The notes under the pieces are model-generated. The model ran no database searches, had not been told where the DNA came from, and was given only the letters and a program-made list of their open reading frames with translations. From NCBI RefSeq assembly GCF_002994745.2, contig NC_037093.1:19665555-19729554 (forward strand): 64,000 nucleotides of DNA. Direction: 5' to 3'. Origin of the DNA: Rosa chinensis (Eukaryota > Streptophyta > Magnoliopsida > Rosales > Rosaceae). A program made the translations under genes and the position numbers. This document shows positions 1-64,000 of the stretch, one piece after another; the first letter of the stretch is position 1, and the number at the start of each line of letters is the position of its first letter.

Positions 1-640
1 AACGTACTTTCTCAATAGATTTCAAAACTTTCCATTAAAAAATAACATTCATTCAAATTTGGTCCCATTTTTTTTCTTTAGTGTAGATAATATTACAACT
101 AAGAATAATACAACATTCAAATATGATTTGACCTTGTTTTTTTTTAAAAGGATCTCAAGTCTAGCAACAGCTTAGCACGCCGTGTATAGTGTCAACGCTT
201 GGTGATTGACAGATCTTTGTTCTTTGAGGCTATAGCTCATTCATCAGAGGAAGGGTGTAGGCTAGGGGTGTTGTGCGCGTTAGGACTGGGCTTTGTGCTG
301 ATGTGCATATGAGGTTGTTGACTTGATATTTCATTGATAAGAAGAATCGAGTCAATTTCTTCTTATCGATTTTACAAGCAATCGATCAAGGCAAGAACAA
401 GAGATTGGTGAATTCCGGCTACAAAAACTTTGGTTGATCTTTCGAGTTCTGCTAGTGGGTATGATGGCTGCAAAAAATATCAAATTTGTCAAACGACAAA
501 GTAAATGACAAGATTCTTTTGAAGACTACTACAAACTTAACACCAGTCAGAGGTTTCTAAAGATGGTGGGATTAGAAGGCTCAGGGATTTAAAAAAATAA
601 AAATAAATAAAAAAAGAAAGAGGCCTCGGGGATTATTATT
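1..640. other. AT-rich DNA, no gene seen
   Basis: No open frame with recognisable protein similarity, no tandem repeat and no transposon terminus was seen here. It is AT-rich non-coding plant DNA. Confidence 0.5.
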
Positions 641-1560
641 ATTATTTTGATAAAAAGGAAGTCAGAAATTTATTGAAATAAGGAAGATTACAATGACACG
701 ATGCGAAAGTGCATCAATAAAGAAAATAAATGGTATGAAAAGAAAAGATGCAAAAAATGATCAAAAATACAAAGCATATTAAAGAGGCAAGAACAGTTGC
801 GTCTAAACGCAAAGCTGAAATTGAGTTGATAGTTTGATTACCCATGCAAATCCAACGCACAGAATGGCAGAAGTCAATTCGGCGCAGAACAGAGGACAAT
901 CTTTCACCCAAAGATCGAAGCCGGCCAAGTTTGTTAGAACATGGCCGTGTTGACAGACGATCGTTCACAAATAGATACCAAAGACTTAGGTCTCGAATCT
1001 AATACCACTAACGAGCCATTCTACCTTATGACAAACAGCTCAACAAAGATAGTGTGTCGCAGTCTAAGCCCAAATCTCACCTGGATCACAAATTCAAATC
1101 CATTTGCAAAGCCTACTCGAATCCCAGATCTGGATCCAAACTTGAGGAAGTCGAGAACCTTCTACTCTTGTCCACCTACTGAGACTCATGCCCAAATCCA
1201 AAACAACTTGAACCCAAGGCCCACTAGGTCGTCTCCAAGCAGCCAATTCATATGGACATTTGACCCCGCCGTCAATGACCCACCAAGCCTCTGCTATGCC
1301 GCCACTTGATGGGCCATTGTCTACCTCACCACGCACACTGTGTTGACTTTGAAGATCGCCGGCATCCCAGAAGAAATCTCCAAGTCCACTAAGCGCAGAC
1401 CCACATGCCGAAAGGGATAACGTCAGACTCGTGCGATCCTGCCAAAGACCACCGGGGCCTCTACTAGGATCCCACTCCGCCCAATAATCGTTGCCATCCT
1501 CTTCTATCGTCCTAACAGTTCGTTAGCCCATCGACAAAGCCTTACCAGTGCCCAAAGGGT
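640..1560 (-). mobile_element. Possible LINE 3'-end remnant (minus strand)
   Basis: The block opens with ATT-rich sequence followed by a stretch reading as the reverse complement of a plant LINE 3' end (attTATTGAAataagg...ATTACA). Downstream are short non-homologous frames on both strands. The same layout, T-rich start then a 'tttcattgatatag'-like segment, recurs near 18370 and 22755. No conserved RT or ORF1 domain is visible here, so assignment rests on this layout alone. Confidence 0.25.
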
Positions 1561-2422
1561 CCCATAAAAAAAAACACGCTGCCTCTGAAGACAACGAAAT
1601 TGAACATAGAGAGGTCGAACCCTGAAATTTTCTCCATGAATGGGGTAAGTATAGGTCGCGACGAACTAGTAAGATGCGCTGCTCCACAAACCCTACCAGA
1701 GTGCTAGGTCTTTGTAATCAGCTTTAAGAGTCTCCTTTAAAAGAACCTAAGCGTAAAATTAGTAAAGCAATTCTAGGTGAGGCCTCGGGAATTTGATAAC
1801 AAATGAAAGAGGTGAACTAATGGGAGCATGTGCAAACTCATTAGATATTATTTTTATACTCTCACTATGTATTTCATGACATTTAAAGCGGTATACAATT
1901 TTCTTTAGATACAATACCAGAACTATTGTGAACTCGAATGAAAAATTTTGTTAACAACATCAAAATTTTAATACTTTCAACTAATACCAATCATTTTCTG
2001 TATCAAAATTACGTGAATAGGTATGGTTTATTTATTTATTATTATTATTATTTAAATAAGTGCTGGTGCAGCTGCTCTCAAACCTTCATTAATGAAACTG
2101 CTGATAAAAAGGGGGAAGGGGGCATAAAGCCTAAACTCCGAACAATTAGTAATGAGAGAATTTCCCGAATAATAACAGGAACTCCCACTAATCCTGTGTA
2201 TTCAAACATGCACCAAGTAGCAAGGGTTGACATACCAGATAACTAGTCAACTCCATTTGCTTCACAACGGTGACATACCGAAAAGATGAAGCTTATATAA
2301 AGCCATAAAACAAGAAAAATCTTTTTTTACATACGTTGCAACTTGACCGAAATAACTTATAAAAGTCATTATATCTATTTCAATGTATGTAATCTTTTTG
2401 GTGTTCCATTAAGATGAAATGA
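1561..2422. other. Non-coding DNA upstream of the LINE
   Basis: Short frames here (for example around 1938-2246) show no recognisable domain and are AT-rich. Nothing further is supported. Confidence 0.4.
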
Positions 2423-2426
2423 ATAA

Positions 2427-2881
2427 TTGGATGATGTTATTTATGAACGTTTAAACCGGGTTGTAGCTAACCCAACTGCTTTATCGTTATTTCCTCATAT
2501 GTCTCTTATTAATCTCCCTATTTCTGATTCCGATCATGACCCTATTCTCCTTTCTTTTAATCCTACTGTATCTAGGAAAATGAAAGCTTTTAAGTTAGAA
2601 GCTAGCTATGTGGTTGAATCATCCTGATTTTACCACTATCGTTAATAACTCTTGGCTAACTACCGCTTCAGGAAATGCTCTTGAGAGTTTTGTTACAAAA
2701 ACAAATGCTTTTCAAGCTTTGGCGAGAAATTGGAACTTTACTACTTTTGGTAATGTTTTTCATAGAATGAAAGATATTCATTCTAAACTGCAATCTGTTC
2801 AAGCTGATCTTATCTCTCAGCCTACTTTTATTCTTCTTGATCAAGAAGCTGCTTTAGTAACAGAATTATATAAATTATTTT
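2427..2881 (+). pseudogene. LINE ORF2: endonuclease C-terminus and linker to RT
   Basis: The first 60 codons end in the SDHDPILL motif that closes the AP-type endonuclease domain of LINE ORF2. The frame then shifts: AGCTAGCT near 2600 looks like a 4-bp duplication of AGCT, and translation resumes in another frame with MWLNHPDF. The piece continues to LYKLF at 2880, where the Pack-MULE is inserted. The protein would bind and nick target DNA and link to the RT; the broken frame means it no longer can. Confidence 0.8.
2873..2881 (+). repeat. 9-bp target-site duplication of Pack-MULE (left copy)
   Basis: AATTATTTT immediately precedes the terminal GGGG of the MULE and is repeated at 4495-4503. 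Nine base pairs is the Mutator-superfamily TSD length. Keeping one copy restores the LINE reading frame (K-L-F-L-H-E-E). Confidence 0.93.
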
Positions 2882-3183
2882 GGGGAAATGATCATTTACC
2901 CAATTTTAGCTTAAAAATTGCCCACTTACCCAAACATTCTAAGAGATTGCCCACTTACCCAAACACTCTAAGAGATTATTTCCCTAATACCTAATTAAGT
3001 ATTTTTTAATTCATTTTTATTTATTTTTGGGACAATTTTGCCCTCTCCTTTTTTGTCACTTAGAGAAATAAGTCATTGGAGACCTTGCTTGACTCCGGTG
3101 ACGGACTCCGGCGACCAGTGACCTGTCACCGGAATTCGGAATCCGGCTACCGGATTGGTGACCGGATTCCGGCGTTTGAATTT

Positions 3184-3530
3184 ATTGCCCCTTAATAATA
3201 CCCAGTAACCATATTATTGCCGCCCAGTAATCATACTATTGCCCCCAGTAATTATATTATTGCCCCCCAGTAATCATATTATTGCCCCCCAGTACTCATA
3301 TTATTGCCTCCCAATAATCATATTATTGCCTCCAATAATCATATTGTCGCCCTCCAGTGAATTGCATAAACTCCCAAAACCAAAATGAATACACTACAGG
3401 CATAATTAATCAATTTATATGCACATTATTGCCCCCCAGTACTCATATTATTGCTTCCCAATAATCATATTATTGCCTCCCAATAATCTTATTATTGCCT
3501 CCAATAATCTTATTAATTATTTCCCCGCAA
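3184..3530. repeat. Degenerate tandem repeat, ATTGCCCCCCAGTAATCAT unit
   Basis: About ten copies of a roughly 22-24 bp unit (ATTGCCCCCCAGTAATCATATT and variants with CCTCCAATAATC) lie in two runs, about 3184-3360 and 3424-3520, separated by unrelated sequence. They lie inside the Pack-MULE. The related element at 46.7-47.1 kb carries similar ATTGCCCCCCAATAAAC units, so the repeat is a family trait. Mutator elements often carry such arrays near their termini. Confidence 0.8.
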
Positions 3531-3843
3531 TAGACATGTATAACTACCAATAAAACTTTTTTTTTCATTCTTCTTTCTTCTTTCCTTTCATCATTGCTAA
3601 CACAAAATCTAATCACCTCCTTGGTCTCATGCCCCAACCACGTTCCTCAAGAACAACAATTCTCAAAGCACAAGTCCTCCCACAATTAATATCACCGACA
3701 CAAAAAATAAAATAAAAAAACTCCTCGTGCCCCGTGAAACGACGTCGTCAAATCCTTTTTTCTTCCAAATCAAAAACCTAAAATTTTAGAGTCATGGACT
3801 GAGAGAGAGAGAGAAAGAGAGAAACAGAGAACCCAATCCTTTC

Positions 3844-4202
3844 ATGGCTCTCTCCTCATCTTCGTCGTCACCGTCCAAGAGTATAATGGTAACTGTCCCA
3901 GTACTGGTCCTCTCGTCCTCGATCGCCGCAGTCTTCTTCTTCTTCCTCTTGTCCTCTCTCTCATCCTGCTCCTGCGACGGTGGTCGTATCGCCGTCGCCG
4001 GCGTTCCGAGTCAGTCCGGCGGCGGAGATGTGGCTGTGACAACTGGAAGGTGGGAGAGCGGCGAGACGATACGGTCATCGAAGGAGGATGTGGAGTGGGC
4101 GAAGGATCAAATCCTAGTGAATGGGCTGCATATGCAGGATAACGTGTTGCGGAAGGGAATTAACCCTAGGACTCGGGCTCAGCAGCTTCAGGATCTCTTG
4201 CA
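3844..4202 (+). pseudogene. Captured host first exon: membrane-anchored protein N-terminus
   Basis: An open frame starts at ATG 3844 after a purine-rich leader. It encodes a Ser-rich start, a strongly hydrophobic segment (about residues 15-45, VPVLVLSSSIAAVFFFFLLSS), a Gly/Ser linker, then the well-formed stretch SKEDVEWAKDQILVNGLHMQ and KGINPRTRAQQLQDLL. It stops being protein-like at CA|GTATGT, a good 5' splice donor at 4203, followed by a GA microsatellite. It therefore looks like exon 1 plus the start of intron 1 of a host type II membrane protein captured by the MULE. From memory only, the KGINPRT..QQL..L stretch resembles plant membrane-anchored SAM-dependent methyltransferase-like proteins; this is uncertain. 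The catalytic part is absent. Confidence 0.6.
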
Positions 4203-4263
4203 GTATGTATACTCTCTTTCTGATAATCTCTCTGTGTTTCGATGGGGATGTTCCTCGCCGGAA

Positions 4264-4265
4264 AG

Positions 4266-4359
<94 letters not shown>
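4264..4359. repeat. (GA)n microsatellite
   Basis: About 90 bp of almost uninterrupted AG dinucleotides, probably from the first intron of the captured gene. Open frames through it are artefacts. Confidence 0.95.
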
Positions 4360-4494
4360 TGAACCTATAATTTTTTAATTAATTGAAGGTTGAAATTGTC
4401 ATTTAACACTGAATTGGGTAAATGAGGTTAAAAAACTCTTAGTGGAGTAAGCGGGCAATTTTGAAGCTAAAATTGGGTAAGTGGTCAACGCCCC

Positions 4495-4503
4495 AATTAT
4501 TTT
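4495..4503 (+). repeat. 9-bp target-site duplication of Pack-MULE (right copy)
   Basis: AATTATTTT directly follows the terminal CCCC of the MULE and matches 2873-2881 exactly. Confidence 0.93.
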
Positions 4504-7500
4504 TACATGAAGAAGTTTATTGGGCGCAAAGAGCAAAATGTAAATGGCTTCAATTAGGGGATAAGAATACTAAGTTTTTTCAAACACAAGCTTGCTTGCG
4601 CAAAAAGAAGAATGTAATTCATAAAATTAAAGATGATACTGGTATTTGGGTAGATTCTCTTGAACTAATTTCTTCAGTTCTTATTTCTTCCTTTAAAAAA
4701 CGTTTTACTTCTTCAACTACGCCTTCTTTTCATTCTACTATTGATTTTCTTTCTTGTATACCCCCTTGTATTTCAGCAAAAGATAATGCTTCATTGTTAG
4801 CTCCAATTACTATGATGGAAGTTTATAATGCAATCCATAACATTAGACCTCTTAAAGCACCAGGTCCTGATGGTATTCATGCCATCTTCTATCACTCCTT
4901 TTGGAATCAGGTTAAGGATTCTCTATTTCATTTGGTTTCTTCTTTCTTTTCTTCGAATTTGGATCTTAGTTTGATAAATCGAACTAACATTGTTCTTATT
5001 CCAAAAACCGAGGCTCCTGAGCTTGTCAACCATTATAGACCTATTAGCTTATGAAATGTTTCTTATAAGATCATCTCTAAAGTTTTTATTCATCGGTTAC
5101 GACCTCTTTTAAATAACTGCATTTCTCAAAATCAAGGTGCTTTTGCCCATGGCAAATCAATTCAAGATAATATTCTCAACGCTCATGAGTTATTCTCAAC
5201 GTTTAATAAAAAGAAGGGTAAGCGAGGTTCTATGGCTCTTAAGTTAGATCTAGAGAAAGCTTATGATTACCTTAATTGGGACTATCTTACTGCTTGTCTC
5301 TCAGCTTTTGGTTTTACTCCTACTTGGATTAATCTTATTAAATCTTGTATTACTTCTGTTTCTTTTTCTATTCTGCTTAATGCATGGTTCTCTTGAGGGA
5401 AATTTTCGCCCAAACAGAGGCCTTAGATAAAGAGATCATCTTTCTCCTTATCTTTTCATTCTCGCTATGGAACCTTTCATTAGACACCTTAATCTTTTGA
5501 CACGTTCTCCTAGAACTCAGGTTGGTATTCTATGTTCTAAACTTGGTTTCAAAATTTCTAATCTCATATTTGCAGATGACTGTTTAATCTTTGCCAAAGT
5601 TTCTCATTCTGCAGCTGCTAATATTGCTCAGATTCTAGCAAGATTTTCAGAAGCTTCTGGACAACAAATAAATTTTCATAAGTCCGTTATTTACTTTTTC
5701 TCTAATGTTTCTAATGCCGTTAAACGTGATATATCTGATATGTTAGGCATTAATCATAAATCTTCTATTGGTAAATATCTCGGAATTCATAACATTATTT
5801 TTTGGAAGGATCCTATCAATACGTCTGATTTACTTTTGAAAATGCAGGAAAAGATGGCTAGCTGGAAAGCCAGTACTTTTTCTAGAGGTGGAAAATTAAC
5901 TCTTATAGAAGCAAATCTTTCAGGTATGCCTAACCATGTTCTCTCTTGTTTTAAATGTCCTAAAAAAGTTACTATTGCTCTTGATAACCAATGTAGAGAT
6001 TTCTTTTGGGGTGGTAAGACCCCTCCTGTGGCCTGGGAGCAGGTTTGTCTTCCTAAGGACATGGGAGGTTTAGGAATTAGGCCTGCTAAGTGCTTTAACA
6101 AAGCTGCTTTAGCTAAATTAGTTTGGAAGATTCTCACTGAACCTCATAATTGGTGGGTTCAATTGGTCACTGCCAAGACCTTAGGAATTCCTACTTGTTA
6201 TTTGTTAATAAAAAGGGTTCCAATTCTTTAGCTTGGAAAAGAATTCTTGATGCTAGATCTTTAGTAATGGAAGGGATGAGATGGACTGTTGGGAATGGTA
6301 AAGACATTTTATTCTGGACGTTTAATTAGGTTTTGCCTTATCCTCTTTATTTGACAATCCCTGAAGATGAAAGGAACCATTTAGATTGGACTCTTAAAGT
6401 TTCTTCTTTTATTCAAAACTTTCAGTGGAATAAAGATGCTCTTTCTTTAGTGCTTCCTCATGACATTGTTATGCAAATTCTTATTGTTCCTATTCTTGTG
6501 AATGATATGTCTGATGAATTTGTTTGGGGACCTTCAGGCTCATGTAAGTTTTCCATCCAGAGTGCTTCTTGGTTACTTGCACAGAAAAATGCCTCTCATT
6601 CTAAATCCAATGTTTTGAATAAAACTTGACATTTGAATATTCCTCCTAAAATTAAGATTTTTGCTTGGACTCTTTTGAGAAATAGACTGAAGACAAGAGA
6701 TAAGCTCTCTCTTTATAATCCTAATATTCATTCTTGTTGTCCTCTGTGCCAAAATGACATTGAAATTTAGACCATCTTTTATGCATTGTAACTTTGCTCA
6801 GGTTGTTTGGAGATTTTCAAATAACATATCTATTCCTAATAATTGGCTTGGTTCTTTTATTTCTTGGACAGAATCTTTGTTTCATAATCTCATATTAATG
6901 CAGATACTATATCACAAGTCCTTATTTCTTGGTCAATTTGGCATACGAGAAATCAGGTAGTTTTTAAACAGTTAGTTCCCTCCCCTTCTCAAACCTTTTT
7001 TGGGGCTGTTATTCTGGGAGCTAACTATTGCAAAGCTAATCTTACAGTGTGTAATAATAAGGTTTCTAAGTACTTTCATATTAAATGGAATCCTCCAGAC
7101 CATGATCAAATTAAAATAAATTTTGATGGTTCTGTGGGGCAGGGTAATGCTTCTCTTGGCTTTGTTTTTAGGAATGTTGATGGTCAACCTAATTTTGCTG
7201 CTTCTAAGAATCTGGGACCTGCTTCAGTTCTCATTGCAGAAGCTACAGCTCTCAAGGATGTATTACATGTTGCTCAACATTATAACTTTTCCAGAGTTGT
7301 AGTTGAAGGAGACTCTAAAGTGCTTATGGATTGTATTCTCAAGAAGATAACTACTCCTTGGCAGATTAAGACTTTGGTGGAAGATATTTGGAAGCTTCCT
7401 TCTTCTTTCTCTTTCATTCTATTCAAACATATTTTCAAGGAGGCTAATTTTGTGGTAGACAAATTAACAAACTTTGATCATCAGAATCGTTTTGCAGCAG

Positions 7501-7528
7501 TTTGGCACCACTGTCTCCCCCTTTCTGT
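4504..7528 (+). pseudogene. LINE ORF2: reverse transcriptase, zf-RVT and RNase H
   Basis: Collinear domains: pre-RT (YWAQRAKCKWLQLGDKNTKFF), RT palm blocks (KAPGPDGIHAIF; QGAFAHGKSIQDNI; ALKLDLEKAYD), the FADD catalytic box (LIFADDCLIFAKV near 5565-5603), a zf-RVT region (IFAWTLLRNRLKTRDKL; CCPLCQNDIE near 6740) and a C-terminal RNase H domain (7095-7470: INFDGSVG, EATAL, VEGDS). A TGA at 5052-5054 replaces a codon after ISL, another stop lies near 5396, and more stops and a frameshift occur around 6230-6330, 6630 and 6770. Target-primed reverse transcription would be its role in an intact copy; this one is dead. The RNase H is cut by the hAT element at 7529. Confidence 0.9.
7521..7528 (+). 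repeat. 8-bp target-site duplication of hAT (left copy)
   Basis: CTTTCTGT precedes the hAT terminus TAGGGGTGGG and is repeated at 11504-11511. Eight base pairs is the hAT TSD length. Confidence 0.95.
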
Positions 7529-10500
7529 TAGGGGTGGGTTCGGGTCAAATTGGGTCGGTTTTGCACCTAAACCGAGAACTGAACCGAACTTGGACTTTGG
7601 TTCGGTTCGGTTCTGTTTTGTGTTTTTCAGAAGTTGAAATCGAAAACCGAACCGACCGGTTCGGTTCGGTCCAGTTCGGTTTTTTTTTTTTTTTTTTTGT
7701 AAAACAAATTTTTACCACTTTTGATTCTACCTCTTCGGTATTTTAAGTCGGGAAGTTTTTTGTTTCTTTGAACCTATACATTCAATAGGCAATAATCTAT
7801 ACTCCATAGTCCATATCCATATTCCATAGTTCACAATTCAAACTTCAAAATAATAAATTTAGTTCAAAATTTATAAAGTCCATCAACAATATAGTCCATC
7901 AACATATGAAATGGTAAAAAAATAGAGTCCAAAGTTTATAATGTCCATCAAGTCATCAACACTAACCTCACAAATTGAAAAAGTTTAAGTTCACTAAAAG
8001 ATTAAAGATCACAAAGAGAATGAACAAACATCAACATATGAAGGAAGACATGATCTCAAGCTCGGAAAGATGAAGTGTTCAACTTTGGAGGTAACATACC
8101 ACTCCGACTACTCCCCACTACAGCTCCACATGGCATTTTAAGCAATTCTATATTGGCATAAGAGAATAATAAAAAGAAAGACATTAGACATTGAAATACA
8201 TACAATCATATATAACATAAAAATTGCAACTTCATTAATCCAAAAAACATTAAATAAGAAAATAGAAACAATTACCTCTTTCCGCTTCTTCACATAACTC
8301 CATCTCCTCAATGGTAGGCACATGATGTAAATACACATTTTCACTCATAAGCCAATTTTGTGTACATATCAAGGCCTCCACCATTCTAGGACTTAGGGAG
8401 CTACGATATAGATCAATAATCCTCCCACTCGTGCTAAAGGAAGATTCCGAAGCTATGGTCGACACTGGAATAGGTAGAATCTCCTTCGCAAAGCAGGCCA
8501 ATATGAGATATTTACAAACTCCATTCACCCTCCACCAACTCAATAAGTCAAAGTCTTCACCACCACCTTCAATAGGATCTCCAAGATATCTATCCACATC
8601 ATTATTGATGATCTCGGCTTTCTTTGCTCTTCTCCTTTGCTCTTTCTCTTTCAACCTTCTTTCTAACAAGGTACAACCCTTACTTGAAGAAGATACCCCC
8701 TCACTTGATGTTTGAGTGCCAATAAGCTCACTAACACCACTTCCTCTTCCCTCTTCTTCATACACCTTGTAAAGCTCATACAAGAGATCTTTCACTTTCT
8801 TTGTATTTGCTTCCACCTTTTCATCCATGTCCTCATCAATAATCTCAAAATAATCAACAATCTTTTCAAGCTTATGACGTGGATCAAGAACAATACCAAT
8901 GAACACATAGGGATTCAACTTTTCAAAACTACCCAAATACTTGTTATACTTGGCTTGCATGGGTGATATAGTCTCCAATAATATCGGGTTAGATTGTTCT
9001 TGCAAGACACCATAAATATGAAGTAAATCACCAAAAGTGTTATGAATAGTAGGAGAATTAGAACAACACACCTTTACAGTGACTTCATAAAATGGTCTTA
9101 AGAAATCAGCAAACTGCTCTCCATACTCTCAATCAACACTTGCCGGTGGCCCTTCTTTTAGCTTGTCATTCGTGTCACCTTGAAGCCATGCCCAAAAATT
9201 AGCGGCATCATCTTCTGTCATCCTATCAAAGGCTTTTTGAAGTTTCAAAGCCCGTTCCAACATCAAAAATGTGGAATTCCATATAGTAGGGACATCTAAA
9301 ATCACAAGCCCTTTGCACTCTACTTTCACCCTTTCAACACATTCTTTGAAAAAATCAAGTCTTTGTGGGGAGGACCTAACATACCTCACTGCATTACGAA
9401 TTGCCTCAATTGTCATCCTCATTACACCCAACCCATCATTCACAATCAAGTTTAAAATATGGGCTACACACCTAACATGCAAATGCTTCCCTCCATGCAA
9501 AAGTGCATTAGGGACCCGCCAATCACCTATCCTCCTAATCAACTCCCTCAATGCAACATCATTTGATGAAGCATTATCTACTGTAATTGTGAGAATCTTC
9601 TCTATACCCCACTCCAACAAACAATCCTCCAAAAGCTTAGCTATAGACTCTCCCTTATGATTTGGGATCACACAAAAATTAAGAATTCTCTTATGCAACA
9701 CCCAATCATCATCAATAAAATGTGCAATGAGAACCATGTAATTAATGTTTTGAATAGAAGTCCATGTATCGGTTGTAAGACACAACCTATATTTACTCAA
9801 TTGATCCATCAATTTTTTCTTTTCTCCCAAATAAAGCTTAAGCACATCCTTTGCTATTGTCTTACGAGAAGGAATTCTCCAAAAAGGAAGAGCTCTACCC
9901 ATAAAATGCCTAAAACTTTCTCCCTCCACATGATAAAATGGTAACTCATCTAGAATGATGTACTCCACACATAACAAATTAAGCTCTTATTGAGTGCATT
10001 CTACACTACACACCTCACTAGTTGGTTTTTTAAAAGACAAAATCTTTTGCCTTTTAGCTTTCAACATCTCAATACTAGGAGGATACTTTGAACACTTTTC
10101 CACATGATTTATAAGGTTGGTGGTACCATTCTTCCTAGAATCAGCAAAAAAGCCTTTTCCGCAATACTTGCATTCACCCTTAACTCTACCCTCCTTCATT
10201 TTCCTAATATAATGACCCCAAATATCTGACCTTTCTTTCCGTTTCAAAGCCTCAAGAATGCTTTCCTCACTTTCATCATCTTCAAGCACTATTGGTTGAC
10301 TTCCTTCTACTTCCGGAGTTGCAGCAGAACTTCCTTCGTGAACCGGTACGGGTGTTACAAATTCACCAATACTAGTGTTGATCTGCAAAATAGAATTTAC
10401 AGCAAAACAGTTTCAGCAAAAATGCCCCAGCAAAACAGAAACAGCAAAATAGAAACAGAACAGCAGCAACACAGTTTCAGAAAAAAGAAACAGCTGCAAG

Positions 10501-11503
10501 ATTAACCACAAAAGAATGATTGCTCAAAGTCACCTTCTCTAATATGTGCAACCAACAAACCAGCAAAATAGCAAAACAACAACAAAACAGATGCAGTAAA
10601 CCACCAAGCAAGTGGAGCAACAAGTCTCTACACATCCAAATATCCAAATTCCAGAAAATCCAAAAGTAATAAAACTAAAGTTAAACAAAAATGCTACCTG
10701 AGATGATGAAGTTAATTTAATCTTCGGATCAACACCAGAAGTAGTACCAGTTGATTTAGATTGCCTCTTCATTTTCTACATATGCATATTAGACATAAAA
10801 ATAAAAAATTAGCCAAAATAAAAGCTAAATAATGAAATCTCTTAAACAAAAGAACAAATCAGTAAACCTTATCAACTCATTAATTACCTTTCAATCGGAA
10901 AACACTCAAAACAGATTACCCAACTTCGAACTATTGAAGTACTGTCTGAAGCTTTGCCTCTTGATGACTTCGATTGGAGGAGACTAAGAGGTTTTGCTGA
11001 AGGAGAAAGAAGGAGAAAACCAAATTAGGGACTGAAGATGTTCCAAAAGCTTGATGAGGTCGATGTAAACTTTACCTGGATCGATGAGTGATATTACCTA
11101 GATCGAATAATATTTGGGCTGGCGGTTGATGGGCGGACCTCCGGCAAGCCACCGATGTGATGATTTTGATGATGATTCACGTCTTCACGAAGCGCCTAAT
11201 GTCGAATTGCTCGAGAGGACGAGAGAGACAAAAACTCAGGAAAGGATTAGAGGGAAGGGAAATGTCGGGGCATCGAACTGGCAAAGATAAATTAGGGTTG
11301 GAGACACTAGCATAAAACGACGTCGTTTTCCTTGAATTCGGTTCTCGGTTCGGTTCGGTTCTTGGAGGACCGAAATCGAAAACCGAACCGACCAGAATCT
11401 GTTCAGTTCGATTTTTCCTTTTTCGGTTCGGTTTTTTTTTTTGCTCCGGTTCGGGTTTTCGGCTCGGTTTTTTTCGGTTATCGGTTTCGCGAGCCCACCC
11501 CTA
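7529..11503 (-). mobile_element. hAT transposon, 3975 bp, near-complete
   Basis: Short terminal inverted repeats TAGGGGTGGG / CCCACCCCTA are bounded by identical 8-bp TSDs. Subterminal regions on both sides are full of GGTTCGGTTCGG and its complement (7590-7680 and 11335-11480), typical binding-site arrays of hAT transposases. A two-exon transposase gene lies on the minus strand. Two nonsense codons make this copy non-autonomous, but ends and TSDs are intact, so it could be moved in trans. Confidence 0.95.
8250..10772 (-). pseudogene. hAT transposase (BED zinc finger, RICESLEEPER-like), two nonsense codons
   Basis: Probable exon 1 is 10772-10698 (MKRQSKSTGTTSG..., 25 codons, donor CAG|GTAGCA). 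Exon 2 starts at 10382 after TTTTGCAG and runs in one frame to 8250. In order: a BED zinc finger (GECKYCGKGF...NHVEKC), the RNase H-like core with LTTDTWTS and ITVDNASSND, a CVAHILNLIVNDGL helix, and the C-terminal hAT dimerisation domain (WWRVNG, PIPVSTIASESSFSTSGRI). The frame is interrupted by TAA at 9989-9987 (likely from CAA) and TGA at 9131-9129 (likely from TGG). Without these it would be roughly 735 residues, a usual length for this group. It would cut and paste the element by binding TIR and subterminal repeats. A further small 3' exon is possible, since GAG|GTAATT occurs at the end. Confidence 0.9.
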
Positions 11504-11511
11504 CTTTCTGT
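11504..11511 (+). repeat. 8-bp target-site duplication of hAT (right copy)
   Basis: CTTTCTGT follows CCCACCCCTA and equals 7521-7528. The LINE RNase H tail resumes directly after it and runs into the A-rich tail at about 11600. Confidence 0.95.
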
Positions 11512-11851
11512 GTCTCATGCGCTCCATTTGGATCAGCTGGGTGGGGGAGAGTGCTTAGAGATTTATCTCTGTAATCTATTTTCTTGTTTTATTTATGTAA
11601 TAAAAAAAAATAATTAGAATACTTGTGTTTCCCCATCAAGCTTCATTTTCTCGTTGATTCTTCATGCATCGTGTTTTCTCATTTCTCTGAAGCTTAACAA
11701 AGAAAAAAAAAAGTTTAATTTTCTACAATTTTCAGTCGATTTTCATGACTATTGATTTATCAAAAAAAAAAGAAAAAAGAACAGAAAATGAAAATGAAAT
11801 TCGTAACATGATTACCATGAGTCCCATCCTACCTCTGCTTGTTTACTAGGC

Positions 11852-12083
11852 CACGTGGCGACCATTCATTGTTCTAAACCTATCACCGAATATCTTTAAA
11901 CTTTCTAGTCGTACAATAATGTCACCATCCTTTAAAATATCGTTTCGGTGTTATCCCACTACAAACAAATCAACCTCCCCGTGAGGGCCACGCAGGGAAT
12001 TCTCTGAAACCATCCGGGGCAAAACCGTCCTTCCGACGCGTAGATATTTTCGAGGTTCTAAATATCCCAAGCACAATCACGTG
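11852..12083. promoter_or_regulatory. G-box/ABRE sites and evening element upstream of the RNA-binding protein gene
   Basis: CACGTG cores occur at 11852-11857 (in GCCACGTGGC, a strong ABRE/G-box context) and 12078-12083. AGATATTTT at 12042-12050 is the exact reverse complement of the evening element AAAATATCT, the circadian MYB (CCA1/RVE) site first defined in the Arabidopsis CCR2/GRP7 promoter. All lie 250-480 bp upstream of the TATA box of the downstream gene. Confidence 0.75.
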
Positions 12084-12220
12084 ATCATTGGGCCCCACCT
12101 ATCCCCCATCCCACTCATTTCCTTTTTCCCCTCTCTCTGCCCCCACAAACTTTAACCAGAGTTCAATCAGCACCGCACCGAAACTCGTCGCCACAACGCA
12201 AGCTTGCTGACGTGTCATCA

Positions 12221-12336
12221 AAACCCTAAAACAAAACGAAGGCCCATCGGATATTTTAAACCCTGGTTAGCTCACAGCGCAGAAGGGCCCAAACTAACCC
12301 TAGTTGAGCGGGGTGATGGCTCAGCCCCCTATATAA
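12221..12336 (+). promoter_or_regulatory. Core promoter: telo-box, GGCCCA elements and TATA box
   Basis: A telo-box (AAACCCTAAA, 12221-12230) and GGCCCA site-II-like elements (12241-12246, and AGGGCCCAAAC near 12285) precede TATATAAG at about 12330. Telo-box plus site II is the common pair in promoters of highly expressed growth and RNA-metabolism genes. Start of transcription would be near 12360, leaving a CT-rich 5' UTR of about 80 nt with no upstream ATG. Confidence 0.7.
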
Positions 12337-12439
12337 GCAGGGTTTGGGGATCCCAGTCCTTCGTGCTCTCTCAGTTTCTCACTCTCTTCCTCAAAGTTTG
12401 AGTCTTTATTCTTTCTCTAGGGTTTTCGTTTTTCTCGCT

Positions 12440-13256
12440 ATGGCCTCTGCCGAGATCGAGTTCCGTTGCTTCGTCGGAGGGCTCGCCTGGGCCACCGACA
12501 ACGAGGCCCTCGAAAGGGCCTTTGCTCCTTTTGGCGAGATCATCGAATCGAAGGTCCGTTTGTCGCAGAGAGATCGGGATGGATCGGATCTGTTCTCTCA
12601 TCTCTGTGATCTGTGTTTCTATGTTACTTGATCTATGATACTACTCTCTCTGTTACTATATGTCACTATGATTCTTGTGTTTTACTATCTCAAAATCGGG
12701 TACGTTCATCTTCATCTTGCTAGATTGAAGATCGATCGGTTCCTTTTATTATTATTATTATTTTTTTTTGATCTCCTTTTGTTATTCTGATTTGTGTTTA
12801 TGCTCAGATCTGATTCGATTTTGGTCTGTTTGTTTTCAGATCATCAACGACCGCGAGACCGGAAGGTCTAGGGGATTCGGATTCGTCACCTTCAGCAACG
12901 AGAAGGCCATGAGGGACGCGATCGAAGGCATGAACGGCCAGGACCTTGACGGCCGTAACATCACCGTCAACGAGGCTCAGTCCCGCGGAAGCGGTGGCGG
13001 AGGCGGCGGTGGTGGATACGGTGGCAGCCGGGGAGGCGGTGGCTACGGTTCTGGCGGCGGCGGTTACGGTGGCCGTCGTGAAGGCGGAGGCGGTGGCTAC
13101 GGAAGTGGCGGTGGAGGTTATGGCGGTGGTGGCCGTCGTGAGGGTGGAGGCGGTGGATACAGCCGTGGAGGTGGAAGCTATGGAAGCGGTGGTGGAGGTG
13201 GCTACGGAGGTGGCGGCCGGGACCGTGGATCTGATGGCGGCAGCTGGAGGAGTTAG
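12440..13256 (+). CDS. GRP7-like: Glycine-rich RNA-binding protein (GRP7/GRP8 type), 176 aa
   Basis: Two exons, 12440-12553 and 12840-13256, with a 286-bp GT-AG intron after codon 38 (ESK|IIND). Residues 7-85 form one RRM with RNP2 (CFVGGLAW) and RNP1 (RGFGFVTF). Residues about 90-176 are a GGYGGG-rich tail with RR and SR punctuations, a low-complexity region for RNA binding and condensation. Length, single RRM and intron position inside the RRM match plant class IVa GRPs, which act as cold- and clock-regulated RNA chaperones in nucleus and cytoplasm. The upstream evening element fits circadian control. The exon bases are GC-rich against an AT-rich setting. The ATG is in good context (GCTATGGCC). 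It appears intact and is probably the most strongly expressed gene in the window. Confidence 0.96.
12554..12839 (+). promoter_or_regulatory. GRP intron with candidate internal 5' splice site
   Basis: The intron begins GTCCGT and ends TTTTCAG. An internal GTACGT at 12700-12705 is a plausible alternative donor. Its use would retain the first half of the intron, in which the exon 1 frame meets TGA at 12629-12631. In Arabidopsis GRP7 and GRP8 a comparable cryptic donor is used for negative autoregulation through nonsense-mediated decay. Use of this site here is inferred, not shown. Confidence 0.5.
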
Positions 13257-14790
13257 ATCTGTTAGGGTTTGTTAGTTGCTCTGGGACTGGTTTAGTTGTT
13301 CTCTGCGTTATGTTTAGGGTTAGTGGGGTCTGGATCTCGTTGGTTATGGTGGTGATGGTGTGTGTGTGTTCTCTTGGTTTGGTTCGGTTCTGTTCTCTAA
13401 TTTTGATCTATGAAAATGGTCACTCTATGTTACTTTTCATGTACTCAGTCCTGAGAAAAATTGGTGTTTGAGAAATGAAGTATAGACTCTTCGTTTGCAA
13501 AATTTGTGTTGTTTACTTTGTTTTGTTTGTTGCCTTTAATTATTCAATGTTAAGACTTTAAATCCAATACAATATCAAATCCAATCCAACCCTAATGTCC
13601 AACCTCATCTTTACTCCATGTCCATAAAGTCACAGCACAAAATGCTGTAGACTGTAAATTAGAGTTACAAAGGATGAATGAGGAGATCAGGATTAGTCGC
13701 TTCGGATCTCCATTCTCTAGCTCCATATTCGTTTGGCTATTTTCGGAGATCGACTAGTGTAATTCCGGAGACATTACTTCTCCGGGCTACACAATCTCCG
13801 ATATGCCATAAGTCCCTCGTAAGCTACTACAATGGCAAATCTTGGATTGAATATCAATTCTTTGATGGATTTTTCATTTTTCCATTATGAACCGTGCTAT
13901 TAGGTTCTGGTCGCATAAATATTAGAAAATATCTTTTGGCAATACTGGCCGAATCTCATTTGGGTTGGATCTTCCTTTGTATTTTTGGATGGGGATGGAA
14001 ATCGGGAGTTGATTATAATATTTGGCTTGGTTGTTGGATCCTAATATAATACAAGATCTGTATTATTGGGCAGAGGACTTGGAGTTCTAATTGAATACAA
14101 AGATATGATATTGAAATTTGAATTCCCAAGGTTTTTATTGTATTGTACAGACATCTGCTGGGGAATCTGAGCCAAGTGCCCTAGTTGTGCTTCAATTCTG
14201 TTGTGTAGCGAACAACTAGTGGTAGTATTTTTTCACCAACTGATGTGTGTGATTTTATTTTATGTGATCATTTTGTAGTAACCAGCCTTAAAAGTACTAA
14301 GATGGTATAAGGTATTTAACATCTAGGATTAAAAAAAAAGATGGACATTCATATTTACGCTTGTTTGTGCTCTTGAATTTCACTTGGATGCCGCCCGTTA
14401 AAGAGGTCTTATGGTTTACATAACAATTTCGCTTAGAAATGCGGACAGGACATGGCAATGGGCATTACCCAAATTTGCTTACAAACGTATGCTTTCTTCA
14501 CTTGTGCAATTATTGTAAAAGTATGGTTCCAGACTCGGAACATACCACATATGTTTACAACATGCTCTAACACTCTCAAGGAAAAACTGTCCTCGTTCCT
14601 GATTGGCTGGTCCAAATACAACGTCACCTCCACTAACTCAACTACAAATCAACTTTTATTCTTTTCAATCGAAAAAACTACAAGTTAACTGTCAAATCGC
14701 TAAGGTGAAACAATAATGACGAAGCCAGTTGTGACCTAGTCTCCTTGAGCGCAATGACAAGTATTCGATGTTGAGCTCTAATCCTAGTTA
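13257..14790. other. GRP 3' UTR, then non-coding DNA
   Basis: The first 200-300 bp are the T-rich 3' UTR and terminator region of the GRP gene. From about 13560 onward the sequence is AT-rich. The open frame at 13678-13890 has no recognisable domain. No repeat terminus was found. Confidence 0.45.
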
Positions 14791-15251
14791 GGACTCGTTT
14801 GGTTCGCGGAATTGAGGACTTAGAAAATGAAAGTCATTAATTTCCTTTGTTTGGTAACTACAAACTCCGGAAATACTTTCCTGACATAGGGGAAAGTAGG
14901 GGGAAAATCATTCCACTCAGACCCCATATGATTGATTTTCCCTTCCCATTTCCCAGCATTTATTACAAAAGTTTTGGACAACAATACATTCTCTTGTATG
15001 AAAAATTGGTGTACTTTTGAATTTTTATGATGTTTTTATTTTAAAATATAAGGGTATTATTGAAACATTAATATATTTTCACTTTCCTTTCCTGCACCAA
15101 CCAAACACTGAAAGGGAAATCAAATGGTCTTCCTGAATACTTTCCCTGCTTTACCAAACAGAGGAAAGGAAACCTGACAGGAACTTTAGTTTTCCTTCCC
15201 CATGGAGAAGACAAGGGAATTAATTTCCCTTCAGTGAACCAAACGAGGCCC
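14791..15251. mobile_element. MITE of 461 bp with TIR GG(A)CTCGTTTGGTTC, TA flanks
   Basis: The left end GGACTCGTTTGGTTC and right end GAACCAAACGAGGCCC are inverted repeats of about 15 bp with one or two mismatches. TA dinucleotides lie just outside both ends. Subterminal sequence (ATTAATTTCC / GGGAATTAATTTCCC) is also partly inverted. There is no coding capacity. GGGCCTCGTTTGGTTC-like ends are common in plant MITEs; the superfamily is not settled here. Confidence 0.75.
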
Positions 15252-15586
15252 TATGTCCTCAATACTGTGTAGCAACTTATTGTTGTAGTTTTTTTATATT
15301 TATTTTTACCTTAAAGACAAGTTCCTGGTTCCCGACGTTGTGAGTTATCAGACGATGCACAAGTGCATATGTAAAAATAACCAGAACACAAGTAGATGCA
15401 AGATCTCATTAGAACAATACACTCTGGCTCTGGTGGTGTTGGGACTGTTGGCTACATTATTGCAGTGGTCTCGGTAAAGTCACAACTTGAAGTGAGTGAC
15501 TAATTTGCTAACGACCCACCATAAACGAGTAAGGGATGGGGATGTGTAGCTCTTTAAACCGAATGATGCTAAAACAAACATTAGAA

Positions 15587-15720
15587 ATGTCAGTGAGCCG
15601 TAGACTATTAGTTAGCTAGCTTAACTAACATCGTGGAGGTCATGAGTTCAAATCTCACTGACATCAAGGTAGAGTGAGGGTGGGGAGTTACATTGTAGTC
15701 CAGAATTAGAAAAAAAGAAC
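15587..15720 (+). repeat. tRNA-like fold, possible SINE remnant
   Basis: ATGTCAGTGAG (15587-15597) is the perfect inverse of CTCACTGACAT (15654-15664). Inside are a second inverted pair (GTTAGCTAGC / TTAAC) and a T-arm-like hairpin TGAG-TTCAAAT-CTCA that resembles a polymerase III B box (GGTTCAAATC). An A-rich stretch follows near 15710. It is not a functional tRNA, as no anticodon arm can be assigned. A tRNA-derived SINE head is the best guess. Confidence 0.35.
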
Positions 15721-15829
15721 ATTAGAATTAGCCCAATTTACATTGTGTCACTGTGATTAATCATTACCGCATTTATTGTTGGGCCATCTTTCATAACTGT
15801 AGGTCCAAAAGTTGTTGACCACCCCCACA

Positions 15830-15977
15830 TAGTTTAATAAGTCTTTATTAGGATTTATCAGGTTTAATACTTATCATCTATGTATAAAAGTCCTTTAAGT
15901 TGAAATGAATAAAATACTGAAAAATCAATTCTCTCATATTACAGTTGTCCTCATTTTATTTAACTTGGCATTAGAGC
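15830..15977 (+). mobile_element. LTR end and tRNA-type PBS fossil
   Basis: A TATA-like TATAAAAG (about 15882), a stretch ending in ATTTTATTTAACT and then TGGCATTAGAGC (15966-15977) resemble the end of a Copia 5' LTR followed by a primer binding site. The PBS differs at two positions from the initiator-Met form TGGTATCAGAGC. No matching downstream LTR or coding region was found. Confidence 0.35.
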
Positions 15978-17425
15978 AAAAAATCATTTGGGACTTTGAC
16001 CCTCTGTTCTCTGATAATTATAACCTCATTTTGAGGTTTGATTCATTATGCCTTATCACACAGAGGATTGATCACTGACTCAAACCCAAAATTAAGGTTT
16101 GAGATCGTTTGCTATTACCTAATACAATTATCGCCACATGTCAAACTACTACTTGGAATTCATCAAACAACCAGTCGCTATCAATCAAACAAGCTGTTCG
16201 TCCCTTTCAAAAAAAACAAGCTGTTCGTAGTCCAAAAATTGATACGCTCAAAGCAAGCATATAATTTAACCCTAAAAATATCATTATTAGCATAAGCAAG
16301 TAGGGATCGATCTAATCTGGGGATTGAGGGTACACCTGTCAATGTAGGACAATTAAACAATTAAAATTAAAACAAAGTATAATATTTACAAAGATATTTA
16401 CAAGTATAAACAAATTTACAAAATTAAGGGGGGTATTTAGAATTGGATTTCGAAAATAAACTAAGTAAAGAAAACAAAGAAAACTATACAAACACAAATA
16501 CAAGGATGAAATGAGAGAAACAAAGATCAAAACCAAAATTATAATCAAATTCAATTCAACCCTAATATTGTTCATCTAAGTCATGAGAAGGGAGTTGATC
16601 ATGTGAAATATTCAAAGCAAATAATTTCCCATATTTTACTTTTCAATGCTAATTAACCTAAGTGAAAGCACAAAGACTAATCCTATCAAACATGCATTCA
16701 AGCTCTAGAAAGCTAGACAATCATAACATGTTTAACGCATGAAACACATAGAAAGGCTATCAACTCAAGTGTGCAACTTAGTATGAAAAAGTCCACCTAA
16801 TTGCAATCCTCTTCAATTAAATTCGGTTTTTGCCCAAAACCTTTACTACCTTTCAATTCAAGTTACACAAAACAAAAAGTTGATTCATGTTCTTAAATCT
16901 AGCATCATTCATATAAAAACCCTAAGTGTTTCGAACCACATAAGATTAAAATACAAAAGATATCAATTAAGCAAATTTAATCAAACAATTCTCACAAAAG
17001 CAACTAAGAATTACAATATAGGAGTCAAAATTCTCATTCAATTTTATAAATTTCAGAATTAAAAACCTTGTTCAAACATCAATGTCAACTAAAACAAAAC
17101 CAACGAAATTCAAACAAAGGTTACAAAGTAGAGGTCGAATTACACCGTGGATGGAAGATGAGAATGGATGATTTTCGTTGGGATCCTTGAAGCTTGAAAG
17201 CAAGTCTTCAATGGTGGATGGTGGAGGAATAGGTCACGGCTCCTTCTTCTCCCTTCGGCCTTGCTTGAATCCCGTGGCTTGCTCTGCTGCAATTGAGGTT
17301 TGATACCTATCTCAATGGGAAAAAATGATGATACCTGCTCATATGGTGATTCCAACAAGGATAAACTTACGTTGTGGATGCATCCGATATCTAAAAGGCT
17401 AAGTTTTTTCTTAACCATGATTCAT
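15978..17425. other. AT-rich DNA, no gene seen
   Basis: Long runs of A/T-rich sequence with scattered stops in all frames. Frames at 16038-16295, 16339-16575 and 17140-17418 lack recognisable motifs. The text at 16290-16345 has the style of plant LTR sequence but no termini were found. Confidence 0.4.
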
Positions 17426-17660
17426 TTGGTGGTACCAAATTTAATGGTGGGAAATTTAAATGGCACCAATTACCTTGATGGGCTATGTGAACAGTACTAT
17501 TTTAGCTCCAGAAGAAGAAGATGATAAATATTTGAAGTAGAAGAATGCTAATGGTGTTGTTATGTCCATCCTCTACAGGTCAATGACTGATGATGTTGTC
17601 TAGTTAATCATCGTTGAGTTCAATTTTTCCCAAATACATGAGTTGCACGCAAAGGCGTTT
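17426..17660 (+). pseudogene. Decayed Copia-type gag fragment
   Basis: Translation across two frames gives the pattern KFNG.NYL.WA...L followed by VVMSILYRSMTDDVV, the layout of the N-terminal gag (UBN2-like) domain of plant Copia elements. Stops and frameshifts are frequent. No flanking LTR is recognisable. Confidence 0.4.
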
Positions 17661-18369
17661 AGATGACACAAAGTGGACAACATATGTCTGGTGGTAGAAG
17701 ATTGGTCAAAGGCGCCTAAACAATGAAGAATGCTGATGATATTTTGTAGGGATGGGCATTGTCCGGGTTGTTGCCGGAAATAAGTGGGATAGGGACAAGA
17801 CCGGAGAAGTTTTCTTCGAATCGAGTTGGCGATTTTCAGATTGTGAGACCGACAGAAACAGAACTGAGATGTGATTCATGTCAGTTTCAATTTGGGACTG
17901 AGATGTGATTATTGGGAAACAAATCCAATTTCGATTGATTCAAAATAGTTCTACTAGATTTACCACCATCTATCACAACTCTAACTCATAAACATCGATT
18001 CATCACCTATGATATGTGAAATATATGCTCGGTTCATCATTACATTGTTTTTATTTGATCATAGTTTGAAGAAAGAATGAAAAAAGTTGTATAGTTGATG
18101 CTCGTAAGAGACCAGAAATGTCAACCTATTGTATATACATTTGGGGAGAGAAGCTCCTTCAATTATTATTGATAAAATGATCTTATGCTTGGCAAGATGA
18201 TACTGATGACCAAGATTAGTGCAAGAGTACTAACAACTGGAGATTAAGGAGTCATTTTATATTTTACACAATCATTAAATTATATGTATGACATTTGCTC
18301 TGCTGAGCTTTGAGCTCACCCCTTTTATGAAATTGTGTAGATGGTACTCTTAAGGGTTAGAACTTAAAT
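17661..18369. other. Non-coding DNA
   Basis: No recognisable coding region, terminus or tandem repeat. It may be the remainder of the decayed gag-containing element. Confidence 0.35.
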
Positions 18370-19210
18370 TATGGAATTTTTTTTTGAACTAATGATAATT
18401 TCATTGATATAGAAAACACATGCCAAGAAGGCCATTACATACCCATCCGCTATCACATAACAATGGACAGAACAAGACTTCGTGGAGGAGCCACAGTGGT
18501 ACATAGGATAGACCAACTATATTTGAACTTATCGCTCACTTATTTAAAAGCGAGCCTATTACTTTTGAAAAGGTAAGACATAGTTTATAGGCAAAGTAAA
18601 TAAAACTTAAATAAAACCTAGCCCAAAAAGGCTGACTCACTTCTTCTGAGACCCAAAGAGACGGCCCAAAGACCTCATCCCAGCCCCAAAAGGAGTAAGT
18701 AAGCCCAAAAGGCCCATGCAAGCTTGACACCCTTAGCAACCAAAAAGTGTCGTGCAATCTTGCTACTGGACTATGCCACCACCAAGCACTGCTGCACCGC
18801 CACCATAAGCTGCTAAGGCTACCGCATTGAGATTCAGTGCACCATCACCATAGCTTCCTGCTACGACTGCAGAATCAATGGCACCGTTGAATCTGGTCGG
18901 ATCCAGATTGATGAAAGCTATCAAGTCTGGCTCCATCAAACTCATCCACCAGAGCAGGAACCCTCTTCCTAGATCTTGGATCCAATTCCGCCATGGTCGA
19001 AGCCCAAGATCAAGCCAACCTACACTAGTTGCCAAGCAATGCGCAGTGCAATCGTCATCGCAACGAGGAATGGTTTGATCTGCAGCCTGACATGATTGTT
19101 GAGACAAAGAGAAATCTGGAGGCGATGAAGGTCTACTTTGAAGCAACCCCAAGGAGGCGCCGCAATAGTGTCGAGAGAGAAGGCTCTCGACTTTCATGTT
19201 TTCAAACAGT
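18370..19210 (-). mobile_element. LINE 3' end remnant (minus strand)
   Basis: The left boundary is a T run (18379-18386), followed by AATTTCATTGATATAG and TTACATAC. That is the usual look of a plant L1 LINE 3' UTR and poly(A) tail in reverse orientation. The phrase 'gcctATTACTTTTGAAA..gcaaagTAAATA' parallels the remnant at 22750-22950. No RT domain remains; frames at 18763-19197 are low-complexity. Confidence 0.4.
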
Positions 19211-20329
19211 TGTTAACTTTAACACCCCTTGTTACTTAAATTCTGGAAATTTGGATCTAGGAGCAGGAGAAATAAACTATTAGCTTGCTATTCTAGCTTA
19301 TCTTTGTACAATAAAACTTATTTCATTAGCTTGCTTTCTTTTATTTTGTAAGAACAGACTTGTGTAATAAAATGTTCCATAACCAAGTCACCTATGATTC
19401 CTATTTCTATATAGTTATTATTTGCTAAAGTGTTTCTTATCATTGACAACTAAGAGCTATTCACATCCTTGCTCAAAAAAAAAAAAAAATTATGGATAGG
19501 GTGTGACATCACCAATCTATCTCAGCAACATCAGTCTATCAACCTTAAAGACTAAAAACCATCTATCGATCTAGAATAGATCGATTTATTCTCAAAGAAT
19601 CATAGACGAGCACGAGCAAGAGAACAATAAAGTGAGAAAACCAAATAATTATTGTCTGGAAGAGAGACAATATAATTTGAAAGAAGTTGTCTTGGAGTTG
19701 TGGAAGAAGATGAGGAAGAAGAAAGAACTGCAGAAGAAAAGGTGGAAAGGCTTATCATAAGAATATGGACTCCTGCCCGAACTTGAGATTTTGAGGCTTG
19801 AGGCGAAAAATAAAAATGGACCTACATTGTTTATAGAAATGAAGAAAAAAATGTTTACAAAAAAAATTGAAAAGAAAAATAAATACACAACTGAAATGAG
19901 ATTCGTATTTAGGCTGGGGTAATATAAAAGAAAGGACTGCAACTTGCCAACTAAACCACTATTATTGTTTAGTAAAAAAACATACATTTTATTTACTTAA
20001 TAATTTTTTTAAATACCTCCAAAAAAAAAATTAGGCCCGACGAGACAATGGACCTGAGACGACCGACTCACGAGCCTCATGTCAGGTCCGGCTATAGGAC
20101 TTCACCATTAACAAATGACCATATAGCCAAAAAAAAAACATTAATTGATTCAGGTTAATCAAGTATTTTGGTATTTGAAAACTAGAAATCGAGACCGTAT
20201 TAAACTGGCAAGTAATTCTTTTTTAAAGAAAACCCATACTGGTTCTGGTTGATTTTTCTTTTTTTTCTGGTCGTTTTTACCGACCCCTAATATTTTTGTT
20301 TATCAGGAGGAAAATAGTTGTTGAAGGTT
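19211..20329. other. AT-rich DNA, no gene seen
   Basis: The frame at 19649-19987 (minus) is Phe/Ser-rich and looks like chance translation of purine-rich DNA. No other structure was found. Confidence 0.4.
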
Positions 20330-20456
20330 CACATTTTCTTATTTGGTCTTGATGCCAAGTAAGAGAATGCTAAGGATGAGTTGTTACGCCAGAGCGCTCC
20401 TCCGACCCTGACTCAAGCGTTTGCCTATATCCGCAAATATGAAATACAAATGGCTA
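20330..20456 (+). pseudogene. Decayed gag fragment (AKDELLRQSAPPTLTQAFAYIRK)
   Basis: A short frame encodes GLDAK.ENAKDELL followed by PPTLTQAFAYIRKYE, a motif of the gag region of plant LTR retrotransposons (the L..L.P.PTL..A...I...E segment). An in-frame TAA sits after GLDAK. It could be part of the same element as the gag scrap at 17426-17660. Confidence 0.5.
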
Positions 20457-21023
20457 GATAATTCTTTCCCTTCAAATATCTTCTCCAATAGTTAATACCT
20501 AATAAAATCTCGCAAAAATAAAATTTTATTAAGATACCAACAATAAAAGCATTATATTTTCCTTATCTATTACCCAAGAGTTTACAGGCCGATTTTTCAA
20601 AAATAGGTACAGTCATAGTCCCCCCAATTCTTTGAGCCTTGGCTAAAGCCGAGTGGTTAATGAAATAGTGAACAAGGTCAGCCTCATTGTTGAGTGAATT
20701 TGTGGCCAAGAGAAGAATATTATTTTTGGCCTAATGTCAAAGAATTTTTGGACTGTGATCATAGAAAAATTTCGGCTTTGTAATAATAACTTTTTATGGC
20801 TATTGAGTAATTAAATGCTTACCAACAACATAACCATTTTTTTTTTGTTACTTTCATTTCCCAGAAAGCAAAGTAAGAAAACAAAATGTAAAAATTCTAG
20901 TAGCCGTTATGGAAATTGGTAACGATACTTTATTGCAAACTTGGAAATTTCTTTGTTTTCGGCTTTTGGTTCAAGATTTTGGAGGCCATGAATGGTCGAA
21001 TTTGGATGCTTATTAAAAGAAAA

Positions 21024-21913
21024 TTATTCTTCGGCCAATAAGTAAGCCAAATTGATAAGCTTCCCTAGCATATTTGAATCACTAACTTGAACCTTTATGT
21101 TAAAATTAGCTGATAGAGACTCTTTTAAATCAGCTTTATCTCCAACAATCATGTCAAAGTGTGGAAGTTCTTCAGTAGAAAATTCTTGATAGTCGTCTAG
21201 ATTTCCAAACATGTGAAAGTCATAAATTGACTCGTCATCTTCATACCTATCATAATTAGGCACAATGTTGAAATCAAATTTAGGTTCACTATCTAGAGGA
21301 AAATCAATCTCTTTGATAAAGATTGGTGAGTTAACAACTTCTTTTTCAAGAGTCGATTGCACTTCAAATTTTTATTCATAAATTATAGGCGCGTCGTTTT
21401 TAAAATTGCCTACATGTTCATGGTCAACCATATTTTCTTCACTGTCACTTCTAGAATTTTCTTCTTCCTCAAGGATTGGGGTTGAAGGTGGCCTTGTTTC
21501 CTCCACTAGAGACGTGGATAAACAAGCATTCCAATTAGCTTCGTGTTCTTGACACCTTTCAATTGATTTTATCCCATCTTGTTGATATCCCCAAATTGGA
21601 CCATCATAAGCACAATCTCTTGCATGTTGGCTTATAAAGCCATTAAAATTGTATTCTTCATCGGTTATTTCTCTTAAGCTATTTTTGTCCAAATTGTGGG
21701 ATTTATCATAAGATAACTACACGAGATGTAGACGATGAGTCTTCTTTTTTGCTTGGCTTTCAGGTTGTGGAGACCAGGTTGAAGCCGTTTGGTAATTCCA
21801 TAAATATCGGCTATTATAACCATTATAATTATTGTATGCTCCACTGAGACCATTAAAGTCATAATTGTAATGACTATAATTGTGCTAGCCACCATAATAA
21901 ATTCCACATCCAT
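21024..21913 (-). pseudogene. Unrecognised acidic coding remnant
   Basis: Two adjoining minus-strand frames (21692-21372 and 21362-21024) are separated by a single stop. They encode an acidic, non-repetitive protein (EFSTEELPHFDMIVGDKADL; PPSTPILEEEENSRSDSEEN) with balanced composition. A third frame (21913-21674) with stops upstream is Tyr/Asn-rich. No known domain was recognised. Such sequence often belongs to the accessory or gag region of Gypsy-type elements, but nothing here proves that. It may also be a decayed host gene. Confidence 0.35.
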
Positions 21914-22749
21914 ATTGAAGTTGTGTTGCTAAGTTTGTGAATTCCATGCGGCATGGCTATTAAAATTAACAAAGCTTTTGTACACTGCATAGCTGTATCT
22001 ACCGTTGACACCATGTATTGAACTTGAGCCGTTTCAATTTGGCTCGAAGAAAACTAGAAATTCATTTGTGAAGACACCTAATACATTAGGGTCCCATTGG
22101 GCATGCCAAAAGATACTTGGCTCAAAATTGTCTTAGTCGAAATGGGAGGCTAAGGGACTTGCGGTCTAATCGTCCTTCTGGATTGCGTGGGCGGACCAAC
22201 TCATGGTCGAATGGCTAGGCGAGGTTTTGATATGAATGCGCTTGATTTGACCTCTTTAAGGTGATTGTGGGCCGAGTAATGAACATTTTTGGCCACTGGG
22301 TTATCTTGTCTTTGTTGCAAGGACCTTCAGAGTTTTCACAGTTTATATTTCTTTTTAATTTTTGATATAAGTTTGCAAGAAATAAAAAATGTTCGTAAGT
22401 AAAAGAGCAAGAATCTAAATGCTGGGAGTTTAAATTGGATGAAACTTAAAGGGGTTGAAGACTAAAGTGTAGAAAGTAAATTGCGGAAGGTAAAGAAATG
22501 ATAAATTGATAAATTATGATGAATCAAGAATGAAAAGACATTGTAGAGAATTTGATGTATTGAAATTGAGTTGCGTTGTGTTGGTTACTCTATGTCAAAG
22601 CAAATAGAGTAGCCAGTAGTGCACTTTTTGCTAGTCGGTGCCTAATTTATTTGGTAGAAACTTCTAATATCATTTTAAGATGTTCTCTAGATGCTTATTG
22701 TAATAAGAGGTTTTGGCTTAATGTCCCTTCCCCACCCCTTGTGTTCAAC

Positions 22750-23965
22750 AGATTCATTTTTTTTTGAATCAAATCAAAACGATTTCATTAACTCATGCTA
22801 GAACGGTACATTATATACCTTTCCACTGCCTTGATACAGAGGGCAGATAAGAAACAGTGGTATACAGGATAGCACCATTCACCATGCTCACTTATTAAAG
22901 TAAGCCTATCAACTATGAAACAAGCATAGTAAATAGGCAAGTTCTAAACAAAGGACTAAACTTTCTCCTTGCCCTTCAAACTAGGGCTTGGAGGCTTGGT
23001 AAGATAGGCAAAGCAGAGTGCTTGTGCTTCTTCAACTTTCTTTGCTATGGACGGCTTCTTGTTTTTGGAGCCAAGAGGCCTTCCTCTTTTCTTCTTAGGT
23101 TCAGATTTCACCTCCTGCTTTGCTTCCTTAGGGAACAAAATACTACCTGGAGCCTCAACCATCCCAAGCGATTTGGCAGAGAACTTGGTAGTAAACTCCG
23201 GCATTTTCAGCTTCTTGGTAGGCATGTCCAAACATGTTGGAGTTGTAAACAAATCAGGTAGAAGTACCTTCAGTTTCTTCGGGGATGAGTACTGGGAGGC
23301 CGACCTATCCCTTTTGGTGAGCACTAACTTCTCAACTGACCCATTCTCCACAGGAACCAAAGCAAGAGCGTTATCCCCACTAGACGAAGACCTGGTGTCC
23401 TGAGCACGCAACAGAATTGGTTTGCGTCCAATAGATATGTCTTTAGAGCCAAAGAGAGCTCTACTTACAAGAGGCAGAACTGGGGTTTGGAGGCCCTGGA
23501 ATTTGAAAGTTCCATTTGTGAATCTGCAGGTAGTAAAACCCAAGGAAGGGCTAGGGATTTCAGGCCTTTTTTCCTGACCGCCATGTTCGACCCATGGCAC
23601 TACCTGACCATCAGCTGCAGGGCAGCAACCATTCTCATGGAAAATTAGGTCACACGCTTTGTATTTGCCCACAAGATTTTCAAAGAAAAAGGAAATTTCA
23701 GCTTCCACACCAATATCCAATTTCAAAGTCTTTTTCAGGAAAAAGGGTTTGTCTATGCCATGCAAAAGCCGAACCCTAACCTTCCTTGAATTATCAAAGA
23801 GTTTCTCATCCAGTTCAATATATTTCCCGACCACAGAGGCAATGTTCTTGATAGTATGACGTACCTCGTATAATGGTGGGATGTCCGTGATACGAACCCA
23901 TAAATAGAGAGAATTCAGGTTCACTGTTCGGATTGGCTTGAGGGTAGCAACACCAGCCCTTTATT
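22750..23965 (-). mobile_element. Truncated LINE, 3' tail at left (minus strand)
   Basis: A T run at 22757-22766 marks the poly(A) tail of a minus-strand insertion. It is followed by a 3' UTR and a 322-codon frame with LINE/gag-like domain order. The right end, near 23960, is a truncation. Only the ORF1 part and a 3' tail are present, so this is an internally deleted or non-autonomous copy lacking RT. Confidence 0.6.
22956..23924 (-). CDS. LINE ORF1-like protein (DUF4283 end, AT-hook)
   Basis: The frame is open for 322 codons and the similarity continues upstream of the first ATG to about 23950. Residues 1-100 match the C-terminal half of the DUF4283/zf-CCHC_4 region of plant LINE ORF1 and retroelement proteins: LYLWVRITDIPPLY, IASVVGKYIELDE, RVRLLHGIDKPF. 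The expected CCHC knuckle is degenerate (ACDLIFHENGCCPA). Residues 270-300 carry an AT-hook, KKKRGRPLGSKNKK, and several Lys-rich patches. It would bind RNA or DNA in the retrotransposon particle. The uninterrupted frame suggests recent insertion. It is unlikely to be a host gene because it lies next to a LINE-like tail. Confidence 0.65.
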   Translation of the reverse strand: MNLNSLYLWVRITDIPPLYEVRHTIKNIASVVGKYIELDEKLFDNSRKVRVRLLHGIDKPFFLKKTLKLDIGVEAEISFFFENLVGKYKACDLIFHENGCCPAADGQVVPWVEHGGQEKRPEIPSPSLGFTTCRFTNGTFKFQGLQTPVLPLVSRALFGSKDISIGRKPILLRAQDTRSSSSGDNALALVPVENGSVEKLVLTKRDRSASQYSSPKKLKVLLPDLFTTPTCLDMPTKKLKMPEFTTKFSAKSLGMVEAPGSILFPKEAKQEVKSEPKKKRGRPLGSKNKKPSIAKKVEEAQALCFAYLTKPPSPSLKGKEKV

Positions 23966-25514
23966 AAAAAAAATAAAATAAATTGAGTTAACATGTGTTT
24001 GCTAGGGACCTGTTACAATGAGCTAGATGGTCATATTAATGCAATTATAAACATAAGGTTTAAGAAAGAAATAACAATGGGGGTAGGAGTGAAACCCTTT
24101 CATCCTCTTTTTTTATTTTATTTTAAAAAAATCAATTAAATTAAATGAATTTAATGCCTAAGCCAACCACTTCCGATTCCAAAACCAGCAAGCGGAAGCG
24201 AAGAAGGAGAAAGCCAGGACCCACGATGCTGTCACCATAGAACCCACCATCCCATGCAATGATCTGCTAGGGAGGAACAAAACCACCTTCGCGGTACACA
24301 ATCCTACCAGTAGACCAGGCCTAAGCCGGATGCTTCACCCATTCCAGCCTATCAGACCAGATCTGCGACCGCCTAGACCCTGGCCTCTCATGCATGCAGT
24401 CGACCACCACCAAAACCTCCGAGTTAGCACTATCGAGACCCACTGCCGTATCACCATCGAGCCTGGTAACAATACCACCAGACAGAGAACCCTCGACACC
24501 AATGACCCAGCACAAAACAGATCCATCACCAACTAGATTAGTGAGGATGAGGACGAGCATACCAAAGTCTACCATAGTCTCCATTGGATGGAGAAGATTT
24601 TGAGAAATGGGCAGCTGTGAGGGAGTGTTCACAAACCCTAGCAGAGGTTAGAGTCTGGCTATACTAATTTTTTTTGCCATTTTTATTAGCTAAATTGGCT
24701 AAAACTGAATTATAGTTAGCTAGTTTTTGAGCTCTAATTTTTGGAAAATTCTTCATTAGCCTTAATTTTCAAAATTTAATACAAATTTATCATAATTAGT
24801 CTTAATTTTCCTTTGAACTTTAATGGAATGAAATAAAAGTTTAAACTATTAATACACTACATATATCCAATTAATATAAATATTTTTAAGGTTTTCTTAC
24901 CTTATTGATCGATATATGCTCATAATGGAATTATGCGCATATTTACGATTCTTTGTTAATATGCTAAATGGAAGTAACACATTTTATTTATCGTTCATCT
25001 CTCAAATCTCAAAATTTATTTAACATGATTTAAGAGCCTTTCAATTTCCGCATTAGCCAAGAAATACTACACACAAATTTTTGTATACTAATACTAATAT
25101 ATTTTGAAAGATGTGTTATTCTTTTTTTTTTGGGTAAATTTTTTTTATTGTATGAGAATGATTGATTATGAGTTTAATTTGTTAGCTAATAAAATCGACC
25201 GTGAGTTTTTTGACTTTGCTACTGCTTGTGGATGCGTCCGTGGACCACTCAAACAATCTAAAGCTTAGATATCTTTGTCTGTACGTAGTACCTTGGTTTA
25301 TTTATCATTATCACTTCCTGTTTATTTTATTGTGGTTTAGCTTATTTTGGACTGTTGCAAGCTAATTAGTATTGCAATATGAATTATTGTCATGTCGTGT
25401 GACTCGTGTCGTGTATTCGTTACTCTCTTATCTCTCGTATTCATAATTGGGGAATGAGAAACCAATTCACAGAACGCAAAATCAAAAGGCAAAAGAGGAA
25501 AGGGAAAAGTAACG
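23966..25514. other. Intergenic DNA upstream of the carboxypeptidase-like gene
   Basis: 24160-24660 is relatively GC-rich, with overlapping short frames on both strands but no known domain. From about 24660 to 25500 the sequence is AT-rich and presumably contains the promoter of the next gene. No clear TATA box could be chosen. Confidence 0.4.
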
Positions 25515-27129
25515 ATGCGATCCAACATGATCATTTACGTTAGATTCTGGCTGTGGCATGCTTTTATTCTACTGCTGCTTACTTCCAACTTTGCTCTTGC
25601 ACAGTCGATCATCAAGAACTTACCAGCCTTCCAGGGTGACCTCCCTTTCAAGCTTGAAACTGGGTAAGCAGCACTACTCATCATCTTGATCCCCAATACA
25701 TATTTAGTTTCTGTTTTAGTGAAGTGAGGGGATTCATACCAATGTTCTGGCCGTGTATATATAATGATTCCAAGGTATGTGGGCGTGGGAGATTCAGAAG
25801 AGGTGCAACTGTTCTACTACTTTGTTGAGTCAGAAAGGAGTCCAGAAAATGATCCTCTGCTGATTTGGTTGACAGGAGGTCCTCGATGCTCTTCGTTTTA
25901 TGGCCTCATCTACGAAATTGGTAAACTTTTTAATTCTCATGATCAGAAGGTATATAGAGTTTAAGCATGTCAGTGATCATCTATGTACTTGAGCTTGAGT
26001 TCTCTGTAACTTTAGATTGTGGGAGGGTGGTAACTTTAGTGATCCTTACTAATTTTCAGTGTGCCAGTTTCATGGAACTTCAAGATAATGGAACAGATAA
26101 CATCAATAAATAATGGATGGGATTTCACCAAATCAATTTTACTGTGTATTAGTGTTCCACCATCATTTTCCATATAAAACTTTTACTTCATTGCTTACAG
26201 GAAACTCTAGTAATAAGGTCAAATAGAAAGTAGGACTTGGGAATATTTGCACATGGAAACTGAATCTCAATGACTCAATAGATAAGTCTGACTGTCTGAG
26301 AGCATATGACTATGGAATTAAAGAGAGATTAACCCTTAACTGAAAAATGGTTTTAGTTTGATGATTAGGTAAGGATGGAATTACCCTGACTTCAGGATGC
26401 TTGGTCTAATATGAAAAATGGCACTGATAACTTCTGTAATCAATCATTCCAGGTCCATTATCTTTCAAACTTACAAATTTGACTACAGATCCCTTAACAC
26501 TTGTTCTGAATCCAAACTCGTGGAACAAGGTGGACTTCTATTTCTGGATCTTTACTTTCCTATTAATGACCATGTAACTGATTAGTTGATGCCTGTTCTT
26601 GTACTAGTATTAAAAGTGTTCCTTTGGTTCGTAGGTAGCAAACATCATATTCTTAGATGCTCCTGCTGGTACTGGTTACTCCTACTCCACCACTTCCCAC
26701 GGGTTAATCTCTAGTGACACCTTACATTCAACCCGTATTTGTGAGTTTCTCCAGAAGGTGATTGATGATTTGCGCAAGACTATATGTTTTGTTCAAGAAT
26801 AAGGAAGTAGTTACTTCAGATTCTTTTCCCAACTCTTTCAAATGATGTCAAACAATGTAGACTACATATATGGTGTTGGGAACAGAGTTGGTGTGGTGTA
26901 GTATCACTCTTTTCTCTCATACTAATCTAAATTTTCTGTTCTCCTTTAATTCATATACTCAGTGGCTTACGACTCATCAAAAGTTCCTTGCAAATCCACT
27001 CTATGTTGCTGGTGACTCTTACTCTGGCAAAATCGTTCCCATCATTGCCCAGAAGATAGCTGATGGTAAATTGCACATGAAATTCATTATAATTTCATAT
27101 ATTCAGTCCCGTTGAGTTACTGAGTACAA

Positions 27130-27171
<42 letters not shown>

Positions 27172-28487
27172 ATAGGGGACCAAAATTTATCTATTCATTT
27201 AAATTTATGTACATAAAGTTCTCAAAATTGCAACTCTAATACTGTTCTTCTGTTCAAGAGTTAAATGTCAAAGCTCATAAGCATTAAGGAGGCCTGTATG
27301 TGTACACCTTGTTGATTGTTTTTTATGTTGTAGGTATTGAAGCTGGAATCAAGCCACATTTGAATCTCAAAGTACTTCAATTGGCATCCCAACAATGCCT
27401 TAAAAGTTTCAAAGTTCAAGAAATTGTGCTGGAATTTATCTTCTGTTCATTGAATTCAGGGATACATAGTTGGCAATCCAGTTTCAAATGGACAACAGGA
27501 CGTTAATTCTAGAATTGTATACGCTCATCATCTGGGACTTATATCAGATAGAATATATCAGGTATATTGCCCATAGTTGCTTTTGGGGTGTCAACTTTTC
27601 CTTGCCGCTGCTAAGAATAACTAGCCTGGTCATCTAAACCTTTGACATAAATCAATAGTTTTCTTTCCTTTTTGAAGTTTAGTTATGAAGCAAATCTTGG
27701 AAGATGCTAGTTATGCAAGTCTGTACATTGCAATGACTGGCTTTTAACCAACTACACACACACACACCCATGAAACTTGTAACACCCAATGCATTGTGAG
27801 CCCACTGCAGAGTGCCAAATGCACATGAGTTCTAGCTGTTTGTGTATGTGAACTTTTAGTTGTTATAAAATTTGACTGCTTTCTATTACTGTAGTCAGCT
27901 AACAGGAATTGCAAGGGCGAATTTGTAGATTTTGATCCAAACAATCAACTGTGCCTGAACAGCCTTCAAGTAATCGATGAGGTAAGAGGGTCAGTAGTTC
28001 TCTATGATTTCCATTATATGGGCAGTAGCAATCTACTAATTTGCTAGATCATATCATTAATATGGATGTTTACTTCTTTATCTGTTAATCGATATGCATG
28101 AATGGATTTTAATTGTTCATGTTTGTCCTATGTGATGTCTTGCCACAATAGAGGAATCAAAACATCTTTCTTGTTTGCAATGTATGATAAATTCTAAAAC
28201 CTGCAGAAAGATCTTGAAATAATTAGATAGAACAAGTATAGTTATTTCTAATTTCTAGATTTAAAAACATTCATTCGAAATGGACCCTTACATGTTGTAC
28301 CTTGGATTTGATAAAGTTGTTGTATTGGATATGCAGTGCATTGGGAGAATTGATAAAGAACATATCTTGGCACCATTTTGCCTTGCATCAATTAACCATA
28401 ACCAAAATTCCATACTGGAAATGAACTGGGAGTCTAATGATGACAGTTTCTTGGACTTTTCATTTCCTATGGTACAAATGTGTAGGG

Positions 28488-28564
<77 letters not shown>

Positions 28565-29705
28565 AACTATATAATAGTTGTAGAGAAGAATTTCATCAAT
28601 CATAATCAGTCAGCACATGAAGAACCGTCATGCAATCATGATAAACTTGCTTTGCTGGTTTTGTAGGAAGATAAGATTCGGTATTCCGTTCTATGGCAAA
28701 ATGATATAAATGTTCGCAAAGCTCTTAGTATTCGGGAGGTAAGTTTGCTATCTTTATTTTAACAGAAAATATTACATTGTGGCCATTGATTTGACCTCTG
28801 AATGGGGACACTTTACAATTACACTCAGGGAACAAAAGGTCAATGGACTAAATGCAATAAAACTACTCCCTATACATTTGACATCGCAAGTAGTATTGAG
28901 TATCATCGCAATCTCAGCCGAAAATCCCTTCGTGTTATAATCTACAGGTAAAGTTGCTTTGAATTCTCAATCTCAGTTTCAGTTCTCACATTGGTGACTG
29001 GCAGCTTTTGCTAAAACTCGAGCAGTTTCTTGAAAACTTACTTTGGATGCTATATTGGATTTGAATAAGATTTCGGATCAATTTATAATCCTGAATAAAA
29101 TCACTAGCCACTATGAGTTTAGTATTCTTCATATAATTCATCGATGTTACTGGCCACAAAATGAAGTTTGCTACGAGTTAACATCACATAGACAATAGTG
29201 GGCATTCTATAATTTTTTCCTAATTACAAGCATTTTTGGCTTGTGCAGCGGTGATCATGACATGGCTGTTCCATATATAAGTACGCTAGCATGGATAGAA
29301 TCCATGAACTTTACAATTGAAGAGGATTGGAGACCATGGTTCTCTAATGATCAAGTTGCAGGGTTTGTATCAATCTCAATTTTTATAAGAAACAAGACTT
29401 TTTAAGATTTAGTAATTTAAAAAGAAGGGTTAAAATCATTGTTTGACTAATTTTTATCTTGCAGATACAGTCTTTACTATTCGAATAATAAGGAGTATAA
29501 TTTGACCTATGCGACAATAAAGGCATGAGAAAAACATCCGAGTTTCTTCTCTCTCTTACATTAATATAATCCAAAGTAAAAACCACACCTCAAAACTTAT
29601 TCTGGGTTTGCATTTATGTAGGGAGGAGGACATACAGCTCCAGAATACAATCCCAAGGAATGTTTTGATATGATCAGTAGGTGGCTAGCGCATACGCCTT
29701 TGTAA
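25515..29705 (+). CDS. SCPL: Serine carboxypeptidase-like protein (SCPL), 473 aa, 14 exons
   Basis: Exons: 25515-25663, 25775-25920, 26453-26529, 26635-26757, 26963-27065, 27334-27371, 27460-27561, 27895-27981, 28337-28486, 28667-28738, 28829-28947, 29249-29362, 29465-29522, 29622-29705; they sum to 1422 nt without a stop. Residues 1-28 are a signal peptide (hydrophobic [13 protein letters not shown]), followed by the clade I start [15 protein letters not shown]. The triad is present: Ser184 in GDSYSG, Asp391 in [10 protein letters not shown], His450 in GGGHTAPEY. Clade I SCPLs are vacuolar or secreted peptidase relatives that mostly act as acyltransferases using 1-O-glucose esters. Two oddities: the conserved GGPGCS motif reads GGPRCS (Arg87, codon CGA at 25884-25886), and intron 13 uses a GC donor (AAG|GCATGA). 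The donor of intron 3 (GTGGAC) is also weak. The frame is intact, but Arg87 may weaken or abolish activity. Substrate unknown. Confidence 0.9.
27135..27167. repeat. (CA)n microsatellite in SCPL intron 5
   Basis: About 16 CA units between exons 5 and 6 of the carboxypeptidase-like gene. Confidence 0.9.
28492..28562. repeat. Compound (CT)n(AT)n microsatellite in SCPL intron 9
   Basis: A CT run of about 34 bp passes directly into an AT run of about 36 bp, starting six bases after the exon 9 donor GTAAAT. This compound repeat lies close to the splice site and is likely polymorphic. Confidence 0.93.
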
Positions 29706-30260
29706 TTTTTATTCAGTACTATTTCTTTCTACATAGTGATGAAATTTTATGTTCTTTCTTTTGAGTGAAATACTATATATGTATCTGCAGGAGTTTTTAG
29801 CTCCACAGTACTGTTAATTGGTTTTAGATTGTATACGATAACTTCTTCATGGCATCAAAACAATCAATTCATCCACTTCTCAAGCCATATTGAGCATGTG
29901 AAAAATTATTTTCTTCTATTTTTGTCAAAGGTGACAAAATTTTTTGATACACATGTTTCGCTTAGTCTGGTTACAGGTTAACTGTAATGCATACATTGAG
30001 AATATCATATTATAAACCAGATATCTGTTGATTCAGAGCTGATAGGTTTTAGATTAGATGCTACACCTTCAACAATATCTTCCGTATTTTTCATTTTGAA
30101 GTTACATACGCACAATAATTTCAGCTTTAGAGTTGGATTGTGTTCAAAGACAAGGGGTGGATATGGCTCAGAACCTTTTTGGTTGAGCTCCTTTTGGTTT
30201 CAAACCGGACCAGATACTGAAATTGAAAAATTAGAGAATGATATACATGTGACAATCATG
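29706..30260. other. SCPL 3' UTR and spacer before the Copia element
   Basis: AT-rich; presumably holds the SCPL 3' UTR. The frame at 30096-30317 has no recognisable domain and runs into the LTR. Confidence 0.4.
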
Positions 30261-30265
30261 ATCAG
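30261..30265 (+). repeat. 5-bp target-site duplication of Copia element A (left)
   Basis: ATCAG precedes the LTR start TGTTGGAAC and is repeated exactly at 37825-37829 after the right LTR. Confidence 0.95.
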
Positions 30266-30895
30266 TGTTGGAACTTGTGGGACTTTAGTCCCATATGGAA
30301 GAAGTGTTAAAGGCTAATGGATGACATGTATAGAAGTGGGCTTTTCTAGTGGGTTTCCCATTGGATTATGCAAATATATATAAGTCAAAGATAGGCCTTG
30401 GTACTCTTGGGCTCGGATTGACTAAATCTGATTTTATTTTTTGCTTAACTGTTCAATTTTCTGATAAAATCTAACAGTTGCAATAGATGGAATCAAACAA
30501 CTGCCGACGCAACTGTTCATCTTGGCTTTTATATAAGGACGACCTTCGGTCGTCATTATCCATCGATCGATCTTCTTCTTCCTTTCCCCAAAAAGTTATT
30601 CTGAGAAACATAAAGTAGAATTCGTCAGGGTCAAGTTCTTGTGCAAGAACTTGTACCAGATAGTTGTATCCTCTAGATAGACGTCTGAAACTACAGCACA
30701 AGTAGGGGCGAATTTCTGTCTTAGGTCACTGCATTGCAGGCCTCTATCTGATCAAGTTAGTGATTCAATTTCGAATTAAAGTTATTTGATTTCAATTGAT
30801 TATTATTATTATATATTCAATTTGTGATTTAGATTATATATATATATATATATATATATACGGTTACTGTTCGTATATACTGATTGGTTCTAACA
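30266..30895 (+). repeat. 5' LTR of Copia A (630 bp)
   Basis: Starts TGTTGGAACTTG and ends GGTTCTAACA. TATATAAG near 30530 is the likely TATA box. Compared with the 3' LTR it lacks about 37 bp after GGCTAATGG and about 9 bp after GAAGTGGG, each bordered in the longer copy by short direct repeats (AATGG; GTGGG). It also carries a shorter TA run. These are deletions of the illegitimate-recombination type. Confidence 0.94.
30710..30726 (+). promoter_or_regulatory. LTR segment complementary to the PBS position (candidate self-primer)
   Basis: GAATTTCTGTCTTAGGT pairs with 30896-30912 over 17 nt: 16 Watson-Crick pairs and one G-U. In the 3' LTR the same place (37631-37647) differs by one C-to-T change that still allows a G-U pair. 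It lies about 150-180 nt downstream of the putative TATA box, so it should be present in the 5' part of the genomic RNA. Confidence 0.55.
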
Positions 30896-30912
30896 ATCTA
30901 AGACAGAAATTC
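30896..30912 (+). promoter_or_regulatory. PBS position of Copia A, self-complementary to its LTR
   Basis: ATCTAAGACAGAAATTC begins at the first base after the LTR's terminal CA, exactly where a primer binding site belongs. It has no TGG start and no likeness to TGGTATCAGAGC. It is complementary to 30710-30726 within the LTR, so the primer may be the element's own RNA, as in the fission yeast Tf1 group. The gag ATG follows at 30915. Confidence 0.55.
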
Positions 30913-30914
30913 CA

Positions 30915-31908
30915 ATGGATCAATCGGTATCTACTACGAAGAATCATGTGGAGAAACCTGAGAAATTCAAGGGTTCGGATTTCAAACGTTGGCAACACAA
31001 GATGTTGTTCTATTTGACAACTCTTCATGTGGCAGATGTTCTCACAACCGAGGCTCCAAAGGATCTTCCCGAAGGAGATGGAGAGAATGTTCCAACTGAT
31101 GCTCAAAAGGCCGAAAATCAGAAGGCCATTGTTGCCTGGGCGAGCAATGAGTTTCTGTGCAGGAATTATATCCTCAATGCCTTAGACGATTCCTTGTATG
31201 ATATTTACTCATCATTCAAAACAACAAAGGAATTATGGGAGTCGTTGGACAACAAATACAAGACTGAAGTTGCTTGTTCAAAGAAGTTTGTCATTGGCAA
31301 GTTTCTGAATTACAAGATGGTCGATACCAAGTCTGTTGTCAAGCAAGTGGAGGAACTTCAAGTCATTGTTCATGAGTTAGATGAAGAAGGTATGGGACTG
31401 AACTCGAATTTTCTTGTTGGTTCTGTTATTGAAAAGTTACCTCCTTCATGGAAAGATTTCAAAGTATATCTGAAACATCTAACTGAGGACATGAATTTTG
31501 AGCAATTGGTTCTGAAACTTCGTGTTGAAGAGGATCACCGGAAGAATGAAAGGGCTAATGCTACTTCTATGGAGCCAAACGCAAACATGATTGGAGGAAG
31601 TCCATCAAAGGCCAAGTTTCAGAAAAACAAAGGCAAGAATGTTGCTGCCAAACCAAGTCTTGCTGCTGCCAAGAAGTCACTCGCCCCACAAAAGACCAAA
31701 GTTTTCAAAAAACCACAAACTGGTGGATGTTGGGTTTGTGGCAAACCAGGGCATAGAGCAAAAGAATGTCACTTCAAGAAAGATCAAGGAGGTGGTGGTT
31801 CTGGAAATTCCAACAACCAAGCAAACCTTGCTGGAAATGAAAATCAATTCATTGGAGTGGTTTCTGCAGCAAATCTGGTAACTAATACAACTGATTGGTG
31901 GATTGATA
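30915..31908 (+). pseudogene. Copia A gag and start of protease (frame cut by solo LTR)
   Basis: Starts MDQSVSTTKNHVEKPEKFKG, with the gag pattern FKRWQHKMLFYLTTL and TTKELWESLDNKYK (UBN2 family). It is followed by a basic linker and a CCHC zinc knuckle CWVCGKPGHRAKEC (near 31730-31771) that binds genomic RNA. The protease begins at TTDWWID, where the frame runs into the solo LTR and ends after 12 foreign codons. The rest of the protease continues at 33484. Apart from the insertion this part is free of stops. Confidence 0.92.
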
Positions 31909-33483
31909 TGATAGCTAAATTTATAAGCTATTGATTTTCCTTATTCACACTTAAGATTGTCAATTATAGCAAGGGTAAACAAGGGTCTTTCCCGCAGAGG
32001 ACTAAGGTTATAACTACTCAAAACAATGTCACAAAAGTGACCACTGTTCCTAGCGAACAGCAGTCGAAAATCTAATTAAAAACCTAATTTAAACTACTCA
32101 GAAAATTACGAAAATTTACAGGGATGTACTAGACACACAGGGAGTCCAGCACACAAAATTTGGTGATTTTTGGATATCGTTTACTATAAAAATAAAATAC
32201 ATAAAGACAGAGAACAGAAAGAAAAACGAAACTGAAACAGATTTGAGATTGGTTGATATCAAGAGAATAAAGCTAGCTAGGGAAGATGCATCCACCCCCG
32301 ACAATCACACACAAGACAATTTGTTCAATCCTAATTCAATTAATCTAGATGAAGATGCTCAGGTTGGCTCGGTACGCTTCAACACAACCTATTACCCTTT
32401 CTTACTTCGTACGCTAGGCAGGAAGTGCTCTACACCTAGACTATTCCCTAACAATGCAACCTAAAGGTACGCTTATTAGATTAAACATGCAGAGATCATT
32501 AAGGTCTAAAAGAGTTTGAGACATCACTAGGCATCGCAATAAACTTAGCGCCTTGCTAAACCTAGGACTTAGTTTACTTGATAGTGAAAACTAACAATTG
32601 CTTCTCTAGAAGGTTTGAGGAGTCCAACTATTGACACAGGCATCAAACAATCAAAGCATTAGAAGCCTAACATGCATACTAAGCGTGCACTCAAAGCATA
32701 CAAGCAAGAATTCATCAATGGAAAGTAGTAAACAAAAGTCTCATCTTGGATTAACAGAAAATAACATCAAAAATCAAATCATCTTGTAGTTCATGTCTAG
32801 GGGCTTCAAGCAGCCCCCTAACTAATAAAAACTATCTAAACATAGAAGAAATAAAACTAACTAAAGAAGGGGAGGAAGAAGAAAAGCCAGAGCTGCTGCA
32901 GATTGATCCCTTTTATATGCTTAGAGGTTAGGAAATCCAAAACCTAAAAGAATTTAGGGTTCACGTGCTTAGGTGGAGTTTTCCTATTGGCGTTTGAGCT
33001 TGATGACTCATTCCAACCATTCACATCATACCATTTGTCCATCATAAGTCGGAATATGAAGCAGAAACTCGTCCTCGGGCTTCTTGGTGTGATTTGGGCC
33101 TCAAAACATAAATTCCCGTCCAACCTCAGATTCACGTGCGGCCTGACCTTCTTGTACTAAATCGGCCATAACTTCCTTTAGAAAAACGATATTGATGAGC
33201 CGTAAAAAGATTTGGAAACTAGACATCCAAGGCTTTCCACCAATATAAAGATCATTCTCTGGATCGTTCTGAGCTGGTCTCAGTGCTCTGTCGAATTTAA
33301 CTGATCTGCACAGGCAGATTTCCCGATTTTGCTTTTCAATCCCTCTTTTACTTCTTTTCTTCTTCTTTACTCCAAGACAGCTATAAAACAAATAAACAAA
33401 GTAAATAACTAGAAAATACACTAAACTAACAAAGAAAGTATGGAGATTAACGGTATTAATATCGCATAAATATGCTCTTATCA
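31909..33483 (-). mobile_element. Solo LTR, 1575 bp, inserted in the Copia A protease
   Basis: Flanked by TGATA on both sides (31904-31908 and 33484-33488), a 5-bp TSD. It begins TGATAGCTAAATTTATAAGC and ends GCATAAATATGCTCTTATCA, so both ends carry TG...CA with an inverted TGATA/TATCA. No coding region, PBS or second LTR is present. Read on the minus strand it has a TATAAAAGGG box at about 32905-32914 and a long leader-like part, so the LTR probably points left. Its family was not recognised. Removing it restores W-I-D-T-S-A-S in the protease. Confidence 0.88.
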
Positions 33484-36400
33484 TGATACTAGTGCTTCAA
33501 TGCACGTATGCTCTGCAAGGGAGATATTCACTTCATACCAGCCAATCAAGGAAGAAGAACCTTTGTTCATGGGGAATGCCACAACTGCCAAAGTTGAAGG
33601 AAAAGGGAAGGTGATTCTGAAATTCACTTCTGGAAAAGAACTTGTACTTACTAATGTACTTCATGTACCTGAAATATGTAAGAACCTAGTGTCTGGTCCT
33701 GTTCTAAGTAACAAGGGATTCAAACTAGTGTTCGAATCTGACAAATTTGTACTCACCATGGGTGGGGTGTATGTAGGAAAGGGTTACCTTAGTGAAGGGC
33801 TCTTTAAACTTAATGTTGTACCTACTATGGCTGCAGCTATTAATAATAATAATGCAGGCACTAGTGCTGCTTCTATGTACATGGTTGAGTCCTCTTCCTT
33901 ATGGCATTCTAGATTAGGCCATGTTAATTTTCGTTCTTTACAAAGAATGTTAAATTTAGGCATGCTGCCAAAGTGTTCAATGAATAAAATGACTAAGTGT
34001 GAAATCTGCATTGAATCAAAATATGCAGGTCACTCTCACAAATCTGTAGAGAAATCCAATGAAGTTCTTGGTTTAATCCATAGTGATTTGTGTGATTTTA
34101 AATCAACTCCAACTCGTGGGGGAAAGAATTATTATATATCATTCATAGATGATTGCAGTAAATATTGTTATGTATATTTGATACATAGCAAAGATGAGGC
34201 TTTAAATATGTTCAAAACATATAAAGCTGAAGTTGAAAATCAACTTGGGAAAAGAATAAAAATTCTAAGATCTGATAGAGGTGGAGAATATGAATCCAAA
34301 GACTTTGCAGAATTTTGTTCCTCTCATGGCATTGTGCATCAAACTACAGCTCCATATACTCCGCAACAAAATGGAGTAGCCGAACGAAAGAATAGAACCT
34401 TGAAGAATATGATAAATTCAATGTTAATTAGTTCGGGAGCACCACATAATCTGTGGGGAGAGGCTTTGCTTACTGCAAATATGATATTAAATAGGATTCC
34501 TCATAAACTAAGTGATCAATCTCCTTATGAACTATGGAAAGGAAGATTGCCTACTTATAAAACTATGAAAGTGTGGGGTTGTCTTGCTAAAGTTCAAGTT
34601 CCCTTTCCAAAGAGAACTAAACTTGGACAAAAAACAATAGATTGCATATATATTGGCCATGCCAATAATAGTGCTGCCTATAGATTTTTGGTTTACAAAT
34701 CCGATATTGCTGATATAAGCATAAACACAATCATAGAATCTGCTGAAGCAGAATTTTTTGAAGACAATTTTCCTTACAAGGATAGAACAAATCCAAGGAA
34801 AAGAACGTATGAAGATAATACGCTGCCTCAAAGTGAGTTAAACAAAAGTACTGAAATTGGGGAAAATGATAGTTCTACTGTTCAAAAAGAAATTCTAGAA
34901 CCAAGGAGAAGTAAACGTGGAAAGATTGCTAAAGAGTTTGGACCCGAATTTATGACCTTTAATCTTGAAGGAGAACCTCAAACATATAAGGCTGCCATGG
35001 AATCCTCGGAAGCACCTTATTGGAAAGAGGCTATTCAAAATGAAGTGGAATCCATTATACAAAATAATACTTGGACATTGGTTGATTTGCCTCCTGGGCA
35101 TAAACCAATAGGCCATAAATGGATTTTTAAAAGAAAGATGAGACCTGATGGTACCATAGAAAAATATAAAGCTCGTATAGTAGCTAAAGGGTATCGTCAA
35201 AAAGAAGGTGTAGATTTTTTCGACACTTATTCGCCGGTGACAAGAATTACGTCCATACGAACTCTAATTGCTATAGCGGCTGTACACAATATGGACATAC
35301 ACCAAATGGATGTGAAAACCGCATTTCTAAATGGCGAACTAGATGAAGAAATCTACATGGAACAACCTGAAGGGTTTATTGTTAAAGGTCAAGAAAATAA
35401 AGTTTGTAAATTAGTTAAGTCTCTATACGGACTTAAACAAGCTCCCAAGCAATGGCATGAGAAATTTGATAATACACTATTATCAAATGGGTTCAAAATA
35501 AATGAATGTGACAAATGTGTCTATGTCAAAGTATGTAGAAAAGCCTGTGTCATTGTATGTTTATATGTGGACGACATGCTCATTATGGGAACGAGTAAGG
35601 ATGTAATAAATCAAACAAAGAAAATGTTGCATTCCTCATTTGATATGAAAGATATGGGAATTGCGGACGTGATTCTTGGTATTCGAATTCAACGGAATTC
35701 GGATGGTTACATACTTACTCAATCTCATTATGTAGAAACAGTCCTTAGAAAATTTGGACACTATGATGATAGACCGGTGGTTACTCCATTTGATCCCTCT
35801 AGTCATCTTAAGAAAAATCAAGGTGATAGTGTGTCTCAATTGGAGTATACACAAGTTCTTGGAAGTTTAATGTACATAATGAATTGTACAAGACCAGATT
35901 TGGCATATAGTGTAAGTCGACTTAGTAGATACTCAAGCAATCCGGGAAAAGAACATTGGATTGCCTTAGTAAGAGTCTTACGATATCTAAAGCATACAAT
36001 AGACTATGGGTTACATTATACCAAATATCCTCCCGTAATAGAAGGGTATTGTGATGCAAATTGAATTTCCAATAATTCGGAAAGTAAGTCCACAAGTGGA
36101 TACGTATTTACACTTGGAGGTGCAGCCGTATCTTGGAAATCATCAAAACAAACTGTGAATACACGCTCAACTATGGAAGCAGAATTTGTAGCCTTAGACA
36201 AAGCCGCCGAAGAAGCGGAATGGCTCAAAAATTTCCTACAAGGTATTCCATTGTGGCCAAAGCCTGTTACGGCCATTTGCATACATTGTGATAGCATGGC
36301 TGCTCTTACAAGAGCAAAGAACCAAATCTACAATGGCAAATCGAGGCATATAAGGCGACGTCACAAAACAATTAGAGACTTGCTCAAGAATGGAATTATT

Positions 36401-36514
36401 TCCATTGACTATGTAAAATCAAAGGAGAATATAGCGGATCCTTTGACTAAAGGCCTTAATAGAGAGCAAGTCCTATTTATATCGAGGGGAATGGGCTTAA
36501 AGCCAATACAATGA
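33484..36514 (+). pseudogene. Copia A pol: protease, integrase, RT, RNase H (one nonsense codon)
   Basis: Protease continues with [15 protein letters not shown]; the usual DSGA/DTGA active site is DTSA here. GAG-pre-integrase: [10 protein letters not shown] and the CEICIESK zinc ligands. Integrase core: [28 protein letters not shown] (D, D, E). [40 protein letters not shown]. RNase [39 protein letters not shown] at 36062-36064 replaces the Trp of YCDANW and cuts off RNase H; otherwise the frame is open for over 850 codons. Confidence 0.94.
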
Positions 36515-37080
36515 GTCAATACTTGGCGGAAACCTAACCTAGCAACATTGGAGATCCCATGGTCTAGGTTCAATAGGCAAACTAGTTGGGGAAGACTCAA
36601 GATATTTAACACACACATATATGCTCATTCCTAAGATAAAACAAAGTGTGTTTTCCGTTGACGATTGAGGGATGAATATTAATATATATTCTTAATAATG
36701 CTAATAGCTTTTAAGTGGGATAGTACGGACTATTCTTAATTGGCATTACCTATATGAGATTGATGTGGGGTCGCATCTATGAGAACCAACATGGCTAAGT
36801 TCTCTAAAACTCTCACGAAGTAAGGAGTTGTTCAGGACCAAAATGAACACAACCGTAAGAATTTGGACTATGTCTAGATATGATATGTCTGATACTTGTT
36901 GTCTCGGTTTACTACAAAACGTGAATAGTTCAAGACTTGAGTTCACTACTTCACAAAGTAAATCCGATAAGTATTCACTATGAAAGGTTCCAGTCCAAAA
37001 GACACATTTTCCGATGCATATCCTATCAAAGTTCTCCGAAATAACGATGCGTTCCTACTTCGATCTCTTATTTTCTATTC

Positions 37081-37124
37081 AAATGTGGGGTATTGTTAGG
37101 GTTTGAATCGAAAATGTGGGGTAT
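37081..37124 (+). promoter_or_regulatory. Duplicated polypurine tract of Copia A
   Basis: AAATGTGGGGTATTGTTAGG (37081-37100) and AAAATGTGGGGTAT (37111-37124) are near repeats about 30 bp apart. The second directly precedes the 3' LTR start TGTTGG and is the functional PPT position. The first is followed by a near-LTR-start TGTTAGG. Confidence 0.65.
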
Positions 37125-37753
37125 TGTTGGAACTTGTGGGACTTTAGTCCCACATGGAAGAAGTGTTAAAGGCTAATGGCCTTTATAGGGAGCTTCCCAT
37201 GTAAAGAAGTAAATGGATGACATGTATAGAAGTGGGTTTGTGGGCTTTTCTAGTGGGTTTCCCATTGGATTATGCAAATATATATAAGTCAAAGATGGGC
37301 CTTGGGCCTTGGGGCTCTTGGGCTCGGTTTGACTAAATCTGATTTTATTTTTTGCTTAACTGTTCAATTTTCGGATAAAATCTAACAGTTGCAATAGATG
37401 GAATCAAACAACGTCAAACAACTGCCGACGCAACTGTTCATCTTGGCTTTTATATAAGGACGACCTTCGGTCGTCATTATCCATCGATCGATCTTCTTCT
37501 TCCTTTCCCCAAAAAGTTATTCTGAGAAACATAAAGTAGAATTCGTCAGGGTCAAGTTCTTGTGCAAGAACTTGTACCAGATAGTTGTATCCTCTAGATA
37601 GACGTCTGAAACTACAGCACAAGTAGGGGCGAATTTTTGTCTTAGGTCACTGCATTGCAGGCCTCTATCTGATCAAGTTAGTGATTCAATTTCGAATTAA
37701 AGTTATTTGATTTCAATTGATTATTATTATTATATATTCAATTTGTGATTTAG

Positions 37754-37790
<37 letters not shown>

Positions 37791-37824
37791 GGTTACTGTT
37801 TGTATATACTGATTGGTTCTAACA
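37125..37824 (+). repeat. 3' LTR of Copia A (700 bp)
   Basis: Starts TGTTGGAACTTG and ends GGTTCTAACA. It contains a perfect hairpin TGTGGGACT-TT-AGTCCCACA near its start, a TATATAAG box near 37450 and a longer TA repeat (37756-37789) than the 5' copy. It is followed by TSD ATCAG at 37825-37829. Confidence 0.94.
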
Positions 37825-37829
37825 ATCAG

Positions 37830-38149
37830 AAAGTTCTGTATTCTCTTCTTCAGAAATGCTATAGTTGCTCTCCTTCGATTTCTGTTCAAATAGCTATATC
37901 CACATTCCTTATTACCATATGGATGCCAAACTTCCTCACTTCTAGACCTACGTTTGCAAATCATTGCAATCCCACCCTCGATCACTTTCAACAGCAAGTC
38001 AAAAATTACATGCATAGTGGCACAAAGAAGCTCAAATTGACGGTTGATTCGTACTTTCTTGGATACATTAATTTATCCTCTGAATATATTATTCTTAGAT
38101 TGTTATACTACTGCACGAAGGTTGTCTACCACTTTAATGATATGGGAAG
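37830..38149. other. Spacer between two Copia elements
   Basis: Continues the pre-insertion flank of Copia A. No recognisable gene; the frame 37800-38156 has no known domain. Confidence 0.4.
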
Positions 38150-38363
38150 TGTTTAAGAATAAAGGATGCAAAGGAGATTATAGAGAGAATTAGTGTATCT
38201 TTCATTGATAATAGGAGCCCTATATATAGGGAGTGCAAGTACAGAGTCTTTGAGTACAAGGAATCCTATTGTAATTAGAACTAGAAATCTAAAACATTCT
38301 CTCATATTACAATAATATAAATTAATCATAGTTTGGTAAGGAACGCACGAATATCCTTCAACA
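38150..38363 (-). repeat. 3' LTR of Copia B (214 bp)
   Basis: Bounded by TGTTTAAG and CCTTCAACA. On the minus strand it starts TGTTGAAGG and is preceded by the polypurine tract AAGGGGGAG (38364-38372). It carries the palindromic CCTATATATAGGG box also seen in the right-hand copy. Confidence 0.85.
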
Positions 38364-38573
38364 CTCCCCCTTGTGCCGTCCAAACATGATGTTATCATGA
38401 CACCATGACGCTTCAAACATTGCTTCATTAAAAACCTTGCTCTAGTAATAAAAACCCTGTGGGACAAAAACAACCTTGAGGAGGAGAAAAAGAGTACAAC
38501 ATGCCCTTCACTCTTCGAGATTAAACATGTAGACATCATACCTCCCTTTGATGTCGAGATCTCCCCCTAATTG

Positions 38574-39885
38574 CTACAATCGTGGGAGTTCGGATAATTT
38601 CCTCATTTCAATACTCTTCACATGTTTCTCGAAAGTGGATTTAGGTAACGACATTGTAAATAAGTCCGCCACATTATCCTTAGATCTGATTTGATTCACT
38701 TCAGTGTTTAGAAGTGTTTGTTGTTGCTGATTGTAAAAGAACTTAGGTGATATATGCTTGGTGTTGTCACCCTTGATGAAACCTTGCTTCATTTGTTCAA
38801 TACAAGATATTATCCTCATAAATGCACGTAGGTTTATCTGTGGTAGACTTTAAACCACAAGTTCTTCGAATGTGTGCAACTATGGACCGTAACCATATGC
38901 ATTCACGAACTACTTCATGGAGAGCAATAATCTCTGCATGATTTGAAGAAGTAGCGACAATGATTTGTTTTGTAGACCTCCAAGATATAGCGGTGCTTCC
39001 CATGGTAAAGACATAAATAATTTGGGAACGACCTTTGTGAGGGTCAGAGAGGTATCCTGCATTAGCAAAACCCATCAAAAACATCACCATCATTGTGAAG
39101 GAGAGAGGGAGGACGCCAGCCACCCTTGGTGGAGGCGGCGGCGGTGGCGGAGACAGCCTTCAAGCCAATGGAGTCTGATTCCATTCTTTCATCTTTTCTT
39201 TTCTCTATGTAAGGATAGAACAAACCCATATCTTTAAATATTGAAAGATTGTCTTTACATCAGTCCAATGGCGTCACGTTGGTGTAGGGCTACATTTAGC
39301 CAACAAGTTCAAAACAAATGAGGTGTCTGGTCTTGTATTGTGCTAAGTACAACAATGCACCTATTGTACTCAAGTAAGCACTTCTGCTATTAACACGTCT
39401 TCATCATCATCCTGAGACGAAACGGATCCCTCTTAGGGTCAAGACTACAGACGACCATGAAAGTGCTTAAATGCTTGACTTTATCAAAATGCCTAAGCAT
39501 CCATTGACACAGTATTCAAGTTCTAAATCTAGACAAAACAGTGTTCTCCCAAGGTCCTTAATCTCAAACTCGGATTTCAGGTGTACAATGATTTCCCTTC
39601 ACTCATCAAGGGTTCCAATTATGTTCATCAACATAAACCGCAAAAATTGCAAATCCAAAACTTGTCATGGAAACGCGTGGGCATATATAGTTCATCATAT
39701 CTCTTCCTAATCAAGTAGTCACTTAGTGAACGTTGCATCCTCATGGAAAACGCGCTCCGTGGTCTAGAGCCACTTGATTTGGCTAAATAAAATCCATCAG
39801 GCGGGACCTTCATGTATATTTTCGTATTTAGATCCCCATAAAGATAAGGAATGATCACATTCATAAATTGCACGTTAATGTTAGA
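38574..39885 (-). pseudogene. Copia B RNase H and RT fragments
   Basis: Minus-strand pieces read, from 39873 down: RT (PYLYGDLNTKIYMKVPPDGF), then RNase H (AGYLSDPHKGRSQIIYVFTMG, AISWRSTKQ, SSNHAEIIALHE, CIYEDN, IRSKDNVADLFTMSLP). Frames are broken and a low-complexity GGCGG stretch sits near 39130-39155. The RT is truncated at about 39885 at the junction with the repeat block. Confidence 0.82.
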
Positions 39886-39906
39886 ACTTATGGCTCTAGT
39901 TTTCTT

Positions 39907-39938
<32 letters not shown>

Positions 39939-40979
39939 ATGTGACACGATATGTATAGTGATTCGTCTCTCGCTAAGCGTCCACTTGAAATCTTTAACTA
40001 GTGTATTGGGCCTTACGGCCCAATAAGATTACAAGTGTTGTAATGGGATGAATGTTTAAGTGGGAGGAGGGGTCGCTTTTATAGGTAAGGGAACCCCTCT
40101 CCTTTACATTTTTTTCAATGTGGGATGCAAAACCACTATTCTAGTCTTAGAAAACATGTTGTGAAAGTAACTTGGCAAGGCTGGGAAGGTTGCTTCCCGG
40201 CGAGGTCTTGGCCACTTCCGACTACCATGGGGTAGGTTGTATGTCGGGCTCCGGTATGCATGTCGTGGTTGGGCCCCACCATGACTTATGGGCCCACGAA
40301 GAGGGTGTTATTATGCTTGGTGATGTAGTAAATCCTTCATATTATTGGAGGTATGTACAAGTCTCCGAAGTCCCCAAGTAAGAGGAGCTTATTGGTTGAG
40401 GAGTTATAAACATGATGTCATCAAGCTTAAGTGACGTCCGAGAGGTGCCTAGCCCTTACAAGTCCTCGAACTCCGTAAGCAAGAAGGGACTCGTTAACCT
40501 GCACAACAAAGACAAAAGCTCGCATATGTAGAATGCTTGTTGTATTGGGCAACGTATGTGAGTTGCATTGATATGCATTAGCATATATGAATGTACGAGG
40601 TGCATGATACATATTGATGTATACATGAGAATGGCGCCGAGTATGATCGATTATGATGTATAGACTCTAGAACGCATATGGTTACGTGAGCATACAGATT
40701 GCATATGATAAATGCGTGATGTGCACAAGAAAATGAACGAGGTCGAGTTTGACGAGGTTACGCTCGTGAGGTGTAAGTTTCATGAGTGGCATGAAGGCAA
40801 GAGTTTGTAACTCATGAACGGTGACTACGGCAACGCTTGTGTTTGTTTGGTTTTTCGCTCGTATTAATGGAACGTAAAAAGAATTCGATTTGTGGCAAAT
40901 GACAAATGGTAGAAGAATTCAATGTTCCATTAATGTGTATTATGTCAAGGGGATGTGAGTGTAAATCTTGGGAATGCCG

Positions 40980-41465
40980 GAAGGCAAGAGCGTGAAAGCT
41001 CGGGGGTGCCGGGAAGGGGTGAGCGGGGAGCTAGGGGGTGCCGGGAAGGCGTGAGCGGGAAACTCGGGGGTATGGTGAAGGCGTGAGCGGGGAGCTCGGG
41101 GGTGTCGGGAAGGCTTGAAAGGGGAGCTCGGGGGTGCCGGGAAGGCTTGAACGGGGAGCTCAGGGGTGCAGTGAAGGTGTGAGCGGGGAGCTCGGGGTGT
41201 CATGAAAGCGTGAGGTGGGAGCTCGGGGGCACCGGGAAGGCTTGAGGGGGGAGCTTGGGGGTGTCGTGAAGGCGTGAACGGGGAGCTCGGGGGTGCTTTG
41301 AAGGAGTTAGCGTGGTGCTCGGGGGTGTCGTGATGGCGTGAGTGGGGAGCTCAGGGGTGCCTTGAAGGAGTGAGCGTGTTTCTCGGGGGTGCCGGGAAGG
41401 TATGAGTGCGAAGCTCAGGGATGCCATGAGGCGTAAATAGGTAGCTCGAAGGTGATGCCATGAGG
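40980..41465 (+). repeat. G-rich 32-bp minisatellite, about 15 copies
   Basis: The unit approximates GTGAGCGGGGAGCTCGGGGG followed by TGCCGGGAAGGC, with 10-25% divergence between copies. Each unit holds several G runs on the + strand, so G-quadruplex formation is plausible. Because 32 is not a multiple of 3, the antisense frames give a 32-residue Pro/Ser/Arg/His-rich pseudo-repeat; these are not genes. Confidence 0.92.
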
Positions 41466-43969
41466 GATGAATGTAACCATCACTAATTATGTTGGGCTGT
41501 TTGTACAAGTCCCCAAAGTCCCTAGTCAATTAGGGTTTTCTTGCGGGGTTGATACCAAAGCGTAGCTTTGTGCCTTATAAAGAGCATAATTACTGCAAGT
41601 GTGTCGTCAATCTAGAATTTGTCGGAGCAAACACTTAAGCCCTTTCGGGTGGACCCTTGCTAGGCTCTCCAAGGAGTCGCCCACTCCTGGCTATAAACCT
41701 CCGTATGGTCGAAAAATTATTTGATGAGGGAAGCTGCGTATAAGCAGTGGGCGTTAGGTAGCGAACCTAATCTTCGATACCCAAGCATCAGGGGTTAATT
41801 ACTGGATCAGTGGCAACCGTGGGCTGTGTTAACAGGTCCCTTTACTCTTTCCCAGAGGAGAAAAGCTTGACTGCAATGCCAGGTAGCAGTAATTTGTCAT
41901 TATGAGGCGTTGCCTTACCACTTGGCTGTTGGTCGTGGAGTCTTAGACCTGTTTAGGTCTCTTTCCCGTGGGGAGAGTACGTTTGACAAAATATGGTGCA
42001 CGGAGGCTAGCCAATATATTTACATATAGAGTACATGTAAAGTGTGCTAATTGTATGAATAACAAATAAACATGGCACAATTTGTTTAATTAAGCGTCAC
42101 ATGTTTATTTAATTGAGTTGCAATTAAATAGAAGCATGACATATATGTATAGCATGTACTTGTAATGAAGTTGCTAATAGCATTTTGTTAACATGCTTAA
42201 GGATCATTGAGATCAATATTTAAAAGCATGGCATATCTAGCACGTGAGGCCTAGAAAGTGTTGCCAAATCTACGAAATGTTGTAGGCATGCTTTTAAAAG
42301 TAGTAAAAGCATGTAAAGGCATGGCAATGGCTCTAATTGAAAGAGTGTAAAAGATAAAATATAGTTACTTGTTTTATGCCGATTTGGAGTGAGTTGGAGT
42401 TAGAATTTGTATAAGTACCCAAATCATGTTGGAGTTTTCCAAGCATGACTCTCCATTGCTCCGGCAAAGCACCTTAATAGAAGGATGATTGTTTTGCTAA
42501 ATGGAAAGGTGATCAGTCATTATGTCTCCTTGAAACGAAAATAGGTGATTAGCACATGAGTATGTAAAATCAACACTAATAGCTTATGTATGTACTTTGA
42601 TAAAATTTGAAGCAAAGTAATGTTGTAGTTGAGAACAAATGACATATTTGATTGTGTGCCTCTAATGTGAATTTCAAAGTGGCCATGAAATGTTAAAGAG
42701 GCATGTTCAATAAGCCACTATGTATATACTAGACGCTGGAGCATATACATAGAGTTGTGTGCACCTAATCATTTTGCATAAGATAAACATTGGTCTAGAA
42801 TGACTATAGTGGGTTTAGATGAAAATCTGTTGCAATTGTAATACCAAAAAGATCAAGGATGAGCATGTTATATGTGCACAGTTTGAATGTATTTTTCACG
42901 AGGTAACATGTGAAGCGTTAGCTCCGAAGTAATGCATTAATTGAGTTATCCCAAAGGTAATAGAGGTGTGATGGTGGCATGCTTAAATGGGTTAACTGAT
43001 CCATCATTTTGCTAGTGCCTTATAAGATACAAAAGCTTAGATGTATGAAATTAGTGCTGACAGCTAGCCTCACCAAAACATGCTTGTGTGCAAATGATCT
43101 AAGTAAAGATAAAGCATGCGGCCAATAGATTAATACCAAATGTAAGATATGGTAAGAGCTAGCATGTATATCCAACACTTGGCATATGAATAAGTGAACT
43201 GAATGATGGCATATAGTATACTATTATCTTGACAAATATCGTTTGTCCACACTAAACTATGAATTATGTGCAATAAACATGCGTATGTGTCAATATATCT
43301 AACATCAAGTCTGAGCTGCACTATGGGAGAGTAGCCACTCACACAGTCATAAATCATTCAAATATGTTCGAGTGAGTGATACTGCAAGCATGCTTATCCA
43401 TATTCTATTGTTAATGAACGATAATCATAGAGATATGAATCCTGGCCTTTCACCGCAGCAATTGAAAGTTTGAAAAACTTATCTTCTTCTCAGCTAGACA
43501 CTTTGGAGTACTATCAAATGCTCGGAGCAGATTGCTTGATTCTTAGGAGGGACAAGCTGGGTGCTCAGAGAAGGTACAGGGGTGCCCAGAGTAGATGATG
43601 AGCAAGCTAGGTATGCGATGGAGGTGGCTGACATTCAGCGGGGGGAGAGAGATGATCGAACTGAGGTTGATGATCAGATACCCACTAGGTTGGTCTGAAA
43701 TTGATTCAAAAACTAAGGATTGATGATTAAGTAATGCCCAAATTGCTCATTCAATTCGATCATAAGTTGCAACCAATGTGTGATTGTCGAGATGGGGGCT
43801 TGAGTTGCGTTTAGTTGCAACTGAACACTGAACGCATCAAGATGAAGCAAAGATGGAGCCTGGGTGTGTGTTTGGCACTGAGACTGAGTGTACAATTGGA
43901 GTTGGGGGTGCCGCTAGGTTGGCTTTAGCGGTGTTGCTGCATAGAATCGTGCTACTAGCGGTAGCAGAG

Positions 43970-44037
43970 CTCTGGTTGGCGGAGCTTGATTAGATCAGCA
44001 GCGCTCTGGCCAGCGGAGCTTGATTAGATCAGCAATG
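43970..44037 (+). repeat. 34-bp direct duplication
   Basis: Two adjoining 34-bp units, CTCTGG(TTGG/CCAG)CGGAGC followed by TTGATTAGATCAGCA, with a decayed third partial copy extending to about 44110 (GATCCTGATCAGATCA). Confidence 0.8.
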
Positions 44038-44130
44038 CTTGATTAGCGCCGCCCTAGTCAGTAGAGCTTGGTCAGCGGTGTTTTGGCCAACGGATCCTGA
44101 TCAGATCAATGGTAGGCTCGTCCACTGTAG

Positions 44131-45830
44131 AGCTTGCTGGTCATGTCAAAGCCTATATGTGTCGGTGTCCCAAATTTCATCTCTTATGACGTCGTTGGAG
44201 TATTCAAATAGTAGTTACATATGACCCACTAAAGCGACACATAAGCTTCTCTAATACTCATTTTCATCTATAATCATTAGAGGTAATGAAAAGGAACTTA
44301 TGTCCATTCTCACTATGTGTTTCCACATGGAAACCGTTGGATCTAATATCTTTAAAATAATAAAGTTTGAATTAAGATATGTCCAAGACATGAAATAAAA
44401 GAATCGACACTTTATTAATAATAGCCAACGATTACATCATATTTTCACATCAAAATCTAATCCAAAATAATGATAATCAAATTTAGACAAATAGTCGTTA
44501 CTCAATCATTTCGGTAACTCCAATTTAGTAGCAACCGGGTAAGATAAGGAGAGATTTTGGTGGAGCTATGCTCACTTGTAAAACCGTTCTCTCATATCAA
44601 ACATTTCCTAGACATTGCAATTAATTGGATGGGCCTTGATGTGAAAGAATTATGACTATTGTCATTTATTGATAATGTTTAAGGCAAAATGCCATTACAT
44701 TTATTCTTGGAAAATAAAGACTATTAATCAAAATCTGTGACATCAACATTGTTTTCCTCACCCGATTTGAAGCTGCAATAGTGAATTGACGTCATTGTCA
44801 TCTCCATCTTCTCCTTCGGCTGCGAGATAAGCCTCATGCTCTCTCATGTCTTTATAGGCTCTGTATTGTGCAGCTAACTTTTCACTCGCATTACGTTGCT
44901 TAAACTAATGCTCAATAGATCCACATTTATGGCATCCCTCATTGTAATTGCCTCCCTTTAATTGAGGTGCATTTTAAGCATGTGGACGTCCCCCAAGGAT
45001 ATTAACACCACCACTATGATCAGTGGCGCTGGACCATCCTCTCTCATGCTGGCTAGTGTTGCTACATGTCCGCTCATCATTTTGGCGGTTTCCTTCCTTT
45101 GTAAGGTGGTTGTATGGACTCACATGCCCATTTTGTTGTTCCTTATCTTTAGAGTTCTTTTCCTTGCGCCCTCCTTAAGGTACGCTGCTATAATTCACCT
45201 TGTGAATGCTCTTAGTTTCAATGAGCCTCAAAATATAGTTCTTCACAAGGATATTGTCATGTTTCTTAGCGATTGATATAGCAATAATTAGTTGATGAAA
45301 CCTCGTGATTCTTCCAACATTGCACTTAAGCCTGTATTGCTTTGCTACCATTAATGCTGAAACAGGGAAGGTTAAAAGGGTTTTCTCAATTAGCTCTTGC
45401 TCTATGCTCTCTATTTTACAAAATCCCATCATCAATTTGATGAGTAGAGCCGCTGAATTATTTTCAAGAAATAGTCTTGAAGTCAGTGAAGCGTAAATCA
45501 TTCCACTTCACCTTCAAGTTAGGGAGGAGGGTATCTTGTATATTTCCAAAGCACTCTTCAAGCACAACCCCTAAAGCCCTAGGGTCCTTGACTGACATAT
45601 ACTCCCATCAGAGTGACTTATCCATATGTCATCTCATCAATATGAGGGCTTGAGCATCTTTAGCAGTATAAGGCGTAAATAACAAGTTTGTATTTGGCTC
45701 TCGAATTGTGGGCCAAATCCATTTGGTAGTGAGATAATTCTCGACATCAGTTACCAAACTACGATATCCTGTACTAGAAGAATCCAGATTAGCAAAGTCG
45801 AGCTTTTGCATATTGTCATTCGTCATCCTG
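44131..45830 (-). pseudogene. Copia B gag and protease remnants
   Basis: Read on the minus strand: gag start MTNDNMQKLDFANLDSS (45826), a middle piece with LIEKTLLTFPVSALMVAKQY (45501-45175), a damaged CCHC knuckle CHKCGSIEH followed by a stop (about 44910-44935), then non-coding DNA and a protease-like end. The stretch 44140-44330 matches the sequence around 63130-63330 of the plus-strand copy base for base in long runs. Frames are interrupted by stops and shifts. Confidence 0.8.
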
Positions 45831-46535
45831 AAAAGGAAAGGGAGAATGAATTAGTTTAGGAGTAAAATACTTCCACGACAACTAATTCAAGATTTCTGAG
45901 CCTCTTTGTTTCGAAGAAATCGTTTTTCCAAGAAATTTGGATTAGACCGAAACAATGATGTTTGAATGGTTGTCAAATTTCGATGCTCACGAATGCTCTT
46001 AGTTCGTAGCTTAGTGCGAACCTCTATAGTTTCGTTTTTATCAAATCCCACGTCTAAGAAAAGTGGGAGGAAGAAGAAGGGATTTTGGAAGTCCCTGAAG
46101 AAAATAAATTTAAATTTAAATTTAAAAGCGGGAACTTTAATTGTAAAACTTAATTGTTATTGAAGCTTGAAAGTCTTGATACACGAGCGTGTTGATGCAG
46201 GCGTGTAGGAGTCCTTTAGGAATGTAGGCGTGTTATTGATCCTAAAGCGGGAGGGACAGTTTCAATCCTAGTAGCTTGCAGGCAAGGCTAGCCCATAGAC
46301 GAGGCTGAGAGCTAAAGCGAGGTTATCATGAGGCGAGGGTAGTGACGTAGGCGGGCAGGCGGGCGCGGCAGGAGGTTGCATGGGCAAGCGAGGCTAGAAC
46401 GGGCTAGGACAGGCACAGGGGCACAATGGGCTGCAGGCAGCAGCGAGGCTAGCAAGGGTGCAAGCGAGGCTATCTAAGCCAACTAACAGTGATAATTTTT
46501 CTTGGGATTTTGAAATTTTGATTTCAAGGTTAGGG

Positions 46536-46672
46536 CTCGTGCTGATAATGTGTTTAAGAATAAAGGATGCAAAGAAGATTGTAGAAAGAATTTGTGTATC
46601 TTTTATTGATAATAGGAGCCCTATATATAGGAAGTACAAGTAAATATAGTCTTTGAGTACAAGGAATCCTAT
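46536..46672 (-). repeat. PBS and partial 5' LTR of Copia B
   Basis: The LTR begins (in +) TGTTTAAGAATAAAGG at 46551 and matches 38150-38270 until GGAATCCTAT, where a MULE-family sequence starts. On the minus strand the LTR is followed by TTATCAGCACGAG (46548-46536), the same class of PBS as TTATCAACACGAG in the plus-strand copy. Confidence 0.8.
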
Positions 46673-47965
46673 GTTGCTGGAATCCGGTCACCGATCGCTA
46701 GAATCTGGTCACCAGTCTCCGCTCATCGGACTTCTATGAAAATCTAGCTGGAGGTCCCTAAAGAGATCGTCAGAGACCTCATATATCACCGGAGAGGTTT
46801 ATTGCCACCAATAAACCTTTAGTGCCCCCTAATAGACCTTTATTCGGGGGCTATAAAAGTTTATAAAACCTCACAAGAGGTGGTCGTAGATCTCATAGGG
46901 GGTCAGAGAGGTTTATTGCCCCCCAATAAACCTTTATTTCCCCCAATAAACCTTTCGGTAGCCGGAATGAGAACCAATCTCCCTAAAATTAGACAAATAA
47001 AACTTTGATTAGGGAAAAAAAGAAGGAGATTACATCAATTCAAAACATGAATTGCCCCCCAATAAAAGATTTTTTTTTTTCCTATTTAGGGCCTTCTGCC
47101 CCCATTTTACCCAAAAAAGAAGAACAGATTCTATAAAGAAAACAAGACCAAATTAGACTATGGAATTCCCTTCAAAGCTATGCATTCATTAGTTCTTCCA
47201 TACTAAGTCGTGCAATAGAAGTATAATACTTAAAGACCAACCTCTCTACTGGTATGTACTTTTGAAATAGTTTAAAATACCAAATTCTGTGTACGAAAGC
47301 TTTCATGGAAGCAAAATTTGACAAACATACAAAGTGAGAACTGAAACCAAGAGCTCGTATGAATGTAAGCATTAAATATCATTACATAAAAGCCTTCTCC
47401 ATTAACAAAATCCATTGGTTTGTGTCTTGGTTAATCAGATTAAGGTCTTACTTGTAAATGCTTCTTGTGTAATAATCACCCAATAGGATATAAGGAGCAA
47501 CCTGTTGGTGATTTGAATGGAATGACAACATAGTCTACATAATGATATCTTAAAAAGTCTACCTACATAGTTGGCTGCTTTCGCTACAAGCTACTCCAGT
47601 AGAAACTTGGATGGATCACCAGAGGGATTGCTCAAGAGATAGGAATGGACAAGCTTTACTGCCTCGTCATTGGTTAAAAAGTCATACAAACCATCACTTA
47701 CAACTATGACAAAGTGATCTGACTTTGATATTCTATTGGAAGAGAGAGAAATGAGAGACAAGGAGATCGAGAACGATTTCTGACTCATCAACAACCACTA
47801 TTCCTTTACCGGCCGCCCTGGTAGGGCTTATGATCCTGTGTAGCTAGGGGAGATGGGGAGAGAGAGAGGGAAAACCAATCATTTTATTTTAAACTGGGTA
47901 AGTGAGAATAAAAATTTGTTGTTGGGGTAAGTGGGATAATTTTGGCCAATTTTATTGCTTTGGGT
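46673..47965. mobile_element. Second Pack-MULE of the ATTGCCCCC family, left end lost
   Basis: It shares with the element at 2882-4494 the GGAATCCGGTCACCG-type block, the ATTGCCCCCCAATAAAC repeats (46800-47065) and a right end with GGGTAAGTGAG, GGGGTAAGTGGGATAATTTTGG. The outermost right TIR has diverged and the left TIR was not found, so boundaries are approximate. It contains protein phosphatase 2C exons with an intron boundary, so host genomic DNA was captured again. Confidence 0.7.
47178..47732 (-). pseudogene. Captured protein phosphatase 2C exons
   Basis: From 47732 down, after a CT-rich tract ending TTCCAATAG (a 3' splice site), the frame reads ISKSDHFVIVVSDGLYDFLT and NDEAVKLVHSYLLSNPSGDP, then KFLLE, TAG, LVAKAANY. 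This is the SDGLYD...NDEAV block of PP2C phosphatases, closest to the plant POL/PLL-type group; the first Asp of SDGL is a metal ligand. A second patch, SMEELMNA near 47190-47170, corresponds to the ..MEELM.. sequence that follows in those proteins. A stop, likely from CAG, and a frameshift show decay. Only the C-terminal part is present, so no phosphatase can be made. Confidence 0.78.
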
Positions 47966-48608
47966 CAAGGACCCTATAAAGCAATCTTATCCTTCAACAT
48001 AAAGCTCCTCTAAACCCTTTAATGTGTTGAGGCATCAAGTACGTTTACCCTGAACATCATCTAACATATGAGCTAAAGGCACTTTTGCATTTTCATATAA
48101 ACCTTTCCATGACCATGAGAAAGCTAAGAGACTCCAGCCTTGAACACAATAAAAAAAAATGGAGGGGAATGCCTAATGAATTGTGCGAGGCATTTTGTTA
48201 GATGCCAAAAATTTTAAAAAATTTCCTAATCTGAATTTGACATTGAATAAAGCTTGAAAATCATGTACTAAATCGAAATTGACCCATAGGTGAGTGATGT
48301 ATTCCACAATTGACTTCAGAGAAGAGCATTTTGACAAAGTGTGTAACTGTGTAAGAATGTGAGGATGTGAGAATCCATGCCCCATAATATCTTGGTCTGC
48401 TCCTTTGGATTCTTCTACTCTAGAATCAGAGTACAGGTCTTGATGCAACATTGATACCAGAACTGAAAAAAATGAAGGTTGTTGCCTCAATACAAACCAA
48501 GTTCTTCCACAACATAACCCTTATCAAACATATATGATCTTGATAACAATCTTTGGTGCACTCAAAATGGATGAAATGCTGATTAGTCATGTGCTCAAAT
48601 ATGCTTTA
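47966..48608. other. Unclassified sequence with a small unrecognised frame
   Basis: A minus-strand frame of 105 codons (48490-48173) has balanced composition but no domain I recognise. The rest is AT-rich. It may be captured flank of the PP2C gene or older intergenic DNA. Confidence 0.35.
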
Positions 48609-49031
48609 TGTAGCAGTAGTAATAAGTCTCATTACCAACATAACCACACAATTAGCAGCATTACAGATATCACGACCAACAGAAAGGCATGCGTGCCCTG
48701 CACATTAGAAGGACAATTTGGATTTACTTCAAGCATGCTGCCTTGCACATTATATATTTGATGTACTTACTTCAAGCAACAGTAGACAACCCATGTCTAT
48801 ATCTCACAGAGAACATAGAGAACAGCCTTTGTCTTACTCCACAAATGCAGGGCAATACTTAAACCATACAATTCAATAACAATTGTAAACCACTCATTTC
48901 AATTAACTTATTGTCTGATAGTTCTCCTAGAGTTTCATTGATTGTAATATAAATAGCAGATCATGTACACAAAATCATGAATGCAATATAGTATTCTTGA
49001 TCACAAGTTCCCAAAATTTCTTTTGCCTTCA
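48609..49031 (+). repeat. 5' LTR of Copia C
   Basis: Begins TGTAGCAGTAGTAATAAG and ends TTTTGCCTTCA, about 90% identical to 56560-56983. Contains ATATAAATAG (near 48948) as a TATA-like box. Confidence 0.88.
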
Positions 49032-49042
49032 TTTTTTCTTTT

Positions 49043-49054
49043 TGGTATCAGAGC
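49043..49054 (+). promoter_or_regulatory. PBS for initiator tRNA-Met (Copia C)
   Basis: TGGTATCAGAGC is the standard plant LTR-retrotransposon primer binding site, complementary to the 3' end of initiator tRNA-Met. It lies 11 bp after the LTR's terminal CA. Confidence 0.93.
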
Positions 49055-49086
49055 TCTCTGTTTAAAGGCTCTCTATCCATCCCATC

Positions 49087-50210
49087 ATGACCAACACTTC
49101 TAATACCAATTCTTCTAATTCCCTACTCCTTTTCTCCCTAGAAACAGCTTCTCAACTTTCTCCTAACCATGTCGCTAGTCTCATCCTCTCAAGCTTACTA
49201 AAGATAATTATCTTTTTTGGAAAGACATCCTCACTCTTGTGCTTCAAAATTATCGCATGTTTACCTTGGTCAATTGATCTGACCCTTCTCCACCTCCTCT
49301 TATTGGCACCACTGTCAACCCTGCCTATACTTCTTGGTTGCAGCGAGATCGCACTTGTCGCATTTGGATTACAGCTTCTTTGTTGTCCAAGTCGATTCTT
49401 CCATACACCTTCGGCACCACTACCACCCGCTCCTTATGGCTCACTCTAGAGCAGTGTCTTGTTGTACTAACCTGCTTCCATGTCCTCTAGCTCCACTGTC
49501 AAATCTAGACTATTTGTAAGGGCTCTCTTTCCATTGGCGAATACTTGCAGCCAATCAAAGCCATCTCTGATGCTCTTTCCACAACCAGCGAACCACTTAA
49601 CAAGTCTGATCTTATTGTTCATATCCTTTATGGCTCACCTCTTGAATATGAAACATTTACCACTTCAATCCAAGTGCGAGCAGAATTAGTTACCACTGAT
49701 GAACTGGACGACCACTTATTGAGTCAAGAGGTTGAGCTAGAGCTCTAGACAGCCCAACATGACTTAGTTCAACCACTCCCACCAGCCAAAGCCTTTGCTT
49801 TATCTTCCTCAAACCGGCCTAGACTCCCACCATGAGACCCAAACCATAATTTTTTCGACCAAATACCTTTACTCGACCTCGCTTTCCTAGTCCTTCTACT
49901 CAGTTTCGCACCACCTCCCCCAACTCTAACCCGCCTCTGCTTCCTAACCCATAATATCCCTATCTCCATCTCTTCAACAAAACTCCAACCCCAACCGTCC
50001 TCGCCCTCGTTGTCAAATCTATGGCTTGGCCAATCATAGAGCCTTGGATTGCTTAAACAAGTGGAACCATGCCTACCTGCAGAGTCGTGTCCCTCCAGCT
50101 CACTTGGCGGCCATAGCTGCTCTGATTCGCCGTTCTTCATATGCTATGCCGGCAGCCAACTTCACACCAACCTTCTCTGATGCACTGTTTCATCACAATG
50201 ATCCCTCTTA
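49087..50210 (+). pseudogene. Copia C gag, frameshifted
   Basis: Starts MTNTSNTNSSNSLLLFSLET, shifts frame near 49200 (expected ..NYLFWKDIL), and continues in other frames with WLTLEQCL, a piece with SDALSTTSEPLNKSDLIVHI (49545-49748) and a basic region. A knuckle-like CQICGLANHRALDCLNKW is readable near 50010-50065. Translation breaks several times. Confidence 0.75.
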
Positions 50211-52186
50211 GTCACTCTGGTACATTGATAATGGTGCAAACAACCACATAACATCTGACCTCTCCAACCTCTATCTGAGTGATCCATATAATGGTCCAGA
50301 TCATGTCACTATCACTAGCGGCCAAGGTTTGTCTATCAGTCATACTGGTTCTTTTATTGTATTTGTTCCTTCTTTTCACTCCAAATTTGTTTTAAGGGTT
50401 AAATACTGTTTACTCCCTGAACTTTCAGGGAAAAAATAGTTCAGTCCCTGCCTTTTCAATTTCACATGTTTACTCCCTCATCTCTCAATTTTGGACCAAT
50501 AGGTCCAATTTGTTATTCTCCGACCAAAAATGTCTATTCTACCCTCAAATTTTTTAATTAATTAATTTTTTGTTTTGAAAAGATTTTTTTCTCTTTTGTT
50601 TTGTTTTTCCTTTTTTTGATTGAGCAGATGAAGAGAGGTTTTGTGTTTCGGATTGATTTGGTCGCTTTAGAAATTTTGATGTTGAAGGAGAAGAGAGGTG
50701 GAAGAAGAAGAGGTAAACAAAAAAGGAAAAAAAAAAAGATTAAAAAAAATTAAGAAAAAGAAAAAAGATGAACTGAGGGTATAATAGACATTTTTATAGA
50801 GTTTTTTGACGGAATGGACCTATTGGTTCAAAATTGAGAGATGAGGGAGTAAACGTGTGAAATTGAAAAGGCAGGGACTGAACTGTTTTTTCCCTGAAAG
50901 TTCAGTGAGTAAATAGTATTTAACCCTTCTTTTAAACAACATTCTCCATGTTCCAAATATTTCTCACAATCTTTTATCAGCTTATCCATATGTTTCTGAT
51001 AACAACTATGCACTAACTCTCACTCCTTATGATTGTACTGTCAAGGATCTTCAGTCGGTGAAGGTTCTATTTCACGGCCCTACTAGAAATCCTCTCTACC
51101 TAATTCATCTTCGAAAGTCCACTTCACCTTCTGCCCTTCTGAGTTCTGCCTCTTCATCCTTGTGGCACCAGCGCCTTGGGCATCCTTCTTCCCAAGCTCT
51201 TTGTCGTCTCACTTCCCGTCATCAGTTGGGTGTTTTGAATTCTTGGACTAGCTCTTCTAATTTATGTTCAGGTTGTCAATAATGAAAAGAACAAAGTTGC
51301 TTTTTGTCAAGTCTTATTGTACTACTTCAGGACCTTTGCAACTTGTTCACTTGGATGTTTGGGGTCTTGCCCTTGTTTCTTCTGTTAATAGATTTTAGTT
51401 CTATGTAATCTTTATTGACGATTGGTCTCGCTTCACATGGCTCTTCCCTTTGCATCATGAATATGATGTTTTTCTTGCATTTCAACAATTTTGGTTGCTT
51501 GTTGAAAATCAATTCAATGCTAAGACAAAACTTTTTGGTGTGACAATGGTGGCGAATACACCAGTGCCGCCTTCAAGCTATTTTTAGCTAACAATGGTAT
51601 TGCACAACAATGTTTTTGTCCACACACCCCAGAACAAAACAATATGGCCAAAAGAAAACATCGCCATATCATTGAACTCACCACATTGTTTGTGCAGTCC
51701 TCATTGCCTTACAAGTATTAGGCTGAAGTAGTTCAAACATCATTCTATCTTATTAATCGTTTTCCATGTTCTTCCTTAAATTTCCTATCTCTATTAAATG
51801 GAATTTCATACCTTTCCAGACTACAAGTTTTTGCGGGTGTATGGCAGTACATGTTATCCTTGGCTCAAGCCTTACTCCAAGTATAAATTTGACTCTCGCA
51901 GCTGTCCTTGTGTTTTCATTGGCTATGATCTTTACCATAAGAGGTATAGGTGCCTTGACCCTAAAACTAGACGGATTTATATCTCTCGGCATGTTGCCTT
52001 TGTTGAGCATCACTTTTACTTCAAATCTGCCTCCCATCACCACTCGACCCGACACCAACTCTCTCAACCTCACTTCCTCCACTTCTCCCTTTGCCTCCTC
52101 CACTACCCATCGTTTTACCTCCTGCCTCACTACTGCTTTCCCTGTCGTCTTCCCCTTCACCTCCTCCTAATTGTTCCAACACCCAA
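50208..52186 (+). pseudogene. Copia C protease and integrase, decayed
   Basis: Protease-like WYIDNGANNHITSDLSNL (50218-50270) with Asn for the Ser/Thr of DSGA. After the MITE, NILHVPN and LLSAYPYVSDNNYALTL, then GAG-pre-integrase LWHQRLGHPSSQAL (51161-51205), integrase pieces with D..D..E sites in broken frames (HLDVWG; DNGGEYTSA; PEQNNMAKRKH) and a C-terminal FLRVYGSTCYPWL...RCLDPKTRRIYISRHV (51825-52000). The Glu of NGVAERKH appears replaced by Lys (NMAKRKH). Stops are frequent. Confidence 0.8.
50396..50926. mobile_element. Mutator-type MITE, 531 bp
   Basis: TIRs exceed 100 bp: left GGGTTAAATACTGTTTACTC, right (reversed) GGGTTAAATACTATTTACTC, continuing through CTGAACTTTCAGGGAAAAA. Flanks TTGTTTTAA (50387-50395) and TTCTTTTAA (50927-50935) are 9-bp TSDs with one mismatch. 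The interior is AT-rich with no coding. Ends match those of the 57501-58980 element, so both belong to one family. Confidence 0.9.
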
Positions 52187-52500
52187 TGTTATGTCTCATA
52201 TCTCAATTTACTGGTTTACTAGTCATTTAGACGGTAAACGACAACTACTTTCACTTTTTACTTTGTTTCGATACTTTTAGTAGACCAAAAAGTTGACTTT
52301 TAGTTCAGATTAGTTTTTGAGAAAATTTTCTTTACGAAAGTTGTAGAGGACATTAAACCAAGTCCGTGGACATATGGTACACTTAAATCAGAGTTCATAT
52401 GTGAAAGTTATGATAAAAAATGTAAAAGTTACTGTTCATGGTACGTTTTCTATGAAAGGATTACTGTGATAAGTTTCCATTTTTGGAAACTTACCCCCGA

Positions 52501-52543
<43 letters not shown>

Positions 52544-54842
52544 ACCCATTTATTTTCTTCCGGTGATTTCTCCTCCGTCCGGCAATGAATTTTGATGCCA
52601 CAGATACCGTTGGAAAGCTCTCGCTGTTTTCTTCAATTCTAGGGTAGTTTGGTGGCTTGGCTTGGACCGTGGAAGGTGCATCAAAGAGAAGAAGATGGAT
52701 GCGTCGCTTTTTTTCGGGTTTTGGTCAGAACTCGAGTTTCTGATCACTTCCAGCGACAATTCTTATTGGGTCTTTAAGCTCTTGGATCATACAACCATCC
52801 CTCAAAGTCTCTTGGTCCAATTTGAAGTGTGGAGCACGAACGGAAGAATTTAAATTCTAGGGTTTCAAAATCCCCCTTATGCTTTCAAGGTAAATTCTGG
52901 TCTTTAATTACACTTAAAATTGATCAATTAATGTTTTAGTTGAGAAATTTGTTGGGGATGTTGTAAGGAACATTTTGGCATAGATGTTGATACCTGGTTC
53001 GGGGGTTAGCCCACAGAGTGTGGGGCCCATGCGCCGCCACTATTGGTGGCTCTTGGGGGCCAATTCTGGCTTCCTAAATTGGCTAGTTGCGTTCCTTGTA
53101 GCTTGTGGAGCATGTTGGTGTGTGTTTGGGAAAATCGGAGAAAGTTTAATATCGATTGGGATTTTTGAAGTTTTGAATTTTCGAGTTGTGATTCAAGGAT
53201 ATCCGACCGTTGAATCGTGATGTTAATATAATTAAGTTGGTGAAACTCTAGGAGGTTGGGTTGAATCCGATGTGATTTGATTTTTGACGAATTTAATTTA
53301 TGTTGGGTTTTGTTTCCGAGTTGTTTTTATTGTCGAGCATTTTAAATTGTGGTTTACTAGTTGTCATTTGTTCAGGAAGACGTGCAAAGCCATCGCTCGA
53401 CGATGATACCCACACTTGACGGATTTAGCTATATATATACGGTGAGTAGACATTTATTTTGAATTGAAATGCATGCGATTCTAAGGATTCGGAATTAAAT
53501 ATTTGTAAAATGGTTTCTTGGACATTTTGGAAAATGATATTGGATCTTATATTATAATTTTGGTTTTGGATTATAATTTGAGCACATGATTCTATTCGGA
53601 ATTTAATTTCTATTTACCTCGTGATTTTCTTTTGATGATGATTTTGGAGACTTAATTGTGATTTAATTGGATGTTGACTTTCACAAAAGATTTCACTTTA
53701 CCATTTGTTTGACTTTTAGCTTTCGATGATTTATCTCCAATGAATGGTATGTTGGATTCTAAAATTGGTTTGACTATGAGAACTATGCTCTTAGTGATAC
53801 TATGATGATGCTAGTTATTGTCTGACTTGTTATATTTGTTTGTTTGTTGAATTGTAATTATATGTTGTTTGAGCCACTAGGAGAGAGGGGATGGATTGGT
53901 GGTCTCATACGAGTATAGCACTAACAGAGAATGTACTAGTAGCTATATAGTTGAGTCGAAAATACTAGGACAGAGGGGATGAACTAGGGGTCTTCAAATG
54001 GAGATACCAGGAGCGAGGGATGTACTAGTGGCTGTAGAAGTAAAGGTGGCTCCATGAGAGACGGGATGTACTGGAGGCCTAGATAATGATTGTCATTTTT
54101 GGAGATTTATGTAATGATGTATACATGTATGTTTGTGGACTCCTTGAGCTATTGTTGTACACTTGGGTAAATATATGTGTGAGCCTTGAATTGCTGGCTT
54201 CTCTGTCCGATAAACGTGTTTTTCATAAATGTTGATTTAAAGCTTTTTCTTTTACTATGGCGAATCGCATGCTTGGTTTTTAAAAGCATTTTTGAAGTGG
54301 GAAAGCACTAAATTATTCATTTCATTTATTTTGATTTAATTATTTTTCGTCCACTTACTAATTATTTCAAATACTTTTCCATGGGCCATTTGGTTTCAAA
54401 TGCCCAATTTGCAGTGTTGCTAGTTTGGCGTATTTAGGAGTTGAGGCATAGCATCCTTCCGCTGCTACCATTTTGTGTAGGTTACTAGCTTAACCTACTT
54501 GTAATGTAATTCAGTTTGTTTTCCTAGAATGCTCTGATTACCTATTGGGACAATTGTTATATTTTGGGAGTGATGTTTATGTACTTGGGATCATGTTAAA
54601 ATTCAAATATTTTAGTGAACTGTGGTAGTGATTTTTATGTGGATGTGGATTGTGTTTTGGGGAGTAGGGCGGCTTCAAGAGATTAAGGGTGAATGGTTAG
54701 AAGTGTAAATTTGTTCTTACAGGTTTTGGGTTGTCTACTTCTAGGGGAGGTTCTGCTGAATTTTTGGCAAAATCTTCTTTACAAATGGGCCCTGCAGGGC
54801 CACCTCAGTTTTCAAGGTGAAATTTCAGGATGGGTTCTGTCA
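52187..54842 (+). mobile_element. Solo LTR of about 2656 bp (Gypsy type likely) in Copia C
   Basis: Begins TGTTATGTCTCATATCTC and ends GGATGGGTTCTGTCA, with TG...CA termini. CCCAA occurs at 52182-52186 and 54843-54847 as a 5-bp TSD. It has no coding region; a CT microsatellite lies at 52503-52541. The phrase TTTACGAAAGTTGTAGAGGA near 52331 and the great length are typical of LTRs of plant chromovirus-type Gypsy elements; this classification is from general familiarity. Removing it rejoins the Copia C frame (PTPN|PHTT). Confidence 0.87.
52501..52541. repeat. (CT)n microsatellite
   Basis: About 20 CT units within the solo LTR. Confidence 0.93.
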
Positions 54843-56507
54843 CCCAACCCACACCACTGCCAAAAATTCGAAGACAAACCCGCCAAAAACCTGGTCCTCT
54901 GTCTCATCCCATGCAAACACATTCTCATCCCATGCAAACACGTTCCAAAAATAACACTTACAAACTTGAAGCCCTCAATACTAAGCACTCATTCCATAGT
55001 GCACTTCTTGCCACTTCTCCTGCCACTAAACTTCCCACCACCTCTCCAAGCTCCCAAAGACCCAAAGTGGGTTGCTGCAATGGAAGATGAAATTCAGGCA
55101 CTCCGGAATAACGAAACTTGGCATTTGGTGCCCTTTCATCCCACTCAAAATGTCATGGGCTGCAAATGAGTCTTTAGGATCAAATATAAGACTAGCGATT
55201 CTATTCATGGTTATAAAGCCCGTTTAGTGGTTAAGGGCTTCTAGAAACAAGTTGGCATTGACTATTCCAAAACTTTCAGCCCAGTCTCAAAGCCTACCAC
55301 CATTCGTGTCATCCTTTCCTTGGTTGTCCAATATAACTGGCCCATTTCCTAGTTAGATGTATCAAATGCTTTTCTTCATGGTTAACTCACTGAAACTGTC
55401 TTTATGGCCCAACCAACATGCCTCATTGACCCACAAATGCCCACTCATGTTTGTCAACTCTGCAAGTCGCTCTATGGGTTAAAACAAGCCCAATGGGCTT
55501 GGTATGACGATATGTTCCAATCTCTCTTATCTTTGGGATTTGTCACCTCCTCTGCTGATCACTCTCTCTTTGTCGAAATTGATAGCTACATCACATATCT
55601 CCTTGTCCATGTCGATGACATAGTCATCATTGATAACTCATCTGGTTATTGCCAATGTCTCATTCAACAACTCAATTCAAAATTTGCCATTAAAGATTTA
55701 GGTCCACTGTACTACTTCTTGGGTCTGGAAGTACATCACTCACCCAATTCTCTCTTCCTTTGCCAAAAAAAATTAATATACATATGATCTCGTAGACAAG
55801 TTTCATATGCTTGATGCCAAGCCCTCCCTTTCTCCAGAAAGCCCTATAAAGCTTGACAATCATTCTAGTGATCTAATCCATCCACCTATCGCTCCATGGT
55901 TGGAGCCCTACAATATCTTACTTGGATCCAGCCAGACATTGCTCACGCCGTCAACTAAGTCTGCCAGCATATGCATTGTCCAAGAACCCAACATCTAGTG
56001 GCTGTCAAACGTATCCTTCCCTATCTTAAAGGTATGCCTGACCATGGTCTTACTTTCTCTAAGGGTCTTAATCTCCTCACTACATTTTCTGATGACGATT
56101 AGGCTGATTGCCCAATTGACTGACGTTTTACAACTAGATTTTGTGTCTTCTTGGGTAACAACTTAATATCTTGGTCAGTTAAGAAATAGTCCTCTGTTTC
56201 ACGATCTTCCACGAAGGTTGAATATCGTGCTTTGGCCTTATCCGTGGTTGACGTCTCTGGTTGTGTGTTCCTCTTTTGTGATCGTGGTCTCTATTTGTCT
56301 CAAAGTCCCTTGTTCTACTGTGACAATGTCTCTGCTCTTGCTTTGGCTGCTAATCCCATTCTCCACTCTAGAGCAAAGCATGTTGACATAGACTTTCACT
56401 TCATTCGAGAACCCGTTGCTAACAAATCCATATGTCTTCAACATGTCTCCTCTGTTGCCAATGTTGCCGATATCTTTACCAAGGGCTTCCCAAGCATCGT
56501 TTTGTAG
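54843..56507 (+). pseudogene. Copia C reverse transcriptase and RNase H, decayed
   Basis: RT: DPKWVAAMEDEIQALRNNETW (55058-55120), [52 protein letters not shown] (active site YVDD changed to HVDD, 55609-55632), LGPLYYFLGLEV. RNase H: YCDNVSALALAANPILHSRA and KHVDIDFHFIRE (56311-56420), DIFTKGFP. In-frame stops at several sites show loss of function. Confidence 0.88.
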
Positions 56508-56559
56508 ATCTCAGCTCCAAGCTGATAGCTTGATCATCGACCTTCAGCTTGCGGGGGCA

Positions 56560-56983
56560 TAATAGCAATAATAATTCTCATTACCAACATAACCACACAA
56601 TTAGCAGCATAACAGACATCACGAGCAACACAAAGGCATGAGTGCCTGCACATCAGAAGGATAATATGGATTTACTTCAAGCACGCTGCCCTGCACATCA
56701 AAAGTACAATATGATGTACTTAATTCAAGCAATAGTAGACAACCCATGTCTATATCTCACAGAGAACATAGAGAACAACCTTTCTCTTACTCCACAGATG
56801 CATAGCAATGCTCAAACCACACAATTCAATAACAATTGTAAACCACTCATTTCAATTAAGTAATTGCCTCATAGTTCTCCTAGAGTTTTATTGATTGAAT
56901 ATAAATAGCAGATCATGTACACAAAACCATTAAGGCAATATAGTATTCTTGATCATAATTTCCCAAAATTTCTTTTACCTTCA
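56560..56983 (+). repeat. 3' LTR of Copia C
   Basis: Follows GCGGGGGCA and starts TAATAGCAATAATAATTCTC, the counterpart of TGTAGCAGTAGTAATAAGTC. Ends TTTTACCTTCA. A duplicated CTGCACATCA phrase differs between the two LTRs. Confidence 0.88.
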
Positions 56984-57342
56984 GTTTTTGTTTATTATGC
57001 CTTATTATCCACAATTCCACATATAAGCCACATACGTATTATCAATTCTAGTTGTTGTGTAAGTGGGAGCTCATAAATTTGACTTGTGGATAACCAGTTG
57101 TTGTGCGATAAAAAACTAAGAAGTGATAACCATAGGATCATTTGGATGAGATGATTCTCAAGTTCAGGGAGTTGGTTGACAGTATAATTGAGGTCAATTG
57201 CTTTTTTAGACTACTATCAATTACCCCGCCCTTATTACAATTTACATATGTCAAGATTTGATCTAGAAGAATCAAATAAATGCATTTCAAATGATTTCTT
57301 GCATATTATTGTTTTAAATCCACTCTAAATATATTGTTGTTG
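56984..57342. other. Spacer between Copia C and Copia D
   Basis: AT-rich, no gene or repeat terminus recognised. Confidence 0.4.
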
Positions 57343-57500
57343 TGTTAAAGGAAAAACACATTATGTGCCTTCGTTAAAGTAACTGACGAATAGGGAATTA
57401 AGGAATTAGCAATTACAGCTTAATCAGCATTTACTGTCATTATTGTAATTGATATTTCCATTGTAATTCTCTCCCTATATAAAGGGATTATTAAATGAAA

Positions 57501-58980
57501 GGGCTAAATACTGTTTAATCCCTAAACTTTTACCCAAAAAACACTTCAGTCTTTAACCTTCTAATTTCACACGTTTAATCCTTGTACTCTCAGAATTTAG
57601 ACCAATAGGTCTATTCCGTTACTCTCCGTCCAAAATCTGTTAATTTTGCTGATGTGTCAATTTTTTAGCACCAAAATGTCTACTATGCCTTCACTTTAAA
57701 AAAAAAAATTTCTCTTTTTTTTTCTTTTTATCTCTTCTTCTTCCTTCTTCCAGCTCCATGATCCGCAACTTCAAACTCAAATCTGGCATCTCCTCCCCAG
57801 TCTACATCTACCTCCGCACCTCATCGTCTCCTACCTAGATGGTGTTCATGAGCAGAGTCGCCTCCACTCTCAATTAAAAATTCCAATTGATACAAGAAAA
57901 ATAACAATTCAAGACCCATTCATGGACTCTGAACCTAACACATTCTAAAATCTGGACTTGGGCCATCACAAAAACTTCAAATTAAACTTCCAAAATCAAT
58001 GAAAAAAAATTCTAATTCCAGAATTTATCAAATAACCTAACTTCTAACCAAGATCAGAGCTTGACCATTCAAATCAAACACACATGCCAATCAGACTCAC
58101 TTGAGTGCTCTTCTTCCGGAACAAAGCTACCGTCGTGGGCCTATAGATCGGTCATGGGCTTGGGGTTGGGCTTGGAATGGCTTTGAGGATGAAGAAGAGG
58201 TCCCTTTGAAGTTGAGCCAGTGCCTCACAGACGACGGATCTAGCTGCGTCGTTTCTGAGACAAAATAGTCGGGAATTCGAGTGATGGGTTCGAAAGGTAT
58301 TTCTCTGGCTTCGGGATTCCAACTTCGGGAGCAGGGAGGGAGGGAAAATTTGATCGTGAGAATCAAAATCAAAGCAAAACCCATCAAAGGAGACCCATAA
58401 ATTCAAGATCTTTGGCACACAAAGTGCAAAATTGAAGGAAAAGAAGGTTTTACAGAAGTCTGCTAGAAATGAAAGCTGATTCAAATGGTATCATGAAGAG
58501 GTGGCCATCGCATACATAGTTTCTTTCTTGAACAGTGCGTTACAGTCAATTCTAGTCTGACGCTATGGTCCCAGCCACCTTTGCAAGGCTAATGCTGGTC
58601 GGAGATCACCGTGTCAAGGTGGGGATTGGGAAAGGGTTTTTGGACTTTGGGCTAAATGAGAGGGGACAGCATGACTCCTCAGAGGACTGAGGAAGATTCA
58701 GTTGCTGAAGAAGGAAAGAAAAAGAGTTTCGTGAACTCACGAAGAGATAAACAGAAAGAGAGAAGAGAGAGAGAAGAAATTAAAAATAAGGGCATAATAG
58801 AGATTTTAGTGCCAAAAAATTGTTATGTCAGCAACATAACGGAGATGTTGGACAGAGAGTAACGGAATGGACCTATTGGTCCAAATTCTGAGAGTACAAG
58901 GACTAAACGTGTGAAATTAGAAGGTTAAGGACTGAAGTGTTTTTTGGGTAAAAGTTCAGGGACTAAACAGTATTTAGCCC
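57501..58980. mobile_element. MULE with captured DNA, 1480 bp
   Basis: Starts GGGCTAAATACTGTTTAATC and ends (reversed) GGGCTAAATACTGTTTAGTC. The TIRs extend about 150 bp, through TTTTACCCAAAAAACACTTC and GACCAATAGGTC. The 9-bp TSD TAAATGAAA is identical on both sides (57492-57500 and 58981-58989). The interior (about 57740-58790) is unlike the TIRs and more GC-rich, with minus-strand frames at 58127-58484, so it looks like captured host DNA. The gene was not identified. Confidence 0.92.
58127..58484 (-). pseudogene. Host-like coding fragment in MULE, unidentified
   Basis: Two overlapping minus-strand frames, one reading LILTIKFSLPPCSRSWNPEA and SSSSKPFQAQPQAHDRS, the other VSFDGFCFDFDSHDQIFPP. 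No known domain is recognised. Composition and position between MULE TIRs suggest a captured piece of a host gene, UTR or exon. Confidence 0.3.
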
Positions 58981-59022
58981 TAAATGAAATGAGTAGACTA
59001 ATTCTCATTTTACTTTTACACG

Positions 59023-60308
59023 TTATCAACACGAGTCTCTAGTCCTAGCTTCGACAAAAAAAAAAAAACAAAAACAAAAACCCTAGCTTCGAAAAAAAAA
59101 AACTTCTTCTTCCTTCGGATTTTTTTTTCTTTTCTTTTCTTCTTTCTATTGCCAGCCCACACATGCCCAGCGCCTACAACGGCGCTGCTCCCTGCCAGCC
59201 TCCTCTCCATCGCCCAGCATGCTGCGGCGCACACTCCTCCCCGCCTGCAAGCACCATCGTCCAACAACCCTGCCCAGCGCTAGCTCGCCCTGCGCCTTGC
59301 AGCCTCGGCACCAACACCCGACATAGCACCGAGAGATCCCACCCCCATCGGTCGCTGCCAGCCGCGTCAGTGACCCTCGATCCTATCACCGGACGCCTTC
59401 CACCATTAATGCTCCTTGCCTACTCTTTCCCACTACCTGAGAAGGCCAGATCGATATCGACCTACTAGCCACCCATCTGCAAATCGAAAAAAAAAAGAAA
59501 AAAAAAAAGAAAGGGTGTGTGACCCACGATAGTGACTCGACCCAGAAAAGAAGAAAGAGGGCCCAGACAGGACAAAAATAAAATAATAAAAGGAGGCCTG
59601 CCTGGTGACACAGCCCAGCAAGAAGAACTAAAATGAGAAGGGGAAAAAGGCCCCGACTTACTGCTGAAGAAAAAAAATCATCACTACGCATGTCTGTATC
59701 AACACGCGCGTGCGCTAGGATCGTTTTACTTTCTCGAAACCAAGTATGTTATCTTTTATTTAATTAATTTCATACTCCGGTAAATTGTAAAAATCAGCAT
59801 GCTTTAAATATTTTATTGTTTATTTTGAATTTATTTACGCTTTTATAATTATGCCTACGCATGACTTTATATTATGCTATTGTTTATATTTTATTTTGAA
59901 CATGCCATATATATTTTGTTATATATTATTTAATTTGAGCATGTCCTGTAATCGAATTACTATCTTCTATAATTTTTTTTAATGTGGAATTCTAAAGCAT
60001 GTTCTAGCAAGTTTTACTATTGCTTACTGCCCTATATAATTGTGATTTTTTATATGCTATGTTTTATTCATTATTAAACATGCTATAGTTATTCCTTATT
60101 TAGTATGTTATATATAAATTGAATTTTGCCTAAAAATGAAATTCATGCGCATTATAAATACATAATTACCATAATAAAGCATTTTCACATAGCATCGAGA
60201 AAAGTGACCATTACGAATCTTGGTCTTGAAATCTAATTCATATTCTTGGAAAATAATTCACGTAGATGTCTTTATGACTGCGTAATTTATATATCTTATC
60301 TCTTCTTT
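59023..60308 (+). other. PBS and long leader of Copia D
   Basis: TTATCAACACGAG directly follows the LTR and parallels TTATCAGCACGAG in Copia B. The leader contains A-rich runs (59056-59102, 59488-59510) and a C-rich stretch (59155-59400). Then comes AT-rich sequence up to the gag ATG at 60309. Frames in the C-rich part (59163-59468) have no recognisable domain. Confidence 0.6.
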
Positions 60309-61373
60309 ATGGCTGATCCAACTCGACCTGAATTTGACATTTTAGACTCAGAAGGACTTGAGTACCATCATTGGGTTTCTAATGTGGAAACCGCCTTTGT
60401 GGCAAAAGACTACACTGCCACCATCACCAACCCAAAAGACGATGTACTGTCTAACAAGGTGAAAGCAAGTGCCTTAATGTTTCTAATGTAACATATTGAT
60501 CCTAGCTTACGTTGGGAGTACCTTCAGTTGAAGACACCCAAATTAGAACTGTGAGATGCCCTTAAAGGATTTTTGGGAACATTCATAACACTTTGCTCCC
60601 AGAACTGACCATTCAGTGGAATGAAATCTGCTTGCTTGACTACAAAAGGATCAACGACTTCAACAAGGACATGTTGCGTCTAAAGGCACGTCTCAATTTT
60701 CGTGGAAATAAACTCATAGAAGATGATATGATCCAGAAGACTCTTTCCACTTTTCCTACTTCAGCACTTACACTAGCGAACCAGTATATGTTGGAGTATG
60801 ACAACAAAAGAATCACAACCTTCAATAAGCTGATCAACCTATTGCAAGTGGTTGAGAGGCATAATGAGGTTCTTTTGAACAACAATGTCAAGCCTGTTGG
60901 GACAAAGAAAATTCCATAGGCTAATTATGGCAAAGTGAAAGGTGGAAAGAACCCCAATGGAAAGAGGGTTGGACATGCTGATCCCTACCCACGTGGCAAC
61001 AATGCACCACGTGGAAAGGGACATGGGGGTCGTGGTATGAGCCGTGGAGGCCCTCCTAATGTCTGGCACAGAGATGGTGGTGCTGGCCTTGGTGGTCATG
61101 GAAACAAGGTGCAAAAGGCACCTAAGAACCCTTCAGTCAGAAAGGAAAGAGTCGGCAATGAACCATGCTATAGGTGTGGAGGTATTGGGTATTGGTACAA
61201 GAACTGCCAAACAAGCAACAGAGTAGCAGCCACTTACAAGAAGTATAGGGAGTCTAAAAAACAAGAGGTATATGGAAGAAGAAGGCCATGACCCAGACGT
61301 CAACCTTACAATTGCAGACTTCAATGACAACAAGAAACTTGCTCAGTCAATGAATGCTCTAGATTTTGACTGA
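60309..61373 (+). pseudogene. Copia D gag
   Basis: Starts MADPTRPEFDILDSEGLEYH, then WVSNVETAF (gag N-terminal domain). A stop follows at 60489, another near 60550, and a frameshift to the frame of LPELTIQWNEICLLDYKRIN (60593-60919), a stop, and a Gly/Arg-rich basic part (RGKGHGGRGMSRGG). A zinc knuckle reads CYRCGGIGYWYKNC, where the expected His is Tyr. It ends MNALDFD-stop. Gag would coat RNA; this copy cannot be translated whole. Confidence 0.85.
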
Positions 61374-61436
61374 TCTACTTTATTTTATTTTCCAAAGACA
61401 GTTGTGAAGGCATAATGCCTCATTATTATTTTTTTA

Positions 61437-62552
61437 TGGTTAATTACAGTTTACCCCCTGAGGTTTGGGGGTGTAATCATTTCACCCCCTCTACTTTTAA
61501 TTTTGACTTTTTACCCCCTAAACTTTCCAATTTCTCATATTCTGTGCAAATTGGACGTTAAGTCTGACCCTTTAGGACTAAAATAGTCATTTCAACATAA
61601 AAAAATAAAAATAAAATAAAAAAATTATAATTTTTTTATTTCTGTTTTTTAGTTTTTTTTCCTGTTTCTTCATTTTTTTTCAAAGAGTACTTTTTTTTCG
61701 TTTTTTTTTTTTTTTGTCTTCAACCTATACACCACAAGTTATAATAGGTTTATAAAAACAAAAAAAAATACTCTAGTTGGTTGAAAGCCGCTCGTTGGTC
61801 TACGATATTTGTGATATATCTCCGATAAAGTGAAGAATTTAGGATATATCCCTAATAAAGTGAAGAAATATCTGTTAATTTACACTTTATCTGTAAATAA
61901 ATATCTGTAAAAAATGATTTTACACAGATATTTCTTCACTTTATTAGGGATATATGCTAAAATTCTTCAATTTATTGGAGATATATCACAAATATGTAGA
62001 CCAAAAATGATTTTACACAGATATTTCTTCACTTTATTGGGGATATACAGATATTTATTTACAGATAAAGTGTAAAATTATTTTTTACAAATATTTCTTC
62101 ACTTTATTGGGGATATACAGATATTTATTTACAGATAAAGTGTAAAATTATTTTTTACAAATATTTCTTCACTTTATTGGGGATATATTCTAAAATTCTT
62201 CACTTTATCGGAGATATATCACAAATTTCGTAGACCAGCGAGCAGCTTTCAACCACATAGAGTATTTTTTTTGTTTTTATAGACCTATTATAACTTGTGG
62301 TGTATAGGTTGAAGACCAAAAAAAACTAAAAAACAGAAAGAAAAAAATAATAATAAAAAAATTATTTTATATTGAAATGACCATTTTAGCCCTCAAGGGT
62401 CAAACTTAACGTCCAATTTGGACGGAATAGGAGAAATTGGACACAGCTGATTAAAATTGGAAAGTTTCGGGGGTAAAAAGTCAAAATTAAAAGTAGAGGG
62501 GGTGAAATGATGACACCCCCCAACCTCATGGGGGGTAAACTGTAATTAACCC
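61437..62552. mobile_element. Fold-back MULE, 1116 bp, almost entirely inverted
   Basis: TIRs start TGGTTAATTACAGTTTACCC / (reversed) GGGTTAATTACAGTTTACCC and pair over roughly 400 bp per arm (for example GGTTGAAAGC.GCTCG.TGGTC on both sides, near 61780 and 62235). The loop holds a perfect 70-bp tandem duplication. Flanks ATTTTTTTA (61428-61436) and TTTTTTTTA (62553-62561) are candidate 9-bp TSDs with one mismatch, weakened by their low complexity. No coding region. Confidence 0.82.
62041..62180. repeat. 70-bp perfect tandem duplication
   Basis: 62041-62110 and 62111-62180 are identical, each starting GGATATACAGATATTTATTT and ending TTCACTTTATTGG. It forms the loop side of the fold-back element. 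Confidence 0.95.
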
Positions 62553-62879
62553 TTTTTTTTAATTGAACTATTGCTTGGTCTTAAAGTTTATTTAAATAAA
62601 TAGTTTGATGAATTAGATTTCTGAACAAGACCTTGATTTGATTATCGTTGGATTATTAATAAATTTCAAATTTTATTCTGAAGCATTGAATTTATTCGAT
62701 TTTATTTACTACACATATATACATGATTCGAAATAGCACTATAAGGATGTAAAACAATACATCTAGAAAAAAAAAATTATTAGAATGAAAAGATTATCAT
62801 TCTACCTAAATAGAAATACTCTAAAGAATATGAGATATATTTTCAAATTATTTAATAATACCTCCCATTTACTTGTAGG

Positions 62880-64000
62880 AATGAATCGAGGAGAACTTGA
62901 ATGAGTATTTGATAGTGGGACTACCCACACCATATTAAGGAATAGACAATTATTCATTGAATTAATAGCCTATATACATTCCTCTGTGACTATGATGATT
63001 GGATCATCACAAGTAATAAAAGGGCGACGAATTGCCAAATTTTTACTGGCTAACGGCACAATGTTTAAAGTTACAAAGGCTCTGTATGCACCAAGAGCTA
63101 ATCGAACCTTGTTAAGTTTCAAAGAGATTCGTCCTAACGGTTATCATATAGAAACTCACTGTGAGAATGGACCCGAATACCTTTATATTACCTCTAATGA
63201 ATGTGGAAGGAAATACATTTTAGAGAAACTAATGAGTCATTCTAGTGGACTGTACCTCACTACTATTTAGATCATTGAATCCTATGTTGTCACCAACAAT
63301 GAAATGTGGGACACTGACTCATTCAGGCTTTAGCATGACCCCCTAGGGCACCCCGGTCGTGACATGATGATCCATATTTTAAAGAACTCACATAGACATC
63401 CCTTCTTTCAAGTGAAAAATAAAATAGGACAAAAATCCACCACACTGCAAGGTGTGGGTCCTAGTACTGCTCAAGTGCAGCCATTGCCTTGTGAAGTACC
63501 AGAAGCACTACCTCCTCCCATTATGCCTCATTGACTATTTCAAAGGCACATCACTCATTTTGCAAAGCCTACTCTTTAGCAAAAACAAGATTGAGACCTT
63601 CCTATGCTAAAGATACAAAACAAAACATTCCATTCTTACAAAGGATACAAGGAGATATCTGTGGACCTATCCATCCAGAATGCGGACCATTCAGGTACTT
63701 TATAGTTTAGGTGGATGCTTCGACACACTGGTCACATGTCGCTTTATTGTCCACAAGAAATGCTGCATTTGCAAAACTCCTAACACAGATTATACGTTTA
63801 AGGGCTCACCACCCTGATCACCCTATCAAGTCTATAAGGCTTGATAACGCTAGAGAGTTTACATTAAAAGCATTTGATGATTATGGCATGTCTATTAGGA
63901 TCAATGTAGAGCATCATGTACCCCATGTGCATACACAAAATGGTCTCGCCGAAGCCACCATGAAAAGGCTACAAATAATGGCTAGGGCATTGGTTATGCG
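62880..64000 (+). pseudogene. Copia D protease and integrase (incomplete at window end)
   Basis: Protease active-site block DSGTTHTILRN (62909-62940), then MMIGSSQVIKGRRIAKFLLA and the NRTLLSFKEIRPNGYHIET pattern (62986-63270). GAG-pre-integrase H(D)PLGHPGRDMM (about 63328-63370). Integrase: IQGDICGPIHPECGPFRYF, VDASTHWSH (first D), IRLDNAREF (second D), HTQNGLAEA (E) up to 63960. A stop at 63268-63270, others near 63708 and earlier. RT and RNase H are outside the window. Confidence 0.88.

Follow-up and report, generated by a model that had tools for sequence, protein, structure and literature searches.

The window analysed here, a stretch of 64,000 nucleotides of the Rosa chinensis genome, contains an LTR retrotransposon of the Copia type (the focal element) that spans positions 30266-37824 and is flanked by identical 5-bp target-site duplications, ATCAG, at 30261-30265 and 37825-37829. 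Its 5' LTR (30266-30895, 630 bp) begins with TG and ends with CA. The limits were set from these end motifs, the flanks and LTR copies that lack an interior; in 27 of 29 such copies, the focal 3' LTR among them, AACA is followed by other DNA, the exceptions being L041 and L047, which differ, and L028 and L031 have one flank in common. The 3' LTR (37125-37824) measures 700 bp and lies behind a candidate polypurine tract, GTGGGG, placed by eye at 37116-37121. Between the LTRs, and like them on the forward strand, lie a gag open reading frame of 339 amino acids (30915-31934), in which Retrotran_gag_2 is recognised (P0001) and a CCHC knuckle scores below its cut-off, and a pol reading frame (33470-36064), in which the integrase (rve, 191-288 of P0002) precedes a reverse transcriptase (RT) of the Copia type (RVT_2, 522-764). 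An integrase upstream of such an RT, together with gag, is the arrangement of Ty1/copia elements. Past an in-frame stop, the frame continues at 36065-36514 with a sequence that resembles the RNase H end of relatives. Some 1.6 kb without a recognisable frame separate gag from pol (31914-33488, ends set by eye). In relatives such as P0003 the frame is uninterrupted at this place, and we regard the stretch as a nested insertion of unknown type; the focal copy is non-autonomous, being broken between gag and pol. A short repeat, ATGATA, flanks both edges of the stretch.

A second Copia element, Copia C, occupies 48620-56993. Its two LTRs are about 90% alike, its RT is 34.5% identical to that of the focal element, and it carries at 49043 a primer binding site (PBS) of the initiator-tRNA type, TGGTATCAGAGC, the standard site that the first-pass annotation of the window had assigned to it. 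The window also holds a tandem array of a 32-bp unit (40928-41469), whose copies are 61-76% alike to the reference copy, and, at 61438-62551, clustered repeats in both direct and inverted orientation, each about 80-230 bp long.

The 17 nucleotides that follow the focal 5' LTR (30896-30912, ATCTAAGACAGAAATTC) pair with 30710-30726 (GAATTTCTGTCTTAGGT) inside the same LTR through 16 Watson-Crick pairs and one G-U pair, which reproduces the observation from which the first-pass annotation proposed self-priming. The perfect part of this match is 15 nucleotides long and joins the LTR segment 30710-30724 to a PBS at 30898-30912; the LTR bases 30725-30726 lie opposite a two-base spacer, AT (30896-30897), and add one G-U and one A-U pair. 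The pairing had been described as starting at the very first base after the LTR. A PBS beginning there was rejected, since across relatives the AT spacer recurs and the match starts two bases after the terminal CA (hereafter CA+2). The sequence directly 3' of the 5' LTR, ATCTAAGACAG, does not begin with TGG, as had been noticed earlier, and the PBS is therefore not the complement of a tRNA 3' end; this rules out an ordinary tRNA PBS for the focal element.

Dinucleotide shuffling of the LTR, repeated 20,000 times, gave a match of 15 to the 17-mer as its best result (in three shuffles) and never one of 16, in keeping with the earlier judgement that a chance match is very unlikely; the analytic expectation is about 1e-5. 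When 6188 interior 17-mers were compared with the element's own LTR, this one alone gave 16 matches, the two with 15 overlap it, and the remainder gave 14 or fewer. The corresponding 17-mer of Copia C, a fair negative control, matches its own LTR at only 11 of 17 positions. The copy of the segment in the 3' LTR (37631-37645) carries one C-to-T change that, as had been pointed out, still pairs as G-U, but this is weak evidence because a C-to-T change opposite G always leaves a G-U pair.

A search of the Rosa chinensis genome (515 Mb in 53 contigs) with the LTR-PBS region gave at least 61 matches (40 of 107 first-look candidates scored), among which 11 copies, the focal one included, span both LTR and PBS. 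The LTR segment and the PBS core, CTAAGACAGAAAT, are identical in all 11; L016 has a different first spacer base, L024 differs past the core, and the final base alternates between C and T. Across 40 LTR copies, the 17-base segment shows four differences in total, or 0.24 per column, compared with 0.76 per column in the neighbouring 129 columns, which are well conserved too. The focal family thus displays constraint without covariation, and its 11 spanning copies contain no compensatory change.

More distant relatives were collected by a gag protein search of the same genome, which returned at least 120 matches with identities down to 29% (119 of 2097 first-look candidates scored). Matches starting in the first 20 residues, plus the focal element, provided a set of 80 gag-upstream sequences that left out close copies of the focal family and at least one further match. 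A motif-free search for the longest Watson-Crick run between the 75 nucleotides before gag and the preceding 1 kb found runs of at least 12 pairs in half of the set (40 of 80), and 36 of these 40 start exactly at CA+2. Of those 36 loci, the focal element among them, 35 have AT as the spacer and one has TT, and the LTR segment is followed by G in every case. The other four comprise two simple repeats (L088 and L092) and two runs that are one or two bases off (L137 and L140).

A motif test, in which the PBS was taken as the 15 nucleotides after [CT]AACA[AT]T no more than 60 nucleotides from gag, gave a similar picture. The motif is present in 63 of the 80 loci, and the best match of the PBS within the element's own upstream 870 nucleotides was 15 in 19 loci, 14 in 15, 13 in 15 and 12 in four. 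At least 12 positions thus match the element's own LTR in 53 of 63 loci, in one of them (L086) at a different and probably spurious place. Shuffled upstream sequences (12,600 in all) gave a match of 12 or better in 4.0% of cases and of 13 or better in 0.3%, and 47 of the 63 elements beat all 200 of their own shuffles. When PBSs were compared with the LTRs of other elements (PBSs differing at four or more positions), 438 of 2974 comparisons reached 12 and 123 reached 13, a figure to which related families contribute. The remaining ten motif loci have best matches of 11 (five), 10 (four) and 9 (one), and several motif-less loci show none, for which decay of old copies is the likely reason. The families have distinct PBSs, e.g., CTAAGACAGAAATTC, CTTTAGACAGAATTT, CTTAAGAGTAGAT, TTTAAGGAGATTCAA and TTTCAGACTATA, each with its partner in its own LTR; even related elements may differ (CTTTAGACTTTATTT versus CTTTAGACTATATTT), and again each LTR holds the partner. 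Since the PBSs differ from family to family in this way, no single host tRNA can explain the pairing. The LTR segment probably has a short stretch in common with the anticodon loop of a leucine tRNA.

A wider search, which admitted any CA+2 site before gag, covered the 17 motif-less loci as well as L108, L128 and L132. It added CTAAAGCCGTAGA in L145 (weaker in L152), CTAAAGCCTTTGTA in L146 and L150 (weaker in L149), and CTTAAGACGAAATT in L110, in families with leaders of about 200-540 nucleotides. L121, L132 and L138 match as their sister elements do, L158 and L128 match in part, and no more than short runs (8 and 10) are present in L085 and L126, beside an altered LTR end; this search gave no convincing self match in L108, L111, L139, L151, L155, L157 or L160. 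The distance from PBS to gag in L145, L146, L150 and L152 is some 330-540 nucleotides, compared with the usual 20-40 or so. Elements of 31-34% gag identity had been considered as a non-self-priming control and were dropped, as L145, L146 and L150 match (L149 and L152 more weakly), which leaves Copia C as the sole negative control.

Covariation was counted over 17 primer/PBS types chosen by the authors; a count over 13 types agrees. Standard pairs fill 94.9% of cells, compared with 61.8% when partners are re-dealt (0 of 500 as high), and sliding the register by one to three columns lowers pairing to 31-51%. Compensatory change, proposed earlier as a check on the pairing, is absent within the focal family, as described above, and evident across families, where both partners have changed in 14 of 15 pairs (11.0 on average after shuffling, with 6 of 500 shuffles as high). 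However, this count leans towards the structure because the register was set by the best match; more weight as controls belongs to the motif-free search and the shuffled sequences described above. Two landmarks serve as a partly independent anchor: in most of 13 representatives the segment comes after a G-rich stretch and a TTGTATCC-like (TTGTATC-like) motif is found about 46-64 nucleotides upstream of it. This motif lies at 30664-30671 in the focal element, is present in L093, L097, L114 and L119, and has no clear counterpart in L110 and L150.

Retroviral integrase removes two bases outside the CA before insertion, and by analogy the AT spacer would fit the role of the trimmed bases. Its T faces a G (the G-U pair) and its A mostly has no partner; trimming would explain why the bases opposite the spacer are not kept complementary. 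The focal TATA box, TATATAA at 30530-30536, lies 180 nucleotides upstream of the segment and would place the RNA start near 30560, about 150 nucleotides away. The segment therefore appears to lie downstream of the RNA 5' end, a point on which the earlier reading could have failed. TATA-like boxes lie 180-297 nucleotides upstream of the segment in the 13 representatives, several of which have other candidates, and from these positions the segment would lie some 150-265 nucleotides inside the RNA.

At the 3' end of the putative primer there is a candidate hairpin (30723-30743), in which AGG pairs with CCT around an inner stem and which includes the last two bases of the primer. The sequence of the inner stem varies and its pairing stays. 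Over 14 families, 96.8% of cells are paired, compared with 79.8% after shuffling (0 of 500 as high), and 18 cells are two-sided, compared with 6.0, in pieces that were trimmed by eye and to which the structure itself was fitted; the three hairpin pairs with two-sided changes are no more than the shuffles give (295 of 500 as high). This makes the hairpin a suggestive feature only, and a candidate guide for an RNA cut. As for the leader as a whole, the predicted fold of the focal RNA contains the primer-PBS stem (z -3.7), as does the minimum-energy fold of eight of the 11 close copies, the exceptions being L017, L020 and L023. The segment and the PBS are only 72-90 nucleotides apart in several families.

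The pairing, its covariation across families and the spacer are read directly from the DNA, with the hairpin as a suggestive addition, and they make it highly probable that minus-strand synthesis in this Ty1/Copia element, very probably a member of the TAR lineage, is primed by a piece of the element's own RNA. The earlier proposal of self-priming is thus strongly supported by the comparison of families. The LTR segment 30710-30724 would anneal to the PBS at 30898-30912, two bases outside the LTR, and cleavage of the RNA directly behind the segment (AG|G), where the base of the hairpin lies, would provide a 3'-OH annealed to the PBS; the cutting enzyme may be the RNase H of the RT, an assignment made by analogy with Tf1. 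RT would extend the freed end through U5 as far as the cut, and the resulting short DNA would then be transferred to the 3' LTR, which restores everything upstream of the cut; the scheme requires polyadenylation downstream of the segment. If plus-strand synthesis copies the attached primer, the PBS would be rewritten from the LTR in each round; the integrase would later remove the AT. Such rewriting would by itself explain the covariation, and the segment would be the primer either way. For plant TAR elements in general, we consider the chances about even that the complete scheme holds: an internal self-primer, 150-265 nucleotides inside the RNA, that is excised at the base of a conserved and covarying hairpin in U5 and from which DNA synthesis begins two bases beyond the LTR end, with the integrase trimming these bases and primer copying keeping the PBS in step.

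Alternatively, the pairing could form a structural stem of the leader, with a function in packaging, dimerisation or translation control, and another RNA, such as a half-tRNA, could act as the primer. The portions of Neumann et al. 2019 considered here report half-tRNA primers for the Copia lineages Bianca, Osser and Bryco and part of Gymco-II (PMC6317226), and the occurrence of the stem in most predicted folds of close copies would suit such a role. However, roughly a dozen distinct PBSs occur in this one genome, each with a match in its own LTR, and the match begins at CA+2, the very place of a PBS, in nine-tenths of the strong cases (36 of 40); a structural stem is thus an improbable explanation, and half-tRNA priming in particular is made unlikely by PBSs that are specific to families. 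Still less probable, and only a slight possibility in our view, is self-priming in trans or end to end, in which the primer would come from the 3' LTR copy or from the second packaged RNA. The segment is present in both LTRs, and cis and trans sources are indistinguishable by sequence, and nothing speaks directly against this reading; the leader stem is predicted to fold in cis in eight of 11 copies, and the distance between segment and PBS is short in several families. Chance complementarity, for which we found no supporting point, is refuted by the comparison of families, the own-LTR matches and the shuffles and can practically be dismissed.

Self-priming by excision of a piece of the element's own RNA therefore remains the preferred reading, and it has a precedent in print. 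The first-pass annotation knew of no plant Copia case, but Neumann et al. 2019 have predicted that elements of TAR, a lineage of plant Ty1/copia, prime themselves, and they refer to an earlier suggestion of this kind for Houba and Osr-1, as far as the portions considered go (PMC6317226); the focal element is thus not the first. In the same portions, self-priming was recognised by a self-complementary PBS of at least 10 bp that lies 0-5 bp after the 5' LTR (PMC6317226), and the focal element has one of 15 bp, 2 bp after the LTR. On this basis, the element very probably belongs to TAR. Rice polyproteins of 53% identity (P0113 and P0119) carry no lineage label, and the best named relatives of Pol come from Tanacetum and Centaurea. 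Within the best 150 of 10,299 candidates, RT matches in the rose genome range from 100% to 49% identity; the RTs that by position lie behind self-primed gag loci are at least 58% identical, and many further matches form a group at 49-54%.

Outside the rose genome, viral contigs searched with P0002, alignment A1 and an LTR pattern contained no relative, and a search of genome contigs gave seven loci (L001-L007), only one of them close (L001, 54%). This plant relative has the AACA-AT junction and no LTR partner (best 9 of 15). It lies at 1-4351 of NZ_SWBM01000016.1, filed as Robertmurraya kyonggiensis, where a plant-type Copia pol, an LTR-like stretch and a second gag are found; the contig probably represents contamination by plant DNA, with the parts in the order expected of a tandem or a one-LTR circle. 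L002-L007, six contigs in bacterial assemblies with a Copia-type Pol of 34-41% identity, are probably eukaryotic contamination.

Overall, the focal element is an ordinary member of a lineage for which self-priming had been predicted before, and the new evidence makes the mechanism directly testable. In the parts of the literature compared, experimental proof of self-priming concerns Tf1 of fission yeast, and the plant Copia prediction rests on a search for complementarity. That LTR and PBS covary over many families within a single genome is a different sort of evidence, and it suggests that about a dozen families may depend on self-priming. This reading predicts that the RNA is cut at AG|G, that strong-stop DNA begins at CA+2, that the hairpin plays a part, and that polyadenylation takes place downstream of the primer. 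Elements of this kind would escape annotation that searches for tRNA-like PBSs alone.

Among known systems, the closest are the TAR elements Houba, Osr-1 and Fourf, which are likewise Copia elements with no tRNA PBS and with a PBS complementary to their own 5' LTR (PMC6317226). We know of no difference from the description of TAR in the main-text portions of that paper. What the present analysis adds is the covariation among families of a single genome, the AT spacer, a primer that would lie 150-265 nucleotides inside the RNA, and the hairpin at its 3' end; the open-licence literature consulted, with the main-text portions of Neumann et al. 2019, mentions for TAR neither covariation nor a spacer of two bases nor a hairpin, and the passages covered of PMC2206039, PMC4659654, PMC4963935, PMC3352295, PMC1940013 and PMC5338827 contain nothing on TAR self-priming. 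Bianca, Osser and Bryco also lack a PBS for a full tRNA 3' end; their PBS, however, is reported in the portions considered as a half-tRNA match (PMC6317226). The fungal GalEa Copia elements, according to the passages compared, have no tRNA PBS and a conserved hairpin site at the LTR edge, but that site is a palindrome, and the authors found no complement in U5 (PMC5445492). Self-priming is likewise predicted in plants for the Tcn1 clade chromoviruses of moss and club-moss in the portions considered (PMC6317226), which in contrast are Ty3/gypsy elements related to Tf1/sushi. The Tf1/sushi elements themselves (Tf1, Tf2 and Tj1) share with the focal element a PBS complementary to their own RNA and a cut that must free the primer; in the passages considered, they are Ty3/gypsy elements whose primer is the first 11 nucleotides of the RNA (PMC7175516, PMC4600332). 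The focal primer, in contrast, is 15 nucleotides long and would lie about 150 nucleotides inside the RNA, and the focal pol does not have the Ty3-type order, with the integrase after the RT. The focal element is Tf1-like in principle and stands outside the Tf1 group; if the proposed scheme is true, an internal excised primer would constitute a second, mechanistically distinct form of self-priming beside that of Tf1.
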